Part shown: piece after piece, positions 1-63,301 of the stretch
How the letters are laid out: each line of letters begins with the position of its first letter
Position numbering within the stretch: position 1 is the first letter of the stretch
IMG/VR virus record: IMGVR_UViG_3300035698_016184
Coordinates: 1-63,301 of that record
DNA: 63,301 bases
Reading direction: 5' to 3' (one strand)
DNA from: a virus
The notes under the pieces: generated by a model
The model's input: the letters and a program-made list of their open reading frames with translations, nothing else
Databases searched by the model: none
Told to the model about the DNA's origin: nothing
Program-made: the position numbers and the translations under genes

Positions 1-97
1 AATTGTTTTTAATTGTTTTTAATTGTTTTTAATTGTTTTTAATTGTTTTTAATTGTTTTTAATTGTTTTTAATTGTTTTAAAATTGTTTTAAAATTG
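1..97. repeat. Tandem decamer repeat (AATTGTTTTT)n
   Basis: Seven perfect copies of AATTGTTTTT run from base 1 to 70, followed by three degenerating copies to about base 97. The array is cut by the window edge, so its full length is unknown. It is purely A/T/G with no ORF. It could be an origin-like AT-rich region, a recombination remnant or a contig-end artefact; the sequence alone does not decide. Confidence 0.9.
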
Positions 98-233
98 AAT
101 CTTAATAAATAAAAGTTTTAAAGTAAAACTATCTGAGAGAATGAGAGGTACAATAGAGTCAGAACTCTTTAATTATAAAAGTCTAAGTGACAATTAAATA
201 ACTCTTCCCCGTTCAGTTTGAAAACTTTGTTGA
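95..233. repeat. Long direct repeat, copy A
   Basis: This unit starts with TTGAATCTTAATAAATAAAAG and ends with TTGAAAACTTTGTTGA. It recurs at 267-397 with few substitutions and one short deletion (copy A has an extra GAGAATGA-like stretch near 137-148). The first ~29 bases of the unit occur a third time at 230-258. No ORF is seen. The unit contains a small inverted repeat (AGAGT/ACTCT) and a TTGAAA -35-like element near its end. Confidence 0.85.
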
Positions 234-266
234 ATCTTAATAAATAAAAGTTTTAAAGTTTTAAAG

Positions 267-397
267 TTGAATCTTAATAAATAAAAGTTTTAAAGTAAAA
301 CTATCTGAGAGGTACGATAGAGTCAGAACTCTTTAACTATAAAAGTCTAAGTGACAATTAAGTAACTCATCCCCGTTCAGTTTGAAAACTTTGTTGA
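267..397. repeat. Long direct repeat, copy B
   Basis: Second copy of the unit at 95-233. Its 3' end supplies the -35-like TTGAAA of the promoter candidate directly upstream of the endolysin gene, so the duplication may have duplicated a promoter or operator region. Between the copies lies a partial third copy of the first ~29 bases. Confidence 0.85.
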
Positions 398-410
398 GTA
401 GATTTAAAAT
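382..410 (+). promoter_or_regulatory. sigma70-like promoter candidate upstream of endolysin
   Basis: TTGAAA (382-387), 17-base spacer, TAAAAT (405-410): 5/6 matches to each consensus hexamer. It lies 17 bases before the ATG at 428, and a GGAG at 412-415 could serve as ribosome binding site. This looks like recognition by host RNA polymerase rather than by the phage late sigma factor. Copy A of the repeat has the same -35 but a poorer -10 (TAAATA). Confidence 0.55.
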
Positions 411-427
411 CGGAGATAGTTACTATA

Positions 428-1153
428 ATGAAAAGAATAACAACTATACCAGTCAAAGATTTAGATTCTTGTTACTTAGACAGTAAAGGAAACAGGCTAA
501 AGGTTTCAGCTTTTAACAATATCGGACAAAAAGGGAATTTTCTAGCTCCAGATTTTATTGAAATTCTATTAAGAGTAAGAGATAAAGTTGAAGCTAAAGG
601 CGGAAATCTTTATATAGTAGACCTCTTTAGAAGCTGGAAGACGCAAGCTGAAGCTCGGGAAGCTTACAAGTCAGGAAAGAAACCTTTCGTCGCCAGACCT
701 GGACATAGCTTCCATAATTCAGGTAGAGCCGTAGATATTTCTCTGAAAGATTTGAAATTTGCCAATGTAGCAAAGAAAGATTGGTTGAAAGTTTTTTGGG
801 AAATAGCTAAACCTGAAGGGCTTCTACCTATCATAAAAGCTCCGAGCATGAACGCTTCAGAAGCCTGGCATTTTGATGCACCAGGCACAGATTGGTCGCC
901 TGCTTACGAGAAGCTCAGTTACGACGAAGTCGCCAAATGTTGCGTTCTGGATATAGGAGAATGGCACCACCCTGACGACTCAGAAGAAAAAGTTCTAGCA
1001 ATGTTTATTCAGGCTCAATTAATTCGATTGGGAAACTTTGAGATTGGTAAGGTTGATGGGATCATTGGTAAAAAAAGCTTAGCGGCACTTATCGAATACG
1101 AGATAACAGGGTTGGAATTGTCGGTTATAGCAGAAATACTTAAGGGGCTATGA
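428..1153 (+). CDS. Endolysin: M15-family peptidase with C-terminal cell-wall-binding-like region
   Basis: Predicted zinc D-Ala-D-Ala carboxypeptidase or L-Ala-D-Glu endopeptidase (M15/VanY-like) that cuts peptidoglycan peptides at lysis. The motif HSFHNSGRAVDIS (about residues 93-105) supplies the first zinc His and the Asp, and EAWHFD (about 145-150) supplies the catalytic Glu and the last His; both are hallmark M15 motifs. Residues ~185-241 resemble a peptidoglycan-binding helical module (IGKVDGIIGKKSLAAL). There is no signal peptide, so export would need a holin or a transglycosylase-dependent route. It is first in a run of envelope-directed genes. Confidence 0.85.
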   Translation: MKRITTIPVKDLDSCYLDSKGNRLKVSAFNNIGQKGNFLAPDFIEILLRVRDKVEAKGGNLYIVDLFRSWKTQAEAREAYKSGKKPFVARPGHSFHNSGRAVDISLKDLKFANVAKKDWLKVFWEIAKPEGLLPIIKAPSMNASEAWHFDAPGTDWSPAYEKLSYDEVAKCCVLDIGEWHHPDDSEEKVLAMFIQAQLIRLGNFEIGKVDGIIGKKSLAALIEYEITGLELSVIAEILKGL

Positions 1154-1188
1154 ATCCAACTACTATCCCTTAAATAAGCAGATGCTGC

Positions 1189-1217
1189 TTGACAATCCAC
1201 TTGTTATCAGGTAGCAT
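1189..1217 (+). promoter_or_regulatory. sigma70-like promoter candidate
   Basis: A perfect TTGACA (1189-1194), a 17-base spacer and TAGCAT (1212-1217, 4/6) lie in the 136-base gap after the endolysin gene and ahead of the small genes from 1290. The consensus -35 with ideal spacing makes chance less likely, but there is no transcript evidence. Confidence 0.5.
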
Positions 1218-1289
1218 TTCTGATCCCACTATTTGCTTTTTTGTTAGTGCTTGGCGTATTAAGCTCTTGAATGGTTATGGGGTTTTCTT

Positions 1290-1694
1290 GTGTTGGTGAA
1301 ATTTGTTGAATTTGATATAGGCTTTATAGAGCTTATTGCACTCGGATCCTCTTCGGAGGCTGAGTGTAAGGAAGTAATACATGTACCATCTCCGAGCCTT
1401 GTATTAAAACATCAAGAAATGGTGTTTGAGGTCAAAACTGGCCACTTTAAGGGCCGCTATAAAGTAAAATGTTTTTCAACTTACGAAAAGAGAAAAAATA
1501 TGAAAATTATACCTCCAGACTCAATGGATGACATTCAATTCATAGTAGACGAAGTGAATAAAAAATGGAATTCTGTGATCGCCGCCAACCACACCGGCAT
1601 TAGTCTTGAGAAAAATTTCGACTTGCTAACTAAAGCGGCGAAGCAACTTGAGCTTTTTTCTTCGACTGCCTTAATGGAAGTCGACGATGAATAA
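1290..1694 (+). CDS. Hypothetical protein, 134 aa
   Basis: I do not recognise a family. The protein is mixed alpha/beta with no signal peptide or membrane segment, and its last ~60 residues look helical. The start is uncertain: GTG at 1290 has no clear Shine-Dalgarno, and GTG at 1296 is an alternative. It overlaps the next gene by 8 bases, which suggests translational coupling. Confidence 0.6.
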   Translation: MLVKFVEFDIGFIELIALGSSSEAECKEVIHVPSPSLVLKHQEMVFEVKTGHFKGRYKVKCFSTYEKRKNMKIIPPDSMDDIQFIVDEVNKKWNSVIAANHTGISLEKNFDLLTKAAKQLELFSSTALMEVDDE

Positions 1695-1878
1695 GACAGT
1701 TTTTGTTTATGCGGATGACTGGGAAGCGCTTTATATCGACGGAAAATCAGTGGCTCAAGCGAGCACCCTTACGGTCGAAGATGTTGCGGAAGCAATAGTT
1801 CGAGCTGGGGAAGTGTCCATATTTAAATATGCTGCTTCTGAACCTGTCGCTGAGTTAGGTCATTACCTGAACTTTTAA
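1687..1878 (+). CDS. Hypothetical small protein, 63 aa
   Basis: Short soluble acidic protein (N-terminus MNKTVFVYADDWEALYIDG). The ATG overlaps the previous gene's last codons, a typical coupled arrangement. No family is recognised. It is supported by phase, overlap and absence of a competing ORF. Confidence 0.6.
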   Translation: MNKTVFVYADDWEALYIDGKSVAQASTLTVEDVAEAIVRAGEVSIFKYAASEPVAELGHYLNF

Positions 1879-1928
1879 CGGATGTTGTCTTGGAGGGTTG
1901 ACAACGGGGCGAAGATAAGGTAATCTTA

Positions 1929-2393
1929 ATGCACACCTCAAGAGAAAGTATTACACATATGAGATATATCACACTTTTGTTATGTTTGGCTGTGGGCTGC
2001 GCCCAGCCTTTTGGACCCTCGCATCACGAATACACAACTTCGACAGGTATTGAGGTCCGAGCAAACGGCGCAGCGCCCGCCCAAACAGATTTCGACAGTG
2101 CGGTAAGCCGTTCTTCGAAATACGCCCAGGGCTCACTCGATGGATTAATGGTTGTATTTACCTCAGACGGATGGTCGGTTCGAAAACATTGTTATGAACC
2201 CGAAGACAAACCTCTTGGTTATGGCGGATGCTATAAGCCGAGCTCAGACTCTGTTTTGGTAGAATATAGAGATTCGTGGGAATTCGTATTGATACATGAG
2301 CTGACGCATGTCAGACTTGATAGATACGCCCAAGACCCTGACGCCAATCATTTAGGTAACGTCTGGGAAGAAATCATGAGCAAGGAGTTTTAA
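1929..2393 (+). CDS. HExxH-containing lipoprotein (putative metalloprotease)
   Basis: The N-terminus MRYITLLLCLAVGC is a lipoprotein signal peptide with lipobox AVGC, so the protein should be exported and lipid-anchored. The C-terminal part contains IHELTHVRL, an HExxH zinc motif, followed by a further His and VWEE, as expected of a small zinc protease. A related arrangement (IHELLHM, His, VWE) occurs in the lipoprotein at 2513, suggesting paralogues. ATG at 1929 has an AAGG 8 bases upstream; ATG at 1959, directly before the signal peptide, is an equally good start. Protease activity is inferred from the motif only. Its role may be envelope degradation or surface modification. Confidence 0.7.
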   Translation: MHTSRESITHMRYITLLLCLAVGCAQPFGPSHHEYTTSTGIEVRANGAAPAQTDFDSAVSRSSKYAQGSLDGLMVVFTSDGWSVRKHCYEPEDKPLGYGGCYKPSSDSVLVEYRDSWEFVLIHELTHVRLDRYAQDPDANHLGNVWEEIMSKEF

Positions 2394-2394
2394 A

Positions 2395-2592
2395 GTGAAC
2401 GGTAGAGATAGAGGCTGGCGCCGATACAAAAGAAGGATCCGGCAAATCCATCGACAGAAAGTAAAATTCTTAAAATTCGTTAAAGAACTTTCACTAGAAA
2501 GCGAGCCGCCTGATGACAAATACTTACGTGAGATCAAGAAATCGAAATACACAGACGAAGAAGTTCTTCTGTCTGTTACTGATGTGCCTTAG
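2395..2592 (+). CDS. Hypothetical very basic small protein, 65 aa
   Basis: The GTG start at 2395 is preceded by a strong AAGGAG 7 bases upstream, located in the tail of the previous gene. The first 30 residues are rich in Arg/Lys (RDRGWRRYKRRIRQIHRQK), which would suit nucleic-acid or membrane-phosphate binding. Its last 80 bases overlap the start of the lipoprotein gene at 2513 in another frame. No family is recognised. Confidence 0.55.
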   Translation: MNGRDRGWRRYKRRIRQIHRQKVKFLKFVKELSLESEPPDDKYLREIKKSKYTDEEVLLSVTDVP

Positions 2593-3085
2593 TGCTTTAT
2601 CGGCTTGCTCGCATGTAGCGGTTTTGTCGAACGGTACCAAGCTCAACGAACAACTAGCAAGGTTGCCCGCCTGGCGCTTTGAGTTAGCATTCTCGGTCAT
2701 CGAAAATTCTTCTCTGATTAAAAATGAGGATTTATTAAGGCTCCGTCGCCGCTTGTATTTTGATGATGTCGAAATTTTAGTGACCGACGAAAGTTTTGAG
2801 TGCCCGATGTCGCTAGGTAAGTGCTCAGGTTTTGTTTCTTTTTCTAGAAATAAAAATTTGTGGCAAATTTGGATTAAATATGCTAGTCGCCTCGGTGATA
2901 CTGCATTCATTCATGAGCTTTTGCACATGGCTTTGCCGAATTCTTTACGTCATGCAGATAGAACTGTCTGGGAGCTGGCATGCCCTCCAACAGATGACAC
3001 CTGCAAGTCGAAGACGTTAGAATATAAGCTAGAAAAAGAATTATTGCGAAGAGAGCGGGAGTTTGAAGAAAAGTATAAATATTGA
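2513..3085 (+). CDS. HExxH-containing lipoprotein, paralogue of the 1929 product
   Basis: A basic N-terminus is followed by a hydrophobic stretch and lipobox (FFCLLLMCLSALSAC), so it is a predicted lipoprotein. IHELLHMAL followed by RHADRTVWELAC gives HExxH, then a third His 8 residues on, then VWE; the 1929 product has the same order. The gene begins inside the preceding small gene, an out-of-frame overlap of 80 bases. That recalls nested spanin genes, but the overlapping partner has no membrane segment. Zinc-dependent activity is an inference. Confidence 0.68.
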   Translation: MTNTYVRSRNRNTQTKKFFCLLLMCLSALSACSHVAVLSNGTKLNEQLARLPAWRFELAFSVIENSSLIKNEDLLRLRRRLYFDDVEILVTDESFECPMSLGKCSGFVSFSRNKNLWQIWIKYASRLGDTAFIHELLHMALPNSLRHADRTVWELACPPTDDTCKSKTLEYKLEKELLRREREFEEKYKY

Positions 3086-3153
3086 AATTTTCCCTTGCTT
3101 TATGACTTTATTTAGTTTAATGTATTAAACAATCAGAATGAAAGGCGGCGACG

Positions 3154-4005
3154 ATGAAACCTAACGAGCCAGAAAAAACAATTAACTTGAGCAGTGCTCT
3201 AATCGTATTTTTTGTAATGGGGATATTGAGCTTTGGTATGTTTGGAGTTATTGCGTCCGAAATAAAAGATCTACGGATCGGATACGGAACGCAGAAAGAG
3301 AAATTAGAGCTTCAGTCACTTGAAATGAGAGACCTGAAGCGAACGACACATGAATTGTCCGAACTGGACCTAGATTTTTTAGCGTTTTCAGAGCAGGTGG
3401 AAGTTCAGTCTCGGCTAACTTCAGAAAAGATAACAATAATTGAAGAGTCCTTAAGTCCTGCGAATGTTCGTTGGGCAAAGATTAAAAAAATCCGAACCGC
3501 AGTCAAAGAGAGTATCTCGAAATTTCGATATAGAAATAAGTTAGGGTCGGTGGGCGTGACAACGTACGCCAGCGCTGTTGTGGATTACTCTGAAAAATTT
3601 GACGTTCCAATTGCGCTCATCCTGTCGATGACTCGGCGTGAATCGGCCTTCAACCCCGGAGCTTATTCGTCAGCCGGGGCAGTAGGACTAATGCAAGTGA
3701 TGCCTTCCACAGCCCGTGAGATAGCTTCAGATTTGGGTTATCGACACTACAGCTTATATAAAATTCGAGACAACGTGATGTTTGGCGTTTACTATATCAT
3801 GAAGATGCTTGACGAATTCGAAAAATATAAAGACAAAGTGAGCCTGGCTGTCAAAGCTTACAACTGCGGCCCGACTTACACAAAGAAGGTCATCGCCGGA
3901 GAGTATAAAGACTACCCTTCGGAAACTCGTGAGTATGAATTGAAAATCCTAGGAAGTGAGGTTGAAGATGGATTCATCCATTATTATCAAAATCTTGGTC
4001 TGTAG
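3154..4005 (+). CDS. Membrane-anchored lytic transglycosylase (SLT, GH23-like)
   Basis: Cleaves the MurNAc-GlcNAc bond of peptidoglycan. A single N-terminal membrane anchor (about residues 14-35) is followed by a coiled stalk (about 40-125) and a C-terminal SLT domain. The catalytic Glu lies in TRRESAFNP, followed by GAVGLMQVMPSTA and AVKAYNCGP, the three classic SLT signatures. The ATG at 3154 has AAAGG 9 bases upstream. With the M15 endolysin upstream it gives a two-enzyme set against glycan and peptide bonds. The periplasm-facing anchored form could act at entry, at lysis, or to remodel the wall during infection. Confidence 0.85.
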   Translation: MKPNEPEKTINLSSALIVFFVMGILSFGMFGVIASEIKDLRIGYGTQKEKLELQSLEMRDLKRTTHELSELDLDFLAFSEQVEVQSRLTSEKITIIEESLSPANVRWAKIKKIRTAVKESISKFRYRNKLGSVGVTTYASAVVDYSEKFDVPIALILSMTRRESAFNPGAYSSAGAVGLMQVMPSTAREIASDLGYRHYSLYKIRDNVMFGVYYIMKMLDEFEKYKDKVSLAVKAYNCGPTYTKKVIAGEYKDYPSETREYELKILGSEVEDGFIHYYQNLGL

Positions 4006-5251
4006 TTTGACATTTTCTTCCGGGTGTAAATTAGGCGACGAGCTGAATAAGCTTTGCGGAAACGTTGGTGAAGGATGTTATGCCGTCGAAACCGATTTAT
4101 TTACTAGTGAAATACCTTCCGGCTACACTCACGCTCAATTATTCGAACTGACAGTGGATGGTTTGGTCGGAAGCTGTGAATTAGGCGTTCCGGAATGTAA
4201 CGACGACGGAGAAATTGTAGCTTGTAGAAACGCAGTCTACCCAAGTGAAGAAGTGTGTGATAACAAAGATAATAATTGTGATAGTTACACCGACAACGGC
4301 GTACCCTTCCTGGCTGTTCCGATGATTGACCTCGGTGGGCCAAACGATGTATGTCTACCTCTAGGTGAATGCGGAAAAAGTTACTCTGTATGTTTGGGCG
4401 GCGAATACGTTTGCAATCATGAGCCTAGAGAAGAAGTGTGTGATGGTAAAGATAATGACTGTAACGGAATCTCTGATGAAGGTTTAGATCCGGGACTTTC
4501 GTGTTTCAGCGACGAAATATGGAAGTCGATAAACGGTGATTGTAGAACGGGTGTAGTTAGGTGTACTCACGGACAATTCATATGTGAGGGCCAGGTATTG
4601 CCACAACCTGAAAGGTGTGACGGCACAGACAATGATTGTAATGGGTTCATCGACGATACCGTCGAGGCCATATACAAGGATGTCGACCTAATGTTTGTAA
4701 TAGATACTTCGGAATCAATGTGTCCTTACATATCGGCGATAAAAGAAGCGATACATTACTACGCAGATCAATTTGATGAGCTACCTAACTTTCGCTGGGG
4801 CCTCATAGACATGACGCCAGCTAGTTCTGAAACCGGAAGTGAAGGCATGGAGGTACTTGTTAATTTTTCAAATCTTAGTGACTTTCAAGAAGCTTTGTTG
4901 AGTATGGATTGTGTAGGCTCAGCAAAAGAGCCTAATATTGACGCAATATACAATGTGTGCTCGTACAACATTGACCCGGCTTTAGACTGGAGGATCAATG
5001 TCGACAGCGCCGTACTAAGCTTTACGGATGAGGTTCCTCAAACTTTTGCGAACCCCCTGAACAACCAAGCCCTAACAACTGCAGTTTGCCTTGAGTCGGG
5101 TATAATCCCTTATCAGTGGTCAGCGCACCCGGCGGGGTTTCAATCGATGGTGGAAGACGCCGCCGGCATGCATTTTGATATATCGACTGATTGGCTCAGC
5201 GTGTTTGAAGATTTAGGTCAAATAGCGCTAGGGACCTGCATTCAGAATTAG
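3968..5251 (+). CDS. Lipoprotein with three MopE-type Cys/Asp motifs and a vWA-like domain
   Basis: ATG at 3968 precedes a lipoprotein signal peptide (lipobox FSSGC). An in-frame GTG at 3956 is possible, but the GAGG just before 3968 favours the later start. Three motifs, EVCDNKDNNCDSYTDNG, EVCDGKDNDCNGISDEG and ERCDGTDNDCNGFIDD, match the putative metal-binding motif of the MopE family, common in secreted proteins of Myxococcota and relatives. The C-terminal ~200 residues start with DLMFVIDTSESM, a MIDAS-type DxSxS, so a vWA-like fold is likely. It overlaps the transglycosylase gene. Probably an acquired host-surface gene; its role in the phage is unknown. Confidence 0.78.
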   Translation: MDSSIIIKILVCSLTFSSGCKLGDELNKLCGNVGEGCYAVETDLFTSEIPSGYTHAQLFELTVDGLVGSCELGVPECNDDGEIVACRNAVYPSEEVCDNKDNNCDSYTDNGVPFLAVPMIDLGGPNDVCLPLGECGKSYSVCLGGEYVCNHEPREEVCDGKDNDCNGISDEGLDPGLSCFSDEIWKSINGDCRTGVVRCTHGQFICEGQVLPQPERCDGTDNDCNGFIDDTVEAIYKDVDLMFVIDTSESMCPYISAIKEAIHYYADQFDELPNFRWGLIDMTPASSETGSEGMEVLVNFSNLSDFQEALLSMDCVGSAKEPNIDAIYNVCSYNIDPALDWRINVDSAVLSFTDEVPQTFANPLNNQALTTAVCLESGIIPYQWSAHPAGFQSMVEDAAGMHFDISTDWLSVFEDLGQIALGTCIQN

Positions 5252-5274
5252 AACGAAGGACAATTTTAGATTTT

Positions 5275-5478
5275 ATGCCAATATATGAATATAAATGTTT
5301 GACTTGCGAAAATGTTTTTGAAGTTATTCGGAAATTTTCCGAGATGGATGATGAATTGCCCTGTTCGGAAGTTGAGTGTCCGATCAAAGGAGCTACGAAC
5401 GAACCAAAAGAAAAACAAAACAGCCTATCAAACTTTGCATTAAAGGGCTCAGGCTGGTATAAGACAGATTATAAGTGA
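5275..5478 (+). CDS. FmdB-like zinc-ribbon small protein
   Basis: Starts MPIYEYKCLTCENVFEV, a close match to the FmdB/zinc-ribbon family N-terminus (YEYxCxxC), and ends GSGWYKTDYK, the usual family tail. The second metal pair is only CSEVEC rather than a clean CxxC, so zinc binding may be altered. Such proteins are frequent in phages; function is unknown, possibly nucleic-acid binding. There is no strong ribosome binding site (GAAGGA about 14 bases upstream). Confidence 0.75.
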   Translation: MPIYEYKCLTCENVFEVIRKFSEMDDELPCSEVECPIKGATNEPKEKQNSLSNFALKGSGWYKTDYK

Positions 5479-5500
5479 TTAAGAAGAAAGAAGGTTGATT

Positions 5501-5818
5501 ATGGTGTGGATGATTTCTTTTTGTGTAGTTTTTACTTTGTGGGTCTTGACGACGTTCTTGTTGTTTAAGATGTCACGTCAAGTTCGAAACTACGAGTATT
5601 TCTACGAAGATACGTTAGAGGATATAGGTTTCGCAAGAAACATTTTTGATGAGTTAGTGAACCACCGGTCATTGCTGAGCGACGACCCTGACATTCAAAG
5701 AGTAACGCAAGTACTTGCTGTAACTTTGGATATAATTAATGGATATATAAACTATGACAGAAGTAAGAGAATTAAAAGCGGAAAAACCGCAGAAAGCGAG
5801 AAGAAAAAGAAAGAATAA
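5501..5818 (+). CDS. Small membrane protein, 105 aa
   Basis: ATG at 5501 follows AGAAGG at 6-base spacing; an upstream in-frame TTG (5495) is less likely. One transmembrane helix sits at about residues 3-23, followed by a cytoplasmic helical region and a Lys/Glu-rich tail. Its 3' end overlaps the sigma-factor gene by 65 bases. No named family is recognised. Confidence 0.65.
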   Translation: MVWMISFCVVFTLWVLTTFLLFKMSRQVRNYEYFYEDTLEDIGFARNIFDELVNHRSLLSDDPDIQRVTQVLAVTLDIINGYINYDRSKRIKSGKTAESEKKKKE

Positions 5819-6482
5819 CTATTTTGATGAAGCAGAGCCCGGCATCCGAAACTTTCAAAAAGCCGAAACGATTGAAGAGAAAAATCAGATATTTTCCCAG
5901 GAAATCCGTCCGGGTTTCCTTAAGCTTATAGAGAATACGTTCTTTGTGCATAAATTCAACACTCAGCTCGACGACGTCGAAGAACTCAAGGCTGACTGTC
6001 TATCTTTCCTGTTCGAAACAATCGATAAGTTCAACCCCGACCTTGGATTCAAAGCTTTCTCCTATTTCGGGATGGTTACCAAGAATTGGTTCATTCAAAG
6101 GACTAAAAAAAGCAAAAAGAAAAAACAGGAAGAAGTTTGCCTTGATGATACGGTAATCAACTACCTGGAAAAATCAGGGAAAGACGGAGCTATCGTATCT
6201 TACGAAGAAGACTTGATCCGAGAAGAGTTTTTGTGCGTCCTGAAGGACGATATCTACTCTTGGCGAGAGAAGTTCGAGAAACCTCAAGAAAAAATAGTAC
6301 TCGAAGCCATTATTATACTTTTGGAAAATCCTGATTTAATATCGCTCTATAATAAAAAGGGCATATATTTATACATGAGAGAAATCACCGGCCTGACAAC
6401 TAAACAAGTGGTTGTGAATTTAACTAAATTCCGAAAAAGGTATGATATCTTAAAAAAGCGATATCACGAAGGTATAATTTAA
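5754..6482 (+). CDS. Late-transcription sigma factor, T4 gp55-like
   Basis: A sigma70 region-2-like segment is visible: FNPDLGFKAFSYFGMVTKNW followed by IQRTKKSKKKK (about residues 93-125), matching the core-binding and -10-recognition part of small phage sigma factors. Length (242 aa) is slightly above T4 gp55 (185 aa). The C-terminal ~70 residues are helical and basic and could replace region 4 or bind a clamp. It would direct RNA polymerase to late promoters lacking a -35; the octamers listed at 8284, 25379, 41946, 53866 and elsewhere are candidate sites. The start lies inside the previous gene. Confidence 0.78.
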   Translation: MTEVRELKAEKPQKARRKRKNNYFDEAEPGIRNFQKAETIEEKNQIFSQEIRPGFLKLIENTFFVHKFNTQLDDVEELKADCLSFLFETIDKFNPDLGFKAFSYFGMVTKNWFIQRTKKSKKKKQEEVCLDDTVINYLEKSGKDGAIVSYEEDLIREEFLCVLKDDIYSWREKFEKPQEKIVLEAIIILLENPDLISLYNKKGIYLYMREITGLTTKQVVVNLTKFRKRYDILKKRYHEGII

Positions 6483-6836
6483 ATGGCAGACATAGAAAGA
6501 GATGATGTAATAAATCTTTACGATAAAGTCAAGCGACAATTTGAAGAAGATCGAACTTTGGTGAAAGACGTGTTTGATGAACTCCGCGAGTATGTCACCG
6601 CCGAACCTGCTAGGTACATGGAGTGCGGCGACACCTTGGGCAAATATGCAGACTTGATGATTAAGCAAACGAGTCAGGTTTTAGACTTTGCTAAGTTGAT
6701 TAGTAAAGAAGTTGAGTCTACTGGTGATTTAAGCCTTGAAGATTACGACTTCATCGACAACCAGATTACGGATTTAGGGTCCGAAACTGCAGAAGGAGAA
6801 AGCGAAGAAACAGAAGAGGTCGAGAGTGGCGATTGA
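6483..6836 (+). CDS. Hypothetical acidic helical protein, 117 aa
   Basis: Begins directly after the sigma-factor stop. Predicted all-helical, with a strongly acidic C-terminal tail rich in Glu/Ser. The segment KYADLMIKQTSQVLDFAKLI recalls uncharacterised T4-type proteins, but I cannot name it. Overlaps the next gene by 11 bases. Confidence 0.6.
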   Translation: MADIERDDVINLYDKVKRQFEEDRTLVKDVFDELREYVTAEPARYMECGDTLGKYADLMIKQTSQVLDFAKLISKEVESTGDLSLEDYDFIDNQITDLGSETAEGESEETEEVESGD

Positions 6837-7071
6837 AGACGAAGACACCTCGGACCTAATCTTCCGACACCAAAGTTTACTAGAGAAATATGTGCCACTA
6901 GCAGCTCACCTGAACGAAGAATTGGATAAATTTGGAAAATACCGAAAAGAACTCCAGGTTATTACAGTGGAATTGAACACCCGAGGCGTAAGCCCGGAGG
7001 ACCCAGAGCGACTTAGGACTATAGTAGAACAAGCTCTGAAGGGTAAGAATGCGAAAACCGATACGGCCTAA
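6826..7071 (+). CDS. Hypothetical helical protein, 81 aa
   Basis: GTG start at 6826 with AGAGG a few bases upstream inside the previous gene. Sequence is mostly helical or coiled (LLEKYVPLAAHLNEELDKF). It overlaps the spike gene by 23 bases, so the three genes 6483-8284 look translationally coupled. No family is recognised. Confidence 0.6.
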   Translation: MAIEDEDTSDLIFRHQSLLEKYVPLAAHLNEELDKFGKYRKELQVITVELNTRGVSPEDPERLRTIVEQALKGKNAKTDTA

Positions 7072-8284
7072 AGACGCTAGGAATCCAGAGAGGGTCTTAT
7101 CAAATCTCCTTCGTGACTACGTCGAAGGCCGATTAGGCGGCGACAGAGTTCTGTATAGGGCTTCAATTCTAGAAATTGACTCTATAGGCGGCAATTTAAC
7201 AGGTCCCGGCACAGATAACCCAAATGACCCTCCCAACCCAAAAGGTAGCATTAAAGCGAGGATAATAACAGACTCGCTAAATATTCACACGCCCGACGAA
7301 GACCTCCCGATCTTTTGGCCGATGTTCCCGTTTGACCTGATGCCGATTAAAGAATCTGAGCATGTTTACGTCCTGTTTGAGGACCTAGAACGTGACAACG
7401 GTCTTTGGCTGACTCGGATTGCTGAACCTGATGCGGTACACTCGTTAAACCACACACCTGGAACTAAAAGATATACAGAAGACGCCTCAAACGAGCTGTC
7501 GGCGACAAGTGCGGAAAAAGCAGTTCAAAATTTGGATATCGATCCTGGTGTTGCGACGGTATCCCCGGATTTTGAAAAAGAAGATGGCATCCCAGAGTTC
7601 TTAAGTAGGTCTGGAGACCGAGTACTGAACGGCTCGAATAATACGACGATAATACTGTCAAGAGATAGAGTTGACACTGCTGATTCGGGCGAAACCTCTG
7701 AATCCGGAACGATTGATTTGGTAGCCGGGCGAACCTCCGAAGATATCGACTTTGAAGGAGACACGTCAAGAATACTCATCACAATGAACTCAGATGTCGA
7801 TTCAAATTTTTCCATCGCCGCAGGCGATCCCGCCGGAGCAGCCCCTCACGTAGCAATTAAGAGCGATGAAGTAAGAATAGTAGCTCGCTCCGGCATTAAA
7901 ATCGTCTCCGAAGCTGGACCTGCCTCCATTACGATTGATGCCGATGGTAAAATTACGATTGAAAACTCTGGAGAGACGGAAATAAAGTCGGAAGGAGATA
8001 TCTTAGTTGAATCCCAAGGCGACACAACAGTCAAAGCCAACACGGTAATATTAGACGCCACAGCGGTTGAGGTTGGATCACCAGGTGCGAGCCACCCCAT
8101 CGTCCACGGCGACACGCTAAAAACTTGGCTTGAGACTGTATTGACTATATTGGCGACAGCAACCGTCGATGTTGCAGGGATACCTTCAATAGGGGTCATA
8201 AGTCCGGCAATCAAAAGCGCCATCGATCCACAAGTTTCTGCTTTTGATGTTCAAGTTCTATCGACGAAGAATACATCGGACTAA
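7049..8284 (+). CDS. Baseplate central spike protein (gp5-like OB-fold plus beta-helix)
   Basis: The N-terminal part (about residues 25-130) has the OB-fold pattern of phage spike proteins (LYRASILEI, IFWPMFPFDLMPIKESEHVYV). The C-terminal half has short beta repeats with alternating hydrophobic residues (KITIENSGETEIKSEGD, ILVESQGDTTVKANTV), typical of the triple-stranded beta-helix of gp5/gpV/VgrG. The T4 gp5 lysozyme domain is not present; separate wall hydrolases are encoded upstream. The following gp25 and gp6 genes confirm a baseplate module. Confidence 0.8.
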   Translation: MRKPIRPKDARNPERVLSNLLRDYVEGRLGGDRVLYRASILEIDSIGGNLTGPGTDNPNDPPNPKGSIKARIITDSLNIHTPDEDLPIFWPMFPFDLMPIKESEHVYVLFEDLERDNGLWLTRIAEPDAVHSLNHTPGTKRYTEDASNELSATSAEKAVQNLDIDPGVATVSPDFEKEDGIPEFLSRSGDRVLNGSNNTTIILSRDRVDTADSGETSESGTIDLVAGRTSEDIDFEGDTSRILITMNSDVDSNFSIAAGDPAGAAPHVAIKSDEVRIVARSGIKIVSEAGPASITIDADGKITIENSGETEIKSEGDILVESQGDTTVKANTVILDATAVEVGSPGASHPIVHGDTLKTWLETVLTILATATVDVAGIPSIGVISPAIKSAIDPQVSAFDVQVLSTKNTSD

Positions 8285-8291
8285 CTACTTA
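8284..8291 (+). promoter_or_regulatory. Candidate late-promoter octamer ACTACTTA
   Basis: ACTACTTA overlaps the stop codon of the spike gene and sits 7 bases before the GTG of the gp25 gene. It is one of eight intergenic matches to [A/C/G]CTA[T/C]TTA. If it is a -10-type element, the transcript would start almost at the GTG. Confidence 0.4.
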
Positions 8292-8298
8292 ATACATA

Positions 8299-8676
8299 GT
8301 GAGTAGTATCAATATCAAATTCCCTCTCAAACGCTCATCTCAAGGAGCTTTTGCAACAAACGATACCACGATAGATGCAGTTTCCGATGATCTAAGGATA
8401 CTTCTTCTGTCGAATTATGGTGAACGTCCGATTCACTATGACTTTGGCGCAAATCTTCGAAGTTTGGCTTTCGAACAGGGCTCTGGATTAATCGGTAAAG
8501 CAGAAAACTTAATAGTTACAGCAATAGAAAAATGGATGCCATTTGTACAGTTGACCGACTTGATCGTTGAAGATGAATCGACAAACGTCACACTGAAACC
8601 GAATGAAATAAGTATCCATTTAGAGTTCAAGGTCGGAGAGTTAATTGGAAAATTGCGACAGAGCGTCAGGAATTAA
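8299..8676 (+). CDS. 25: Baseplate wedge protein, gp25-like
   Basis: Belongs to the GPW/gp25 family of contractile-tail baseplate wedge proteins. The N-terminal INIKFPLKRSSQGAF, then LLLSNYGERPIHYDFGANLR (about residues 33-52), is the conserved core (NYGERP...FG). Length 125 aa is typical. GTG start with weak ribosome binding. It lies directly before gp6, the usual order in T4-type and other contractile systems. Confidence 0.85.
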   Translation: MSSINIKFPLKRSSQGAFATNDTTIDAVSDDLRILLLSNYGERPIHYDFGANLRSLAFEQGSGLIGKAENLIVTAIEKWMPFVQLTDLIVEDESTNVTLKPNEISIHLEFKVGELIGKLRQSVRN

Positions 8677-8685
8677 AATGAAACT

Positions 8686-10518
8686 ATGGCAACAGTAACC
8701 CAAAAACAACGAGCTATACGATATCTGAACAGAGACTTCGAGTCTTTTAAACGAGACCTCAAAGAACACCTTAAAGTTTATTTCCCGACCACTGTAGCTG
8801 ACTTCAATGAGTCGTCGGTAGGAATGATGCAGTTAGAGATGGCCGCTTTTATAGGCGACAACCTCTCGTTCTATTTGGATAGACGATTCCAAGAGTCGTT
8901 CATCCAGACTGCTAGAAATAGAAAGAACCTATTCAGGCACGCCAAGCAGTTAGGGTACAAAACGTCAGGTAAAGCTTCGGCGACCGGTGTCGTAGATGGA
9001 TTCATTAAAGTCCCAGCAAAGACAGAGAACGAAAAAATATCTCCAAACATGAGTTACGCAGGCACGATCAAATCCGGAGTAAAAGGAAAAAGTAAAAGCG
9101 GGGTGACTTACGAAACGTTAGAGGACGTAGACTTTAGTGAGGTGGACATTTCGGATTCCGCTAATGTAGTCGTAGGCGACAGAGATCCCCAGACGGAATC
9201 ACCCATCAGTTTTATTTTACGATTTCAAGATATAAAGATCAAAGCCGGCGAAACTAAATCAACAACCGTTTCGGTAGGAAGTTACGAAGCGTTCAAAGCC
9301 ATCGAACTGCCAGATCAAGATATTTTGGAAATAATTAGTGTAGTCGACGCCGACGGGAATGATTGGACTGAAGTGGATTTTCTAGCTCAGGACACAGTCT
9401 TCTCTGGAGTTTCCAACACAGGAGAAGATTCGACTCTCGTACCTTTTTTGGTAAAGCTGATATCTGTTCCTTATAGGTACATTTCTGATTTCGACATAGA
9501 CACAAGAAAGACAACCGTAACCTTCGGCTCTGGTGATGCTGACTTCTTCGATGGTGAGTTGATCCCAGACCTCGGAGACTTGACTTTGCCTTTAGTTGGT
9601 AAAGATACATTTACAGACTTCTTTTTGGATCCTCAGAATTTTTTAAAGACCCGCACCCTCGGCTTGGCTCCCGTGAACGTTGACCTAACTTTTAAGTATA
9701 GGGTAGGCGGCGGAGCAAATACTAACGCAGGAACAGGCGAGATTGATTCTGTCGTCAATAGTATTTTTGATATTGGGGACAGTTCCTTGAATGTCGCTAC
9801 GATCAAAGAGGTAGGCGCTTCTTTTGAAATCTTAAATACGTCACCAGTCCAAGGCGGCCGTGATGATTTAGAAATCGAAGAAATTCGACAGCTCATATCA
9901 TCGCATCACGCAACACAAAGCCGAATGGTCACAGCTCAAGATTTTGTAGTAAGATCCTTATCTATGCCCGCCCGTTTCGGTTCAGTATTCAGAGCAAGCG
10001 CTAAAGCTAGTGCTTTAAACAGGAACGCCGTAGAACTAGTCGTATTGTCACGAGATTCAAATGGATTTGTAACATCGGCACCAGGAAGTCTCAAAGTTAA
10101 CTTAAAAAACTACCTTTCACGATTTAGAATGTTAACCGACGCTATCGAACTACTCGACGGCGAAGTTGTCAATGTTGGAATTAATTTCTCTGTCTTGACG
10201 GCCCCCGAATTCAACAATCAGGAGGTCGTGATTAACTGCATCGACGTTTTGAAGAATTCGTTTCAGACGGAATACCAACAGATAAATCAGCCGATCAACT
10301 TAACGAGTATTCATGTTGGACTTAAATCAGTCCCCGGCGTTTTGTCGGTCATTGATATAGAAATACTGAATAAAGTAGGAAGCATCGACGGCCGTAGTTA
10401 TTCCACGGTAGTTCATAACGTTACTGAAAATACACAAAACGGCATCGTTTATGCTGCTGAAAACAGAATATTTGAAGTGAAATATCCAAATAAGGATATC
10501 AAAGGGACTGCTAAATAA
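8686..10518 (+). CDS. 6: Baseplate wedge subunit, gp6-like (baseplate J family)
   Basis: The N-terminus contains the conserved T4-type pattern YLNRDFESFKRDL, VADFNESSVGMMQLEMAAF and GDNLSFYLDRRFQESFIQTA (residues ~12-85). The C-terminal half contains the ring-forming wedge portion (RMVTAQDFVVRSL, PGVLSVIDIEI). At 610 aa it is close to T4 gp6 (660 aa). It forms the inner baseplate ring that couples to gp25 and gp7-like proteins. Its last base is shared with the next ATG. Confidence 0.85.
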   Translation: MATVTQKQRAIRYLNRDFESFKRDLKEHLKVYFPTTVADFNESSVGMMQLEMAAFIGDNLSFYLDRRFQESFIQTARNRKNLFRHAKQLGYKTSGKASATGVVDGFIKVPAKTENEKISPNMSYAGTIKSGVKGKSKSGVTYETLEDVDFSEVDISDSANVVVGDRDPQTESPISFILRFQDIKIKAGETKSTTVSVGSYEAFKAIELPDQDILEIISVVDADGNDWTEVDFLAQDTVFSGVSNTGEDSTLVPFLVKLISVPYRYISDFDIDTRKTTVTFGSGDADFFDGELIPDLGDLTLPLVGKDTFTDFFLDPQNFLKTRTLGLAPVNVDLTFKYRVGGGANTNAGTGEIDSVVNSIFDIGDSSLNVATIKEVGASFEILNTSPVQGGRDDLEIEEIRQLISSHHATQSRMVTAQDFVVRSLSMPARFGSVFRASAKASALNRNAVELVVLSRDSNGFVTSAPGSLKVNLKNYLSRFRMLTDAIELLDGEVVNVGINFSVLTAPEFNNQEVVINCIDVLKNSFQTEYQQINQPINLTSIHVGLKSVPGVLSVIDIEILNKVGSIDGRSYSTVVHNVTENTQNGIVYAAENRIFEVKYPNKDIKGTAK

Positions 10519-11903
10519 TGTCTATATATCGAATATACCCATCAGCCGACACCTGGATAACTAACGCCCATCCCGACAAATCTTTGACGATTAGGGCGAC
10601 AGGAAGTAACCACGGCGCTTCTCCGGCACTCAATGTGTTTGCCAGGAAGGCAGACATAAGCTCAGGTAGCGTAGAACTTGCTCGGTCCTTACTGCTGTTT
10701 AATATAACGGAACTATCAGGACTTATTTATGAAGACTCTCGCATTCCGTCATCTAGCGTTTCCTACACGCTTAAGATGTTCGAGCATATTCATGACGACA
10801 CCGTACCTTCAAGTTTCGATATTAAAGTTCACCCTCTTTCACGAAGCTGGGATGAAGGTGAAGGTGTCGACGATTCGAACCACGAAGATGCAGGCTACGC
10901 AAACTGGGTTAAAGCTAGCTCTACAACCGATTGGTCGACAACAGGTTCTGATTTCATAGATTCTGAGTACGGCTCCGGCTCCCAGCATTTTGATAAGTCA
11001 ACAGGCGACCTGGAGGTTGACGTTTCAGACATTGTTCAAAACTGGCTAACAGGCGCCATTGGCGACTTCGGAGTCGTCGTTAAGATGTCTGCTTCAAATG
11101 AAGATAATGGCGAAAATTATTTTAGAAAGTCATTTCATGGTCGTGAAACTCAATTTGTAGATAAGCTTCCGTACATAGAAGCTCGCTGGAACAGCACAGA
11201 GAAGGACCACAGAGCTAATTTCGCCTTCGACGTAGACAATAACCTATTTATATATAACGTCGTCAGAGGGGAACTGACAGCTCCAGTGGAGCCCTTAACG
11301 GTTGAGGTAAGCGACAACCTTATCGCAACAAGTGCTTCATACACGGCAACTCTAATACCAAATCAAGTAGAAACAGGGATATATTCAGCCTCCTTAGTGA
11401 TCGACAGCTCAGGGAGCCACAGTTCTAGCTTTTACGATATATGGAAAGATGGAAACTCAAAAGTCTTGATGACGGGAACTTTTAGTCCAGCGTACGCAAC
11501 AGCATCGTATTTAGATACTTATGACGAGTTTGCCGTCGCTGTTGCAAATCTGAAACCTACGTACAAAGAGGTTGAAGAATCTAGAATTTTTGTGACAACA
11601 AGAAAAGAAAATTATCATACACACCACGGTATACTCAGAAGCGCTTCCTTAGACTTCCCGAAAGAGTATATGGAAAAGATGTATTTCAGCATTCTTGACG
11701 ATACGACAGGTAAAACAATAATTCCTTTTGGTACTGGCTCTCAAAAACACACTCAACTTTCATATGGTAAAGAAGGTAATTATTTTGATTTATGGATGAA
11801 TTCTTTTACTCCGGGATTCAAGTATCGGATACTATTTCTTATAGAGTTTAATAAGAATGATAAAAAGATCGTAGATGAAAACTTTGTGTTTAAGGTAGTC
11901 TAA
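10518..11903 (+). CDS. Virion protein with DNRLRE domain
   Basis: The N-terminal ~230 residues match the DNRLRE pattern: YPSADTWI at the start, RSLLLFNI, LKMFEHIHDD, HPLSRSWDEGEG, and IVQNWLTGAIGDFGVVV followed by F.S.E. This beta-sandwich domain is normally found in bacterial secreted or wall proteins. The remainder is beta-rich. TAATG overlap with gp6 and the flanking baseplate genes suggest a baseplate-attached or fibre component. Confidence 0.7.
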   Translation: MSIYRIYPSADTWITNAHPDKSLTIRATGSNHGASPALNVFARKADISSGSVELARSLLLFNITELSGLIYEDSRIPSSSVSYTLKMFEHIHDDTVPSSFDIKVHPLSRSWDEGEGVDDSNHEDAGYANWVKASSTTDWSTTGSDFIDSEYGSGSQHFDKSTGDLEVDVSDIVQNWLTGAIGDFGVVVKMSASNEDNGENYFRKSFHGRETQFVDKLPYIEARWNSTEKDHRANFAFDVDNNLFIYNVVRGELTAPVEPLTVEVSDNLIATSASYTATLIPNQVETGIYSASLVIDSSGSHSSSFYDIWKDGNSKVLMTGTFSPAYATASYLDTYDEFAVAVANLKPTYKEVEESRIFVTTRKENYHTHHGILRSASLDFPKEYMEKMYFSILDDTTGKTIIPFGTGSQKHTQLSYGKEGNYFDLWMNSFTPGFKYRILFLIEFNKNDKKIVDENFVFKVV

Positions 11904-11913
11904 AGAGTTTCGA

Positions 11914-14900
11914 ATGAATAAAACAAACCTACAGCTAACCTTCGACGAAAATCTAAAGAAGGACGCTAACCTCCCTTCGACCCCTCGCCTTTCATTTGAC
12001 GACCTAGGCGACTTCATAGAAGAACGAGGAAAGCTTCAGCGGTTGGTCGAGCACGGCACAGATTCAAAGTTGCGTGTTGATTATTCAGACTTTGCGAATC
12101 ATGTCTTCTTTGATTTCGCTCAGTCTAAGTTTTCTACCGCTCAAGATAAAATATTGAGAGCGTATCCCTTTAACGGAAACTCGGAAGAAAAAGACGCCTT
12201 CTTTCTTAGTGCGAGCGATTACGAAGAATATGTCTTCGATACGTGGCCGGGTTATGTAGGGTACATGTCTTTTGACGGGTCAACCAATTATATCACAGCA
12301 TCAGATTTCGACAATAAGCTTTTAGTACAGACTTCGTCATTGCATGTCTCTGCCTGGATTGACCCGGAGATAACAGACGAAAACATAATCCTTCAAAAAA
12401 CGTTAAAACACGAAAATAACCTTAGATTTTCAGATAACTTTACATTGATATGGAACCTTACGGGAATTAGCATTTCGGGAAGTTCCGTGGCTACCCCTTC
12501 AACCATACCCACTGCAATTAGTGCTAGTACACTAGTAGAGTCGAGTGCAACGTCAGACCACTTAATACGTGTGGGTCACGGTATATTGCTTACTACCCCT
12601 CAACAATTTTCTTGTTGGGCGAAAGCCATAAATAGAAAATACCTGAGATTCTCAGATTCTTTAAATCGTCTCAATGTAACATGGAATTTGGAAACTGGCA
12701 CCGTCGTCAGCGACGATAGCAACGCAACGTCGAAAGCGTCCATTATAGATTATGGCGACGGTTGGTACCGTTGTGTACTGACTTGGAGCTATTTTATTGC
12801 TTCGGGTGATATAATGCAGTTGTATGTTTTGGATGATAGTCTTGCGGAAAGCTACGCAGGACAATCGCAGGATTCGATATACTTGATTGGTATGCAAATT
12901 TCCAACGCACCAACTTTAGCTGAGGCTCCGTATGTAGCGACCACTGGTTCCGTCGTATCTTTTCGCTTGGGCTATGAATTGTACCTTTCAGGAGCTACCG
13001 ACCCACATCTAAACTTTAATTATGTTTCTGGCGCAACATCCTTTCAATTAAGCTCGTCTTACTCGCCGTATACCGGAAGTTTTCATAACGTTGCTGCATC
13101 GCATGATCGGAATCACGGTTCAATAAATCTATACATTGACGATAATTTAGTTTCGTCAACATCAGCATCATTAAACTCGATAGAAGACATTCCGTACAAC
13201 TTGGGCATCGGCTCAGGGTCCTTTCAATCGAGTACTCGAACAGCTTCTCTATTCAGCGGATCAATCAACGAAGTTAGAATAATGCATACGGCTAGCGAAC
13301 TCTTCCATAAGAAGAATTTCTCACGCCCCATCGACGCAGAAGATTATGTTATATTGAATTATAAATTTAACGAAGGCGTCGTAGGCTCGGATTCTATCGA
13401 CCAACTGGTCATTGATTATTCTCAAAATAGATTACACGGCAAAGCTTACGGTTACGAATCGGGAGTTCGAGTCTCGGGCACTACGATGCTGAATGACCCC
13501 GGCGACCCAACCTTATATAGTTTTCATCCATCAGTATTAGCGCACAGTGCGTCCATGATGTTGTCTGCGACACTTTACGATAACAACAACAATAATAATA
13601 TATTCAACCTTATCCCCCAGAATATCTTGATCGCAGACGAAAACGAAGAAGGCCTACTCTCTTCGTTTTCCCTTGGAATCGCAAGGTTTTTTGATGAAAT
13701 CAAACTCTACGTTGATCAATTTGAAAATATCAGAACTACGAATTATGCGAAAAAAGACGAAACACCTGACATATTCCTGCCTTTAGTAAAACAATACTTC
13801 GGGTGGAAAGTTACAGAGCATTTCAGCGAAGCCAGCCCTTTAGAGTTCTTGCTCGGTGAGAATGTTTTATCCTCAGGGAGTCTGGAAGTCCCTTTGACTG
13901 AGGTGCGCAACCAGTTTTGGCGAAGAATATTGAACAATATGCCGTACCTGTTGAAGACCAAAGGCAAGCGTCACAACATCGACGCATTTTTCAATGTCTT
14001 GGGGATTAATAAAAACAACGTCAACCTTAAGGAATATGGGTACCTTCCGGGTAATTCGATACAAGATCAACGTATCTCAAAGGAAAAGCCTGTCCCGCTA
14101 CTAGCGATAGGGACAGGAAGCCTGTCAGCCAGTTACGTCTTGGCGCCAGCAGTTATTACTTCCGGTCTAGATACAGACTTCACTGTAGAAGTAACCACAC
14201 AATTGCCGTATGCCAGTGCAAGCTTTTCTGGTACGTTGTTGTCTGGTGCTTTATGTCAATTCAATTCAACAACCGATCTTGAAAGTGTAAGATTGTATTG
14301 GGTGAGGACCAACCTTGAAGAATCGTTGGGTAAGTTTGTATTAGAATCTGTATCTTCTTCTTTTTCGAGTAGTGACTTGAGCGTGTTTAATGGAAAATTG
14401 ACGCACGTCTCTGCAGGCAGAGATGCTGGTACTGGATACGCTTTCATAAACGTCCGACAGAATGACGACGGTGATTTTGCCTTGACGAGTTCGGTTACTG
14501 GAGGCTCAGCGTTTTCAATTCAAGCTAGAGACTACGATTTTGTAATGGGGGCAAATTCAGGAAGTTTTTTCACGGACGATTTGTTTGCGCAAGGACACTT
14601 CGGCGAATATCGAGTTTGGAATAGACAGCTTTCATCCTCAGAGATCGACGATCACGCATTGAATTTTCAGAGCGTCGGCTTGGACGACCCAAGGACAGAA
14701 GAAAACTTGTTGCTCGGACATTGGGCTTTAAATGAAAATAAGTTGGCATCAGCGGCAGGGGAAATTTCGGCCGTTGTTGACCTTTCTAGGAAAGGCAAAA
14801 CAGGCACAGGCCACGACTTCTTAGCGAGCAAGAACGCATACCGTAAGTTCTTGGTTCAATACAACTATTTGAGCCCTTCGATAGATTTAAAGTGGACAGA

Positions 14901-15819
14901 AAATAAAATTAGGATCAGAAACAAGTCCGAATTAAAACTTAATGATATCGCAACAGATACCAATGAGGTGGCGTTGGAGTTTAGCTTGATTGATTCGCTG
15001 AACGAAGATATAGTAAAGATATTCTCGACAATAGAAGAGTTAAATAACTTGGTCGGTCAACCGGTATATAAGTACCGGGAAGAATACTCCGACCTCGAAG
15101 GCGTTAGAAGAAAATACTTCGAAAGATTGTCAGACAAACTTAATTTCTCTCAGTTCTTTGGGCTGTTTAAATGGTTTGACAAGAAGCTGAGTGATTCAAT
15201 AAAACAACTACTGCCAGCAAGAGTGAATTTTATCGGCGGAGAACAGGTCGTAGAGAGCCATTTACTGGAACGACCTCGGTACGCATTCAAATATCCTACG
15301 TTCAGGACGCCACAGACGCCTCCTGAAGCAGAATTGAAGATTCATAACGACGTCACGGTAAACGTAGAAGATGGATTGCCCGTGTTTGACTATAGCAACG
15401 TAGGAAGAAGAGAGTTGACGTCGGATAAGATGAAGTACCTGGAGTCTCCTCTGCCATTTCAAGGCACGGTAGCTCAATCAGCGCTCGACGAGGCGAGAAA
15501 GTCTCAATCTGCCTTGAGGGTCGACCCTCGTTTGACTTCGGGAATTATATCCGGAGAAACAAACCGCAGAATGACGACGACCTTCGGTGATGGATTAAAT
15601 GTCTTTGACCCTTTGAAAGTAAAGATTTCAGGAGATCAAGTGGATGAAATCAACGAATCCGAAGTGGCGCTTAATTATAAAAACGAGTTCGCTAAAAAAG
15701 AAGCTTTCACTCCCGAATCGTCGGCAATTGTTAGGTCTGACCATCGAGACGGCCGAACAATTAGCGTAGCTTATGATTTAACAGGTTCGCAACCAACAAA
15801 TTTGGTGGCAGTGGAGTAG
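11914..15819 (+). CDS. Large baseplate/tail structural protein with two LamG-like domains, 1301 aa
   Basis: Position after gp6 suggests a gp7-like or peripheral baseplate role, though it is not clearly homologous to T4 gp7. Two concanavalin/LamG-like regions are visible: about residues 110-465 (GYMSFDGSTNYITASDF, SINLYIDDNLVSS, SGSINEVRIMHTASE) and about 750-945 (FGEYRVWNRQLSSSEID). Between them lies a phage-type segment, FWRRILNNMPYLLKTKGK with NIDAFFNVLGI (about 667-700), seen in tail structural proteins. LamG-like domains bind glycans, so receptor or capsule binding is plausible. Confidence 0.7.
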   Translation: MNKTNLQLTFDENLKKDANLPSTPRLSFDDLGDFIEERGKLQRLVEHGTDSKLRVDYSDFANHVFFDFAQSKFSTAQDKILRAYPFNGNSEEKDAFFLSASDYEEYVFDTWPGYVGYMSFDGSTNYITASDFDNKLLVQTSSLHVSAWIDPEITDENIILQKTLKHENNLRFSDNFTLIWNLTGISISGSSVATPSTIPTAISASTLVESSATSDHLIRVGHGILLTTPQQFSCWAKAINRKYLRFSDSLNRLNVTWNLETGTVVSDDSNATSKASIIDYGDGWYRCVLTWSYFIASGDIMQLYVLDDSLAESYAGQSQDSIYLIGMQISNAPTLAEAPYVATTGSVVSFRLGYELYLSGATDPHLNFNYVSGATSFQLSSSYSPYTGSFHNVAASHDRNHGSINLYIDDNLVSSTSASLNSIEDIPYNLGIGSGSFQSSTRTASLFSGSINEVRIMHTASELFHKKNFSRPIDAEDYVILNYKFNEGVVGSDSIDQLVIDYSQNRLHGKAYGYESGVRVSGTTMLNDPGDPTLYSFHPSVLAHSASMMLSATLYDNNNNNNIFNLIPQNILIADENEEGLLSSFSLGIARFFDEIKLYVDQFENIRTTNYAKKDETPDIFLPLVKQYFGWKVTEHFSEASPLEFLLGENVLSSGSLEVPLTEVRNQFWRRILNNMPYLLKTKGKRHNIDAFFNVLGINKNNVNLKEYGYLPGNSIQDQRISKEKPVPLLAIGTGSLSASYVLAPAVITSGLDTDFTVEVTTQLPYASASFSGTLLSGALCQFNSTTDLESVRLYWVRTNLEESLGKFVLESVSSSFSSSDLSVFNGKLTHVSAGRDAGTGYAFINVRQNDDGDFALTSSVTGGSAFSIQARDYDFVMGANSGSFFTDDLFAQGHFGEYRVWNRQLSSSEIDDHALNFQSVGLDDPRTEENLLLGHWALNENKLASAAGEISAVVDLSRKGKTGTGHDFLASKNAYRKFLVQYNYLSPSIDLKWTENKIRIRNKSELKLNDIATDTNEVALEFSLIDSLNEDIVKIFSTIEELNNLVGQPVYKYREEYSDLEGVRRKYFERLSDKLNFSQFFGLFKWFDKKLSDSIKQLLPARVNFIGGEQVVESHLLERPRYAFKYPTFRTPQTPPEAELKIHNDVTVNVEDGLPVFDYSNVGRRELTSDKMKYLESPLPFQGTVAQSALDEARKSQSALRVDPRLTSGIISGETNRRMTTTFGDGLNVFDPLKVKISGDQVDEINESEVALNYKNEFAKKEAFTPESSAIVRSDHRDGRTISVAYDLTGSQPTNLVAVE

Positions 15820-15822
15820 ATA

Positions 15823-17769
15823 ATGGGTATTAGAGATACATCGTACCACGGCTGGGAGGAATTTTATTTAGAAACATCCTCTAACCTAAAAGTCCTCACG
15901 CAAGTGATTGTGTATGGTGTCACCACGGTGGACGACGTTTTATATACTTGTGCAGATAGAGCCGTAACAGAGAACGGTATTGCCTCACAAGCAGCCGTTG
16001 TTTATCGAACGACCGGCGGAACGACAGAAATAGTAGATAGTTTTAGCACTGAGTTAGAAACGCCTTACCGTGCAGGGTTTTCTCCGAGAACCAAGCCAGC
16101 AGGTATAGCTTCGGATTCTAGCGGGTCTATATACGTACTAGCGTCTGCACTGACCGGTACCAACGCCAACGGATACAATACTGGCAGTTGGGTAGTTAGA
16201 AAGTCTACGTCGGGAAATAGCGGCACGTTCGAAAATATAGATTATTATAACAACGACCTACAGGCCGACATACCTGCTGCCATATCTGTAGATAACGATG
16301 ACAATGTCTACATGTTCGGAACGACGAAGCATACTGTCGGCTCCCCCGTCACGGAGTTTTTAGTAAGGTCGTCAACCACCGGACTTAGCGGATCTTTCGT
16401 CAATATTGATTCTTTTGACGGCGGCATCTCTACGAAGACCCCCAACGGGATAACTACGGACTCCAGTGGGAGTATTTATGTTTGCGGCAATATTGACGAC
16501 AGCGGCTCAAAGTTTGTTGTGTATAAATCTTTAACAGGAACAACTGGTTCCTTCGCCCGAGTAGATGAATATACGAAAATTGTGTCGGCTTCACTTTGTT
16601 CTGCCCTCGACATCGCCGTGGATTCTCAAGATAGAGTTTATGCATGCGGTTATGAAACTGAAGATATTTACGATGAGGACGATCTTTACTTTGATAATTA
16701 TACGAAATGGATTATTCGTGGCACGACACATCCGACGGGTTCTTTTGCTACCCTCGACGAAGATTCATTTGGCAACCCTTCCGAATACCCCGCACGCACC
16801 ACGACCGCAAAAGCTTTAGCTCTGTCCCCGGACAATGCGATATATGTTTGCGGAATAGCGTCAGGTTCGGGAACAGGGCAGTGGGGAGTCAAGCACTCAC
16901 CCGCAGGAGCGTCAGGCACGTTCAGCTTCGTTGATTACAAGTCGAGCGATACCCAAGTCGCGAGTTCCATACACGTCGCTTCGGACTATTCTGTGTATGT
17001 CGTAGGTACCAGCCAATCGACTTTTCCGACGGTAGCGAGGGGTAAACTACGTTCGAATTCAGGCTCAGTTGGCCCTCGCAGCCTCAGCCCCTCGGTAGGT
17101 TACGTCAAAACCGAGACGTCAGGGACCTTGACTGAAGGGTATGTATTAAACAACATCAGAGAATTCCCTCACGGCCAAGGCATCTATCAAATGCCAAATC
17201 TTGTTTTAGGAACCACTCAAACCGGGACGGTAGGACAAGCATCAGATTCGATAGTACAAGTCAATTACTTCGGATCGATTGTAAAAATTCTATGGCCACA
17301 ACAGAAGAACTCGGACGAGCTAGTGAAAGGCTACGGCGATTTCGCCCCAGGCCAAAAACCAGGAAAACTCTCAACAGGACTTTCTTTAGGGACTCCGGTT
17401 GATGTTACGAAATATGATAAGCTCGCACTATATTGCTACCTAAGAAAAGAGCTTAGCGGAACACTAGATCAAGTTGAAATAGAAGTGCAACGCCGCCCTC
17501 TTAAATCAACAGATTTTGTAACGGAACATACTCTAGGGTATGAAGAATCCGGCTCGATGGTTGTAGGAAATGTAAAAAAGCTGCTGTATAAGCACGAAGT
17601 CGACTATGGCAATCTTGACGTTAGAAACATTGGGTTCCCGATAGATATCGACCTATTGAACACGAGAGAGATACGGATCGGCGCTCGTCATGCAAATGGA
17701 CAACTTGAGGACGCAAACAAGAACTTTGTTATTTGGGGTCGACTGATCGACTCCGCTGAAGAAACCTAA
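15823..17769 (+). CDS. Virion protein with SBBP-type beta-propeller repeats
   Basis: At least six repeats of ~45-50 residues occur between about residues 90 and 405, each with a core like ITTDSSGSIYVCGN, ISVDNDDNVYMFGT, IAVDSQDRVYACGY or LALSPDNAIYVCGI. This is the SBBP/NHL-like beta-propeller pattern. The remaining ~240 residues are beta-rich and may attach it to the virion. Four bases separate it from the previous gene. A disc-like adhesin on the tail is the likely role, by inference. Confidence 0.7.
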   Translation: MGIRDTSYHGWEEFYLETSSNLKVLTQVIVYGVTTVDDVLYTCADRAVTENGIASQAAVVYRTTGGTTEIVDSFSTELETPYRAGFSPRTKPAGIASDSSGSIYVLASALTGTNANGYNTGSWVVRKSTSGNSGTFENIDYYNNDLQADIPAAISVDNDDNVYMFGTTKHTVGSPVTEFLVRSSTTGLSGSFVNIDSFDGGISTKTPNGITTDSSGSIYVCGNIDDSGSKFVVYKSLTGTTGSFARVDEYTKIVSASLCSALDIAVDSQDRVYACGYETEDIYDEDDLYFDNYTKWIIRGTTHPTGSFATLDEDSFGNPSEYPARTTTAKALALSPDNAIYVCGIASGSGTGQWGVKHSPAGASGTFSFVDYKSSDTQVASSIHVASDYSVYVVGTSQSTFPTVARGKLRSNSGSVGPRSLSPSVGYVKTETSGTLTEGYVLNNIREFPHGQGIYQMPNLVLGTTQTGTVGQASDSIVQVNYFGSIVKILWPQQKNSDELVKGYGDFAPGQKPGKLSTGLSLGTPVDVTKYDKLALYCYLRKELSGTLDQVEIEVQRRPLKSTDFVTEHTLGYEESGSMVVGNVKKLLYKHEVDYGNLDVRNIGFPIDIDLLNTREIRIGARHANGQLEDANKNFVIWGRLIDSAEET

Positions 17770-17799
17770 TTTTTCTTTGAGCCGGGGATACTTAGTATT

Positions 17800-18801
17800 A
17801 TGGGCCTACTTAATGCAAAAGAGCGAATCTTCGATGTCGTCTTGACGGACAGGGGTCGTCAACTTCTATCTCAAAATAATTTAGATTTTGAATTTTATGC
17901 ATTTTCCGATGAAGGTGTAGATTACGAGCAGGCACTGTCTGCTTCTTTAGCGAATTCAAGTTCCTTAGATCACGAGGTATCGAAGAACACTCACGTTGCA
18001 GAAGCTGACCAACGGCCACGTAAAGACCTCAAAACCTTTCTCTATTCAATACCCTCAGGCCGGCAAACTTTACCAGAGTTCAAAACTAACCTAGAAGAAC
18101 GCTCTGCAGCAATAACGTTAAAGCGAAAATTTTATACGGACACGCTTGGGTTGCAAGCTGAAGTCACAAGCACTGTGAAGAAGCCTATTGCCGTAGTAAT
18201 GAAGGCCGAGATACCTGAAGACTCCCCATCTTCGAATCTGGAGTCGTACGCCTTGTCTCAAAAAATAGCAGAAGCGAATGCAAACCTTGAGTCAGGAAAT
18301 AATAGCTTGGGACAAGCAATAGCGAAAGGTTGGGTTATAGCTAGCGATACGGAAGCGTTGAACGTTAACACGGGAGAATATCAGAAGATATCGACCTTCG
18401 ACTCACAACCTGAGTTTACTTTAGAACAGGTGGTTGAAACGTTTTCAGTGGAAGAGGAAGTCGAAGTAGTATCAGGTCTTGACAGGGTATTGTACAATTT
18501 TACATTGAAAAGTGCCGAAGGTGAAGTTCCTTCTCGTTCTGGGTTTTTAGTGGAAATCTTTGAAATTGGATCTGACGGTCGTGCAAAAAAAGTCTTTGAA
18601 GAAGACGTAGTTGGGATTGACAACCAAAAAGTCCGTTTTGGGTTTGATGACTACTTGTTTTTAGACGCCGACACGAGCACCGCCGAGTTAATTGATCGAA
18701 GCGAGCAAATGCGCCGTCGAGAGTTTCGTCAAAGAGAAGTTGTTTTAAGACGGCTGGAAAAAGAGCTTCAGGATAAAATCGAGGCAGGAAACAATTCTTA
18801 A
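17800..18801 (+). CDS. Conserved phage virion protein, paralogue of the 25427 product
   Basis: The N-terminus MGLLNAKERIFDVVLTDRGR, followed by QLLSQNN and FYAFSDEGVDY, is a conserved start seen in structural proteins of T4-type phages. The 25427 gene begins MGMLDNSGDILIDAVLTDVG and continues REFLARNDG and VRFALGDDEIDY, clearly related over ~45 residues. The C-terminal part is helical and charged. The TACTTAGTATTATG around its start closely resembles TATTTAGTATTATG at 53868-53881. Function in the virion is unknown. Confidence 0.7.
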   Translation: MGLLNAKERIFDVVLTDRGRQLLSQNNLDFEFYAFSDEGVDYEQALSASLANSSSLDHEVSKNTHVAEADQRPRKDLKTFLYSIPSGRQTLPEFKTNLEERSAAITLKRKFYTDTLGLQAEVTSTVKKPIAVVMKAEIPEDSPSSNLESYALSQKIAEANANLESGNNSLGQAIAKGWVIASDTEALNVNTGEYQKISTFDSQPEFTLEQVVETFSVEEEVEVVSGLDRVLYNFTLKSAEGEVPSRSGFLVEIFEIGSDGRAKKVFEEDVVGIDNQKVRFGFDDYLFLDADTSTAELIDRSEQMRRREFRQREVVLRRLEKELQDKIEAGNNS

Positions 18802-21158
18802 TGTCTAAAGTTGAAACAGTATCGATCAGTGTGGACATCGAATCTTTAAGAGAGAAGGTTCGAAAAGAAAATGAAGCAAATGGTGTTTCTCCGGCCCGCC
18901 TTCCAGTCCGCTCGACTGTATTTAGTTTAGGTAAAGACTTTAGGACTACGACCGAAGCCTCTCCCACTCCGCCCCGGATTAGTAGAGTGGAGATATTGCA
19001 GGACGGACTTAAAAATCCATACGTCAACCTTAAATGGCAGATAGCTCGCTCGGAAGTAGACTCGAAAGATGTTTTAGGCTTCAACATATACAAGAGAAAA
19101 ATTTCACGAGAAAGGTTCCTAGAGAACGCCGACGCACCAGTAACGGTTCGACCGCCCTTCACTCGATTCGCATACGATCAGATCTCAAAGGGTATTCCTC
19201 GGAGAGGTCGTTTTAGCCCTGAGAAAAAAGCCCTTACGCAGATAAAGAAGAGCTTGATCCCCTCAAGCATACTTAATTCGAAACTCGATCTAAATCGAGC
19301 CACAGCCCAAACCAGGTTTAATTCTTCTCTAGGTCGCCCACAAAACAAATTTTCAAGAACGAAGAGTTTCTTTCCGCCTGTATTCGATTCTGGTGAGCCA
19401 AGAAATTCCCAGTCGGAGTTTGAGCAGTTCGTCTTGGGCCGCACGTACCAAAAGGCAGGCTATGTCAGTTATGACCAGTTTCTTGCGACAGAGAAGAAAA
19501 AATTTGTCCAAGTAAGAGAACGGGAAATAGTCGAACTTAATTTCAGAGACAGCTCGGTAGTCTACGGCGAAGTGTTTGAATACTACATAGTGAGCGTAAC
19601 CAAAGACACTAAAATAAGTCCACGTTCAGGTTCGGTGAAAGTCGAAGTGATTGATCGATCACCGATCAGCGCCCCAGTCCAGCTTTTAGTTAAGCAGAAT
19701 TCAGAAAACGAAGCCGTCTTAACGATATGCATCAACCCAAGAGACAAGATTTATCGAGCAATTATTTATAAAAAATCAGAAGACGAAGTCGAGTTCAGTA
19801 AAATAGCTTCAATATTGAATACTGATGATTGTGTAAGTATTGCAGATTCAAACATTACTTATGGAAAATCATATACTTATAGGGTATTTTTAGAGAATAT
19901 ATTTGGAACACTATCGGATCCTCATGAATCAGGAGAGGTAAAATTTACTTCATCAACGCAAAGAGTCACAGCTAAAACTCGTTCAAATACAATGAAGATA
20001 CCGATATTAGAAGCAGTTCCCGATCAGAACTCTGACGTGATCAAGCTCACTATTTCTTCAAATGACCCCAATGTAGCTTATTACAACATAGACCGTCGAA
20101 ACTTAACGACGAAAGACAGGAAGTTTACGGTACCTGCAAAAGCCGCAAATTTCGGAGGTCTTGGGTGGGAAACGAATAAAGTGTTTGTTAATCGAGAAAG
20201 AGACTTGACGGAACGTACGCTAAAAAGCAATCGTGCAGTATTGAATAAGACTACTACTCCAAAGGAGTCTGTTTTTCTCGACGCTACAGTTACGTCAAAC
20301 CACATATATCAATATCGAGCCCAAGGATTTGATTTGTTCGGCAACTCGACTTCGTATGCATTAAAAATAATCAGATCTACAGGGAAGAAGGTTGTTAGAG
20401 CTCCGGTAAATGTTAAATCTGAGGTTTTGAGGGGTAACCCATTCAGGATGAAACTTTCTTGGGACGACGACAACGCCGCAAAATCCGCTACTGTTGAAGA
20501 GGTATTTAAACAGCCAACAACGCAAGCACCGACAGAGCCAAAGCTAGCGTACTTAGTAGAGCGCCGCCGCCAAGACGAAACGCAATATAAACAATTCCCG
20601 TTAACTGCTAATACATTCATTATTGATGAGATTTCAACCGCCGACGCAGCAGCTTTTTCTGCAAGGAAGACGGAAGATACGTTCGGACCACTGAGTAATC
20701 AAGTTCAATCTACTACATCGGCATTGCAAAGCTCTCGTATTCGCCCCTTCGGCGTCCCGAACTTTCTGAATGAAGGCGAGGTGTATTATTACAGAGTGAC
20801 AGCTCGTGACGCATTGGCAAACCTAAGCAATGCGACAACAGAATTCAAGGTTGTTATATTAGCGGACTTAGCTCCGCCTAAAGAACTGAAGGTAAAAATT
20901 GTAAATTCTAGAGTCTACCCTTTGATAAGTAATCTTTCGTGGTCTTTTGATGAAGCTCTCGCTCGCCCTGATAAGTGGATTATAGAAAGGAAGATTGACG
21001 TTCAAGAAGATACGTTTGAAGTGATAGGCCACGCTTATTTCGACGCCCAGTTCGAAGATAAAGATGTGGAAGCTGCGAGGTCGTATATTTATAGGGTCAG
21101 GGCAGTTGATGCAATCAATCGAGAGACGTCATTTACCGAAGCGAGGTTAACAACGTAG
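18801..21158 (+). CDS. Large virion protein with FN3-like repeats, 785 aa
   Basis: Several fibronectin III-like stretches are visible, each with a W/Y core and a K/R-rich strand: VNLKWQIARSEV with LGFNIYKRKI near residue 75, TYRVFLENIFG near 360, KLSWDDDNA near 550, AYLVERRRQDE near 590, and NLSWSFDEA with WIIERKIDV near 715. It starts on the last base of the preceding gene. FN3 decoration of tail proteins is well known and is thought to aid adhesion. Confidence 0.7.
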   Translation: MSKVETVSISVDIESLREKVRKENEANGVSPARLPVRSTVFSLGKDFRTTTEASPTPPRISRVEILQDGLKNPYVNLKWQIARSEVDSKDVLGFNIYKRKISRERFLENADAPVTVRPPFTRFAYDQISKGIPRRGRFSPEKKALTQIKKSLIPSSILNSKLDLNRATAQTRFNSSLGRPQNKFSRTKSFFPPVFDSGEPRNSQSEFEQFVLGRTYQKAGYVSYDQFLATEKKKFVQVREREIVELNFRDSSVVYGEVFEYYIVSVTKDTKISPRSGSVKVEVIDRSPISAPVQLLVKQNSENEAVLTICINPRDKIYRAIIYKKSEDEVEFSKIASILNTDDCVSIADSNITYGKSYTYRVFLENIFGTLSDPHESGEVKFTSSTQRVTAKTRSNTMKIPILEAVPDQNSDVIKLTISSNDPNVAYYNIDRRNLTTKDRKFTVPAKAANFGGLGWETNKVFVNRERDLTERTLKSNRAVLNKTTTPKESVFLDATVTSNHIYQYRAQGFDLFGNSTSYALKIIRSTGKKVVRAPVNVKSEVLRGNPFRMKLSWDDDNAAKSATVEEVFKQPTTQAPTEPKLAYLVERRRQDETQYKQFPLTANTFIIDEISTADAAAFSARKTEDTFGPLSNQVQSTTSALQSSRIRPFGVPNFLNEGEVYYYRVTARDALANLSNATTEFKVVILADLAPPKELKVKIVNSRVYPLISNLSWSFDEALARPDKWIIERKIDVQEDTFEVIGHAYFDAQFEDKDVEAARSYIYRVRAVDAINRETSFTEARLTT

Positions 21159-21159
21159 A

Positions 21160-22866
21160 ATGGGTTTAGTTTCACTAGGGATAAGCAACTCGCTAGCTCC
21201 GATTATGGAATCTGCAAGCGAAAAACAGCAGGCAGAAGATGTAGTCGCCAATCCGTACACGCCCGAGCAGGAAAGTACAGGCCTCACTTCTGAAGAACAG
21301 AAGAAGCTCGAAACTCTAAAAATTCGTCTCGCTTCGGTAAATCAAAAAATAAACGAAGCGTCTTCGTTTCAGTCAGCTTCTTTCTTTGCTGAATCCTTAA
21401 ATGAGCTAATTAAAGAGCGTGAATCTATCCTGAAAGGCATCGCCCGATATGAAGCGATCTCAGACAAGACAAAAAAGAAAATAAAGATAGCGGCTAGGGA
21501 GGCTGCCTCACAAAAAGACTTAGAGTCAAAAGCCCTGGTGGACCCGGCAACCTTGTTGGACTTAAACAACCTTGCGTTCGTTGAAAACTATGAGATTCCT
21601 TCATTCGAAAGAGATGCCAAAAACTTCATCGCAGGGGAGCCTCAGATACTCTTTAATGCAGAGTACATTGTAAACGGCGTTTTCGCAGGCAACCTTTTGT
21701 GTTTTGAGCAGTATCGCAATGCAACACATTACGAAGTTTGGAAAAAGAACTTATTTAAATCAGAAGCAAAATTCGAACGTGTGTTTTTTCTGGATAAAGT
21801 TTCGTTCGCTGAAGAATCAAAGTCGTTCCGGCCGTATGTGGAAAACTCCCTTTCGATGAAGGATTTAGCGTTTGACAGCGTATTTTTCTTTTTGGATACG
21901 TCAATAAAACAAGATCGGATATATCAATATCAAGTTAGGTCTGCAAGAGTCCCTAACTCGCCGGAAGAGGTTGACTACGACTTGATACTAGAGTCAAAGA
22001 ACCTTTTAAACCTCTCGAATATAGATTCGTCTTCAAGTGCGACACTATTCGATTATGCATCTACGACACTAGGTTCCGCCGACTTGGCTTGGGTGCTGGC
22101 GTTACTTAACGAAGAACTTTCATTTTTCGGCAAGACTCCTTCAACGGATTCTTTACTGTCGATGTATGGAGTCTCCAGAGTGGAAGTTCAAAATTTAAGA
22201 CTCGGCGTTCCAAAAAATATCAATGACATCTTGTGCATTTTTCAAGAGTCTCAATCGATGTTTGGAACTTCGGATTCCTTTAGTTATCTACTAAAAATTT
22301 TGGGAGGCCTACCTCAAGAATTTTTATCAGCAGCCTTAAATGCTATTGATTATAACGCTAGCGAGATGTCTTTTAGTAAGTTCAAGGAAGAGGTAAAGAA
22401 AGTGGTCCCGGCATTTACGTTGCTGACTGAAGTAGTGGAATCCGCAGACGAGAAAGGATTAAGAAGCCTGTCAAAAATGAGCATTACGCTACCGAGTAAC
22501 GAAGGTTCGGTAAGTTTTACGACACTCGCCGGAATGACAAATGTGTTGAAGGTCATGAACGCAATTTTATTGTCGACGTCACACGCTCAAGATAGCTACG
22601 CTAAACTGAAAGCCATACGAGAAGAAATCGAAGAAAGGCGTTCCCGTGAAGACGGCTTAGAAGAAGCGATGAAAGCCTTGCGAGGAGGCTCAGCTAGTCA
22701 AACTGAAGGGGACGACGATGCAACGCCTGTACTTTACAATGTCGCATTGGGCCAGGCAGAGCCGCAAAACGTCTCCAGTATCAAAGCAGCCGCCCCGCTT
22801 CCGGGAAAAGACATCAAACTAAATAGTGGAACATCTTTTACGATATTCGGAATAAAGAGGCGATAA
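21160..22866 (+). CDS. Virion-cluster protein with coiled coil and FN3-like segment, 568 aa
   Basis: N-terminal ~120 residues are helical or coiled (TSEEQKKLETLKIRLASVNQ). An FN3-like segment follows (YRNATHYEVWKKNLFKS, YQYQVRSARVP, about residues 185-270). The C-terminal half is helical. One base separates it from the upstream FN3 gene and the downstream gene follows immediately, so the cluster is co-translated. No named family is recognised. Confidence 0.6.
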   Translation: MGLVSLGISNSLAPIMESASEKQQAEDVVANPYTPEQESTGLTSEEQKKLETLKIRLASVNQKINEASSFQSASFFAESLNELIKERESILKGIARYEAISDKTKKKIKIAAREAASQKDLESKALVDPATLLDLNNLAFVENYEIPSFERDAKNFIAGEPQILFNAEYIVNGVFAGNLLCFEQYRNATHYEVWKKNLFKSEAKFERVFFLDKVSFAEESKSFRPYVENSLSMKDLAFDSVFFFLDTSIKQDRIYQYQVRSARVPNSPEEVDYDLILESKNLLNLSNIDSSSSATLFDYASTTLGSADLAWVLALLNEELSFFGKTPSTDSLLSMYGVSRVEVQNLRLGVPKNINDILCIFQESQSMFGTSDSFSYLLKILGGLPQEFLSAALNAIDYNASEMSFSKFKEEVKKVVPAFTLLTEVVESADEKGLRSLSKMSITLPSNEGSVSFTTLAGMTNVLKVMNAILLSTSHAQDSYAKLKAIREEIEERRSREDGLEEAMKALRGGSASQTEGDDDATPVLYNVALGQAEPQNVSSIKAAAPLPGKDIKLNSGTSFTIFGIKRR

Positions 22867-23946
22867 ATGGCGATGATTAAATTTAAAAGTAAATTCTCGA
22901 ATAAGAAACCTGCCCGACAAGCAGAGAAAACAGAAAGCTCTTCTCAGACGTGGGGCCAGTTAGTACAGCCTTTAGCTGCAGCACCGCAAAATCTTAATAA
23001 ATCAACGACCACAGCAGTTCGTGAAGGCGCCATACCGGAAGGCCTCGGAATCGTAGGATCAGCACCAACTTTCGTCCGCCCAGACATTGTCTCGGTATCT
23101 CCGCAAGATACGGTAGTGAAGATCATAAGAAACGGCCAGGATGTCCAGACTGCATTAGACAGTTTTGGGTCAATCTCTTCGTTGTCATGTAAAGCAATTT
23201 CAAATATAGCCGTCATAGCCGCCTCAGCGAACGGACAAGCAACAGCAGTTATAAGTCCGGATACACCCAACGGCTCTCAGAACGTAAATTTTGCTTCTCA
23301 AGTATTATCAACGTTGATAACTTCCGTACCAAACGTTACGGAATATGCTTTGGTTGCGGGAAGCACGTCGAAGACCAAGGAAGAACGGCGAATAGCGCTG
23401 AAGGAGTCTCAGAAGGTAGACTTGACGATTACGATGAAATCTCGTTATTCGGAACCGCTTGAGTTTAACAATCTGAAAATTCCAAAGATGGAAGCGGATT
23501 TCGTTTACAACTACTTCATTGAGGGGGAAGGTGATGTTTTAGCTCAAGAAGATCAGTCGAGAGACCCACTAGTGCAACGCCGCCCGTACGATGTCCCGAG
23601 GTACGTGAACTTGAACTGGAACTCGGTAAGCGAAACTGAGCCGCTAAAGGAATCCGCTCCCCCCTCTGTCCGCCGTCAAAGGTCATTGGAACTATATTCA
23701 ACACCCCGAGGCATGTCCGGACTTAACTCTTCAAACTTTAGAAATTCGTCAGAAAAAAACAAGAAGAATATTTCGCCTGTAGTCCGTGACGGCCTCACTC
23801 AAGAGATTGTGGACATCCACAACATAGAAAAAGGATTCGCAGCTATCGCAAACGATGACATGTTTCCCAGTACGGTAGTAGCGACATTTAATATTTCAAA
23901 TAAGCTCGCCACCTTAATCCCTGTTTTATCCGTAGTGAAGAAATAA
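22867..23946 (+). CDS. Virion-cluster protein, 359 aa
   Basis: A basic N-terminal tail (MAMIKFKSKFSNKKPARQAE) precedes a low-complexity Ser/Thr/Ala-rich region and a C-terminal half with PYDVPRYVNLNWNSVSETE, which resembles an FN3 A/B-strand as in the neighbours. Starts directly after the previous stop. Function not recognised; probably part of the same tail-associated complex. Confidence 0.6.
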   Translation: MAMIKFKSKFSNKKPARQAEKTESSSQTWGQLVQPLAAAPQNLNKSTTTAVREGAIPEGLGIVGSAPTFVRPDIVSVSPQDTVVKIIRNGQDVQTALDSFGSISSLSCKAISNIAVIAASANGQATAVISPDTPNGSQNVNFASQVLSTLITSVPNVTEYALVAGSTSKTKEERRIALKESQKVDLTITMKSRYSEPLEFNNLKIPKMEADFVYNYFIEGEGDVLAQEDQSRDPLVQRRPYDVPRYVNLNWNSVSETEPLKESAPPSVRRQRSLELYSTPRGMSGLNSSNFRNSSEKNKKNISPVVRDGLTQEIVDIHNIEKGFAAIANDDMFPSTVVATFNISNKLATLIPVLSVVKK

Positions 23947-25358
23947 TGAAAACAATAAGCAATAAGATGGTGCAAAATGCAAAAGTTTGGTTTTCCAACC
24001 GAGGCTTAAAAAAAGCATTTCCGACCGTTAGGAGTTTGTCACCGACAGTGCCAAACAAAGAGTCTATTGTAGATATATCAGAGCTTTTAAGTAAACTAAA
24101 AGTATCGCCGTCAAAACCGGAATCGTTCGTCTCTCAACCGCAACTTGTCGGAATTGACTACGCAGGTTACATCCTAGAGAAAGAGCGCCTCGATAAGCAG
24201 TCTGGGGAATGGGTTCGAATAGATGAGTACCGTATCATCGGCTCAGCAACGGGAGGATTTAAAGATTCTCGTGTCGCTTACGGCAACCTTTATCGGTACC
24301 GCATCAGGTCTGTCGTAAAGGTAACGTTGAAGACGTCCCGCCCAAGTTACGAAAACCAAGAAGCTGCCCAAGACGTTCGCAAGGTCCAAGAAGACCTGAT
24401 AAAGCAAGAAATCAAAGCAAAAGAAGTGATACTAGCAAATATCGATAGAATCACGAACGGCAAGCTCACAGCTAAGACTTCGAAGGGAGAGAAAAAAGAA
24501 ACCTTTTCTATACTATCGAGTATGAAAATTGAGAATTCTCCAAGTAAGACGGAGGTCGTTAAATTTTCTAGCTCCAACGCCGCCATGAAGTTTAAGAACC
24601 TCTCGACCATTAAAAACGCCAAGGTTTCAAACATGGAAATCTTGGACGGGTCTATCTCAAGAGAAGGCTTGCAAAAAGTCATTAATGATAAGCTTAAGAA
24701 TTTTCGACAGACCATAGAAAGCTACGTTTCTTTTTACTATAAGAGTGAAGCGTCACCGATGTGGAAATATGTTTCGATTGATGAAAGGATACCGCCGCCC
24801 CCGCCATCATCGATTAAAATTTACCCCGCATCTCCAGAGAACGCTATACATTTGACATGGCTTAAGCCGGCAAATGGTCAAAGAGACATTGATTCATTCA
24901 AATTGTATCGCCGAACTGCGCTAGGTAAGGAATGGTCGCTGTTAGGCAAGTTCTCTCCGATCCAGAACCTGTATAAAGATACAGACGTCAAGACCTCGGA
25001 GAGATATATATACGCTATAACTTGTTTGGATGTCCACGGATTGGAGTCTGTGTTGTCAGCCCAGATAGAAGCACGCCTCAACCCTAACTTTAAGTTTGAA
25101 AAACAAGAGAAGCCTTTAAGATGGGTGTCAGGCTCTGGAGCCAAGCCTAAAGAGCTTTTCGCTGTTTATAAAAAATTTATTGATCCAGAAATTCCTATTG
25201 TAGTTCAAGGCAATATAGCCCTCGGCCCAATTCAGGAATTTTCCGAAATTGAGAGGAAGATCATGGTTCGAGTTAAAAGCCTAGACACTCACGAAGAGAA
25301 AGAAATCGTAATGACTCTAAAAAATGAGAATATAGGACCTGAAGAGAGTGGTTTGTAG
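23946..25358 (+). CDS. Virion-cluster protein with two FN3-like domains, 470 aa
   Basis: FN3-like segments lie near residues 70-125 (GYILEKERLDKQSGEW, NLYRYRIRSVVKV) and 280-375 (PPPPPSSIKIYPASPENA, IHLTWLKPANGQ, FKLYRRTALGKEW, RYIYAITCLDVHGLES). A helical region (~130-270) separates them. The start overlaps the previous stop (TAATG). It shares domain style with the 18801 and 21160 products. Confidence 0.65.
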   Translation: MKTISNKMVQNAKVWFSNRGLKKAFPTVRSLSPTVPNKESIVDISELLSKLKVSPSKPESFVSQPQLVGIDYAGYILEKERLDKQSGEWVRIDEYRIIGSATGGFKDSRVAYGNLYRYRIRSVVKVTLKTSRPSYENQEAAQDVRKVQEDLIKQEIKAKEVILANIDRITNGKLTAKTSKGEKKETFSILSSMKIENSPSKTEVVKFSSSNAAMKFKNLSTIKNAKVSNMEILDGSISREGLQKVINDKLKNFRQTIESYVSFYYKSEASPMWKYVSIDERIPPPPPSSIKIYPASPENAIHLTWLKPANGQRDIDSFKLYRRTALGKEWSLLGKFSPIQNLYKDTDVKTSERYIYAITCLDVHGLESVLSAQIEARLNPNFKFEKQEKPLRWVSGSGAKPKELFAVYKKFIDPEIPIVVQGNIALGPIQEFSEIERKIMVRVKSLDTHEEKEIVMTLKNENIGPEESGL

Positions 25359-25378
25359 GAAATAATGTACTGTATTGG

Positions 25379-25386
25379 ACTACTTA
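25379..25386 (+). promoter_or_regulatory. Candidate late-promoter octamer ACTACTTA
   Basis: GGACTACTTAA lies in the 68-base gap before the 25427 gene. It shares GGACTAyTTAA with the site at 60187. About 40 bases of leader with an AAGGAT follow before the ATG. Confidence 0.45.
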
Positions 25387-25426
25387 ATAACGTAGGGCAA
25401 TTTAAAATTTAAGGATACTGATTTTT

Positions 25427-26134
25427 ATGGGAATGCTAGACAACTCCGGAGATATTCTGATCGACGCCGTTTTGACGGACGTCGGAAGAGAATTTTTAGC
25501 TCGTAATGACGGGAGCTTTGAAGTTGTTCGCTTTGCTCTTGGCGACGACGAGATCGACTATACTCTATTCAACCCAAATACAGGCTCGTTGCAGCAAGAT
25601 ACAAACGTCCTGAATACCCCTATTTTCGAAGCCAACATTAACGAAAAGGTGGCATTAAAAAATCAACTATTATCAATATCGAACCCCGACCTAAACTTCC
25701 TGCCTACGTTGAATGCTAGTGTCGTCGCACTATCACTAGGGGAACAGAATGATGCGCAAGTCGGAAAAAGCCTTGAATTCAGCCAAGGAACACTATCGGG
25801 CCGAACAGTCCCTTCCGAAATCGTCGACGGGTCGTTTCTAGTCCAGGTAAACAACGACTTACTTTTCATTGAGAAGCAGACCCCTACAAATATTTCCCCG
25901 AACAACACGGCTCAATATATTGTACCGAGAAGCGCCATCGGCGCAAACCAAGGCTCGCAAACTGGATTTAGTGTAGCCGTGCAAGCCCTATCCGACGACG
26001 TTTGGGCTGTTTTCGGTAGCGGTACCACAGGGTCTCGAACAATTACGACGAAGGTGAAAGCCCAAGGGGCGCTCTCGGGCCTCTCGGCAGAGATTACGGT
26101 TACTATTAACGAAGAGTTTGTGCGAAGTGCGTAG
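25427..26134 (+). CDS. Conserved phage virion protein, paralogue of the 17800 product
   Basis: N-terminal ~45 residues are homologous to the 17800 product (DAVLTDVGREFLARNDG, FALGDDEIDYTLFN). The C-terminal ~80 residues (about 150-235) form a beta-rich Ig-like segment ending GLSAEITVTINEEFV. It begins after a promoter-like octamer. The two copies bracket the FN3-containing genes, as if the block had been duplicated or expanded. Confidence 0.7.
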   Translation: MGMLDNSGDILIDAVLTDVGREFLARNDGSFEVVRFALGDDEIDYTLFNPNTGSLQQDTNVLNTPIFEANINEKVALKNQLLSISNPDLNFLPTLNASVVALSLGEQNDAQVGKSLEFSQGTLSGRTVPSEIVDGSFLVQVNNDLLFIEKQTPTNISPNNTAQYIVPRSAIGANQGSQTGFSVAVQALSDDVWAVFGSGTTGSRTITTKVKAQGALSGLSAEITVTINEEFVRSA

Positions 26135-26266
26135 CTTAGATTCTAAGCATACTGCAAACCGTAAAACTAAAAACGGAGGTCAAGCTTGCTAATAACTGCT
26201 TGATTTTATAAAATTTCATTTAAAGAACTTGACCAAAGCCAGGACGTACAAACGCAACTCTCCGTT

Positions 26267-27220
26267 GTGAATGAAGTGATACCGCTCAGCGGAGCTTTCT
26301 TCTCCGGCGTCTTAGGTGACAGTTATACCAAGACATATCAGAACATCACGTCAGGCTCAGCGCTTTCTGGTGGGTTTTACCAAACGGTTTATGATGGATC
26401 TCCAACCTCGATTTCATCGTCCGCTCTTATTGATCTGTCTTACGGCCATAGTTCAGCGTCACTGCAAGCCGCCTATTCTGAAACTTTCTTGAATAACGAA
26501 AAACAGCGAACTTACAAAGAGATGGCGCAACTCCTTTTGGGAAATAAAGATTCAAGATTTTCATTCGGAGGAACAACCTACAACGAAGTTTTCTTTATGC
26601 TGTTTAAGCGCAGGATATTCAAGGACGAGGTAAAGAAGGGCAATACGACAATCAGTTTCCAGTTGACTGCATCCGACTCGATAAACACACTGACGTTGAC
26701 GGACGCCGGAGCTTCTTCAACTTACGTTGAGAGTTCAGCCGGCGACGAAGCGTCATTATTTTCGGGCAGCGCAGCTATTGGGAAAGTCTATTATAATGCA
26801 GGCGTTGTTGCTTTGGCTTCCGGCGCACTTGTACCTGAAGGCATCGCCCTGAAACCGTTCTGGTCAGGTTCGTCTGACCTAGAACAAGTAGCGATCAGCG
26901 GCAACCTCGACAACATGATTTACGGTTTACGTCAAAGAATGACGGATGTCCAATTTCACAACCAGACGAATCTTCATTCAACGCTTTACTTTTGCCGAGC
27001 CCTAAACTCAGACTTCAATTATTCAACGAACCCAACCTTTGTGGACACTTCAGGAAGAATCGTCGTAACCTCAGGAACCGACAGTCAAACGAGAGTGTAT
27101 CCGACAACAGTTGGACTATATGACGTTAATGACAATCTCTTGGCTGTAGCAAAGACTTCAGAGCCGATTAAGAAGTCTCCCGATTCAGAGGTAATTTTCC
27201 GAATCAAGTTATCTTACTAA
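26267..27220 (+). CDS. Virion structural protein with unclear start, paralogue of the 27297 product
   Basis: Related to the next gene: both share TLYFCRA or IFRCRAP cores, TVGLYDVNDNLLAVAK versus AVGIYNDRYELVGMAK, and EPIKKSPDSEVIFRIKLSY versus QPIKKPEETDIQFRIRLDF. GTG at 26267 is the first ordinary start, but the frame is open back to a TGA at 26201. The stretch 26213-26266 encodes ISFKELDQSQDVQTQLSVV, which aligns with the paralogue's N-terminus (FRFKDEDIINTRIV). The true protein therefore probably begins near 26204-26213, where no ATG, GTG or in-frame TTG is available. Confidence 0.65.
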   Translation: MNEVIPLSGAFFSGVLGDSYTKTYQNITSGSALSGGFYQTVYDGSPTSISSSALIDLSYGHSSASLQAAYSETFLNNEKQRTYKEMAQLLLGNKDSRFSFGGTTYNEVFFMLFKRRIFKDEVKKGNTTISFQLTASDSINTLTLTDAGASSTYVESSAGDEASLFSGSAAIGKVYYNAGVVALASGALVPEGIALKPFWSGSSDLEQVAISGNLDNMIYGLRQRMTDVQFHNQTNLHSTLYFCRALNSDFNYSTNPTFVDTSGRIVVTSGTDSQTRVYPTTVGLYDVNDNLLAVAKTSEPIKKSPDSEVIFRIKLSY

Positions 27221-27256
27221 TTTTCTGTATTTTTAGCGTTTTCCTGTTATATATTA

Positions 27257-27264
27257 ACTACTTA
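27257..27264 (+). promoter_or_regulatory. Candidate late-promoter octamer ACTACTTA
   Basis: ACTACTTA lies in the 76-base gap between the two paralogous virion genes, followed by a ~25-base leader containing AAAGG before the ATG at 27289. It matches the octamer seen at seven other intergenic places. Confidence 0.42.
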
Positions 27265-27296
27265 TGCGGTAAATCAGTAAAGGTATCTATGTCAAA

Positions 27297-28199
27297 GTGA
27301 GTTACTTTAGGTTCAAAGACGAAGACATCATTAACACTAGGATTGTAGCACACCCGCAATTCAACGTATCCCTTCGAGGGGGCCAGCTTACTGGCAGCGT
27401 TGAGCTAGAAAAAAGATATTTAGATCCCGGATTGTATAATCGTCTGCACCAAGGATTTTCAGCAAAACTCGGCGGGTTACAAGAGAAAGAAGGCCCTTTC
27501 ACGGCTTCCGTTGATATAATAGATGCGGTGTCCGGCGGCACCAACAAACAACTTTTCAATTCAATAGAACAACTCTATAACTTTTACGCCTTCGAGAACT
27601 CAGATTACACATCTGAGTTTACCGGCTCCGCAACAACCGACTTCCGAGTCATCACGATTCCTGAGATTTATTACGACCGAAAGATATTAAGTGGAACTTT
27701 TACTGCCAGCGACACAAACAACGCCGGCGATAATCGCAATCTTTATGACGACGGCCGAGGCGGTATTTACAGTGGGTCTCTCACAGGCACACTGGTAGGT
27801 AACATCTTCTACAATGAAGGATTGGTAGTACTGAAAGGCCAAGGCTTGAACAAGGCCTCAGGAGGCTCCTATAGCGTCTACGGCGATTCGACAGATAACC
27901 ATAAATGGACGGTCAATTTCAAAGGTCATCATACAATTCCGGTAAAGATATTTAGGTGCCGAGCACCAGCCGGCACACTTAACGCAAGCACGAACGAATC
28001 CTTTTACACGATCCCGACAGAGAGTACTGAACAATTCAAAAATCAACGAGTAAAAATACTAAGTCAGTCGGTCACTTACGTAACTGCCGTAGGCATATAC
28101 AATGACCGCTATGAACTAGTAGGTATGGCGAAATTGGCGCAACCCATCAAAAAGCCAGAAGAGACCGACATTCAATTTCGCATCCGCTTAGATTTTTGA
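27297..28199 (+). CDS. Virion structural protein, paralogue of the 26267 product
   Basis: Start GTG 27297 gives MSYFRFKDEDIINTRIVAHP. Upstream, AAAGG is spaced for ATG 27289, which opens only ATG-TCA-AAG-TGA; that TGA overlaps the GTG. Restoring one A to the AAA run would fuse ATG-TCA-AAA to the GTG frame. The body is beta-rich and parallels the preceding gene throughout, including a C-terminal strand set ending QFRIRLDF. Probable tail-associated protein of the accessory cluster. Confidence 0.68.
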   Translation: MSYFRFKDEDIINTRIVAHPQFNVSLRGGQLTGSVELEKRYLDPGLYNRLHQGFSAKLGGLQEKEGPFTASVDIIDAVSGGTNKQLFNSIEQLYNFYAFENSDYTSEFTGSATTDFRVITIPEIYYDRKILSGTFTASDTNNAGDNRNLYDDGRGGIYSGSLTGTLVGNIFYNEGLVVLKGQGLNKASGGSYSVYGDSTDNHKWTVNFKGHHTIPVKIFRCRAPAGTLNASTNESFYTIPTESTEQFKNQRVKILSQSVTYVTAVGIYNDRYELVGMAKLAQPIKKPEETDIQFRIRLDF

Positions 28200-28200
28200 A

Positions 28201-28716
28201 ATGATACTTGGGTTAGACGTCTCGACGAATTATATAGGCTGGTGTATAATCGGAAAATCTGGTAAGGTCGTCGATATTGGACATTGGGACCTTCACCTGG
28301 TAAAAATCAAAGAGCTAAAATATCGAAAGATCCAAACCTTATTCTCGGATATGGTTGAAGACTACCCAGAAATATCTAAGATCTTCGTAGAAGCTCCGTT
28401 AGGCGCTTCGAATAATCAATTCGTTTGCAATATCTTACAGAGATGGAACGGTATGGTTTGTGCCATGCTCTTTGAACGCTCTGTCATTTGGCCTGAGTTG
28501 ATAAAAGAAACAGCCGCTCGTAAGCACGCCAACATTAAAGTGCCGAAAGGAGTCAAAGGCAAAGAAAAGAAGAAATTTGTATTGCAATTTGTTCAGTCTT
28601 TGAATATTATAGACTCGACTGTGTGGAAGCTTAAACGAACAGGGACTCCTGCTGATTTTAACTTTGACATGGCGGATAGTTACCTAATTGCACAAGCGGG
28701 GTATGATGGAGTATGA
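28201..28716 (+). CDS. RuvC-like Holliday junction resolvase
   Basis: RNase H-fold endonuclease. MILGLDVSTNYIGW carries the first catalytic Asp (strand 1), ISKIFVEAPLG the second acidic residue (Glu after strand 4), and FNFDMADSYLIAQAGY the C-terminal Asp pair. At 171 aa it has RuvC length. It would resolve recombination intermediates before packaging, the role of gp49 in T4, which is unrelated in sequence. It starts one base after the virion cluster and overlaps the primase gene. Confidence 0.78.
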   Translation: MILGLDVSTNYIGWCIIGKSGKVVDIGHWDLHLVKIKELKYRKIQTLFSDMVEDYPEISKIFVEAPLGASNNQFVCNILQRWNGMVCAMLFERSVIWPELIKETAARKHANIKVPKGVKGKEKKKFVLQFVQSLNIIDSTVWKLKRTGTPADFNFDMADSYLIAQAGYDGV

Positions 28717-29641
28717 CGCTAAACTTGCTTTCTTACAAAGGATTTTAGGTCGAGCTAGGTTTAGCTCAAATACGAAAGAGGCTGAATTCTTCTCTCCTTT
28801 CTGTCATCATCACAAACCAAAACTTTCAATTAACCTTAGTACAGACAACTGGCGTTGTTGGATATCGGGTAAGAACGGAAAGCGATTACTGTTTGTGTTA
28901 AAGAGTGCTCAAGCATCAAGTGAAGACTTACGTGAGTACTTGCAAAAATATAAAGCTGAATCTGTCAAAATAACGAAAACTGATGACTTTGAAGAGTTTT
29001 TTAGGCCCAAATTACCCGACGGCTTTGTATCTTTATCCTGCACCAACGCCGCAAGTGTCCGCCGAGCTGCAACTTACCTGAAAAAGCGTGGCATTTCTGA
29101 CTTAGATGTCTTACGTCACAAGATAGGAACTGTAACCGGCGGAGATTTCAGTGCGAGGATCGTATTTCCTTCATTTAATAAGGCCGGATACCTCAATCTA
29201 TTTACAGCTAGAAGCTATGACGGGCACTACTTGATGCCGAAAGTCCCTGTGGGATACAGAAATAAAATCGTAATTAACGAGATGAATATTAACTGGAAGA
29301 AGCCCGTTGTTCTTACTGAAGGTTACGTTGATATGCTCAAGTCAATACGTAACACAATTCCTTTGTTTGGAAGTTCCTTGGTCGACGACTCCCTTTTGAT
29401 GGAGAAGATTGTTGAGAATAACACCGAGATCCATCTTGCTCTCGACGCAGACGCAAAAATAAAGTCTGGCTTTATGGCAAAGAAGCTGGCAGGGTACGAC
29501 ATCTCAGTTTATCAAGTCCCACTCGGGGACAGGTCAGACGTGGGAGAGATGACGAAACCGGAATTCATAGATCGATACAAGGAATCCGTACTGTGGACTC
29601 CTGAGCAATTATTTAAAGAGAGGTTGAAACTACTATGTTAA
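28703..29641 (+). CDS. DNA primase (DnaG/gp61-like, zinc motif and TOPRIM)
   Basis: The N-terminal zinc-binding region is FFSPFCHHHKPKLSIN followed by WRCW (about residues 30-55), a Cys/His variant of the DnaG zinc finger. TOPRIM motifs are VVLTEGYVDMLKS (Glu, about residue 203) and IHLALDADAKIKSG (Asp-x-Asp). At ~312 aa it is close to T4 gp61 (342 aa). No helicase domain is present, so a separate helicase must exist elsewhere. ATG at 28703 (or 28706) lies inside the resolvase gene after GGGG; an upstream TTG at 28688 is less likely. Confidence 0.8.
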   Translation: MMEYDAKLAFLQRILGRARFSSNTKEAEFFSPFCHHHKPKLSINLSTDNWRCWISGKNGKRLLFVLKSAQASSEDLREYLQKYKAESVKITKTDDFEEFFRPKLPDGFVSLSCTNAASVRRAATYLKKRGISDLDVLRHKIGTVTGGDFSARIVFPSFNKAGYLNLFTARSYDGHYLMPKVPVGYRNKIVINEMNINWKKPVVLTEGYVDMLKSIRNTIPLFGSSLVDDSLLMEKIVENNTEIHLALDADAKIKSGFMAKKLAGYDISVYQVPLGDRSDVGEMTKPEFIDRYKESVLWTPEQLFKERLKLLC

Positions 29642-32600
29642 AAGTCGCCCATCTGTCAGATATCCAGATTAAGAATTTTAGTCGCCACCAAGAATACAGA
29701 GATTCATTCGAGCTTTTGTATGCGTCGCTTAAAGAGCAAAACCCAGATATTATTGTTATTGCTGGCGATATTGCCCATTCGAAAACAAAAATCTCGCCCG
29801 AGTTCGTTCAAATTTGTTCGGAGCTTTTCTTCAACTTGGCAGAAATTGCACAACTTCACATTGCTCCTGGGAATCACGATTGCTTTACAGCTGACCATGA
29901 AGTGCTCACAACAGCAGGTTGGGTCCGTCTTGATGATATGTGTAGTCGTCCTGATTTGTGTAAAGTTGCGACATTTAATTCAAACACTAAGAAAATTGAA
30001 TTTCAAACGCCTTCCGGCAAGATCGTGAAAAAGTATCGTGGGAATCTGTTATCTTTGCAAGGTAAGGACATTGATGCATTGGTGACTCCAACGCACAATT
30101 TCCTCTATACCTTTGGCGCCTATAAAAATGAAAACTTTTTGAAAAAAAAGGCTTTCGAACTCCCGCTCAACGCAAGCATTCCTATCAATGGAATTCTTCC
30201 GTGTTATGAAAACGACTTGTTTGCAAACTTATTAGGGTTTAGCTTTGCTGACGCCACGTTTGTTCTAAAAAACCATAAAACAGGCACCGCCCGAATTCAA
30301 TTTCACCTTAAGAAAGAACGTAAAATTCTTTATTTAAGTAATATATTGAAAAGCTTAGATTACAAATTTAACATCCGAACAACTAAGGCTGGCACTTCAG
30401 TAATTTGCATTTACGGCGCCCTTGCTAAAAGAGTGTATTCTTTCTTCGGCGGCTTGCGAAAAATACCTGACAACATATATGAACATGAGGCTGACTTTTT
30501 ACGTTCCTTCCTCGATGGATATCTTAACGGAGACGGATCAAAAAGAAAAGGTAAAGAGAACTTCTGGTCATTTACCAATATAGACGAAGATAATATCGAT
30601 AAATTAGTGACAATATGCAGGCTCGTTGGAGCGTCGTCGCACAAAAGTTCTGCTGAAGTTTATGGAAATTACGAAAATTCAAAACGACAATTCTCTGGAA
30701 ATTGCAACTTCCACGAAGATAAGCTTGCTTGCACATCGGCGCCTCTACGGGAAGACGTTAGTTTCGACGGTTTGGTGTACTGTCTTTCTGTAGGTAATGA
30801 AAATTTATTAATAAGACGTAATAATAAGATCTATGTTAGCGGTAATTGTAACCTCCAAAACCTGTCTCGTCTCGACGCTTTGACTCCGATCGTGGATTCG
30901 CTTAAACACCCTAATATAATCTACTATTTAGAATCAGGAGTTTTTTCTTACGACAAATTCGATATCGTTAATTTCTCGTGTATCAACGAAGGGGTAAACT
31001 GGCCTCAAAAATGCCAGCCCGTTAGCGGCAATCCGTCTATCGGAATTTTCCACGGAATGGTTAAGGGCGCAGTCTTGCAAAACGGCCAAATCGTGGAGGA
31101 CTGTCCCTACACACTAGACGAGTTTCTTGACGTTGTGGATTATCTTTTGATGGGCGACATACACAGGATGCAAGTTTTGGGTCATGAATACCGTGCGGCT
31201 TACTGCGGCTCGTTCCCCCAGCAAAACTTCGGAGAACAAACTAAAAAAGGTTATCTGATGTGGCACATTGATGACTCTAAAAAGCACGAAGTTGATTTTA
31301 TCGAACTCGAAAATGTATGTCCGTTCTACACAATCAAAATTCCGGATAGTCTTGAATTGGACAAATCCATGGAGTTGAAGAAAAATTCCCGTATCAGAAT
31401 ACTGAGCCGCCAACTCACCGTCTTCGAGAAAGAAATTTTAAGAAACTCTGTCAAAAAGGCGTTTGATCCCATCGAACTGCATTTCAAAGACGATGCAAAT
31501 GCTCACCGCCAAGAAGCTTTAGTAGATGACAAAACTACGATTGAAGACCTTCGAGACACTGCGGTACAAAGTCGTTTGATGCGAAACTTTTTGAAAGAAT
31601 ATGATCTCCCAGAAAAGCTTCTGACGTCGATCGAGAGGTACAACAACAAACTTAACACAAGCATCAGTAAACAAGAAATGCTGCACCGAAACGTTCAATA
31701 TAAAATATTGGATATGAATTGGGACAATTTATTTAGCTACGGCGAAAACAACACCTTTGACTTCAACGCTCTCAGAGGCTCCGTTGGCATATTCGGAAAG
31801 AACCGAACAGGAAAAAGCTCTCTAGCTGTAGAGATTCTACTGTATGTGTTGTTTAATACGAATTCAAAGGGCGTAGTAAAAAACGACTACCTCATCAACA
31901 GAAACAAAGATCAGTGTTCAGGTACCGTAAGAATTCAAGTCGGCGACCTAATCTACAAGATAACAAGAAAAACGATTTTGACAATTAAGTCAGGGAAGAA
32001 ATCTGACAATCCGGTATACCAGGGTAAAACTTCGCTAGATTTTACAGTCACGTACCCAAGCGGCGAAGTGGAAGACCTTAACGGCGAAGAGAGAGGGGTA
32101 ACAGACAATTCTATTCGAAAGATTTTTGGTTCGGTGGAAGATTTTATTGCGACCTCGGTCGCCCCTCAGGGCCAACTTCTCAATTTTCTGGAGAAAGGGT
32201 CGACTGAAAGGTTGAAACTTATCGGCCGATATTTTGATTTGGATGCATTCGACCAAAAGCACAAGATAGCGAAAGCGGAGTTGAAAGAAATGAAATCAGC
32301 ATTCTTACTGCTGGAGCAAAAGGACTTCGATGCCCAAGTGGAAGAATTGAAAGTTGAAGAAGCCGCCACAGACCGTGAGTCCACGTTGCTAGAGAAGAAG
32401 GTGAAGGAGTTAGAGCTAGAAAGGAATTTGATTAACGACAAAATTGAAGAATTGAGTTCGAACATTTCTAACGTCATATTACCTAAGTTAGATCCCGTGA
32501 AGCGTGCGACGTCTATTAAAGAAGGTAAAGCTTATTTCGTAAATAAGAAGAATGAACGTAACGTAGCAAAATCAGAACTCGACAATTCGCTTAAGGATTT

Positions 32601-33648
32601 AGGGGTTGAGGTGTATCAAGAATCGCTGTACGAAGCAGTGCGGAAAGAATTTCGGGAGGTTGAGTCTGAACTTGGCCGACTTAATATACAGGCCATCAAG
32701 AAAGACCTCACCACTTTTGACAAGTACGATTGTGTCAAGAACGATGATTGTTGTATGTTAGATGCGCTCAACTCAAAGAAGAGCGAGTTAGCCCTTGCGC
32801 AAAATCAGTGGAACTTACTTGGTCCTAAACTTCAGGAACTAAAAAATGAAAAAGTTAAGTTGCTGGAAGCTAGGAATGCGACCGTGCGACTCGAAGAACT
32901 TGACGAAAGCGTAGACGAAGCTCTCTGCCAGATCAGAGCCTACGAAAAAGATCTGAAAGAATACAATGAAGCGATAAGCCAGTTAAGTAAAAATGCCGAC
33001 GTCCGTAATGAAGTGGCGTCGCTGAAGCAGTCGAGAGTAAAGAAGGAAACAGACCTCTTATCTGAGCGTAAAGACCTCTCCCGCTTGACTATGGCCTTGG
33101 GCTCATATTCAGAAAAAATTGATAGACTAAATAAAGACAAGAAGAAATATTATGATTTGAAATTCCGGTACGAGACGTTAGAGTACTATCTCAAGACAGT
33201 GTCAAAAACAGGTCTGCCGCAGATGATCGTGGGAAACAATCTAGAAATTATTAATGCAGAAATTTCTAAGATTCTAGAAACGAAAGCAGGGTTCGATATT
33301 TGGCTGGAAGCGTCAGGTCGGGAAATCAACGTGATGTTCCAAGAAGGAAATGAAAAGCCCGGCATAGTAGAGCTATGTTCAGGTGTAGAAAAAGCGATTG
33401 CCGCCATCGTGGTCCGTGCAGCGCTTCTTGGTGTCACTACGTTGCCAAAATCAAGCATATTAGTACTAGATGAAGCGTTCGCATCCTCAGATGCTGAATA
33501 TTCTGAAGTTATGAGAGAAATTTTAGAGCATTTAAAGACGTTATTTAGTTCGGTCATCATAATTACTCATGATGACATATTCAAAGATTATGTTGATCAC
33601 ATGGTGAATGTTGAGCGTGACCCAGAGGGGTTCTCTAGAATCGTATAA
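29635..33648 (+). CDS. Fused recombination nuclease-ATPase (gp47/SbcD plus gp46/SbcC) interrupted by an intein
   Basis: One ORF of 1337 codons encodes both halves of the Mre11-Rad50 complex. Phosphoesterase motifs: SDIQ (residues 8-10; the usual His of motif I is Gln), GDIAHS, GNHD (79-82), FHG and GDIH. The ATPase half begins near 690: Walker A GIFGKNRTGKSS (~717), coiled coil, a Cys cluster CVKNDDCC (~1030) in place of a standard CxxC zinc hook, signature ELCSGVEKA, and Walker B ILVLDEAF (~1275). The intein occupies residues 83-404; the spliced product would be 1015 aa, about the sum of gp47 and gp46. It would resect DNA ends for recombination-dependent replication. Confidence 0.85.
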   Translation: MLKVAHLSDIQIKNFSRHQEYRDSFELLYASLKEQNPDIIVIAGDIAHSKTKISPEFVQICSELFFNLAEIAQLHIAPGNHDCFTADHEVLTTAGWVRLDDMCSRPDLCKVATFNSNTKKIEFQTPSGKIVKKYRGNLLSLQGKDIDALVTPTHNFLYTFGAYKNENFLKKKAFELPLNASIPINGILPCYENDLFANLLGFSFADATFVLKNHKTGTARIQFHLKKERKILYLSNILKSLDYKFNIRTTKAGTSVICIYGALAKRVYSFFGGLRKIPDNIYEHEADFLRSFLDGYLNGDGSKRKGKENFWSFTNIDEDNIDKLVTICRLVGASSHKSSAEVYGNYENSKRQFSGNCNFHEDKLACTSAPLREDVSFDGLVYCLSVGNENLLIRRNNKIYVSGNCNLQNLSRLDALTPIVDSLKHPNIIYYLESGVFSYDKFDIVNFSCINEGVNWPQKCQPVSGNPSIGIFHGMVKGAVLQNGQIVEDCPYTLDEFLDVVDYLLMGDIHRMQVLGHEYRAAYCGSFPQQNFGEQTKKGYLMWHIDDSKKHEVDFIELENVCPFYTIKIPDSLELDKSMELKKNSRIRILSRQLTVFEKEILRNSVKKAFDPIELHFKDDANAHRQEALVDDKTTIEDLRDTAVQSRLMRNFLKEYDLPEKLLTSIERYNNKLNTSISKQEMLHRNVQYKILDMNWDNLFSYGENNTFDFNALRGSVGIFGKNRTGKSSLAVEILLYVLFNTNSKGVVKNDYLINRNKDQCSGTVRIQVGDLIYKITRKTILTIKSGKKSDNPVYQGKTSLDFTVTYPSGEVEDLNGEERGVTDNSIRKIFGSVEDFIATSVAPQGQLLNFLEKGSTERLKLIGRYFDLDAFDQKHKIAKAELKEMKSAFLLLEQKDFDAQVEELKVEEAATDRESTLLEKKVKELELERNLINDKIEELSSNISNVILPKLDPVKRATSIKEGKAYFVNKKNERNVAKSELDNSLKDLGVEVYQESLYEAVRKEFREVESELGRLNIQAIKKDLTTFDKYDCVKNDDCCMLDALNSKKSELALAQNQWNLLGPKLQELKNEKVKLLEARNATVRLEELDESVDEALCQIRAYEKDLKEYNEAISQLSKNADVRNEVASLKQSRVKKETDLLSERKDLSRLTMALGSYSEKIDRLNKDKKKYYDLKFRYETLEYYLKTVSKTGLPQMIVGNNLEIINAEISKILETKAGFDIWLEASGREINVMFQEGNEKPGIVELCSGVEKAIAAIVVRAALLGVTTLPKSSILVLDEAFASSDAEYSEVMREILEHLKTLFSSVIIITHDDIFKDYVDHMVNVERDPEGFSRIV
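29881..30846 (+). other. Intein with LAGLIDADG endonuclease in the SbcD part (322 aa)
   Basis: Inserted directly after the catalytic GNHD motif. Block A is CFTADHEVLTTAGWVRLDD (Cys1), block B is VTPTHNFLYTF, endonuclease motifs are LLGFSFADA (degenerate) and FLDGYLNGDG, and block F is YCLSVGNENLLIRRNN. The intein ends VSGN with Cys as the +1 extein residue (30847). The penultimate residue is Gly instead of the usual His. Extein junction after splicing: GNHD|CNLQN. Confidence 0.88.
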
Positions 33649-33650
33649 GA

Positions 33651-33875
33651 ATGTCAAAGAACCAAGGTATTTTGAATTTAGACTTCGAGGAACTTTGGAA
33701 TTCTTGGGCTGTTGATAAGGACGACGAAGACTATGATACTCCAGAAGAGCCTCATCGTCCATTAGTACAACTGAAGCCTGCGGTTATTAAGTGCGAGTGC
33801 GGTTCCGAAAAAACGTTTGGAAAAAACTCTCCGCATTCAAGTTGGTGTGCAAAAGCCAAGGAAAACGAAAAATGA
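33651..33875 (+). CDS. Small protein with Cys/His cluster, 74 aa
   Basis: Starts two bases after the nuclease stop. The C-terminal half contains KCECGSEKTFGKNSPHSSWC, a CxC...HxxxC arrangement that could bind zinc; the N-terminal half is acidic (DKDDEDYDTPEEP). No family is recognised. Its stop codon overlaps the next gene's ATG (ATGA). Confidence 0.65.
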   Translation: MSKNQGILNLDFEELWNSWAVDKDDEDYDTPEEPHRPLVQLKPAVIKCECGSEKTFGKNSPHSSWCAKAKENEK

Positions 33876-34090
33876 AACTCAAAGACGTACTCTTAATAGA
33901 AGGCGATGTAACGGTGCCGGGGATCGGAACGATTTCGTCAGAAATGTTGACTGCCCAAATTCAAGGACAGTTGCAAGATTTACTGGTTCGTGCTCAAGAA
34001 GGCAATTTCAGAAGTATTACGAAAACACAATTTGATAATTTAGCGTTATATTGGGATGCAGCGTCTAAGAGTTCAGGAGGAGGATTTTGA
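33872..34090 (+). CDS. Small protein with capsid-targeting-like N-terminus, 72 aa
   Basis: ATG 33872 overlaps the previous stop (ATGA) and has AAGGAAAA upstream. The N-terminus MKLKDVLLIEGDVTVPG contains L-I-E, a possible gp21-type cleavage site. The rest is helical (AQIQGQLQDLLVRAQEGNF) and the tail is Gly-rich. No family is recognised. Confidence 0.6.
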   Translation: MKLKDVLLIEGDVTVPGIGTISSEMLTAQIQGQLQDLLVRAQEGNFRSITKTQFDNLALYWDAASKSSGGGF

Positions 34091-34091
34091 T

Positions 34092-34409
34092 ATGCGATGG
34101 GTAAAAAATACAAAAGGCTTCCCCGATAGTATGCTGACTTTTGCACTCGGCGGCTTCGTCGTCGTTCTAGTCTCCATTTTTGCCAGTATAGTCCAAGGCT
34201 CCACGTTTGAGGTATTCAGTCAGCAATTTATGGTCTCTACTCCCGACCCTACTATAGTGGCTGCCTTACTCGGTTCGACCGTTTTAGCTTACGTGAATAG
34301 ACGAAACACAAAAGATAAACTTGACCACGAAATAACTTTAAAAACTATGGACAAGCCTCCGACCCCGGCGGTTCAACCCAAGGCCAGCAAGAAACATTTG
34401 TTAGGGTAA
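34092..34409 (+). CDS. Small membrane protein, two TM helices (holin-like candidate)
   Basis: ATG 34092 has a good GGAGGA 7 bases upstream. Two hydrophobic segments (about residues 13-35 and 52-70) flank a short loop, followed by a charged cytoplasmic tail ending KASKKHLLG. Size and topology fit a class II-like holin, but many small phage membrane proteins look the same. The next gene encodes another single-anchor protein. Confidence 0.55.
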   Translation: MRWVKNTKGFPDSMLTFALGGFVVVLVSIFASIVQGSTFEVFSQQFMVSTPDPTIVAALLGSTVLAYVNRRNTKDKLDHEITLKTMDKPPTPAVQPKASKKHLLG

Positions 34410-34458
34410 AAATAAACTAGAGCGTTGATGTGTACTCTTGGTATTTATAATCAGGCGT

Positions 34459-35238
34459 ATGACATTTGACACTCAAGACCTTTACAAGTACCTGACAACT
34501 TTTTTGGTCGCTATGGTTTTGGCGGGCCTGGCGTTTCATTTCTACCAACGCCACACCTGGCAGCAAAAAAGAAAAGGTCTAAACCAAGCCTTGTCTCAGT
34601 CTCAAAAGACTCAGCGAGAAACTCAATCCGCATATTCTCGTTTGGCCCTCGAAGCGTCTGACCTCAGCGCTGACAAGGAAGACCTTCAAGAGATCATTGA
34701 AGATAGAGACGAACGAATAGTAGCGATAACAAAGGCTCGATTAAAAATAAAGCCCAAGACGTTCCTTATCGAAAAGTCGACCCAAACTGAAGTGGTCTCG
34801 ACTAACACAGACAATAAAAGAACCAAGGTTGAGTTTTCAAAAGAAAAAGAAGGTTTGAAGGTGAGAGGTTTCACACTCACGAACCCTCCCTTCGCCGAAG
34901 TTACCGTGGAGTGGGTAAAGGACCTCAACCTAGAAATAATCCTCGCCAAAGACGACTCAGGCCAGTTTAGGGCTTACTTAGACTCGGCAAGTAAAGACAT
35001 TGTCCCTGCTGAAATAAGCTTGCAGGTCGACCCGAGCGTTTTAGATTTCAAATGGTACCAAAATATATCATTCGGCACCCAAGTTAACGTCGGCCCAACA
35101 GGAGGCATCCTTGGTTTGTCAGCGCACTACGACATCACCCCTCAGTGGGCCGTCGGTCCAACGTTTCAAATTTTAATAGGGGGAGTTATCCCTCAAACAT
35201 TTTACGGTGCCGGCGTCGCCTGGCACCCCTGGAGATAG
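34459..35238 (+). CDS. Membrane-anchored coiled-coil protein with beta-rich C-terminus
   Basis: ATG 34459 with CAGG upstream is preferred over TTG 34438. A single TM helix (about residues 12-30) is followed by a coiled coil (about 38-95; LNQALSQSQKTQRETQSAYS), a beta region, and a C-terminal ~60 residues with alternating hydrophobics (GGILGLSAHYDITPQWAVG) like an outer-membrane beta segment or Gly-rich barrel strands. Such a trans-periplasmic layout could bridge the inner and outer membrane, as spanins do, but no homology is seen. Confidence 0.55.
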   Translation: MTFDTQDLYKYLTTFLVAMVLAGLAFHFYQRHTWQQKRKGLNQALSQSQKTQRETQSAYSRLALEASDLSADKEDLQEIIEDRDERIVAITKARLKIKPKTFLIEKSTQTEVVSTNTDNKRTKVEFSKEKEGLKVRGFTLTNPPFAEVTVEWVKDLNLEIILAKDDSGQFRAYLDSASKDIVPAEISLQVDPSVLDFKWYQNISFGTQVNVGPTGGILGLSAHYDITPQWAVGPTFQILIGGVIPQTFYGAGVAWHPWR

Positions 35239-35240
35239 AA

Positions 35241-35531
35241 TTGAAAGGATACAAAGTAACCGTAAAGGGAGTGACCCATCAGCACAGACTGCCTTTTTTT
35301 TGCCCGCACTGCAAAAAGATAAGTGGTACATTAGACGATAGGTTTTTTGAGAATTATGGTTTTTGTGCTGAATGCTTTGTGATGCACGTCGAAGACCGTT
35401 CAGTGCCTCAAATTGATTTCGAGAAGTACGTCCCAGACGGCAGCCCGTTAAAGGACATGCCTATGGAAGAAATTTTGGCCAAGAACTTAACAGACCCCGA
35501 CTCTCCGGAGTTTCTGGAACCCAAAAAATAA
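35241..35531 (+). CDS. Zinc-ribbon protein, 96 aa
   Basis: TTG 35241 is chosen because GGAG lies 8 bases upstream and the preceding codons belong to the upstream gene. FFCPHCKK and YGFCAECFV form a CxxC...CxxC zinc ribbon (about residues 17-45). The C-terminal half is acidic. Similar small ribbons are common in T4-type phages; function is unknown. Confidence 0.65.
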   Translation: MKGYKVTVKGVTHQHRLPFFCPHCKKISGTLDDRFFENYGFCAECFVMHVEDRSVPQIDFEKYVPDGSPLKDMPMEEILAKNLTDPDSPEFLEPKK

Positions 35532-35605
35532 AGAATATATATACTAATTATAGCTATATATATAGAGAAAGGGCTAATTACGAACTTAAGAGGAACCTTT
35601 AATTC

Positions 35606-36079
35606 ATGCCGAAGACCGAACCGTACAAAGATAAAAATTACGAGCAGAAGAAAGAGCTGTTCGACACAGTCGCTCAAGCATTCCAAGACTATAAGGACGG
35701 ACAGGTCTCCGCCCACCACACATGGAATATGCCGTCTGAACAACTCAAGGGTATGACCCTCCGATTTCACGGCGGAGATAAGCTCCAGTTAACGTATCAT
35801 CGATATGAGGTTGGCACCATCGAGAGTATTCGTCGAACTGAAGCTGAAGGTCGAAAGTTCGTAGCTGAGGTCGCCAAAAAGCTCAAGAGTCATTTCAAAG
35901 CACTGACCGGCGAGACGCTGACGCTAACAAAGGTCGGTGAAGAATTGAATAATTTAGAGAAGACTTCGAGACTTAGTGCTGAAACGTCTAGCCAATATGG
36001 CTACGGTTACGGTCCACGACTTGTAGGGAAGTATCTAGCTAGAGATTCTTTTACTTACGAGTTTGATTCTAGTCTTTAA
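35606..36079 (+). CDS. Hypothetical protein upstream of terminase (possible small-terminase position), 157 aa
   Basis: Helical protein with no membrane segment; the C-terminal half is coiled (LTLTKVGEELNNLEKTS) and ends with a Tyr/Gly-rich stretch. It sits directly before the large terminase, where T4 has gp16, but I see no diagnostic motif, so the small-terminase idea is positional only. The 74-base AT-rich gap upstream contains palindromic TATAGCTATA and an AGAGG about 11 bases before the ATG. Confidence 0.6.
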   Translation: MPKTEPYKDKNYEQKKELFDTVAQAFQDYKDGQVSAHHTWNMPSEQLKGMTLRFHGGDKLQLTYHRYEVGTIESIRRTEAEGRKFVAEVAKKLKSHFKALTGETLTLTKVGEELNNLEKTSRLSAETSSQYGYGYGPRLVGKYLARDSFTYEFDSSL

Positions 36080-36087
36080 ATCTCTTT

Positions 36088-39078
36088 ATGACCGCTAAAA
36101 AAAATGGTAAAAAAGCAGTTATTAAGGAACTAATCCGTTGTGGTAAAGATCCGATATACTTTCTCAATAATTATGCTCGCATCCAACACCCCGTTAAAGG
36201 ACTGGTCCCGTTTAAGACGTACCACTATCAGGATGATGTAGTCAGGGGCTACCTGACGAACAGGATGAACATCATCCTTAAAGCTCGTCAGCTAGGGATC
36301 ACGACAATCACCGCCGGCTACATTGCCTGGCTCATTCTTTTTCATAAAGATAAGAATGTCCTTATTGTTGCCACGAAGCAAGAGACTGCGAAAAACATGA
36401 TTCGCATGATCAAAAATATTTTTAAATATATGCCTCCTTGGATGAAGTCCGTCGCAAGCATTACGGTTGACAATCGCCACTCTGTAGAGCTTAAGAACGG
36501 CTCCCGAGTTAAAGCGCAAACAACTTCAACTGATGTCGGTCGTTCCGAAGCAGTTTCTTTCTTGGCTGTTGATGAAGTTGCACATATTAAATCGTTTGAA
36601 GATATTTGGACTGGTCTTGGGCCGACGATTAGTTGTCTAGCTGGTGACACAAAAGTTCTTACTGATAAAGGATTTTTTGATATTGAAGATTTTCATGAAG
36701 GACGTGAGGTCGGCGATTATTTTAAGTTGTCTGGAGTGAAAGTTTGGGGTAAGGACGGCATCGAGAAAGTGTCTCACGGCTACGTATCTCCTGAATCAGA
36801 AACTCTAATCGTAAAGACTAAGTCCGGCCGAAAAGTCGAAGTAACGAAAAAGCACCCCCTGTTTAAACTTTTTCCCGATAGTTGTGGGATGGAAAAAGCA
36901 AAAAATCTAAAAGTCGGTGATCATCTGCGAATTGATTTAGGGATGGATGTGTGGGGTTCTCGAGCTTTACTCAAAAATATAACTTACGAAGAACATAATG
37001 ATTTGGCTTATATGCTTGGAGGTTTCATAGCAGAAGGTTGGATCGAAGACCCTTACAGGGTTACTGTTTCCAATACAGACGAAGAATTCAGAAAGGTATA
37101 TCTTCAAAATACCGTTGTAAAGAAGTTTAAGCCTTTGAAGAACAGCAATCACAAACTAACATGCAATTCAGCTGAATTGGTTCGTGTGTTTAAATCTCTT
37201 GGAGTCGACCCTAAATGGAAGTGCGATACTAAGCGAGTGCCGAAGAGTATTTGGCAAGCTGACAAGAATACTGTAGCGGCATATTTGCGTGGGTATTTTG
37301 ATGGCGACGGTTGCATAACTTCGGAGAATGTCTGTGCTGTGTCGACGAGTATTGAATTGCTGAGAGATACGCAACTTTTGCTGGCTAACTTTGGTATCGA
37401 TTCAAGAATTCTTAAAACGCACAAACCTGAGAAAGGTATAGGCGTTAGAGTTATGCCATCCGGACAGGTCCTTTCTTCGCTTAAAGATTGTTACCGAATT
37501 GACGTTCCTCGCTCACAGAGTAAGAAGTTTTTGGATTTGATAAATTTCAGGATTAAACGAAAGTCTGCGAGATTGAGTGAAAACGTAGCGTCGTACAGTT
37601 CTGACGACAGAAAAGTATTTTCGATTCCTTTGGTTATGAGGGACTATATTCTAAAGAAAATTGGTGAGTCTGGTCGTTCTCATGCTTGGTTCCGAAAAAA
37701 CGGGCTAAGGATCGATAGAGTTAAGGGAGGAAAAAAAATAAACGTTGAGTGGATTAAGAAGTTCGCAAAACTTACTGGCGACGACGATGATGAGTTTTTT
37801 CAAAATTTATCTCAAAATTGCTTCTGGGATGAGATTACGTCGATCACGCCTTCGACTAATAGGACTTATGATTTTACAGTTCCGAAGACGCACACTTTTT
37901 TACAGAACGGGATTTTAGGAAGTAATACCGGCGGCCAAGTCGCTTTGTTTAGTACCCCAAACGGCACTTCAAATTTCTTTCATGATTGCTGGCAAAAGGC
38001 GAAGAACAATGAGAATAACTTTAATTGTAACTTCGGCAATTATGTAAATCCGGAAAATCCCAACGAGGCTTACAGCGACCGACTGATGTGGTGGACGCAT
38101 CCTGATCATGACAAAGCGTGGTTCGATCACGAGACTAGAGGTCGTAGTCCTAGAGATATCGCACAGGAATTTAATTGTAACTTTAACGCTTCGGGCGATA
38201 CGTTTATTTGGCATGAAGATATCGGGAAAGTGGAGAAACGTGTTTCGGAACCGAAGGAGTTGTTGCACTTGAACAGAGATGTTTGGATATGGAAACGTCC
38301 AGACAAAATGGGCCAGTACCTGATGGCCTGTGACGTCTCCAGGGGCGATGCGGCCGATTACTCAGCTTTCCATGTTCTTCGTGTGGATACGTCCCCTGTA
38401 GAGCAGGTGGCTGAGTACAAAGGCAAGATAAGGCCTGACCAACTCGGATTATTACTCATGGCAGTTTCCCAGATCTACAATAACGCAGTAATCGCTCCAG
38501 AAAACAATTCTGGTTGGTCAGGCCAAACGATTCAAAAGATCGAAGAAGCGAAGTACCCTCACCTCTATTATTCTCGAAGAGCAACGCCAAAACTGAAGGG
38601 AGATCAAGCCGTCGATGCTTATTATGCGATGCAACGAAACGACTATCTAGCAGGGTACTCTATAACGTCCGCAAATAGATTGCCGATGCTGGCTAAGGTC
38701 GAGCAATACGTTCGTTCGGGAGATATAGAAATAAATTCTTCTCGCTTGGTAGCTGAGATGAAAACGTTCATAGTAAACCAGAACAATAAGCCGGAGGCTC
38801 AACGTGGGTATCACGATGATTTAATCATGGCCTTAGCTGGGGCGTTGTGGGTACGAGAAGAGAGCTACATGTTTATGTTTCGAAGCGACGATATGGCCCA
38901 GGCAATGCTTGATGGGATGTCGTCATCTAACACTAATACTTCAAACTTTAGGGACATGAACTATAATTCTAGTATTTATGATAGAAGCAAAATCGAACAT
39001 TACGTTCAGAATCAAAATAAAATAGTGATGGCCAATGGCGAAGAAGTCGACCTGAATTGGCTCATTTCAAGCGGTTAA
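36088..39078 (+). CDS. 17: Terminase large subunit (gp17-like) interrupted by an intein
   Basis: DNA-packaging motor: N-terminal ATPase and C-terminal RNase H-like nuclease. The Walker A-like motif is ILKARQLGITT (residues ~63-73; the usual K of GKT is I, with Arg and Lys nearby, as in many T4-type terminases), Walker B is FLAVDE (~158-163). Nuclease motifs are MACDVSRGDAADYSAF (~744) and HDDLIMALAG (~907). The intein (residues 183-613) separates GPTIS from TGGQVALFSTPNG, the conserved coupling/motif III region. Spliced length would be 565 aa, similar to T4 gp17 (610). Confidence 0.9.
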   Translation: MTAKKNGKKAVIKELIRCGKDPIYFLNNYARIQHPVKGLVPFKTYHYQDDVVRGYLTNRMNIILKARQLGITTITAGYIAWLILFHKDKNVLIVATKQETAKNMIRMIKNIFKYMPPWMKSVASITVDNRHSVELKNGSRVKAQTTSTDVGRSEAVSFLAVDEVAHIKSFEDIWTGLGPTISCLAGDTKVLTDKGFFDIEDFHEGREVGDYFKLSGVKVWGKDGIEKVSHGYVSPESETLIVKTKSGRKVEVTKKHPLFKLFPDSCGMEKAKNLKVGDHLRIDLGMDVWGSRALLKNITYEEHNDLAYMLGGFIAEGWIEDPYRVTVSNTDEEFRKVYLQNTVVKKFKPLKNSNHKLTCNSAELVRVFKSLGVDPKWKCDTKRVPKSIWQADKNTVAAYLRGYFDGDGCITSENVCAVSTSIELLRDTQLLLANFGIDSRILKTHKPEKGIGVRVMPSGQVLSSLKDCYRIDVPRSQSKKFLDLINFRIKRKSARLSENVASYSSDDRKVFSIPLVMRDYILKKIGESGRSHAWFRKNGLRIDRVKGGKKINVEWIKKFAKLTGDDDDEFFQNLSQNCFWDEITSITPSTNRTYDFTVPKTHTFLQNGILGSNTGGQVALFSTPNGTSNFFHDCWQKAKNNENNFNCNFGNYVNPENPNEAYSDRLMWWTHPDHDKAWFDHETRGRSPRDIAQEFNCNFNASGDTFIWHEDIGKVEKRVSEPKELLHLNRDVWIWKRPDKMGQYLMACDVSRGDAADYSAFHVLRVDTSPVEQVAEYKGKIRPDQLGLLLMAVSQIYNNAVIAPENNSGWSGQTIQKIEEAKYPHLYYSRRATPKLKGDQAVDAYYAMQRNDYLAGYSITSANRLPMLAKVEQYVRSGDIEINSSRLVAEMKTFIVNQNNKPEAQRGYHDDLIMALAGALWVREESYMFMFRSDDMAQAMLDGMSSSNTNTSNFRDMNYNSSIYDRSKIEHYVQNQNKIVMANGEEVDLNWLISSG
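36634..37926 (+). other. Intein with LAGLIDADG endonuclease in terminase (431 aa)
   Basis: Block A is CLAGDTKVLTDKGFFDIED (Cys1), block B is VTKKHPLFKLF, endonuclease motifs are LGGFIAEGWIED and LRGYFDGDGCI (both keep acidic catalytic residues), and block F is YDFTVPKTHTFLQNG. It ends ILGSN, and the +1 extein residue is Thr (37927). The penultimate residue is Ser rather than His. Likely an active or recently active homing element. Confidence 0.9.
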
Positions 39079-39094
39079 AACAAACGAGGTAAAG

Positions 39095-41905
39095 ATGTCT
39101 GAGAAAGGAATTAAAGCTTATTACAATGACCTGAAGCGGGTTTTTGCTGGCGGCCCTGTGGTTCGTCGTCAAGTTACAAATAAATTTCGAGCACCCGGCC
39201 AGCAGGGCGAACCTGTAGGTACAGCGAAGGCTTTCCTGAAAAACGTAAACGCTTCTTATGCGTCTACTATGGCGTCATATGGGCAATATAATCGCCTAGC
39301 GAGATACAGCGACTTCAACGAGATGGAGTGTTTACACCCGTCAACTTTGGTATGCACTATTGAGCACGGATGGAAGAAAATACAAGAACTCCACGAAATG
39401 TACCCAAGTAAAGATTCAACTTTTCATGTGTATTCTTATGACCACAAAAACAAGAAAATCGTCATTGACGAAGCCTTTCATGTTCGACCGACAAAAAAAG
39501 ACATGACTTACAAAGTAAGCTTTGACGACGGCGGCTTTGTCATTGCGAATTCTACTCACCCTTTCATGCTTAGAGACGGAACATATAGGCAAGTTAAAAA
39601 TTTGGTCGAAGGCGACGCTTTGATGCCTTTGTATAAGGCAAAATTTGGTTCGGAATATGTCCACGTAAATACGCTCAATGGAAAGGGCGAATCTAATCGT
39701 CGTGCATGGCAAAGAGAGCATACTTATATTTCTGAGCATTTTGCGAAAAGAAAACTGGACGGCGGGAAAGAAGTTGTTCACCATAAAAATTTTACTCCGG
39801 GGGACAACCGTCTAGACAATTTGCAGATTATGACAGCTAAAGCGCACAAGTCTTACCATGCAAAATTGAATAACACGCACAAATGGTCAGTTTACGCTAA
39901 ACATGTCCCGCCTAATTGGAAACATGCCGGCACGGATAACGCCGGCATCAAAAATTCACGGTACAGGTCAGACTTAACTTTTCAAAGTATCTGTAATGCA
40001 TTTACCCCCGGAAAAAAACTCAATGAAGTTTGTCGAGAGCTTCAATGTGGAGAAGCGCCCGTAAGAGAAAGAATAAAAAAAGAAGGGTACAAAAGTTGGA
40101 AAGATTTCTCTTCTTCGTACGCTAATCATAAAGTAGCGACAATCACGGAGTATGAAGAAACCTGGGTTTACGACTTGTCGACCAAAATTCACCATAATTT
40201 TGCGGTTACAGGCGAAGAGTCGTGGAATGAAAAAGACAACGGAGTCAAGATGCTTTCCGGCGCTGTTTTTGTTCATAATAGCATGGCGGAACTCGGCAGT
40301 GCCTTAGATATTTATGCAGACGAAGTGACATCTCAAGGCGAAGACGGCAAAGTTGTCAAAATAGAATCTGGGAACAGATACATCCGAAAAGGCCTAGAAG
40401 AACTTTTCTACGATACGCTGAATATAGAATTCGAAGCATGGAACTGGGTTCGAAACATGCTCAAATACGGAGACCAGTTTCTTTTAGTTGATCACCACAG
40501 AGACTATGGCGTCCTGAACCTATTATCATTACCGGTGAACGAAATCGAAAGAGAGGAAGGTTACGACCCTGACAACCCATTGGATTATCGTTATCGTTGG
40601 ATCACACAAGGAAACAAAATCCTAGAAAAATGGCAAGTTATCCACTTTAGAAATACAGGTAATGACAATTTCCTTCCGTACGGAGCTTCAATACTTGAAG
40701 TAGCACGCCGTGTGTGGCGCCAGCTCGTCCTCATGGAAGATGCTGTTATGGTTTATCGAATTGTCCGTTCGCCAGAACGACGAGTGTTCAAGATAGATGT
40801 AGGAAACATCGCCCCAAACGACGTCCCAGCCTTTATGGAAAAAGCTCGAACGCAACTCAAGCGTAATCAAATAGTTGATTCAAACTCAGGCCGGGTTGAT
40901 TTACGATACAACCCTCTCAGCACGGATGAAGACTACTTCATTCCAACAAGAGGAGAACACTCGTCGACAATTGAATCTTTACCAGGCGGCCAGTACACCG
41001 GCGATATTGAAGACCTGAAATATATTCAGAATAAACTATTTGCAGCACTAAAGATCCCAAAATCTTACCTCGGCTACGAAGAAGACGTTGGTGCAAAAGC
41101 GACCCTGTCACAACAAGACGTTCGATTTTCCCGTACGATTCAAAGAATCCAACGAGTATTTATCACAGAACTAAATAAGATCGCAGTTATCCATCTTTGG
41201 TCCATGGGCTATCGAGCTGATGACTTGGTTAATTTTGAAATTACCATGGCAAATCCGTCTTCGATAGCTGAACTTCAGCGTTTGGAATTAGTCCGTACAA
41301 AACTTGAGGTCGCCTCCGTAGTCCCTCAGAACGGCATCGTCGACAAACAGTGGGTTTACGAGTCTATCCTCAAAATACCAGTTGAAGATATTGAATCAAT
41401 TGAAGAAGGCCGCCGAAAAGATAGATTGCTAGATATGGAAATTGAAACAATGCAAGCACCAGTACAAATGCAGGCCGCCGCCGCTGGGGCAGGCACCGGT
41501 GTGGCTCCCGGAGTGGGAGCACCAACTGGAGCCGGCACAGGATTGCCACCGCCACCACAGCCTCTTGCTGCTGGCAGAGACCCCAACAAACAGGTTGCAG
41601 CGCCCAATGAGCTTATAAAGGTCAAGAAAGCCAAGAAAGATCCAATGCAACCTGACTTAAAAAACTACGCATTCAATACGAAAAAAACCGGCATGGATAT
41701 GAAACGTAATAGAAGCGAGTTGAGCAGAACGGTTACAGCTCCCTTCGGCGAATCTAAGCTTACCGAAACGGTTGTTGAGTCAAAAGAAGAGGAAATTTTT
41801 CAAAGACGTCGATCTTCTGTATATAAAATAGCCGAAGAACTAAGCCGTATGAGCGAGCGTCAAGAAGAAGAAGAAGCGGAAAGCAAAAAAATCGAAAATG
41901 ATTAA
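39095..41905 (+). CDS. 20: Portal vertex protein (gp20-like) interrupted by an intein
   Basis: Dodecameric connector through which DNA enters the head. After removal of residues 79-395 the protein is 619 aa (T4 gp20 is 524). Typical portal segments include MAELGSALDIYADEV, DPDNPLDYRYRWI, IPKSYLGYEEDVGAKATLS and DVRFSRTIQRIQRVF. The C-terminus carries an Ala/Gly/Pro-rich linker (about residues 790-835) and a charged tail beyond the usual length. AGGTAAAG precedes the ATG. It follows terminase by 16 bases. Confidence 0.9.
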   Translation: MSEKGIKAYYNDLKRVFAGGPVVRRQVTNKFRAPGQQGEPVGTAKAFLKNVNASYASTMASYGQYNRLARYSDFNEMECLHPSTLVCTIEHGWKKIQELHEMYPSKDSTFHVYSYDHKNKKIVIDEAFHVRPTKKDMTYKVSFDDGGFVIANSTHPFMLRDGTYRQVKNLVEGDALMPLYKAKFGSEYVHVNTLNGKGESNRRAWQREHTYISEHFAKRKLDGGKEVVHHKNFTPGDNRLDNLQIMTAKAHKSYHAKLNNTHKWSVYAKHVPPNWKHAGTDNAGIKNSRYRSDLTFQSICNAFTPGKKLNEVCRELQCGEAPVRERIKKEGYKSWKDFSSSYANHKVATITEYEETWVYDLSTKIHHNFAVTGEESWNEKDNGVKMLSGAVFVHNSMAELGSALDIYADEVTSQGEDGKVVKIESGNRYIRKGLEELFYDTLNIEFEAWNWVRNMLKYGDQFLLVDHHRDYGVLNLLSLPVNEIEREEGYDPDNPLDYRYRWITQGNKILEKWQVIHFRNTGNDNFLPYGASILEVARRVWRQLVLMEDAVMVYRIVRSPERRVFKIDVGNIAPNDVPAFMEKARTQLKRNQIVDSNSGRVDLRYNPLSTDEDYFIPTRGEHSSTIESLPGGQYTGDIEDLKYIQNKLFAALKIPKSYLGYEEDVGAKATLSQQDVRFSRTIQRIQRVFITELNKIAVIHLWSMGYRADDLVNFEITMANPSSIAELQRLELVRTKLEVASVVPQNGIVDKQWVYESILKIPVEDIESIEEGRRKDRLLDMEIETMQAPVQMQAAAAGAGTGVAPGVGAPTGAGTGLPPPPQPLAAGRDPNKQVAAPNELIKVKKAKKDPMQPDLKNYAFNTKKTGMDMKRNRSELSRTVTAPFGESKLTETVVESKEEEIFQRRRSSVYKIAEELSRMSERQEEEEAESKKIEND
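39329..40279 (+). other. Intein with HNH endonuclease in portal protein (317 aa)
   Basis: Block A begins CLHPSTLVCTIEHGWKKIQE, block B is NSTHPFMLRDGTY, and the HNH motif is EVVHHKNFTPGDNRLDNLQ, followed by HKSYH. Block F is WVYDLSTKIHHNFAV, ending VFVHN with Ser as +1 residue. It has the canonical His-Asn end. The extein junction is DFNEME|SMAELG. Its HNH nuclease differs from the two LAGLIDADG inteins nearby, so it was probably acquired independently. Confidence 0.9.
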
Positions 41906-41945
41906 GTAAAAAAATGCTAAAATCAAGAAAGAGGCTATAATTTTA

Positions 41946-41953
41946 CCTATTTA
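41946..41953 (+). promoter_or_regulatory. Candidate late-promoter octamer CCTATTTA
   Basis: Lies in the 100-base AT-rich gap after the portal gene, ~50 bases before the ATG at 42006, with a GGGAG ribosome binding site in between. It matches the octamer found in other gaps. It would give the prohead genes their own promoter. Confidence 0.4.
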
Positions 41954-42005
41954 CTTTAAGTAGAAAGGTTTTTGTTTTTAAATATTGGGAGTTTAATTTT
42001 TTATA

Positions 42006-42860
42006 ATGGCGATTTCGCATAACAAGAAAAGAAACGTTGCGCTTTTGTATGAGTTTTTAGTTCGGTACATCTCAAAAGCATTAATCAACGAAGATAAATC
42101 TTCAGCCGACAAAGCGATACAAATTACGAAAAAGTACTTCTCAAAAAGTTCGATCCTGCACGGCGAACTTAATTTGTTCAAAGGCATTCTCGACAACCAG
42201 GTAAAAAATTCAGGCACCGCTTTGCGAATCGTCACTGCAACGTGCCACGAATCAAAGAAAGTAAACTCTAGAAATCTTGATGCGGAAAAAAGTAGGCTGA
42301 TCAAAGAGATCAATTATACACTAAATGATCCTAAGTTCTATAGCTATAAGATCCCTAATTATACGGTATATGCGTCTATCCAGACATTATTGAACGAGTC
42401 GAGAGCGAAGAGAAAGAGCGTCTCAAGTGTCGAGCGAATCAAGATGGAAGAGACCATCAGCGAGTACTTGGTAGGCGAAAATAGGTCAGCTCCCAAAGAG
42501 ATGCTGAAGGTTTCTCCTAACTACAATGCCGCCGTCTGTAAGTTCGTGACGAACCGATTTCATAAAAAGTACGAAGGAAAGCTCAATGAATCTCAAAAGA
42601 AGGTTCTGATTAAGTATGCAGCATACCTAATTTCTGAGAACTCTGCAGCACTTAACGAAGAAGTAGACCGCCAGTCAAAAGGCATCAAAGAGTCTTTGCG
42701 TTCGACCCGAGCTTTAGGTTTGGATTCTGACGAGTCGTTGAGCGAAAAACTCAAAGAATGCTACAAACGATTTTCCGCTATTGATTTCAGCCACCCGAGC
42801 GACTCCGGTATGTTGGAGCTGCTACGATATATGCAACTCAAAGAGGAGCTTGCTAGTTAA
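42006..42860 (+). CDS. Conserved head-region hypothetical protein, 284 aa
   Basis: Helical, basic protein located between portal and prohead protease, where T4 has the small core proteins gp67/gp68; at 284 aa it is much larger than those. N-terminus MAISHNKKRNVALLYEFLVR; no membrane segment. GGGAG lies ~14 bases upstream of ATG. I recognise no domain. Four bases separate it from the next gene. Confidence 0.65.
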   Translation: MAISHNKKRNVALLYEFLVRYISKALINEDKSSADKAIQITKKYFSKSSILHGELNLFKGILDNQVKNSGTALRIVTATCHESKKVNSRNLDAEKSRLIKEINYTLNDPKFYSYKIPNYTVYASIQTLLNESRAKRKSVSSVERIKMEETISEYLVGENRSAPKEMLKVSPNYNAAVCKFVTNRFHKKYEGKLNESQKKVLIKYAAYLISENSAALNEEVDRQSKGIKESLRSTRALGLDSDESLSEKLKECYKRFSAIDFSHPSDSGMLELLRYMQLKEELAS

Positions 42861-42863
42861 GTT

Positions 42864-43892
42864 ATGAAAAAAAATAAAGAAGATATTGAAGAGAACGGCT
42901 CTGTAGTCGGAGGCATTAAAGGGTTTCAAGCACCGCTCGCACAGTCAGATCCAGGCAAGAACACCAAGGGGAAGAAAGGTAAAAGCGTTTACTCAGAATC
43001 GGAAAAGTTTACAAATATGGTAGCTAAAAAAGAATTACTCGAAACAATAAGAAAACAAGGCTCACGGTGGGTCATTATCGACCCTAAGACCGGAGCTGAG
43101 GTCGCAACGGCGACTTCCCGAGATCACGCACGAGAAGTGCAACGACAACTTGGCATCGGTACGCAGAGAAAAGAGAAGCAGAAGTCACCTGAGGAGCCGG
43201 AGAGTGTTCGTCAAAAAAGAGGTTTGACGCCACAGCTCGCCCACGAAAGTTTAAAGACGTACATGAAAAAGATTCTTGAACATTCAGGGATGAAGCTTGT
43301 CCCTATCAACGAGAGTGTGTTCTCGTACGCTTTTGAGCATAGTCCTATCGATGAAAATGAGATGGTCTGGGAAAACTTCCTCGGAAAACTTTCGGATGAA
43401 ACAAAATGGTCGGACGAGAACCTCAAAACACTGGTCACGAAAATAAAACAAGTAGAGTCGAGAGTACTTGAACGAGCAGCCCACTCAGTTAGAGGCGTAC
43501 TAGAGTCAACAGGCCAATTCAAAGTAGTTCCAGGTAAAACGAGAAAAAACTCAGAAGGGTTTTTAGTTAAGGACTTCGAAGTGTTCATGAAAGAGAATGA
43601 TTCGAAGTTGGCCTTTGGATTAAAACTGGACAACAAACGTCCCTTGCTTATCTTTCCCGAAAGTTCACGTCATGCAATTAATAACATGGCAAATGATGAA
43701 TCGAAGCTTCTTCGTGCTGAATTGATGCACATACAGGAAACTGTACTAGACTTGATGGATGACGTCCTTCGAGTGGGAAAGAAGCGTGACACGTACCTTG
43801 AGTCAGTTCAGAAGAAGTTGATGAAGGTCGTGGACAGCTGCAGCTTACTTGAGTTGGCGCTGTTAAAGAATTTAATGAGGCGTAAGTCTTAA
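42864..43892 (+). CDS. Head-region hypothetical protein, 342 aa
   Basis: Low-complexity basic N-terminus (residues 1-110, including GKNTKGKKGKS and a WVIIDPKTGAEVATA hairpin), followed by a long helical part with KTYMKKILEHSG. Position suggests an internal head or prohead-core protein. No named family is recognised. Shares the operon with 42006 and is followed by a hairpin-containing gap. Confidence 0.6.
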   Translation: MKKNKEDIEENGSVVGGIKGFQAPLAQSDPGKNTKGKKGKSVYSESEKFTNMVAKKELLETIRKQGSRWVIIDPKTGAEVATATSRDHAREVQRQLGIGTQRKEKQKSPEEPESVRQKRGLTPQLAHESLKTYMKKILEHSGMKLVPINESVFSYAFEHSPIDENEMVWENFLGKLSDETKWSDENLKTLVTKIKQVESRVLERAAHSVRGVLESTGQFKVVPGKTRKNSEGFLVKDFEVFMKENDSKLAFGLKLDNKRPLLIFPESSRHAINNMANDESKLLRAELMHIQETVLDLMDDVLRVGKKRDTYLESVQKKLMKVVDSCSLLELALLKNLMRRKS

Positions 43893-43898
43893 GTATTT

Positions 43899-43915
43899 TA
43901 TAGCTAATAGCTATA
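43899..43915. promoter_or_regulatory. Perfect inverted repeat in intergenic gap
   Basis: TATAGCT-AAT-AGCTATA (7-bp arms, 3-base loop) lies 14 bases before the ATG at 43929, next to the AGGGAA ribosome binding site. A related TATAGCTATA occurs in the gap before 35606. It could be an operator or a translational hairpin; it has no T-run and so is not a classical terminator. Confidence 0.4.
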
Positions 43916-43928
43916 GGGAATTTTTATT

Positions 43929-44213
43929 ATGAAAACTAAAAAGAAATCTAACTTTCGAACTATTGCCGAAAGCCTAGCGTTTGACGGACTCAAAGAGTTC
44001 AATGTCGCTACCCCCAACCTTGATCATCGTAAGCTTAGCGTTGACGAAATCAAGACTATGATTCGAGAAGAGTTTGAGAAAGCTAAGAAGTCATCAGATA
44101 CGAAAAGTAAAGAGATCGAGCATGGCTGGGGCGCCGCCGATGTCGAAAATCAAGTTAAGTGGTCGAAGGTGCTTAAATTAAAAGAGTTTTTCAAAAAAGG
44201 TGGTGATGAATAA
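43929..44213 (+). CDS. Small head protein with capsid-targeting-like N-terminus, 94 aa
   Basis: N-terminus MKTKKKSNFRTIAESLAFDG contains T-I-A-E, the same I-A-E cleavage motif as T4 internal proteins (FIAE). The rest is helical and charged (EIKTMIREEFEKAKKSS). It lies immediately before the gp21-like protease, a prohead-core position. Probably packaged in or part of the prohead core and cleaved by the protease; inferred. Confidence 0.62.
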   Translation: MKTKKKSNFRTIAESLAFDGLKEFNVATPNLDHRKLSVDEIKTMIREEFEKAKKSSDTKSKEIEHGWGAADVENQVKWSKVLKLKEFFKKGGDE

Positions 44214-44215
44214 AG

Positions 44216-44812
44216 ATGGCTACGCTGTTAAGAGAGTTCGTTGCCTTAGAATACGATAAAAAGTTAATTAAGGAAGCGATAGGAAAAAAAGCACCGATCG
44301 TGGTTCCTGCTCTCTTGCAGCGTGCCAACGCTGCTAATCAAAATAAAAGAATTTACCCTCGACATATTTTAGAGAGGGAGATGGGAAACTACCAAAAAGC
44401 GGTCGACGAAAGTCGAGCCACGGGTGAGCTTGATCATCCGGACTCTTCTGTAGTTTCACTTGAAAACGTTTCGCACATCATCCGCACGTTAAGGTGGGAA
44501 GGCGACGAAGTCTGGGGTGATGTTGAAATCCTCAATACGCCAAAAGGAAAGATAGCTCAAAGCCTGCTAGAGTCAGGTGTCAAATTAGGCATATCTTCAA
44601 GAGGCGTAGGTGAGACCATGCAAGATGAAAATGGTCACGACGTTGTTGATGAGTCCTTCATGTTGATCGCCTTTGACCTGGTTAGCGAACCTTCAACTCA
44701 CGAAGCTTGGTTGATGAGCGAAGGTAAAGAAATTGATTTGGCGACTATAAAGAAGATGGTTCCAAAGGTTGATCGTATTAATAGAATTGCGAATGAAATT
44801 TTGAAAAGCTAA
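44216..44812 (+). CDS. 21: Prohead core protease (gp21-like)
   Basis: Serine protease of the U9/S77 herpes-protease-fold family. GELDHPD (about residues 74-80) carries the catalytic His, and KLGISSRGVG (about 123-132) the catalytic Ser with its conserved SxRG. Length 198 aa matches T4 gp21 (212 aa). It matures the prohead by cutting after L/I-x-E motifs and then itself; its own N-terminus contains VALE. Two bases separate it from the upstream gene. Confidence 0.88.
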   Translation: MATLLREFVALEYDKKLIKEAIGKKAPIVVPALLQRANAANQNKRIYPRHILEREMGNYQKAVDESRATGELDHPDSSVVSLENVSHIIRTLRWEGDEVWGDVEILNTPKGKIAQSLLESGVKLGISSRGVGETMQDENGHDVVDESFMLIAFDLVSEPSTHEAWLMSEGKEIDLATIKKMVPKVDRINRIANEILKS

Positions 44813-44832
44813 TTTAAGGAGGTTTGTTTCTA

Positions 44833-45354
44833 ATGACTTTATCGGCATCATATTATTACCCGACTATGAACAAGGCGGTTTTGCCTTTCCCTGGCGGAGT
44901 GACTCTTAAATCTGAAGCTGCTATAGTCACCAATACTGCAGGCCACCTCATACTGTCGTCGTCGGGAACCAGCTCCATCATTCGTTTGTCCGGAAACCTT
45001 CATACCGGCGGGAGTTCCGGTAACCAAGTAAATACAAACCGTCCAATTACGCTTGGCTCTAGTCAGCAAATTGGAGATGATCTTTATGGCGCATCTTACA
45101 TATCCTTTGATGCCGGCGGCGCAGATACGACGTTGCATGCGCAATCGAATGTTCGATTTTATGCGGGTAGCGCACAACTATATATAGACGGCAATGCTAA
45201 ACTTACGTCTCAAGGTAATCACCTTATTTTGTCGCCGACCCTCGGCGTGATTACGCTCTCTGCTTCTGTGTATATGCCAAACCTACCCACAGCAGACCCA
45301 GGTAATTCCGGGCAGTTATATGTGACAGCCGGCGCAATAATGATCTCAGCCTAA
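44833..45354 (+). CDS. Beta-rich structural protein, paralogue of the 45368 product
   Basis: ATG 44833 lies 10 bases after AAGGAGG; a TTG at 44824 is less likely. The sequence is a series of short beta repeats (GHLILSSSGTSSIIRLSGNL, NHLILSP) and ends with ASVYMPNLPTADPGNSGQLY, a typical phage fibre-tip or decoration C-terminus. It shares YYPTMNKAVLPFPGGV and the repeats with the next gene. Inserted between gp21 and gp22; head fibre or decoration is plausible. Confidence 0.62.
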   Translation: MTLSASYYYPTMNKAVLPFPGGVTLKSEAAIVTNTAGHLILSSSGTSSIIRLSGNLHTGGSSGNQVNTNRPITLGSSQQIGDDLYGASYISFDAGGADTTLHAQSNVRFYAGSAQLYIDGNAKLTSQGNHLILSPTLGVITLSASVYMPNLPTADPGNSGQLYVTAGAIMISA

Positions 45355-45367
45355 GGAGTAATGCTCG

Positions 45368-46177
45368 ATGAGTCTTTCAGGCCTGCATTACCCAGGGTTG
45401 CATAAAAGCCCGATACCTTTTCCGGGTGACGGAGTCCTTCGTTCCGAAGGCATGGCGTTGTACAACTCTGCAGGCCACTTGGTATTATCGTCTTCTGTCG
45501 GTTCAATTGTTAGACTATCTGGAAACCTACATACACCCGGAAGCACCGGCATTCAACCTGTACTTTCACGAAGTCTAGTTTTAGGAAGCGGTGATCAAAT
45601 CGGAGACGACCTCTTCACAGGGTCTTATATAGCATTTGGCAATTCGGGCGCCGACGCCGAGCTACACGGAGAATCGAACGTCAGCTTTCACGCCGGTACA
45701 GAGAACATTATACTGAGCAGTTCAGGTCGATTCTTCGCTTCGGGGAGCCATCTGATTTTGTCGTCTTCCGGTACAGGTTCAACTATAAGAATTTCCGGCA
45801 CATTACACTCGCTAAACAGCACAGGTAACAACCCTGACCCAACCAATCGAAGAATTGTGATGGGAGGAACAGACAGTATAGGCGATGATTTATACGCCGC
45901 CACCTACATCAGGTTTGGCGACGCCGCCGGCTCTAGGGTCACGGTTAGTGGAAATACTACCGCTCGAATTCAAGGTGGCGGTAGGTCTATAGACGTAAAC
46001 GCTAAAGCTTTAACTGCAACAGGCGGACATATGGTACTGACTTCGTCGCAAGGTATAATAACGATGTCGGCTTCTGTTTATATGGCCGCAATGCCAGCCA
46101 GCGACCCCGGCAACCCAGGCGAACTTTATTATGATACGATTGCCGGTTTCCCCGGGGTAGTTAGAGTGTCACTCTAA
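45368..46177 (+). CDS. Beta-rich structural protein, longer paralogue of the 44833 product
   Basis: AAGGAG precedes the ATG. Same build as the previous gene, with one additional internal repeat unit: HLVLSSS/HLILSSSG followed by RLSGNLH/RISGTLH, then a GDQIGDDLF/TDSIGDDLY turn. It ends ASVYMAAMPASDPGNPGELY. The gene pair arose by tandem duplication. Fibre or decoration role is inferred from the repeat style. Confidence 0.62.
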   Translation: MSLSGLHYPGLHKSPIPFPGDGVLRSEGMALYNSAGHLVLSSSVGSIVRLSGNLHTPGSTGIQPVLSRSLVLGSGDQIGDDLFTGSYIAFGNSGADAELHGESNVSFHAGTENIILSSSGRFFASGSHLILSSSGTGSTIRISGTLHSLNSTGNNPDPTNRRIVMGGTDSIGDDLYAATYIRFGDAAGSRVTVSGNTTARIQGGGRSIDVNAKALTATGGHMVLTSSQGIITMSASVYMAAMPASDPGNPGELYYDTIAGFPGVVRVSL

Positions 46178-46196
46178 AATTAATAAGGAAAAATTC

Positions 46197-46703
46197 ATGG
46201 CAGAGAATAAAATAGAACGGATAGTAAGGCATTATGTTAAAAAGTTTTTAACGGAAGCCTTTACCGATTTTGACAATATAGTTGAAAGGAAAGTTCAGGA
46301 ATCTTTAGATCGCCTGTCAATCTTATCGGAAGCCTCACAACCTTCACTTAGGATGCTTCACGAACCGGGAACGCCCCCGCCAGAACCCCAAGTGACTAAA
46401 GCAGATCGGAAGGCGTTACAATCTAAACTGAGAGAGTCGCTAGGGGTAAATGAAGACACCTGGCGTATGATATATGAAGACACAGCTGCCTCATCCAACC
46501 CTATACTGAGTGGCGACGACGACGAGGGTCCAGGCTCTGAACTTGTTTCAGAAAATCAACTTAGAGAGGCCGGATTATTTATGGATTTCTCGAAACACAT
46601 GGACGCTTTTGAAGAATCAGACAAAAAACGCCAACCAAGTCCAGCAGATGAGCAAGCGCACGCAGATTACATGGAAGCTTTGAGAAAAGTTAAAACAGCA
46701 TAA
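46197..46703 (+). CDS. Small head-region protein with L-x-E N-terminus, 168 aa
   Basis: AAGGA 7 bases before the ATG. The N-terminal helix IERIVRHYVKKFLTEAFTDF contains L-T-E, a possible prohead-protease site. The rest is acidic and disordered-looking (Pro/Glu/Asp-rich). Candidate internal capsid protein; no family is recognised. Confidence 0.58.
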   Translation: MAENKIERIVRHYVKKFLTEAFTDFDNIVERKVQESLDRLSILSEASQPSLRMLHEPGTPPPEPQVTKADRKALQSKLRESLGVNEDTWRMIYEDTAASSNPILSGDDDEGPGSELVSENQLREAGLFMDFSKHMDAFEESDKKRQPSPADEQAHADYMEALRKVKTA

Positions 46704-46704
46704 T

Positions 46705-47601
46705 ATGAATAAAGCATCACTTGTTAAAGCAGATTTATTGCGAAGAAAAATATTTGAGTTTTTTGCAAAGAATCCTAGAAAGATCACCGCCGTATTTAAG
46801 ATGGGCGAAGGCGCAAATAAGACTCATTGGAAAGTTCTCCGCAAGAACAGTTCGACATTCCAAGTTGTTGAGGTTGTTTCAAGAACTAATGAGTTTTTGA
46901 TCGAAGGCCCAGTAATGCCGCCGATAACGACGGAACCTGCCCCTCCCAATGGCGTTGAACCTCCACCACCACCGCCAGTCGAACCTCCTATCGCACAACC
47001 ACAGCCTGGTACCGAAGAGCCCCCGGCGGTTCAAACACAACAAACAGACATGCAAACACAAGACCCGTGGGATCCAGATAACCCCCAGGGCCAGTTCGCA
47101 ACTTTGGTCAACCAGGTCGGCCTTCAAAAAGCTATGCTTGCTATGCCTGATGATATGATACAGCAGCACTTCGGCATTACTAAATCTGCCCTCAAAGCAG
47201 GCGGCACAGTGCCCGTTGCGCAGCCTCTGGCTAACCCTGCGGTCCCACCAGCCGACGTGCAACTATCACACAAAGAGAACATCACGGAAGCCACAGAAGA
47301 CGACATGACAGGAATTAACGTCGAGCCTTCTGATTACCAACCGGCCACAGCATCGCCTAATGACACTCCGCCCCCGGAAGAAAAATACGTCCCTACGAAT
47401 GCCGAAGAGCTAGCTATAGTGAAGACACTGCAAGGTCAGACGATTAGTGACGTAGAGATAGAGTCAAACGAACGAGAATTCAAGGTAAAATTTGGATTAG
47501 TAACTACCGACTTTCCAGCCACGTTGGAAGTTCGCCGTGGAGGTAAGGTAATCTACGTCTTTAAAGGCCGTCGCTATACCCTACAAAAACAATGGAGCTA
47601 A
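46705..47601 (+). CDS. Proline-rich head-region protein, 298 aa
   Basis: An N-terminal basic globular part (residues ~1-70) and a C-terminal ~70-residue domain (EELAIVKTLQGQTISDVEIE to the end) flank a Pro/Gln/Thr-rich linker (about 72-150, with PPPPPPVEPP). It overlaps the next gene by 10 bases. No family is recognised. Long disordered linkers are common in internal or decoration proteins. Confidence 0.58.
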   Translation: MNKASLVKADLLRRKIFEFFAKNPRKITAVFKMGEGANKTHWKVLRKNSSTFQVVEVVSRTNEFLIEGPVMPPITTEPAPPNGVEPPPPPPVEPPIAQPQPGTEEPPAVQTQQTDMQTQDPWDPDNPQGQFATLVNQVGLQKAMLAMPDDMIQQHFGITKSALKAGGTVPVAQPLANPAVPPADVQLSHKENITEATEDDMTGINVEPSDYQPATASPNDTPPPEEKYVPTNAEELAIVKTLQGQTISDVEIESNEREFKVKFGLVTTDFPATLEVRRGGKVIYVFKGRRYTLQKQWS

Positions 47602-47891
47602 AAAGAATATTTAAAAACTTGTTATCGGAACAAGCAGGCCCAAATACGATGGAACTACCTGGGGATAACATGACAGTTTCGTTCTTCCCTTCGGAGAAAA
47701 AATTGTTGTTTTCGCCACAGGACCACACAGCCGTCACCTCAAAGCTTAGGACGTACGTACACATGATGAAACAAGAGTTCAAAGTGGACGACGTCCAGTT
47801 TATGCAGAACGGCACCTTTACGATAGAGTTTGATCCTCGTGAAGACTTTCAGAAGGTTATGAATTTCGTAGCCGAATTTGGAGCAATTTAA
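47592..47891 (+). CDS. Small protein with capsid-targeting-like N-terminus, 99 aa
   Basis: ATG overlaps the end of the previous gene. MELKRIFKNLLSEQAG contains L-S-E at residues 11-13, resembling T4 Alt (MELI...DE) and IP leader peptides. The body is beta/alpha, resembling the C-terminal domain of the 46705 product. Candidate internal head protein. Confidence 0.58.
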   Translation: MELKRIFKNLLSEQAGPNTMELPGDNMTVSFFPSEKKLLFSPQDHTAVTSKLRTYVHMMKQEFKVDDVQFMQNGTFTIEFDPREDFQKVMNFVAEFGAI

Positions 47892-47896
47892 ATTCT

Positions 47897-48742
47897 ATGC
47901 ACCCACTTGCCGAAAAGTTACTTCAGAACAGCGCTACTACAGACCTTGTAAAAAAGATGTCTCCGACATCATTAATGCGATCATTAGTTGCGATAGTTGA
48001 CTTACTACCAGCAGAAGCAGCCGAAGTGGTGCGTGACCTAAGGGGAGAAGGTATCGGAGTTACAGGACCTACGAAAGAAGTAGGCTCGTATCCGGTACCA
48101 GCGCTATTAAAAAAGAACCCGCAACCAGGTGAGATATCAGAACTAGGGATTCCTGCAGGTCAGAATTCAGGAAATGCCAAACACGATTTTAAGCGACATC
48201 ATTTCCCACCCGACCCCCGAGGCAAACCTGCTGAGTGGCCTTTTGACGCCGCCACCGTACAAGCGATCAACCCTCAAAATAAAGGTTCTCGTCGCCCACT
48301 GATGAACGGTGCAGAAGAAGAGTTTGAAACAAAACCGAGTATGAAAAAGCTTGTATTTAAAGGCCCTTTTGATACCGATCACCGTTTGCATCCTGATGGC
48401 AACGCTACAGGCGGCACAGGGTTGAACCAGAGAGCTTTCCACTCAAAAGACAACAACACGTCTTCATCAGGCAGGTCCTGGACCAAGCGTGGCTACCCTG
48501 GATGGTCAGCTGCGCCCAAAGATAAAACGTTTACTCCTCCACCTCCATCAATAAAGCGAAAGGTTAAAGCTGAGTTTCCGGAAGTGGAGCAAGAGTGCTC
48601 TGAAGAAGTAGAAGAACTTCCCGGAAATGAGATTCCTTGGGAGAAAGAAGCAGGAGTAGGTTCGTCAGTTCCTAGGTTTGTAGGCGGCACGAACCCTCCA
48701 CCAATAAGCAAGGCTGGCCATCGAAGCCAGGGGAAAAGATAA
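47897..48742 (+). CDS. Disordered head-region protein, 281 aa
   Basis: A short helical N-terminal region (LLQNSATTDLVKKMSPTSLM) is followed by a long Pro/Gly/Lys-rich sequence with little predicted structure. A cluster of acidic residues lies near the end (EVEQECSEEVEELPG). No family is recognised. Placed in the accessory block between protease and scaffold. Confidence 0.55.
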   Translation: MHPLAEKLLQNSATTDLVKKMSPTSLMRSLVAIVDLLPAEAAEVVRDLRGEGIGVTGPTKEVGSYPVPALLKKNPQPGEISELGIPAGQNSGNAKHDFKRHHFPPDPRGKPAEWPFDAATVQAINPQNKGSRRPLMNGAEEEFETKPSMKKLVFKGPFDTDHRLHPDGNATGGTGLNQRAFHSKDNNTSSSGRSWTKRGYPGWSAAPKDKTFTPPPPSIKRKVKAEFPEVEQECSEEVEELPGNEIPWEKEAGVGSSVPRFVGGTNPPPISKAGHRSQGKR

Positions 48743-48743
48743 C

Positions 48744-48890
48744 GTGAAAATTCAAAAACAAAAAGAAGTCGTACCAAATACTCCCAGAGACAAAGAGATG
48801 GCAGCGTTACTGAAGTTGCATCAAGCCCGGGAAAAATTAGAGTTAATCCTTAAATCAGTAGAAAAAGAAAACAGTGAGCGGCAAGGTTAG
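48744..48890 (+). CDS. Very small helical protein, 48 aa
   Basis: GTG 48744 has AGGGG about 10 bases upstream and opens a 48-codon frame (VKIQKQKEVVPNTPRDK, then a helical MAALLKLHQAREKLELILK). It ends at TAG 48888-48890, inside the start of the next gene (17-base overlap), and fills an otherwise empty 130-base gap. Coding nature is inferred from ribosome binding site, overlap pattern and amphipathic composition. Confidence 0.5.
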   Translation: MKIQKQKEVVPNTPRDKEMAALLKLHQAREKLELILKSVEKENSERQG

Positions 48891-49272
48891 TGAAGAAGTT
48901 TTAGTCCAAGTATTGAAAGCGACTAGAGCAACAGAAGAGATACTTCGCGAAATTTTAAAAGAAAGAGACGTTGAACAAGTAAAAGTCGCCAAGATAGAGG
49001 TCAAACTTCAGTCTGTGGAAGACGACCTTGTGGAGATGGTGCAAATCATTCGTGGCGACGGCCTTTCAGGGCTGCAAATGCAAGCGAATATACAGTGTAC
49101 TCGTCTTGCATTAGTCGAGGAAAAGCTGAAGGAAGAAAAAGATAAAGGTTCAAAGTTAAGCGTAGAGAAAATAAAAGGCCGTTGGTCACTCTTTGCGATT
49201 GTTGCATCAGGGCTCGTCGCTTTGGCTACTGCTATGATCACCGCCGCCATCGCATTACTAGGTAAAGGTTAA
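48874..49272 (+). CDS. Coiled-coil protein with C-terminal TM helices
   Basis: GTG 48874 start. Residues 1-95 are helical or coiled (charged heptads, VAKIEVKLQSVEDDLVEM), followed by a basic patch (KIKGRWS) and a hydrophobic C-terminus (LFAIVASGLVALATAMITAA) that ends at the stop. A tail-anchored topology fits. It could be a holin-like or membrane-tether protein. Next gene has the reverse layout. Confidence 0.6.
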   Translation: MSGKVSEEVLVQVLKATRATEEILREILKERDVEQVKVAKIEVKLQSVEDDLVEMVQIIRGDGLSGLQMQANIQCTRLALVEEKLKEEKDKGSKLSVEKIKGRWSLFAIVASGLVALATAMITAAIALLGKG

Positions 49273-49274
49273 TC

Positions 49275-49523
49275 ATGCAAATCAATTTTGACTTAAAGAC
49301 TATAGCGACTGTATTTGGGTTGTTAGTTGCGGTAACAGGCGGTATCGGCAGCTACTTTGTTATGAAGTCCGAAGTCTCTCTATTGAGGATGCAAGTAAGC
49401 AGTCACGCAACAGAGATTCAAGAACTTAGAATGAAATCGGTAAGCGACGGCTCGACACTTGAAGGCGTAAAAGAAGACGTCCAAGAGATCAAAGGTGACG
49501 TAAAGGAACTACTAAGAAAATGA
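49275..49523 (+). CDS. Small TM plus coiled-coil protein, 82 aa
   Basis: N-terminal TM helix (about residues 9-29, IATVFGLLVAVTGGIGSYFV) followed by a coiled coil (VSLLRMQVSSHATEIQELR). Size and layout resemble i-spanin-type or xhlA-like phage membrane proteins. It overlaps the secreted protein gene at 49520 by 4 bases (ATGA), so the three genes 48874-49882 look like a membrane module, perhaps lysis-related. Confidence 0.58.
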   Translation: MQINFDLKTIATVFGLLVAVTGGIGSYFVMKSEVSLLRMQVSSHATEIQELRMKSVSDGSTLEGVKEDVQEIKGDVKELLRK

Positions 49524-49882
49524 GAAATATATTTTTCATTTTGTGTTTTGCGGCCGCCGCTTTGTCAGGGTTCACGGATTTCAGCACTTCATCGCAGAGC
49601 TTACCTTTTTCAAGTTCACGCCCTTATTGGTATTGCAATCAACTCGGAAAAGTAAAGGGACGAACAACCCTAGCTCTTACATCGTCGTTTACCACCGAAC
49701 GTGAATTTTCCGTGGATGATTTTGAATCGGCAGCCTCATCTCAGATTAAAAACTTTGACCCCGCTTTTTCTGGCGTGTGTTTAAATTTCGAATCAAACAA
49801 CGATGCAGGGAAAGAAATAAGAAAACAAGTAGATATGAGCAAAAAGACTCTCGTGAGTGTAGTTTTTGTTAAGTTTCCTTAA
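49520..49882 (+). CDS. Secreted protein with signal peptide, 120 aa
   Basis: ATGA overlap with the previous gene. The N-terminal MRNIFFILCFAAAALSGFTD is a Sec signal peptide (probably cleaved near ALSG), without a lipobox Cys. Two Cys remain in the mature part, possibly disulfide-bonded (YWYCNQ and GVCLNF). No family is recognised. Partner of the membrane proteins upstream. Confidence 0.58.
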   Translation: MRNIFFILCFAAAALSGFTDFSTSSQSLPFSSSRPYWYCNQLGKVKGRTTLALTSSFTTEREFSVDDFESAASSQIKNFDPAFSGVCLNFESNNDAGKEIRKQVDMSKKTLVSVVFVKFP

Positions 49883-49944
49883 CACCCTGCACTATGTATT
49901 CATTGTAGTAGAAGCTTTTAAAAGCAAGGTTTTAAAATTAAGAT

Positions 49945-50286
49945 ATGAAAAGTGTTAAGTTAAGTTCGCTGCGAGGCTTCTTCAAAGAATCTTTCGCAAC
50001 CAAATTCGAGTCAGTAAATACCGCCAACCGTGGTGAAGCTTCTTCGGAAGACTATCATGACGAAGACGACACTCCTGGGGTGACTTATGAAAAGTTTGAT
50101 CCCGCCGAACTGGACAGCGACGAAGACGACAAGTCCCCCGGCGCAGACGCCGAGCTGTCAGAGACAAACCTATATTCGGACGCTTCTTCTCAGTCAGCAC
50201 CGGAATGCGAGCCTGTTGACGGTGAAGACGCTGAGAAGAACGAGTCAAAGCGATATTCGTTAAAAAAAGTTTTCAATGCGAATTAA
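49945..50286 (+). CDS. Acidic protein with capsid-targeting-like N-terminus, 113 aa
   Basis: N-terminus MKSVKLSSLRGFFKESFATKF is an amphipathic basic helix with F-K-E at residues 13-15; the rest is strongly acidic and Ser-rich (SEDYHDEDDTPG). Overlaps the next gene by 11 bases. Resembles a prohead-core or internal protein. No family is recognised. Confidence 0.55.
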   Translation: MKSVKLSSLRGFFKESFATKFESVNTANRGEASSEDYHDEDDTPGVTYEKFDPAELDSDEDDKSPGADAELSETNLYSDASSQSAPECEPVDGEDAEKNESKRYSLKKVFNAN

Positions 50287-50656
50287 GTTATCAAGATTGA
50301 AGGAAATGCTTCGAGAAGGATTTAAAGGTCTTCCCGACGACTCGATGAATGTAGAGGAGGCTCCCGATTTTTCCTTCTCTAGGGATGAGCTAAATGCGAT
50401 GTCTCCTGAAGACTTCGAGCGTCTCAAATCGAACCTTCCTCAAAACCCCTCCCACCCATCAACAGCTACAGTCCCGCCTATTACTCCGACCACTACTGGA
50501 ACCCCAGACTGGTCTGTCGGAGTTTGGGATCCCAATGCAACCGATCAAGATCGTACTGATGCTGCTGCCTCGATGGCTCAAAATGCACAACAAGATCTCG
50601 ATGCTCGTCCTCCTACGGATGACGTAACGGCAATCGGCAGAAAACACAGAATATAA
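50276..50656 (+). CDS. Small head-region protein with capsid-targeting-like N-terminus, 126 aa
   Basis: MRIKLSRLKEMLREGFKG is a basic amphipathic helix with M-L-R-E, a good L-x-E site. The remainder is Pro/Thr/Asp-rich and disordered. Starts inside the previous gene. Same leader style as the 47592, 49945 and 61040 products. Confidence 0.58.
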   Translation: MRIKLSRLKEMLREGFKGLPDDSMNVEEAPDFSFSRDELNAMSPEDFERLKSNLPQNPSHPSTATVPPITPTTTGTPDWSVGVWDPNATDQDRTDAAASMAQNAQQDLDARPPTDDVTAIGRKHRI

Positions 50657-50671
50657 ACACAGGAGCTCCTT

Positions 50672-50872
50672 TTGTCAGGAATAGCAGTCAACCTTCGCCC
50701 CGGCGAATCGCAAGAGAAATTACTTAAACGTTTTGTTAAGAGATGCAAGAAAGAAGATATTATTAAAGAGTATCTTGAAAAGACAGCTTTTTATAAGTCC
50801 AAAAAACAGCGGAGAAGAGAGAAACGCCGCAAGAACTTTTGGATTAGTCAGAAAAGTTGGTTAAAAGTATGA
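50672..50872 (+). CDS. rpsU: Ribosomal protein bS21 homologue
   Basis: The sequence follows the bS21 pattern: a beta-strand start with VNLRPGESQEKLLKRF, then KRCKKEDIIKEYLEKTAFY and a basic tail SKKQRRREKRRKN. Length 66 aa is typical (E. coli S21 is 71 aa). The TTG start at 50672 has AGGAG 6 bases upstream. bS21 is the most common ribosomal protein carried by phages; it sits by the 16S 3' end and could bias ribosomes toward phage mRNA initiation. Confidence 0.85.
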   Translation: MSGIAVNLRPGESQEKLLKRFVKRCKKEDIIKEYLEKTAFYKSKKQRRREKRRKNFWISQKSWLKV

Positions 50873-50963
50873 TTAAATTGCTTTTTAGTAATAACTCTAC
50901 ATATTTATCCTTGAAAACGCCCCTTTGGCGTCAATCTATTTTATCATAGGAGATAAAATTTTA

Positions 50964-52085
50964 ATGAAAAAGACTATCCTTGAAGAAGCCCTTGACGATG
51001 TTAAGCTTCTAGAGGAGGCAGCAATCAAGAACGCACGTAATGTTCTTGTCGAAGCTATCTCACCACAAATCAAAGAATTTGTGAATTCTTATGTCTCCGG
51101 CGGTGGAAACCTCAGCGAGATGCCCGAAGGTCTGGAATCTATTTCCCCTGAAGATCTTCAAAAACTATTATCTTTCCTTAAGATGCACGTCGATGGTGCA
51201 GGCGAAGATATGGGTGACGGCGAGCACGACGACATGAACCATGAACCCTCGGACGGCGCTCCGATGGGTGACAGCAATTTTGGCAATTACGATAGCGAGG
51301 AAGAAGATATGACTGCAGAAGAAGGTATGTACGAAAACAAAGACGAAGACGAGAAAGACGACGAGCTGGACGAGACCGTAAACATCGAAGAGGCTGACCT
51401 CCGACGTGCTTGGGCCGAGATCGTTCAAGAATCGACCGTTAGCGAAGGTGAAGTCCCTCACACTGAAACAAGTGCTGAATTTGATGATGCCGAGAACCCA
51501 AACAAGAACGCCGTCGGCGGACTTGGTGAGCCCGGCGCACCTGGCGAACGAGGCCTAGAGGACAAAGAAAAGGAAGAGATGTGGAAAGACCACGAAGCTC
51601 CTGGAAGTTCTGACTGGACCGTGAAGGAAGCTGCTTATAAGAAGCACCTTAGTTTCCTTCAAAGCAAAGTTAACAAACTAAATAACGAAAATAAGGGGCT
51701 TAATGCAGGCGTTCAAAAGTTGAAACGTAGCCTGACCGAAGTTAACCTCTTTAATTCGAAACTACTTTTTACCAACAAACTGTTACAAAAGACTGGCTTG
51801 ACCAACGAACAGCGTCTCAACGTAATTGAGACGTTTGACCAAGCGCAATCTATGCGTGAAGTTGAACTCGTTTACAAGTCTCTCAGCGAAAGTTTTAAAA
51901 TCGCTGGAGTGTTAAGTGAGTCAAAGCATCGTACTAGCAAGAAAGCAAAGTCATCTAGATTTGCGACCTCGGCCACAGCGAATATGCTGCGAGAGCGATC
52001 TGAGCGGGAAGAGCCTGCTGATGCACAAACGGAGCTTGCAGAGCACATGCAGCGACTAGCAGGCTTGAACACCCTTGTTGATTAA
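50964..52085 (+). CDS. 22: Prohead core scaffold protein (gp22-like)
   Basis: AGGAGAT precedes ATG 50964; the in-frame codons upstream lie in the leader. Scaffold features: highly acidic central region (about residues 75-150), C-terminal coiled coil (KLNNENKGLNAGVQKLKRS), and N-terminal helices with VLVEAI, a likely prohead-protease site. Located directly before the major capsid gene, as gp22 is in T4. At 373 aa it is longer than T4 gp22 (269 aa). Degraded to peptides during maturation, by analogy. Confidence 0.82.
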   Translation: MKKTILEEALDDVKLLEEAAIKNARNVLVEAISPQIKEFVNSYVSGGGNLSEMPEGLESISPEDLQKLLSFLKMHVDGAGEDMGDGEHDDMNHEPSDGAPMGDSNFGNYDSEEEDMTAEEGMYENKDEDEKDDELDETVNIEEADLRRAWAEIVQESTVSEGEVPHTETSAEFDDAENPNKNAVGGLGEPGAPGERGLEDKEKEEMWKDHEAPGSSDWTVKEAAYKKHLSFLQSKVNKLNNENKGLNAGVQKLKRSLTEVNLFNSKLLFTNKLLQKTGLTNEQRLNVIETFDQAQSMREVELVYKSLSESFKIAGVLSESKHRTSKKAKSSRFATSATANMLRERSEREEPADAQTELAEHMQRLAGLNTLVD

Positions 52086-52109
52086 TTTTCTTTAGGAGAG
52101 ATTTTAAAA

Positions 52110-53759
52110 ATGAATAAAGCTAAGTTTGACCTCGGAGCACTACAGGAAGGGATTAAGTCTCGTCATGTTGGCAAAGAGTCACAGAAAATCACGGAAAAAT
52201 GGGATAAGACAGGCCTCCTAAAAGGACTGAGAGATCGCCAAGGCAATTATGCCAAAAGTAATATGGCACGTTTGATGGAAAATCAGGCCGCAGAACTCCT
52301 TAAGGAGTCTTCGGAGACTGGCGACATTAAAGGTTTTCAGAATATCGCATTCCCAATCGTACGACGTGTCTTCGGAGGCTTGATCGCTAACGAGCTCGTC
52401 TCAGTTCAGCCGATGAGTCTTCCTGCGGGACTACTCTTCTACTTGGACTATACTTTTGGTAGCGCCAATAAGGGCGGTAATAGCTCTACAGATTGGACCG
52501 CCGGAGGTTCGCTCTTTGGTGATCAAACCTCACCTGGTTCGCAGAACCTAGGTACTGGTGGTCATTACTACCTCAACAGCTCTTACTCAAATCGTGAGTT
52601 GACTGGAACCCTTGAAGTGCAGGCCTCGGGCGCTGTTACTGATTGGGCTGACGTTAATTATGATTTCGAGCTTTCGGGCGCACTTGAATCTAGCACCTTG
52701 CGATTTGTTGATGTTGCATTTACTGCTTCGAGCATTGCGTTGTCTTCGCTTGACGAGACCAATTACACCAACTTCACCCTCTCCGGCTCCGACGCTGGTT
52801 GGGCTCAAGTAAAGGGTCACTATAAGCGACATAACACTTTCAATACGAGCACTGGCGTTGTACGTATGTACCTTTCGGCCACCGCCGATATGGATCATAC
52901 CGTTGGCGTTACTGGTTCGTATGTAACAAAAGCCGGCCTTACTGTTGATGATTCAGGCACCGTTTTGAATCCTGCTTTCGAGTCGGACTTCACTAATGAT
53001 GTGATCCCTGAGATTGACATTAAGGTGAGTTCGGTTTCGGTCACCGCCGGAACCCGCAAGCTGAAAGCAAAGTGGACTCCTGAGCTTGCTCAAGATCTTA
53101 ATGCTTATCACAACCTTGATGCTGAAGTAGAGTTGACTCAGATCCTTTCAGAGCAAATTGCTCTTGATATCGATCGAGAGATTCTCAGCCAGCTTCTCAC
53201 AGGTGCCACTGGTGCGACCATGTTCTGGTCACGTATCCCTGGTGACTTCGTGAATAAGCTAACTGGCGCTGCAGTTTCTGGTGCATCGTTCACCGGTACT
53301 GTTCGAGAGTGGTACGAGACTCTTGTTGAGACCTGCATTGACGTGGCGAATACCATTCACCGCAAGACGCTTCGAGGCGCAGCTAACTTCATGGTCGTAA
53401 GTCCTGACGTAGCTACCATTCTTGAAAGCACTGTGTTGTACAAGCCTCAGCTTTCACTTGACCCCAGCGAGACCCAGTTCTCTCTTGGTGTTGAAAAGAT
53501 CGGTGCCTTGAATAACCGCTTTGTAGTTTACAAAGATCCTTACTTCCCACGCAATCAGATTCTGGTTGGGTATAAGGGCGGTAGTTTCTTGGAGACTGGA
53601 TTTGTGTATGCCCCTTACGTTCCTTTGATCGTAACGCCTACCATCTTTGCTCCTGAAGATTTCACTCCTCGCAAGGGCGTGATGACTCGGTATGCTAAGA
53701 AAATGGTCCGTTCGGATTTCTACGGTAAGGTTGTCATCCAGCACATGGACGTTATCTAG
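52110..53759 (+). CDS. 23: Major capsid protein (gp23-like)
   Basis: HK97-fold capsid subunit of T4 type. Conserved segments include FPIVRRVFGGLIANELVSVQ, LKAKWTPELAQDLNAYHNLD, DIDREILSQL and RGAANFMVVSPDVA. LLKE at residues 63-66 lies where T4 gp23 is cut (after Glu65), fitting a gp21-type processing site. AGGAGA precedes the ATG, and a strong terminator follows. At 549 aa it is close to T4 gp23 (521 aa). Confidence 0.92.
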   Translation: MNKAKFDLGALQEGIKSRHVGKESQKITEKWDKTGLLKGLRDRQGNYAKSNMARLMENQAAELLKESSETGDIKGFQNIAFPIVRRVFGGLIANELVSVQPMSLPAGLLFYLDYTFGSANKGGNSSTDWTAGGSLFGDQTSPGSQNLGTGGHYYLNSSYSNRELTGTLEVQASGAVTDWADVNYDFELSGALESSTLRFVDVAFTASSIALSSLDETNYTNFTLSGSDAGWAQVKGHYKRHNTFNTSTGVVRMYLSATADMDHTVGVTGSYVTKAGLTVDDSGTVLNPAFESDFTNDVIPEIDIKVSSVSVTAGTRKLKAKWTPELAQDLNAYHNLDAEVELTQILSEQIALDIDREILSQLLTGATGATMFWSRIPGDFVNKLTGAAVSGASFTGTVREWYETLVETCIDVANTIHRKTLRGAANFMVVSPDVATILESTVLYKPQLSLDPSETQFSLGVEKIGALNNRFVVYKDPYFPRNQILVGYKGGSFLETGFVYAPYVPLIVTPTIFAPEDFTPRKGVMTRYAKKMVRSDFYGKVVIQHMDVI

Positions 53760-53793
53760 GATAACATAAAGTAAGATAAAAACTTAGATTTTT

Positions 53794-53822
53794 AAAAGAG
53801 GGCCTTGTGCCCTCTTTTTTTT
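53794..53822 (+). terminator. Rho-independent terminator after the major capsid gene
   Basis: AAAAGAGGGC, 5-base loop, GCCCTCTTTT, then a run of T (53811-53822). A 10-bp stem with GC core plus T-tract is a strong intrinsic terminator. It lies 35 bases past the gp23 stop and limits read-through into the connector genes, as expected after a very highly expressed capsid gene. Confidence 0.88.
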
Positions 53823-53865
53823 CGCCCTTCTTTCGAGAAATTATAAGTTATGATTCTTTTTTTTA

Positions 53866-53873
53866 ACTATTTA
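53866..53873 (+). promoter_or_regulatory. Candidate late-promoter octamer ACTATTTA
   Basis: Directly after the gp23 terminator and 5 bases before the ATG at 53879. The following GTATTATG is identical to that at 17795-17802. With a -10 at this place the mRNA would begin at or near the ATG, so it may be leaderless. A promoter is required here because of the terminator. Confidence 0.5.
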
Positions 53874-53878
53874 GTATT

Positions 53879-55102
53879 ATGACAACAGCACTCACACTAG
53901 ACCTAACAGCTAGTTTCTCAGACTACGTCGACCCGACCCCCTTTGGGACGTACGACGCTGATGCGACATTCCAGTCTGACGCTAACAGTATGGTTAAACT
54001 TGTTAATGGTAAGCTCGGCGGTAATATACTCCAAGTAGAGCTTGACAATAAAGATGTTTATACCTGCATGGAAGAAGCCGCTTTTGAATACTCCTCTATG
54101 GTCAATAGCTTCCACGCAAAAAGCGTACTGGCTGACCTTATTGGCGCTCCTACTGGATCTTTAACCGGCGGCGAAAACAAAGTCCCTGAATCCACGCTTT
54201 CCCACGCCAAGCGAAGAGCTATGGCTTACAGCTCAGAAGCCCTTGTCGGCGGCACTCGCCCCTTACTGTCAGCGTCCATCCTGATGACCCCCGGACAGCA
54301 GCATTATGACCTAAAGACGCTACTCAGCGCCTCAGGCACGGTTGTAGCCGGCGAACGAGTAGAGATCAGGGAATTGTTCCACTTCTCCCCGTCAGCAGCC
54401 TACAGGTTCTTTGATACATCAAGTGCAGTGAATTACCTGCATAATGAATTCGGATTTGAATCTTTCACTCCAGAAACGATCTTCTATCTCCTCCCTATTT
54501 GGGAGGATGTACTTAGAGCCCAACAGCTTGAGATGAGCCATAGAATTCGTCGGTCAAACTACTCTTACAATATCGTTAATAACGTCATCAAGCTGTACCC
54601 TACTCCGACCCGGGCGACGAGGCTTCACTTTACCTACTATAAGATCAGTAATGCCGATGACCCTTTCGATGCAACGGAAGATCCGATAGTTGACGGCATT
54701 GCAAACTTGTCGAACCTCCCCTTTGACAACCTAGGGTACAGTTCCATCAACAGTATGGGCCGGCAATGGATTCGAAGGTTCTCCCTTGCGTTGTCGAAAG
54801 AGGTCCTTGGGCAAGTAAGAAATAAAACATCAAACGTTCCAATACCCAACGGCACGCTAACGCTCAACGGGCCACAACTGCTAGCCGATGGCCGACAAGA
54901 ACAAACAGACCTAAAGGCAGAACTGAGAGAACTACTCGACTCAACGACGTATGATAAATTGTCGGAGCAAGAACGCAGTCAAGCAGAAGCCCTCCAAGAC
55001 CAGTTAGCGAAAGTTCCATTAGGTATATTCATGGGACAATTTCTTTTACTGTTCGGAAACTACGAGATGTTTGTAAAGCTATTTGAAACAGGGTTATTCT
55101 AG
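53879..55102 (+). CDS. Neck/connector-region structural protein (gp13-like candidate), 407 aa
   Basis: Position after gp23 and before sheath suggests a head-tail connector. Segments such as VYTCMEEAAFEYSSMVNSFH and FYLLPIWEDVLRAQQLEM recall neck proteins of marine T4-type phages, but I cannot assign gp13 with certainty. At 407 aa it is larger than T4 gp13 (309 aa). No ribosome binding site is visible, fitting a leaderless start. Confidence 0.6.
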   Translation: MTTALTLDLTASFSDYVDPTPFGTYDADATFQSDANSMVKLVNGKLGGNILQVELDNKDVYTCMEEAAFEYSSMVNSFHAKSVLADLIGAPTGSLTGGENKVPESTLSHAKRRAMAYSSEALVGGTRPLLSASILMTPGQQHYDLKTLLSASGTVVAGERVEIRELFHFSPSAAYRFFDTSSAVNYLHNEFGFESFTPETIFYLLPIWEDVLRAQQLEMSHRIRRSNYSYNIVNNVIKLYPTPTRATRLHFTYYKISNADDPFDATEDPIVDGIANLSNLPFDNLGYSSINSMGRQWIRRFSLALSKEVLGQVRNKTSNVPIPNGTLTLNGPQLLADGRQEQTDLKAELRELLDSTTYDKLSEQERSQAEALQDQLAKVPLGIFMGQFLLLFGNYEMFVKLFETGLF

Positions 55103-55110
55103 GTAATATA

Positions 55111-55656
55111 GTGAACGAATTAACCTCAATATATAAAGTAATAGAGTGGAGCAAGAGAGACAACGACGACCACTCTGGAGGTGGGTTTTTTGTAGTCCTT
55201 CCTGAAAAATTAGGAAAGAAGTACCCAAAGAAAGACAACGACGACTCTCTACCACACATTACAGTACTTTACATTGATGATGTCGCAAAGAAGCAAAAGA
55301 AGAAAGGCAAGTACATTGAAGCTATCGAAAAGGTCTGTAAGGAAACAAAACCCTTCAAAGCAAGCTTGGGGAAGAGGAAGACGCTGATCAACCAAGACGG
55401 AGACACGGTTCATTACAGCTCCATTGTCTCTTCCTCGCTAAAGAAGCTTAACGAAAGCATCAAAAAAGAGCTAGACAAGGCTGGGCTTACGTATTCCAAG
55501 CGATTCAAAGAGTTTAAGCCGCACGTTACAATCGAGTACGTTAAAGAGGGTGACGCCCCGAAGTATAAAAATAAAGACTTTAAGGGTTCTTGGGACGTTA
55601 GTTATATATGGCTCTGGGGGTTTGGTGAACCTAGTATATTTTTCTTAGGTGGGTAA
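55111..55656 (+). CDS. 2H phosphoesterase (LigT / Acb1-like fold)
   Basis: Two H-x-T motifs, LPHITVLYI (His 49) and KPHVTIEYV (His 138), spaced ~90 residues apart define the 2H phosphoesterase superfamily, which includes 2',3'-cyclic phosphodiesterases, LigT and T4 Acb1, an anti-CBASS enzyme that cuts cyclic oligonucleotides. The N-terminal GGGFFVVLPEKLG also fits. GTG start 8 bases after the previous stop. Targets could be a host defence messenger, tRNA ends or ADP-ribose compounds. An insertion within the connector/tail operon makes it look like an accessory gene. Confidence 0.78.
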   Translation: MNELTSIYKVIEWSKRDNDDHSGGGFFVVLPEKLGKKYPKKDNDDSLPHITVLYIDDVAKKQKKKGKYIEAIEKVCKETKPFKASLGKRKTLINQDGDTVHYSSIVSSSLKKLNESIKKELDKAGLTYSKRFKEFKPHVTIEYVKEGDAPKYKNKDFKGSWDVSYIWLWGFGEPSIFFLGG

Positions 55657-55660
55657 GTGA

Positions 55661-56128
55661 ATGTCAAGACTGTTTGTCGGAGATAAAGAGGTAAATTTTT
55701 TTCATGGACTAGCGAAAGAGCTGATTCAGAAAACTATCTGCCAAAAAATCATTTACTACTCTGTTTCAGAGAAGCATACGAATGCACATCGTCTTTATGA
55801 CGAAGCTATTAAGAAGACGGTTTATCACCCCGTAGAGGTTAACGCTCTAATTCTCTTTACCGAACCAACGCAGTCTGTTGGTCAATTTAGTCTGGACACC
55901 GTCTACAAGGTCGAAGTGTCTTTTCATATCGAAGAATTAGAAGAAAGAAATCTAATTCCTCGTGAGGGCGACTTTGTCAAATTCGGCAACGTTCTCTATG
56001 AGATTGAAAAGCTAACACGTCCGCAGATCATATATGGCCAAATAAATAATGAAATGACAGTTAAAGCATCTTGCCGAGTGGCGAGAGAGAGCCAGATAGA
56101 TATCGACGACGGGTTATCTGGAGTATGA
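55661..56128 (+). CDS. Neck/head-closure-like structural protein, 155 aa
   Basis: Beta-rich protein with the segment FGNVLYEIEKLTRPQIIYGQ, reminiscent of head-closure or neck (gp14-like) proteins that contain a small beta-barrel. No certain assignment. It starts 4 bases after the 2H gene stop and is flanked by connector and tail genes. Confidence 0.55.
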   Translation: MSRLFVGDKEVNFFHGLAKELIQKTICQKIIYYSVSEKHTNAHRLYDEAIKKTVYHPVEVNALILFTEPTQSVGQFSLDTVYKVEVSFHIEELEERNLIPREGDFVKFGNVLYEIEKLTRPQIIYGQINNEMTVKASCRVARESQIDIDDGLSGV

Positions 56129-56129
56129 C

Positions 56130-56846
56130 ATGTCTAAAACATCGCTGCTATTGGCAGCTTTCCTTTTCAGTATCCTGGTTCCAAGTTGCCGTCCCGTCCC
56201 CTCTCCTGAAGTAACTCCCGCAAAGTACAGTAGCGAAGGGTTCCACCGGAGTACAGTTAAAATATACATAAAGACGACCACGGGTTATGGCACGGTCTCG
56301 GCTTCCGGCTTTGCAGTCGATGAATATCGATTTGTCACCGCTGGCCACTTTTGCGAAAACGTCGCACTCGGTATTGACTTGAATGACCTCGGCAACGCCG
56401 TGCGTATAGCTTTCGTTAATGAGCATAACAACATTGAAGAGATTGCAGGCGCCGAAGTTGTTTTCTCGGACGCAGCCATCGATTTGTGCCTGCTGGAGAC
56501 GAGACGTCATAGAGTCCCGCCAGCTACAATTTCTATGGTCCCCTTAGGTATTCATGAAGAAGTTTCGGTCGTTGGTGCCCCTTTAGGACTATTTCCTGTA
56601 ACGTCTCCTGGGCGTGTAGTTTATGCGTCTACTGTAGATTTCCCAATAACAGACTTGAACAGGAGACTTCTCCTGCACGTCTTAGGAACCCACGGTAATT
56701 CAGGAGGCCCGGTATTTAACGCTGCAGGGGAAGTAGTAGGGGTTGTGATGTCGAAGTTCCCCAGTTACGACCATGCACTTTTCTGCGTAACAGCAGGGAA
56801 TCTCGTTTCGTTCTTAACGGCAGATCCAACCTACGATGGCAAATAA
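56130..56846 (+). CDS. Trypsin-like serine protease lipoprotein
   Basis: The N-terminus has a lipoprotein signal peptide (lipobox VPSC). Trypsin/HtrA-like catalytic residues are all present: His in VTAGHFC, Asp in DAAIDLCLL, Ser in THGNSGGPVF. No PDZ domain follows, and length (238 aa) is that of a single protease domain. It should act in the periplasm or at the surface. Wedged between neck and tail-terminator genes with an 11-base overlap to the next gene, so it is transcribed with late structural genes. Confidence 0.8.
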   Translation: MSKTSLLLAAFLFSILVPSCRPVPSPEVTPAKYSSEGFHRSTVKIYIKTTTGYGTVSASGFAVDEYRFVTAGHFCENVALGIDLNDLGNAVRIAFVNEHNNIEEIAGAEVVFSDAAIDLCLLETRRHRVPPATISMVPLGIHEEVSVVGAPLGLFPVTSPGRVVYASTVDFPITDLNRRLLLHVLGTHGNSGGPVFNAAGEVVGVVMSKFPSYDHALFCVTAGNLVSFLTADPTYDGK

Positions 56847-57693
56847 CAAATATAACGACAAAGAAGGTCAGTATCCCATCAAGACGGTTACACTCGAAAC
56901 CGTCGATGGCGCAGTCTATGATTATTTTGACAAGAAGTTAAAGATGAAGGTGGACTCAGCGGAAGGTCGACGGGATGTTAAGACGATGTTCGCCGTAGGT
57001 GAACGTTGGGCCCTGACTAAGAAGAACGGATTCCGTGATGACAACGGCACTTTGATACTTCCGATCATCTCGATAAAGCGTGGTGACATCGCCCGCAATA
57101 CAAAGTTTGGAGGAATGACCTCAGCACAGAAAAGTATCACGGTATCAAAATTCGTTCATCAAAAATCGAGTATAGTCAAAGGACTCATGGACGAAAGAAG
57201 AAACAAGCAATTCTTCAGAAATCAAAAAGAGCCCCCACCGATTTACGAAACGTTGACGATCCCAACGCCCGACTTCTCAGAAATTCAGTACAAGATTACT
57301 ATTTGGACGCAGTATTCAACGCAAATGAATGAGATACTAGAAAAAATGTTTTACAACTACGTGAATGCAGGACAGGTAGACAGCTTCGTAATGCCGGTTG
57401 AATATGATGAAGACATGTCTCCTACGGAAGGCTACTACTTTGTAGCGTTTCCTTACGGGATAGTGACTAAACAGTCAAACGATGATGATCTGACGGACTC
57501 AGAGCGAGCGATCAAGTACACTTTCGATATGAGAGTCCCAGCCTATCTAATGTTAGACCCAGATAGCGAAGCTCTTTCTTATGGCGAAGACGAAGAAGGA
57601 AAAAAGATATTATATAAGAAGCAGAGTTCAAACCAGCTAAAGCTAAAAGAATCGGTGATGTCCTTTGAGGAATTTGAGAAATTATTCGGTTAA
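56836..57693 (+). CDS. 15: Tail terminator/sheath stabiliser (gp15-like), 285 aa
   Basis: Contains a conserved T4-type core: PPIYETLTIPTPDFSEIQYK, then ITIWTQYSTQMNEILEKM and YYFVAFPYGIV, ending with a helical tail. Length 285 aa is near T4 gp15 (272 aa). Located directly before the sheath gene, the standard order. The C-terminal ~40 residues are charged and variable. Confidence 0.75.
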   Translation: MANNKYNDKEGQYPIKTVTLETVDGAVYDYFDKKLKMKVDSAEGRRDVKTMFAVGERWALTKKNGFRDDNGTLILPIISIKRGDIARNTKFGGMTSAQKSITVSKFVHQKSSIVKGLMDERRNKQFFRNQKEPPPIYETLTIPTPDFSEIQYKITIWTQYSTQMNEILEKMFYNYVNAGQVDSFVMPVEYDEDMSPTEGYYFVAFPYGIVTKQSNDDDLTDSERAIKYTFDMRVPAYLMLDPDSEALSYGEDEEGKKILYKKQSSNQLKLKESVMSFEEFEKLFG

Positions 57694-57716
57694 AATTTCT
57701 TTTGGGTCTAATTAAA

Positions 57717-57724
57717 GCTATTTA
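57717..57724 (+). promoter_or_regulatory. Candidate late-promoter octamer GCTATTTA and leader hairpin
   Basis: GCTATTTA lies 68 bases before the sheath ATG. The leader holds the inverted repeat GTTGA-TTTA-TCAAC (57746-57759) and AGGAG (57776-57780). An out-of-frame ATG (57786) sits 5 bases after AGGAG and opens a 14-codon frame overlapping the sheath start. Confidence 0.42.
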
Positions 57725-57792
57725 TTAGTAGCGTATTTAAGGCTGGTTGATTTATCAACTTCAGTAAGAATAAACAGGAGAAATAATGTACC

Positions 57793-60171
57793 ATGGCTCG
57801 AAGTTTTGTATCCCCCGGCGTATTCACTAAAGAAACAGACGCATCTTTTTTAAGTTCTGGTGTGAGCGCAATCGGCGCAGCACTACTCGGAACTGCAACT
57901 AAGGGTCCTGCTTTTGTCCCTGTCACTGTTAGTTCTTACTCAGAGTACGTTGAAGTATTCGGAGATTTAGATACCGACCACATTATGGGCTACGCAGCCC
58001 GTGCGTACCTTAAGAATTCCGGCGTCGCAAACGTTGTTCGAGTTTTAGGTCCCGCAGGGCGAACTGTCAACGGCGCCGCTGTTACTCCTGGCTACTCTGC
58101 AGATAGAGTCCAAGCGATCACTGCGTTTACCGGCGTAACTGGTTCCATCCTGGCTATGCTTGAAGTTACCGGCAGCAGTGATATCATCGTTACTGATTTG
58201 GCAGGTGATGAATTTACCTTTCAACTATCAAGCTCAGCCGGGTTCGCCGTCGATACGACGGTTTCTTTCCAGACTAGTTCTGATTCTTACATTAAAAAGG
58301 TTCTGAACACTGACCCTACACAGTTTTCTGAACTTGGGTATTACGTTCGAGACGTTTATGATTACGCTTACAAGTTCCATCAAGCTGGCTCTGCGGGGTA
58401 TAGTTCTGCATCCTTTGATGGAGTTTCAAATTTTCAATTCGGTTTCAATTCAGGCTCAACGCCCTGGATCCAGTCTCAGCTTTTTGGTGGAGCTACTGAA
58501 TATGATTTGATAAAAATTCACACTTTAGGTCATGGAGATGTGGAAAATGGCCGATTTAAAATTTCGGTAGCAAACGTGAAACCCTCAGCCTCCCCCTCCG
58601 TTTCTGATTTTGGTCGTTTTGATCTTGAAATTCGTTCTTTTGGCGACACCGATAAAAGGAAAAGTGTCGTAGAGTCATTTACGAACCTCTCGTTTGACCC
58701 GGCTGATCCTGGTTACATTTGTCGAGCTGTTGGAGATCAATTCTTAACGTACGACACAGATCGAACAAAGATGGTACTCCACGGCGATTATTCAAATCGT
58801 TCAAAGCTTATTCGAGTTGAACTTGCAACAGGTTCTTTCCCTGGCGCTGCATTGCCGTGGGGTTTCAGAGGCCTTGCGAAACCTGTACTAAACATCACCG
58901 GCGGCCTTGGTGAAATAATGCCAAGTGGAGTTGCAGACCTTTCTTTGGTTGCTGACTTGCTAGATAAAGAAACTCAAGGCGAAGCAAAGGTCAACATCTA
59001 TTGGGGAATGGAAACAGTCCTCTCTGGAAATGTGGCTGGAAGATTTTCAAAATATTCAACGATGACAGGCGCCGACGCAGATTTCTCACTGAAAAACGTT
59101 TCTGGCTCTGCATTAAGTAACTTACTTTATAGCGCAAGTAATCCTAGCGACAACTATAAATCGCCTGGCGAAACGACAACATCTACGACCCTTGACCCAA
59201 CTCTGGCTAAATTTACGATCCCTATAGCTTTTGGTTTTGATGGTTTCGACCGTCGGATTGAAAAGCCATTAGAGAACGAAACACAGCTTGTAACTGTAAG
59301 CCAAATAGGCACACAGGCCCTCCGTCAAGCGGTAGAGATAATTTCAGATCCTGATTTTATCGATATCAACCTCTTGGCCGTCCCTGGTGTTTATGCAAGC
59401 AAGGTCGTCGACTTCACAATTGACAAGGTCGAAGGTCGAGCCGACGCATTTTATGTCGCCGACGTCACAGGTTCTACTGTTGCCGGAATCGTTCAAGAAG
59501 TTAAGGGTCGAGGTTTCGATTCTAACTACACCGGAGTTTACTACCCGCCAGTCAAAGTCTTTGATGACGTAAATAACGTAGCTATTCAATTGCCTGCTTC
59601 TGTTCCTGCAATCGGAACCATCGCATTCAATGATAGAGTTTCTCACCCTTGGTTCGCTCCTGCTGGATTGAATCGTGGAGGCCTAAATAGAGATAGTATC
59701 GGATTTGATGTCACCTCTATCGTAGATCAACTTAATCAGACTGAGCGTGACACGTTATACGAAAATCGTATCAACCCAATCGCTAGGTTCCCTGACGTTC
59801 CTCAGGGTGTTGTTTGGGGACAGAAGACGCTGCAGTTGAAGGCCTCGGCCCTTGACCGAATTAACGTTCGTCGTTTGATGATTCGAGCTAAGAAACTCGT
59901 AGCTTCAGCCGTTAAGTTCTTGGTCTTCGAAGCTAATGACAATACGACTCAAACACGATTCCGTCAATTAGTTAATCCTATATTGGCTGACATCCAGCAA
60001 AAGCAGGGCCTCACCAGGTTCTTTGTTCAGATGGATGAGTCAACTAATCCTCCGGAACTTGTTGACCGCAACATCATGGCAGGAAAGATCTTCTTGGTTC
60101 CTACACGAACTGCTGAATTCATTAATGTCGATTTCGTAATTAGCCCAACCGGAGCTACTTTTAATGAATAG
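57793..60171 (+). CDS. 18: Tail sheath protein (gp18-like)
   Basis: Contractile sheath subunit. The N-terminus SFVSPGVFTKETDAS and AALLGTATKGPAFVPVTVSS are diagnostic of phage sheath proteins. The C-terminal core includes RFPDVPQGVVWGQKTLQ, LDRINVRRLMIRAKK and IMAGKIFLVPTRTAEFINVD, which complete the four-stranded inter-subunit sheet. At 792 aa it is longer than T4 gp18 (659 aa), with extra beta domains in the middle. ATG 57793 is 12 bases after AGGAG. Confidence 0.92.
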   Translation: MARSFVSPGVFTKETDASFLSSGVSAIGAALLGTATKGPAFVPVTVSSYSEYVEVFGDLDTDHIMGYAARAYLKNSGVANVVRVLGPAGRTVNGAAVTPGYSADRVQAITAFTGVTGSILAMLEVTGSSDIIVTDLAGDEFTFQLSSSAGFAVDTTVSFQTSSDSYIKKVLNTDPTQFSELGYYVRDVYDYAYKFHQAGSAGYSSASFDGVSNFQFGFNSGSTPWIQSQLFGGATEYDLIKIHTLGHGDVENGRFKISVANVKPSASPSVSDFGRFDLEIRSFGDTDKRKSVVESFTNLSFDPADPGYICRAVGDQFLTYDTDRTKMVLHGDYSNRSKLIRVELATGSFPGAALPWGFRGLAKPVLNITGGLGEIMPSGVADLSLVADLLDKETQGEAKVNIYWGMETVLSGNVAGRFSKYSTMTGADADFSLKNVSGSALSNLLYSASNPSDNYKSPGETTTSTTLDPTLAKFTIPIAFGFDGFDRRIEKPLENETQLVTVSQIGTQALRQAVEIISDPDFIDINLLAVPGVYASKVVDFTIDKVEGRADAFYVADVTGSTVAGIVQEVKGRGFDSNYTGVYYPPVKVFDDVNNVAIQLPASVPAIGTIAFNDRVSHPWFAPAGLNRGGLNRDSIGFDVTSIVDQLNQTERDTLYENRINPIARFPDVPQGVVWGQKTLQLKASALDRINVRRLMIRAKKLVASAVKFLVFEANDNTTQTRFRQLVNPILADIQQKQGLTRFFVQMDESTNPPELVDRNIMAGKIFLVPTRTAEFINVDFVISPTGATFNE

Positions 60172-60186
60172 ATTTTTAGTGACTGG

Positions 60187-60194
60187 ACTATTTA
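60187..60194 (+). promoter_or_regulatory. Candidate late-promoter octamer ACTATTTA
   Basis: GGACTATTTAA lies between sheath and tube genes, 26 bases before the tube ATG, with CAGGAG in the leader. Shares GGACTAyTTAA with 25379. Confidence 0.48.
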
Positions 60195-60220
60195 AAGAAA
60201 CGCAGGAGACTTTACGATAA

Positions 60221-60709
60221 ATGGCAGAAGTACTTTCCGTTCAGCAATTACTGGCTGACTCTTATGAACCAAAGAGAAAAAATAGGTGGGTAATTGCGAT
60301 CAATGGTATTGACGCATTTACAGCTAAGACCGCTTCACGACCACAGGTAGTTTTTGACGAAACTGTGATTGATTATATCAACCAGAAGCGTTACATCTCC
60401 GGTAAGGGCGCATGGCAGCCGTTATCTCTGTCATTATATGATCCCATCGTACCTTCAGCATCACAGAAAGTGATGGAATGGATTCGACTGAACTGGGAAA
60501 ATGTTACAGGTAGAATGGGTTATGCTCAATTCTACAAGAAGACGATCAACCTAAAAATGCTTGATCCGGTCGGTGCAGTTGTAGAAGACTGGGAACTTCA
60601 GGGCTGCTGGGTACAGGACGCCAACTTCGGTGATCTAGATTATTCGGTTTCTGATTTGGCTGACATATCTTTAGTTTTAAGGTACGACCAAGCCGTACTC
60701 CAGTATTAA
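60221..60709 (+). CDS. 19: Tail tube protein (gp19-like)
   Basis: Typical tube subunit: KRKNRWVIAINGIDAFTAKT near the N-terminus, then SLSLYDPIVPSASQKVMEWI and WELQGCWVQDANFGDLDYS near the end. Length 162 aa is the same as T4 gp19 (163). Located right after sheath, as usual. Confidence 0.93.
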   Translation: MAEVLSVQQLLADSYEPKRKNRWVIAINGIDAFTAKTASRPQVVFDETVIDYINQKRYISGKGAWQPLSLSLYDPIVPSASQKVMEWIRLNWENVTGRMGYAQFYKKTINLKMLDPVGAVVEDWELQGCWVQDANFGDLDYSVSDLADISLVLRYDQAVLQY

Positions 60710-60809
60710 AAGTCTTTGAACCGCTTGATAGTTCCTGTCAGGCTAAATATAATCAACAATACGCTCCACGCCTCTCTTGGAAGCGCACCTCGGAGGGTTA
60801 CTTTTTTAT

Positions 60810-60881
60810 GCCGTAGTAAGTAACGGATACCATCCTGCTCGCGAAGGAGATGAGAGGTTCAAGTCCTTTCCTACGGCACCA
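60810..60881 (+). tRNA. tRNA-like element 1 (noncanonical, CCA encoded)
   Basis: Acceptor strands GCCGTAG / CTACGGC pair perfectly and are followed by A-CCA. The T-loop GGTTCAAGTCC is consensus, with an apparent 6-bp T-stem. The D-arm is short (GTA/TAC) and the anticodon region has only a 4-5 bp stem with an 8-base loop (GCTCGCGA), so the anticodon could be CGC or TCG. Total 72 bases including CCA. It may be a divergent functional tRNA, a frameshift-type tRNA with an enlarged loop, or a decayed copy. Confidence 0.5.
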
Positions 60882-60889
60882 ACATGTAT

Positions 60890-60982
60890 CCCGCTCGTAC
60901 TCGTTGGCAGTACAGCTTTTGCGACAGTGGACTTGGCCTCCCACATCGTTTAGCTCGCCTGGTTCGAATCCAGGGGGCGGGT
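60890..60982 (+). tRNA. tRNA-like element 2 (noncanonical, long middle region, anticodon TGG candidate)
   Basis: Acceptor CCCGCTC / GGGCGGG and T-arm CCTGG-TTCGAAT-CCAGG are canonical; a D-arm TACT/AGTA with GG in its loop is plausible. Between D- and T-arm lie ~44 bases that fold as one extended stem: AGCT/AGCT, GCGA/TCGT, GTGG/CCAC, topped by a loop containing CTTGGCC (TGG, Pro, in anticodon-loop context). No CCA is encoded. Length 93 bases. Confidence 0.45.
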
Positions 60983-61026
60983 CTTTCGTTAAACCAAAGT
61001 AAAAGATAACTTTATTCGTATATACG

Positions 61027-61034
61027 ACTATTTA
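61027..61034 (+). promoter_or_regulatory. Candidate late-promoter octamer ACTATTTA
   Basis: ACTATTTA lies 5 bases before the ATG at 61040, after the tRNA-like region. As at 53866, the mRNA would begin at or very near the start codon. The rest of the 330-base gap 60710-61039 holds the two tRNA-like elements; in 60710-60809 I see no further gene. Confidence 0.48.
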
Positions 61035-61039
61035 TTGAC

Positions 61040-61252
61040 ATGAAGCTTACAGAGGTATTGTCGATCATAACAGAAGAGTCTGCTGACTTAAACGCACGTC
61101 GAAAAATCTTTCTTGATAGATATAAGAAGTTGATGAAACCGAAAAGTCGACAGACAAAGTTTGACTTTGCTGAAAAGCTGTTAGACGAAATGCTTACCAA
61201 GGATGAAATGAGATTTTTCATCATGCACCTCCAAAAGAAGAATAAACAATAA
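61040..61252 (+). CDS. Small protein with capsid-targeting-like N-terminus, 70 aa
   Basis: N-terminus MKLTEVLSIITEESADLNAR contains I-T-E at residues 10-12, similar to T4 IP leaders. The rest is basic and helical (IFLDRYKKLMKPKSRQTK). It starts just after a late-promoter-like octamer. No family is recognised. Confidence 0.6.
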   Translation: MKLTEVLSIITEESADLNARRKIFLDRYKKLMKPKSRQTKFDFAEKLLDEMLTKDEMRFFIMHLQKKNKQ

Positions 61253-61264
61253 AAAGGATTTTTT

Positions 61265-62131
61265 ATGAGTGACTCACGCCAAAGTGAAAACGATCAAACG
61301 TTTGGAGCCCCTCAGGCTCCCGTAGAAGCTGCGCCAGCTCCAAACCCTAACGTTGCCCCAGCCGAGTATCAAGTACCTGCAGAGGTGGTCCCCCTGCCTT
61401 CTCAGGGCCTTCTATACCCCCAGGGACACCCCCTATGTAACGAGAAGACGCTTGACATCAAGTGTATGACGGCGAAAGAAGAAGATATATTAATGTCTCA
61501 TGCTTTGATCAAGAATGGTACAGCCATCACGAAGCTTCTAGAATCCTGCATCTTGAATAAGTCAGTAAGCGCTAAAGACCTTCTTACGGGAGACAGGGAT
61601 GCACTGCTGGTGGCAATCAGGTTATCAGGATACGGCGCCAACTATAAAGCTAACATTACTTGTCCGGCCTGCGATGAATCGTTTGAAAACGAATTTGACC
61701 TCAATAGACTTCCGATCAAGCCTCTAGGAGCTGTTCCGGCCCAACCGAACACAAACCTCTTCACCTTCCAGCTACCTAAGACAGGGATGTCGGTCCATTT
61801 TCGATTGCTCACCGGCGCCATCGCCGATGAGATGGAGAAAGAAAAGAAAGCCAAGAAGAAAGCGAAGCTTCTCAACCGCACAGGGAGCGTCGTAACAACC
61901 CGGCTAACTTATGCTATTGTCGCTTTAGATGGAGACCGAGACGAAGGTAAGATTTCGAGGTTTGTCCGCCAAATGCCCGCCGCCGACTCACAAGCTTTAC
62001 GTGCTTATATCGATAAAATCGATCCAGGCGTTGAAATGAAACAAGAAGTTACCTGTCCGCACTGCGACACTGAAAGTGAGGTAACTGTCCCTCTGGGACT
62101 TACGTTTTTTTGGCCTAACGGGGCAGTCTAG
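61265..62131 (+). CDS. T4 baseplate-hub/tail-chaperone family protein (gp26/gp51-like)
   Basis: A Pro/Ala-rich N-terminus (residues 1-50) is followed by a domain with VPLPSQGLLYPQGHPL and KEEDILMSHALIKNGTAITK, hallmarks of the T4 baseplate (gp26) family. Two CxxC pairs, ITCPACDESF and VTCPHCDTES, suggest a zinc ribbon split by a helical insertion. It lies upstream of the probable tape-measure gene, where tail assembly chaperones sit. Near its end is the run ACG-TTT-TTT-TGG; a +1 shift there would enter the downstream frame. Confidence 0.75.
   Translation: MSDSRQSENDQTFGAPQAPVEAAPAPNPNVAPAEYQVPAEVVPLPSQGLLYPQGHPLCNEKTLDIKCMTAKEEDILMSHALIKNGTAITKLLESCILNKSVSAKDLLTGDRDALLVAIRLSGYGANYKANITCPACDESFENEFDLNRLPIKPLGAVPAQPNTNLFTFQLPKTGMSVHFRLLTGAIADEMEKEKKAKKKAKLLNRTGSVVTTRLTYAIVALDGDRDEGKISRFVRQMPAADSQALRAYIDKIDPGVEMKQEVTCPHCDTESEVTVPLGLTFFWPNGAV
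62105..62111 (+). other. T7 homopolymer: candidate programmed frameshift site
   Basis: Seven T residues, read ACG-TTT-TTT-TGG in the upstream frame, lie 20 bases before that gene's stop. Shifting +1 (or -2) continues as GLTGQSRENVFLEEIFALM into the downstream frame, which lacks a well-placed start. Details are in the findings. Confidence 0.5.
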
Positions 62132-62165
62132 AGAGAACGTCTTTCTTGAGGAAATCTTTGCTTTA

Positions 62166-62429
62166 ATGTATGCTTTCGGGGAAACCTGGGATTCAGCACA
62201 TAAAATTGCAATACCTTATCGCAAATGGCTTATTATGCGATATAATAAACAAAAAGAAGCTGAAAATAAAGCTCAGAACGGTGAATCGCCTGGCTCAGAC
62301 ACTTCTAAGCCTATGAGTAAATCAGAGCGTATGAAGATGATCAGCCAGCATCAGCAAGCAGGAACTACAACAGTTAAAGATAGAGCTTCTCCTGGGGATT
62401 TTATGACGTCTCAAAGGAACAGTACTTGA
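62166..62429 (+). CDS. Second tail-chaperone-like frame, 87 aa (probably reached by frameshift)
   Basis: The frame encodes FALMYAFGETWDSAHKIAIP followed by YRKWLIMRYNKQKE, a pattern like the C-terminal extension of tail assembly chaperones (GT-type), and ends in a disordered tail. ATG 62166 is the first start, but the nearest GAGGA is 15 bases away. The coding pattern continues upstream through ENVFLEEI to the T7 run at 62105. The product is therefore probably made as a fusion to the 61265 protein, with or without internal initiation. Confidence 0.6.
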   Translation: MYAFGETWDSAHKIAIPYRKWLIMRYNKQKEAENKAQNGESPGSDTSKPMSKSERMKMISQHQQAGTTTVKDRASPGDFMTSQRNST

Positions 62430-62454
62430 CAACTTTCTTTTATTTAGTTACTAT
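62426..62454 (+). promoter_or_regulatory. sigma70-like promoter candidate before the 62501 gene
   Basis: TTGACA (62426-62431), a 17-base spacer and TACTAT (62449-62454). It overlaps the end of the preceding gene. The -10 region also reads ACTATTCA, a one-base variant of the late octamer, so recognition by either sigma factor is possible. Confidence 0.5.
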
Positions 62455-62500
62455 TCATTAAAGGTAGTTCTAAATAAAAGAAAGTTCGAGGATATGTATT

Positions 62501-62845
62501 ATGAAAGACTGTAGTTATCTAATAAAACGTCAACTGGAAAACGCAAAGAACTCGCAAAAGATTACAGAAGATACTATAAAGTTTACTAAGCGTCTCACTG
62601 AGGTAGTTGAGGCAAAGATACTTGAACCAGAGATGGAAGCTGAACTGTTTGAAGATGCTAAAGAGATGGTCCAAATGACTAAGGCTGCCCTCGACAAAGC
62701 TTTAGCGAACGAACGTGACGCAGAGGAAATAAACGCTAGAATAAAGAATACGAGAGAAGAATTTATAGAGACGGCAAAACAAATGCCCGGCGGATTAGAA
62801 CTGTTTGCAGCAGATCCGTTCCTTAAGGCGATTTTAGGTATTTAA
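62501..62845 (+). CDS. Helical/coiled-coil protein, 114 aa
   Basis: Predicted entirely helical with heptad patterns (ENAKNSQKITEDTIKFTKRL, EEINARIKNTREEFIETAKQ). No family is recognised. It lies between the chaperone-like pair and the probable tape-measure gene and has its own promoter candidate. A start ATG at 62501 is preceded by CGAGGATATG. Confidence 0.6.
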   Translation: MKDCSYLIKRQLENAKNSQKITEDTIKFTKRLTEVVEAKILEPEMEAELFEDAKEMVQMTKAALDKALANERDAEEINARIKNTREEFIETAKQMPGGLELFAADPFLKAILGI

Positions 62846-62863
62846 TGGAGCCTAGTATGATCA

Positions 62864-63301
62864 GTGGCTGACAACATCAAACCAGAAGATCTCCAAGACC
62901 TCACGTCTTCACTGAGCGCAATGGCGCAAAAATTAGCCGAAGTGTCAGACAGGATAGGCGGCACTACCTCAGAGATGGGCGCCTGGAACGATATCCTTGA
63001 AGAAGCAGCACGCACAATAGACGACCTGCCCAAGGGCATATCAAACGCCAACGATCTTTGGGCGGCGATGACCAAGGAAGCGAAGGTACTCGAAAAAGTC
63101 GAAAGCCAAATAAGCGACATCGCAAAGAACAGGCTACAAAAGACCTTCCAGTCTCAGGTTGACTTGTTGGAGTCACGAAATTCTTCATCAGAGGATTTCA
63201 AGAAACTCTTAGAGCTTCAGAGTAAAGCCGAACAAGGCATCAACGCTACGATTTCCGACCGCCTAAAGCTAGCTAGGCAGTCTTTATCTTCTGAGAAAGA
63301 A
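62864..63301 (+). CDS. Probable tape-measure/tail-core protein, 5' part (open at window end)
   Basis: GTG 62864 opens a frame that stays open for 146 codons to the window end. The sequence is helical with repeated charged heptads (KPEDLQDLTSSLSAMAQKLA, EKVESQISDIAKNRLQKTFQ), as in N-termini of tape-measure proteins. Position after the tube and chaperone-like genes supports this. GGAG (62847-62850) is 6 bases before an out-of-frame ATG (62857) that opens only MISG-stop, whose TGA overlaps GTG-GCT-GAC. The protein is truncated here by the window, not by mutation. Confidence 0.6.
   Translation, partial: MADNIKPEDLQDLTSSLSAMAQKLAEVSDRIGGTTSEMGAWNDILEEAARTIDDLPKGISNANDLWAAMTKEAKVLEKVESQISDIAKNRLQKTFQSQVDLLESRNSSSEDFKKLLELQSKAEQGINATISDRLKLARQSLSSEKE

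Follow-up and report, generated by a model that had tools for sequence, protein, structure and literature searches.

About four cargo proteins are injected by phage T4, and all those known serve either to protect the phage or to reprogram its host. The T4 core genes occupy the interval between gp21 and gp22, and T4 gp67 is very acidic. The first 10 residues of the T4 internal protein IPIII are enough to get it packaged, and gp21 cuts its propeptide (PMC9026906). Giant phages of the phiKZ/SPN3US type contain many head proteins, with N-terminal propeptides cut by the prohead protease, that are ejected into the host (PMC5694885). The Far-T4 phages comprise RM378, immuto, and uncultivated relatives, and the paper that describes them makes no mention of prohead, scaffold, internal proteins, or protease (PMC4360716).

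We analyzed the record IMGVR_UViG_3300035698_016184 over its 63,301 nt (hereafter the window), which comes from an uncultured T4-like phage, and scored its 66 genes for leader motifs. The original prediction held that many small proteins of the head region begin with a short basic amphipathic helix ending in [LI]-x-E and may form a set of injected effectors.

RESULTS

The window encodes a T4-type head module

The genome has a T4-type gp20-gp22-gp23 head module and an S77 prohead protease. The predicted gp21-like protease (44216..44812, + strand) is real: it matches Pfam Peptidase_S77 (1.5e-25) and phrog_207, head maturation protease (3.1e-49), and its catalytic H, S, and D all align with those of T4 gp21. 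Near its N terminus is the conserved sequence IKE↓A, a candidate site of autocleavage. A search for this gp21 in bacterial genomes found none. The gp22-like scaffold (50964..52085, + strand) has a homologue in 71 of the 80 relatives' loci and contains two candidate cleavage sites, ILEE↓A (residue 8) and VLVE↓A (residue 30); E30 is conserved in 23/26 sequences and A9 in 26/26. The gp23-like major capsid protein (52110..53759, + strand; PF07068, 1e-77; phrog_138, 5.8e-75) bears the LLKE noted earlier at residue 66, and this assignment is borne out, as LKE at residues 64 to 66 (LKE66↓S) aligns with the T4 site FLTE↓A; relatives keep the site as well (of 83 sequences, 80 have L at P3 and 82 have E at P1, with A or S predominating at P1′). 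An N-terminal LQE↓G is also present at residues 11 to 14. The protein is 37.6% identical to gp23 of immuto and 34.7% to that of RM378, which by similarity places it in the same Far-T4 clade.

Four small genes between protease and scaffold carry a basic leader

The peptides and coordinates originally quoted are all present and correct. The loose pattern behind that gene list, [LIV]xE at residues 8 to 19, is nevertheless at chance level, with 16 of the 66 genes matching versus 14.0 ± 3.0 expected from internal stretches of the same proteins. Genes 33872 and 61040, which had been listed as leader genes, match this pattern only and are inseparable from chance. A strict pattern describing a basic amphipathic leader ending in E (h..hh.E, at least two K/R, net positive charge), formulated only once the original finding had been read, gave 4 matches (46197, 47592, 49945, and 50276) against an expectation of 0.4 based on internal windows or 0.6 based on shuffles (Poisson P, 0.0008 to 0.003). 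All four lie within one 4-kb head interval, from protease to scaffold. This supports the leader on four small genes as statistically real. The proposed [LI]-x-E ending stands only in part, as the leader of 49945 ends in F-K-E. The four leaders have no mutual sequence similarity, and no N-terminal cluster was found in the window, where one leader sequence on non-homologous bodies was likewise not seen. The canonical MKIT leader of the relatives (see below) is absent from the window, and the window leaders are unlike it in sequence.

Two of the small genes resemble conserved head-cluster genes

The 94-residue product of 43929..44213 (+ strand) matches family A5, conserved proteins of 64 to 90 residues in relatives with the N terminus KLTxxLLKRIIxEE (hhalign E, 3.1e-5 across residues 34 to 87). 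Its A5-like element is internal, at residues 34 to 48, and is preceded by an N-terminal extension, MKTKKKSNFRTIAE↓S; the N terminus first quoted is not the conserved element. This is probably a prohead core protein. The strict match at 46197..46703 (+ strand; 168 residues), with FLTE↓A followed by ILSE↓A, lies where relatives have a conserved gene after gp21 (MKxSxxxLKxLVKECLVEILxEG). In alignment A2 it shows 15 to 20% identity with the leader glutamates retained; its profile match taken alone is not significant. It is probably a conserved head-cluster gene. The A5 homology of 43929 and the location of 46197 at the conserved gene's place make the two products look like proteins of the core or of head assembly and not like injected effectors.

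The remaining three strict matches, 47592, 49945, and 50276, have no counterpart among the 80 related loci, and a clear Shine-Dalgarno sequence is missing at their starts. The gene at 47592..47891 (+ strand; 99 residues; NLLSE↓Q) is the best cargo candidate of the window. Its AlphaFold2 model (mean pLDDT, 69) predicts an N-terminal helix at residues 3 to 12 and then a compact alpha/beta body (b-b-b-a-b-b-a). A fold search with this model gave no match at E<0.001, and no close relatives were found in IMG/VR. Translation from an alternative start farther downstream, at 47649, would leave the protein without its leader. The genes at 49945..50286 (+ strand; 113 residues, acidic; GFFKE↓S) and 50276..50656 (+ strand; 126 residues; EMLRE↓G) overlap, the start of the latter lying within the end of the former; neither matches a Pfam or PHROG family, and 50276 is not an A5 family member. 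No homology of window proteins to T4 IPs, Alt, gp67, or gp68 was detected with Pfam and PHROG.

Far-T4 relatives carry a constant leader on variable bodies

Comparison with related phages, looking for a constant leader before variable bodies, succeeded strongly in Far-T4 relatives. The leader MKITxxQLRxIIxEE, in many cases with LxE↓[A/S/G] behind it, occurs on 245 proteins that fall into 192 unrelated body clusters. When 104 of the leader proteins were aligned, conservation was limited to MKITKxQLxxIIxEE...E. In three genomes, 31 to 40 of 281 to 384 genes carry leaders of this kind. The strict pattern was matched 61 times near gp23 in relatives (3.7 expected). Across whole Far-T4 genomes the counts were 40 versus 3.3, 31 versus 2.3, 32 versus 2.1, 14 versus 1.3, and 15 versus 1.1 expected, compared with 5 versus 3.4 in T4 and 3 versus 2.1 in a 170-kb contig without S77. 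A blind search, in which N termini were clustered and non-homologous bodies required, yielded leader families of 41, 26, 34, 8, and 9 genes in the Far-T4 genomes. Applied to T4, it recovered the known capsid-targeting sequence (CTS) of ipII and ipIII (MKTYQEFIAE) as well as a mob-gene group, and it found no leader in the S77-less control virus. The relatives' leader genes are scattered genome-wide, most of them outside the head cluster.

The N terminus of core-gene family A5 can be aligned with the consensus of the cargo leaders (E, 1e-5), and the same signature is found on conserved genes adjoining gp21 in relatives. Families A3 and A5 gave no match to T4 gp68 and gp67. The residue that follows the first leader E (P1′) is usually E, versus A/S in gp23, so cleavage may occur elsewhere than at this first site. 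The motif [LI]xE[ASG], which matches L-x-E↓[A/S] of gp23, is about 10 times commoner at residues 17 to 28 than at residues 40 to 110 of leader proteins; a clear second site is present in part of the leaders only. S77 is encoded by 14/14 leader contigs of at least 150 kb, 27/40 of at least 60 kb, and 1/36 random contigs, an association confounded with lineage and with controls that are mostly shorter contigs. None of the 13 leader contigs without S77 has gp23 and one has a tail sheath; most thus look like fragments lacking the structural module.

About 90% of the scanned cargo bodies had no Pfam family match, and PADLOC gave no match for 104 cargo proteins. Enzymes were found among the leader genes outside the head cluster. 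One leader-bearing cargo (L355:14903-15757) is an Alt/ModA-type ADP-ribosyltransferase (phrog_832, 2.9e-8) in which the R, S, and E-x-E signature is aligned; its AlphaFold model (pLDDT, 36) was too poor and was discarded. A tblastn search of isolated phages with the 20-residue leader gave no match, the query being too short for such a large database, and we found no description of the leader in the literature searched.

DISCUSSION

We consider it probable that these genes belong to a scaled-up T4-type capsid-targeting system, represented in the window by core proteins and passengers and in relatives by many cargoes; we infer scaffold binding, cleavage, packaging, and injection. During head assembly, the N-terminal basic amphipathic helix ending in h-x-E would bind the scaffold core, and the gp21-like protease would remove the leader inside the head, as it does for the CTS of T4 internal proteins. 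The products of 43929 and, by position, 46197 would be conserved head-cluster proteins, probably prohead core components, and those of 47592, 49945, and 50276 would be lineage-specific passengers, possibly injected. In Far-T4 relatives, copies of the leader would have come to stand before tens of unrelated bodies in each genome, some of them enzymes, and most leader proteins would probably be packaged and then ejected with the DNA. The proposal of an injected effector set is thus partly upheld: the T4-type head module, the leader/variable-body pattern of the relatives, and the ADP-ribosyltransferase cargo speak for it, but 43929 and 46197 look like core proteins. More tentatively, with chances we would put somewhat short of even, the Far-T4 leader may mimic the N terminus of a conserved head-core protein and serve as an interchangeable tag on about one-tenth of the genes, so that tens of proteins per virion, including ADP-ribosyltransferases, kinases, and lipid phosphatase-like enzymes, would be injected with the DNA, the window holding a reduced or diverged form.

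It is also conceivable, if somewhat doubtful, that the leader genes of the window all encode structural proteins of the prohead core, similar to gp67/gp68, that are broken down at maturation, with none injected. They sit in the interval that holds the T4 core genes, 43929 and 46197 have the affinities described above, and 49945 is very acidic, like T4 gp67. However, three of the genes lack counterparts in related loci, the body of 47592 is predicted to be folded, A5 and A3 match neither gp67 nor gp68, and the relatives' leader genes, enzymes included, are mostly outside the head cluster. That dispersal, together with the many functions served by amphipathic basic helices, would suit a signal for another destination (tail or baseplate, host membrane, or replication compartment) unrelated to the prohead. 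We regard this as improbable, given the same signature on conserved genes next to gp21, the fit of the h-x-E ending to the clade's own gp23 cleavage site, and the co-occurrence of S77 with the leader.

It is unlikely that the window pattern arose by chance and that the relatives' system is absent here. The chance-level loose motif, the lack of a canonical leader, the dissimilarity of the four leaders, and the framing of the strict pattern after the fact would agree with chance, but the 4 strict matches versus 0.4 expected, all in one head interval, would not, nor would the ability of this pattern to tell relatives from control genomes. Within genomes, codon identity at conserved leader residues is 0.53 to 0.62 versus 0.40 expected from codon usage, indicating that leaders share ancestry or recombine. 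This might point to a nucleic acid element (translation signal or recombination cassette) with the peptide incidental, which we deem very improbable, since the peptide is kept despite many synonymous differences and the hydrophobic spacing and E are retained across lineages with different codons.

The capsid-targeting reading can be set against the two described systems. Like the gp21-cut CTS of T4 IPI-IPIII and Alt, the Far-T4 leader is a short N-terminal basic/hydrophobic candidate propeptide with h-x-E before a small residue, placed before unrelated bodies and accompanied by a T4-type protease, a scaffold, and a gp23 with an L-x-E↓[A/S] site; the cargo of one relative includes an ADP-ribosyltransferase, as in T4. 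In contrast, it has no sequence homology to T4 IPs, forms a longer helix, often with a second L-x-E site, and is found on up to 30 to 40 genes per genome versus about 4 in T4. The S80 protease phages phiKZ/SPN3US share N-terminal propeptides on many head proteins, with cleavage and ejection presumed for Far-T4, but their propeptides are mostly >100 residues, whereas the Far-T4 leader has 14 to 25 residues and is modular.

The similar tag on up to about one-tenth of the relatives' genes suggests a large, apparently undescribed arsenal of head-packed proteins. Should the leader be a CTS, unannotated protein families of aquatic phages could, by the hundreds and in a single step, be placed inside the virion and in the earliest moments of infection, where counter-defense and takeover factors are expected. 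It would also provide a sequence rule by which uncultured phages could be screened for effectors of this kind, as well as a ready-made tag to load proteins into heads.

Relatives also have a second type of leader, MKLIMENWRKFLxE, which looks nearer to the T4 sequence MKTYQEFIAE. Proteins with MKKSQIVKAVQEVLEE and MGKVNKAYIENIIKEILSE occur in Flavobacterium phage immuto.

Head module and prohead protease of the virus

The gp23 gene of the 63,301-base virus contig (52110; PF07068 match, 1e-77) has its closest named counterparts in Microcystis phage Mel-JY01 (37.9%), Flavobacterium phage immuto (37.6%) and Rhodothermus phage RM378 (34.7%), which on sequence places it in the Far-T4 neighbourhood. 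No DNA-level relative of the contig was found in the phage collection, and 80 IMG/VR loci with a gp23 approximately 44-51% identical to that of the window were fetched for comparison. The head module comprises the portal protein (39095-41905), two genes without assigned role, a small gene (43929) directly before the S77 protease (44216), a run of small genes (46197-50872), and the scaffold (50964) before gp23. The protease and the run of small genes are separated by an insertion of two fibre-like, repeat-rich genes (44833-46177), neither of which matches a family. Both the terminase large subunit (36088-39078) and the portal protein contain an intein; the Intein_splicing matches are 3.8e-11 (with LAGLIDADG) and 4e-10 (with HNH).

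The predicted gp21-like protease at 44216 was confirmed as an S77 protease that, aligned with T4 gp21, retains H, S and D. The proposed gp23 site also held, as LKE66↓S aligns with the T4 maturation site FLTE↓A, together with VSE↓A of immuto and ISE↓A of Mel-JY01. Of 83 gp23 sequences, 80 have L at P3 and 82 have E at P1; at P1′, 36 have A and 28 have S. The N-terminus of gp23 in the clade bears a nearly invariant LTE↓G, VLVE↓A-type sites are kept in the scaffold, and gp21 itself keeps h-x-E↓[A/S] near its N-terminus. Conservation of these sites in the three proteins suggests that the S77 enzyme of the clade likely prefers L-x-E before a small residue.

A conserved leader precedes variable bodies in Far-T4 viruses

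The original prediction listed many small proteins starting with a leader, i.e., a short basic amphipathic helix ending in L/I-x-E. All the N-termini it quoted are present in the window. The motif on which the list was built is not selective enough: 16 of 66 genes have [LIV]xE with its E at residues 8-19, compared with 14.0 ± 3.0 when internal segments of these proteins are scanned. A stricter pattern, requiring h..hh.E within 23 residues, two or more K/R and a net positive charge, was found only in 46197, 47592, 49945 and 50276, all in the protease-scaffold interval, with 0.4 expected (0.6 by shuffling). Because this pattern was framed after the finding had been read, the fair test is provided by relatives and control genomes. 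Near gp23 in relatives, 61 matches were observed among 907 genes, with 3.7 expected, and five whole genomes yielded 40 vs 3.3, 31 vs 2.3, 14 vs 1.3, 15 vs 1.1 and 32 vs 2.1. The corresponding values were only 5 vs 3.4 for T4 and 3 vs 2.1 for a random 170-kb contig without S77.

At one locus (L005), five dissimilar consecutive genes behind gp23 all start with MKIT/MKIS..Q(L/I)..(I/V)I.E, and a degenerate codon search of IMG/VR for MKITxxQLxxIIxE returned at least 120 matches. We collected 262 distinct leader proteins, 245 of them complete, which fell into 192 body clusters, in line with the proposal that relatives would show variable bodies behind a conserved leader. In an alignment of 104 of these proteins only MKITKxQLxxIIxEExxxxxxE is conserved, with a mean column identity of 5%. 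Synonymous codons of the leader vary while the peptide is kept, and codon identity is 0.53-0.62 vs 0.40, indicating that the leaders share ancestry. The frequency of [LI]xE[ASG] per position is approximately 10 times higher at residues 17-28 than at 40-110 (0.022 vs 0.0023), consistent with a second cut site of the gp23 type where the helix ends.

Grouping without a motif, by clustering N-termini only where bodies are non-homologous, gave one family each in three Far-T4 genomes (41, 26 and 34 genes) and in two others (8 and 9). In T4 it recovered ipII/ipIII and, separately, a group of mob genes, and in the S77-less control only a small unrelated family.

A second leader type, MKLIMENWRKFLxE (about 20 proteins), seems nearer to T4's own capsid-targeting sequence (CTS), MKTYQEFIAE; it occurs on tandem genes at L385:10638-13061 (genome G025, 150-153 kb) and other loci. 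Loci L359 and L360 (genome G020, 248-263 kb) hold a run of MKNLRxYIRxIL[SIT]E-leader proteins with bodies of 190-320 aa, mostly without family, and the N-terminus MKKQILSEQFRRMQKLAGIITES of immuto (L344:780-1244) is possibly a further leader type of Flavobacterium phages. At least 13 small proteins of genome G024 (L388-L397) starting with MKVGDLVR form an unrelated, SH3/KOW-like looking family.

The leader is linked to head genes

Among leader-bearing contigs, those of at least 150 kb encode the S77 protease in 14 of 14 cases and those of 60-150 kb in 13 of 26; random contigs do so in 1 of 36, a contrast due partly to length and lineage, since the random contigs are shorter. The 13 leader contigs without S77 also lack gp23 (13/13) and tail sheath (12/13) and are thus probably mostly fragments. 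The reversed pattern was never seen. The leader consensus is common to the N-terminus of A5 (KLTxxLLKRIIxEE), a conserved head-cluster family of 64-90 aa, and in genome G027 the A5 member adjoining gp21 groups in the same N-terminal cluster as the leader-bearing proteins.

Candidate passengers and their functions

In T-even phages, the internal proteins are described as diverse defence proteins of which the CTS alone is conserved (PMC3012670). On this pattern we liken the Far-T4 leader to the CTS, as a system that probably works analogously, a likeness of function rather than one of homology to the T4 leader or T4 proteins. No description of the Far-T4 leader was found in the literature searched, whose coverage was limited. 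By this analogy, leader proteins would be cleaved, packaged and injected. About 90% of 104 such proteins had no Pfam family match; the matches included two AAA_33/zeta-type kinases and one PAP2 domain. An ADP-ribosyltransferase of the Alt/ModA family lies behind the leader MKANSARKLRHLVRRIIVES (phrog_832, 2.9e-8), and its R, S and E-x-E align with T4 ModA/ModB. Its Enterobacteria phage homologues have no such leader; likewise ModA and ModB of T4 lack one, whereas the injected Alt carries one.

The idea of a possible injected-effector set was right in kind, with its best support in relatives, but in the window it is reduced to four leader-bearing small genes, up to three of which are candidate passengers. 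Profile comparison aligned residues 34-87 of 43929 with a small protein family that is conserved beside gp21 in relatives (E 3.1e-5). The conserved helix KLSVDEIKTMIREE of 43929 is internal, so that TIAES, previously taken as its leader, belongs to an N-terminal extension. Gene 46197 occupies the same place as another conserved gene after gp21 in relatives and keeps the leader glutamates; the profile comparison alone was not significant. For both 43929 and 46197, a role as head-core or assembly protein is more plausible than one as effector. For 47592, 49945 and 50276, neither relatives in the 80 loci nor family matches were found. A single-sequence prediction of 47592 (pLDDT 69) gave a helix at the N-terminus and, after it, a compact alpha/beta body; no known fold matched.

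Outside this interval, a 2H phosphoesterase directly behind the head module (55111-55656; 2_5_RNA_ligase2 1.4e-13, weak Acb1 match) is a possible anti-CBASS or RNA repair enzyme. A 1337-aa protein (29635-33648), SbcD-like phosphoesterase in its N-terminal part and SMC/SbcC-like in its C-terminal part, resembles a fusion of T4 gp47 and gp46.

What the first reader, a model, noticed from the sequence alone, without database searches (positions are those of the whole stretch)
62040..62429. Candidate programmed +1 (or -2) frameshift at a T7 run linking two tail-chaperone-like frames
Seen: the 61265 gene contains TTTTTTT at 62105-62111, read ACG-TTT-TTT-TGG, 20 bases before its stop. The downstream frame is +1 relative to it and has no well-placed start, yet its coding pattern (ENVFLEEIFALM) continues upstream to the run. 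Known: tailed phages commonly make a G/GT-type chaperone fusion by frameshifting just before the tape-measure gene, usually -1, sometimes -2 or +1. T4-type phages are not generally noted for it. Inferred: the run is the slip site.
Basis: partly seen in the sequence, partly recalled or inferred. Interest (0 to 1): 0.75.

Follow-up and report, generated by a model that had tools for sequence, protein, structure and literature searches.

The report
Frameshifted tail chaperone gene in phage
A phage gene ends in a short run of T's at which some ribosomes very probably skip one base, so that one gene gives a short and a long tail-building helper protein; the same signal recurs in many distant phages related to T4, which itself uses two separate gene copies instead.

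Summary
Confirmed and extended. Gene 61265-62131 is a T4 gp26-type 'baseplate hub' protein (PF12322). It carries T7 at 62105-62111, read ACG TTT TTT TGG CCT, and the +1 frame stays open from the run to 62429. Among 65 relatives under 80% identical, 63 keep a T-rich site (47 exactly TTT TTT TGG CCT) followed by a +1 frame encoding a conserved helical domain; that domain is under purifying selection and often lacks any start codon. The two exceptions lost the site and gave the domain its own ATG. Variants such as TTTCTTTGG and TTCTTTTGG fit a +1 ribosomal shift, not -2 or polymerase slippage. The domain matches the C-terminus of T4 gp51, itself a gp26 paralogue: so gp26 corresponds to the short (G) and gp51 to the long (GT) tail assembly chaperone. 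Cyanophages and several jumbo phages show the same layout with a -1 heptamer, T TTT TTC. T4 gp26/gp51 as chaperones made without frameshifting is already published (Vladimirov 2022, not readable here). What looks new is the widespread +1 site and the switching between +1, -1, split and duplicated solutions. No frameshift product was observed; efficiency and stimulator are unknown.

The parts
61265..62131 (+). Short chaperone 'G': T4 gp26-like, annotated family name 'baseplate hub' (288 aa)
   Evidence: PF12322 E=1.6e-21, phrog_150 E=6.4e-24; AlphaFold2 pLDDT 90
62105..62116 (+). Shift site TTT TTT TGG CCT: P-site TTT re-pairs one base forward on TTT, the next codon read is GGC
   Evidence: 47 of 65 non-redundant relatives identical; 63 of 65 T-rich in the same phase
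62112..62429 (+). +1-frame 'T' domain (G-L-T-G-Q-S-R-E-N-V...), helical hairpin, first ATG only at 62166
   Evidence: T domain frame pN/pS median 0.36 against 1.29 and 1.57 in the other frames; helices 6-24, 36-59; hhalign to T4 gp51 C-terminus and relatives prob 95.8%
61265..62429 (+). Predicted long product 'GT' (387 aa, ...PLGLTFFGLTGQSRENV...)
   Evidence: Translation with one +1 step at the run; not observed experimentally
62129..62131 (+). Stop codon TAG of the short product
60221..60709 (+). Tail tube protein (gp19-like), upstream context
   Evidence: PF06841 1.3e-6, phrog_4542 9.8e-28
57793..60171 (+). Tail sheath protein, upstream context
   Evidence: phrog_23 1.6e-68
62864..63301 (+). 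Start of a coiled-coil-like ORF running off the window, at the tape-measure position
   Evidence: Only a weak hit to tape measure phrog_167 (E=0.0064); position as in immuto and SP-15 relatives

Best explanation
The 61265 gene makes two tail assembly chaperones from one message. Most ribosomes stop at 62131 and give the short protein (G, T4 gp26-like). A fraction slip forward one base at TTT TTT TGG, with Phe-tRNA re-pairing on the overlapping TTT, and read the +1 frame, giving a 387-residue G-T fusion equivalent to T4 gp51. By analogy with lambda gpG/gpGT, many G and few GT coat the tape-measure protein and recruit tail tube subunits, and leave before the tail is finished. Shown by comparison: site, phase, lack of a start, selection on the T frame, homology of T to the gp51 C-terminus. 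Inferred: that the shift happens, its efficiency and the assembly role.
For: T-rich site and +1 frame in 63 of 65 non-redundant relatives, 47 exactly TTT TTT TGG CCT. TTT at 100 of 102 Phe codons of FF sites against 77% background (binomial p 2e-9); CCT at 64 of 65 against 34%, the latter expected if Leu (CTN) is also read in +1. T frame pN/pS 0.36 against 1.29 and 1.57. 71 of 115 T frames have no ATG/GTG/TTG in their first 28 codons. The two relatives without the site (L196, L202) have T in another frame with an ATG just after the G stop. T4 gp26 and gp51 are both PF12322; only gp51 covers the T end of phrog_150. T domain against T4 gp51 C-terminus plus -1-type T domains: hhalign prob 95.8%, E 7.6e-9. 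Best PDB fold match of G is the HK97 tail assembly chaperone 2ob9, weak (E 0.48, prob 0.69).
Against: No fusion product or frameshift rate was measured. No clear stimulator: downstream 70-nt folding z averages -0.77 over the set and is +1.1 in the window, and SD-like sequences are not at the classical RF2 spacing. Background tests treat related phages as independent, so the p-values are too small. The PDB fold match is not significant by E-value. The tape-measure gene itself is only weakly recognised here.
Confidence: 0.88

Rival explanations
1. -2 ribosomal shift at the T7 run (as in phage Mu), giving LTFFFGLTGQS.
For: In the window alone, a -2 slip on seven Ts also pairs well and reaches the same frame.
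Against: TTT CTT TGG (7 of 65), TTC TTT TGG (2) and TTT CTA TGG (1) do not allow a well-paired -2 slip but allow +1.
Confidence: 0.06
2. Transcriptional slippage on the T run adds or drops U in the mRNA.
For: The window and most relatives have seven Ts.
Against: Relatives with the run broken (TTTCTTTGG, TTTCTATGG, TTCTTTTGG) keep the layout; seven Ts is short for slippage (general knowledge).
Confidence: 0.03
3. T is a separate small protein started by re-initiation or an internal start (62166 ATG, with GAGG 12 bases upstream).
For: An ATG exists at 62166; two relatives (L196, L202) do have a separate ATG; cyanophages carry an ATG two bases after the G stop.
Against: 71 of 115 T frames have no start in the first 28 codons; starting at 62166 removes most of predicted helix 1; it does not explain the conserved shift site nor the open frame up to it.
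Confidence: 0.05
4. Sequencing error in the homopolymer splits one continuous gene.
For: Homopolymers are error-prone (general knowledge); no sequence evidence here.
Against: The same split appears in more than 100 distinct contigs and in finished named phages, with non-homopolymer variants.
Confidence: 0.01

Closest known systems
Lambda gpG/gpGT-type tail assembly chaperone frameshift (HK97, P2, Mu and others; review PMC5009743)
   Same: Two overlapping frames between tail tube and tape measure; a shift just before the first stop gives a short and a long form; fold of G weakly matches HK97 chaperone 2ob9.
   Different: Lambda-type shifts are mostly -1 at heptamers; here +1 at TTT TTT TGG. No sequence relation was seen between the proteins.
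T4 gp26 and gp51 (hub assembly chaperones; identified as tail assembly chaperones by Vladimirov et al. 2022, Virology 566:9-15, known here only by its title and from PMC10885494)
   Same: G is PF12322 like both; T matches the gp51 C-terminal part.
   Different: T4 carries a short gene and a separate long paralogue, no frameshift; here one gene with a shift.
RF2 (prfB) +1 frameshift at CUU UGA
   Same: +1 slip of a P-site tRNA onto UUU; immuto-type relatives read CTT TGG.
   Different: A-site is a sense codon (TGG), not a stop; no conserved SD at the RF2 spacing.
Halorubrum myovirus HSTV-2 tail chaperone, 'very likely +1' (PMC5009743)
   Same: A +1 shift in a tail chaperone pair of a myovirus.
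   Different: Archaeal host; sequence not compared here.

Membership tests
PF12322 T4_baseplate / phrog_150 (gp26-gp51 family) | Sequence match above the curated threshold | tested here: met
   77.5 bits against cutoff 24.5; phrog_150 E 6.4e-24
G/GT tail assembly chaperone frameshift pair | Second frame overlaps the first, lies out of frame, and has no proper start | tested here: met
G/GT tail assembly chaperone frameshift pair | Conserved shift-prone sequence shortly before the first stop | tested here: met
   63 of 65 relatives
G/GT tail assembly chaperone frameshift pair | Located between major tail tube gene and tape-measure gene | tested here: met
   Tube upstream in the window; annotated tape measure downstream in immuto and LIS04; tape measure of the window itself only weakly matched
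G/GT tail assembly chaperone frameshift pair | Fold of known tail assembly chaperones | tested here: inconclusive
   HK97 chaperone 2ob9 is the top of 350,542 chains but E 0.48
G/GT tail assembly chaperone frameshift pair | Both forms made, bound to tape measure, absent from virion | not testable with these tools
   Needs infected cells
Canonical -1 heptamer frameshift | X XXY YYZ in phase leading to an open -1 frame that carries T | tested here: not met
   In the window the -1 frame meets TAA right after the run (TTG GCC TAA); T lies in +1

The most novel reading that the evidence does not exclude
The gp26/gp51 chaperone junction has been solved in at least four ways among T4-related phages: a +1 shift at TTT TTT TGG, a -1 shift at T TTT TTC, a split gene with its own start, and in T4 two duplicated genes; the +1 solution is the standard one in a large uncultured clade and works at a sense codon without an obvious stimulator.
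Probability: 0.6. Interest if true: 0.72.

Novelty: new variant of a known kind. Interest (0 to 1): 0.6.

Why it matters
A standard review states that the G-T tail frameshift is conserved in long-tailed phages 'except T4' (PMC5009743). The comparison suggests that T4 is an exception within its own extended family: relatives make the two forms by shifting, T4 by two paralogous genes. It also gives a large natural set of +1 sites at a sense codon, with built-in losses, for studying how forward frameshifting works without a stop codon, and it corrects annotation: the T part is often missed or called a tiny hypothetical gene.

Tried and rejected
-2 shift and transcriptional slippage: rejected on broken-run variants. 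Sequencing error: rejected on relatives. RNA structure downstream: no consistent signal. RF2-like SD stimulator: SD-like peaks lie at about -34 to -28 and -13 to -9 from the first TTT, partly from coding, not the RF2 spacing. tblastn of the T domain alone in named phages: no match, so T homology was tested by profiles. Solved-structure sequence search of G and of T4 gp51: nothing. Literature: ten searches of an open-access library found no report of a frameshift at this junction, but the most relevant papers (Vladimirov 2022, Xu 2004) are not held.

Full report
Observation. The window is an IMG/VR virus record. Gene 61265-62131 reads ...GGA CTT ACG TTT TTT TGG CCT AAC GGG GCA GTC TAG, with T7 at 62105-62111. 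The +1 frame is open from the run to 62429. The frame's first ATG, 62166, is well inside the conserved part. TTTTTTTGGCCT is unique in the window.

What the gene is. It matches PF12322 (T4_baseplate, E 1.6e-21) and phrog_150 'baseplate hub', next to tail sheath (57793) and tail tube (60221) genes. T4 gp26 and gp51 both match PF12322 (E 8.8e-64 and 3.9e-52); gp26 covers phrog_150 positions 14-235 and gp51 13-280 of 282. So they are paralogues, and gp51 is gp26 plus a C-terminal extension. In the tree they pair with modest support (88/61).

Relatives, +1 group. At under 80% identity 65 remain: TTT TTT TGG CCT 47, TTT CTT TGG CCT 7, CTT TTT TGG CCT 2, TTC TTT TGG CCT 2, TTT TTT TAC CCT 2, TTT CTA TGG CCT 1, TTT CTT TAC CCT 1, TTT CTA TTC CCT 1, and two outliers. 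In all non-outliers the +1 frame continues; three run off the contig. The outliers L196 and L202 have TTC TTG TAT CCT and TTC CTT TGG CCA; there the +1 frame is closed and T lies in the other frame behind its own ATG right after the G stop. In the tree they nest beside immuto, which reads as a natural loss.

Selection. At FF sites 100 of 102 Phe codons are TTT (background 77%), and 64 of 65 Pro codons are CCT (background 34%). The CCT bias is what a Leu codon (CTN) in the +1 frame would impose. In the T frame, beyond the G stop, median pN/pS is 0.36 over 827 pairs, against 1.29 and 1.57 in the other two frames. 71 of 115 T frames hold no ATG, GTG or TTG in the first 28 codons.

Direction. Each variant contains a codon that re-pairs well one base forward (TTT-T, TTT-C or CTT-T, the last as in RF2). 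A -2 slip pairs badly on TTT CTT TGG, TTC TTT TGG and TTT CTA TGG, and the broken runs do not favour polymerase slippage. The exact slip codon (first or second) is not fixed: TTC TTT TGG needs the second, TTT CTA TGG the first. This pairing argument is inference from the codons.

Wider family. SP-15, Listeria LIS04, Streptococcus GXN1 and Streptomyces BRock and LuckySocke also have the next domain in +1, with TTT followed by T or C near the G stop. RaK2, Atu_ph07, Vibrio 2.275, UB, Phosso and PA5oct carry T TTT TTC, XacN1 and phiM12 T TTT TTT, with the domain in -1. Cyanophages S-PM2 and P-SSM2 show T TTT TTC with annotated gp51 in the -1 frame, and the heptamer is kept in 42 of 42 distinct contexts of P-SSM2 relatives although the codon before it varies (AGT, AAT, GCT, TCT); an ATG two bases after the stop is also always present, so separate initiation is not excluded there. 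The +1 T domains match the T4 gp51 C-terminus plus -1 T domains by hhalign (prob 95.8%, E 7.6e-9; without the jumbo phages prob 87.4%, E 3.7e-6).

Structure. G is modelled with pLDDT 90; its best PDB match is HK97 tail assembly chaperone 2ob9, with YqbN 3klu lower down, but E is 0.48, so this is a lead. BFVD matches are PF12322-type baseplate hub proteins, SP-15 among the first. T is a helical hairpin, helix 1 at residues 6-24 of the +1 frame.

Known and new. PMC5009743 states that G-T frameshifting is conserved 'except T4'. PMC3004832 lists gp26 and gp51 as hub assembly chaperones. PMC10885494 cites Vladimirov et al. 2022 for T4-like phages carrying a short and a long fused chaperone gene instead of frameshifting. 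The chaperone identity of gp26/gp51 is therefore not new. I found no report of the +1 site or of the switching of solutions, but could not read that paper.

Limits. No product was observed, no stimulator was identified, and related loci are not independent tests.

Noticed in passing
window 60809-60881: tRNA-like element: 8-bp closing stem, T-arm-like hairpin and a 3' ACCA (fold z -2.5), missed by ARAGORN and Rfam; a second T-arm-like stretch lies near 60950-60978.
   Followed up: partly
window 60762-60798: Sub-threshold match to abiF RNA (27.1 bits, gathering 37), between tube and chaperone genes.
   Followed up: no
window 56130-56846: ORF in the tail module with trypsin-like protease motifs (TAGH, GNSGGP) and a lipoprotein-like N-terminus. 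Read by eye only.
   Followed up: no
window 55111-55656: ORF with two H-x-T motifs (HITVLY, HVTIEY) as in 2H phosphoesterases; could be an anti-CBASS-like enzyme. Read by eye only.
   Followed up: no
L013 3339-3449: In Flavobacterium phage immuto the T domain is annotated only as a short hypothetical protein from an internal ATG, an example of the missed long product.
   Followed up: yes
L022 (Alishewanella phage) around 3157: PF12322 gene with an open +1 frame but no clear T-run; shift mechanism unclear.
   Followed up: no
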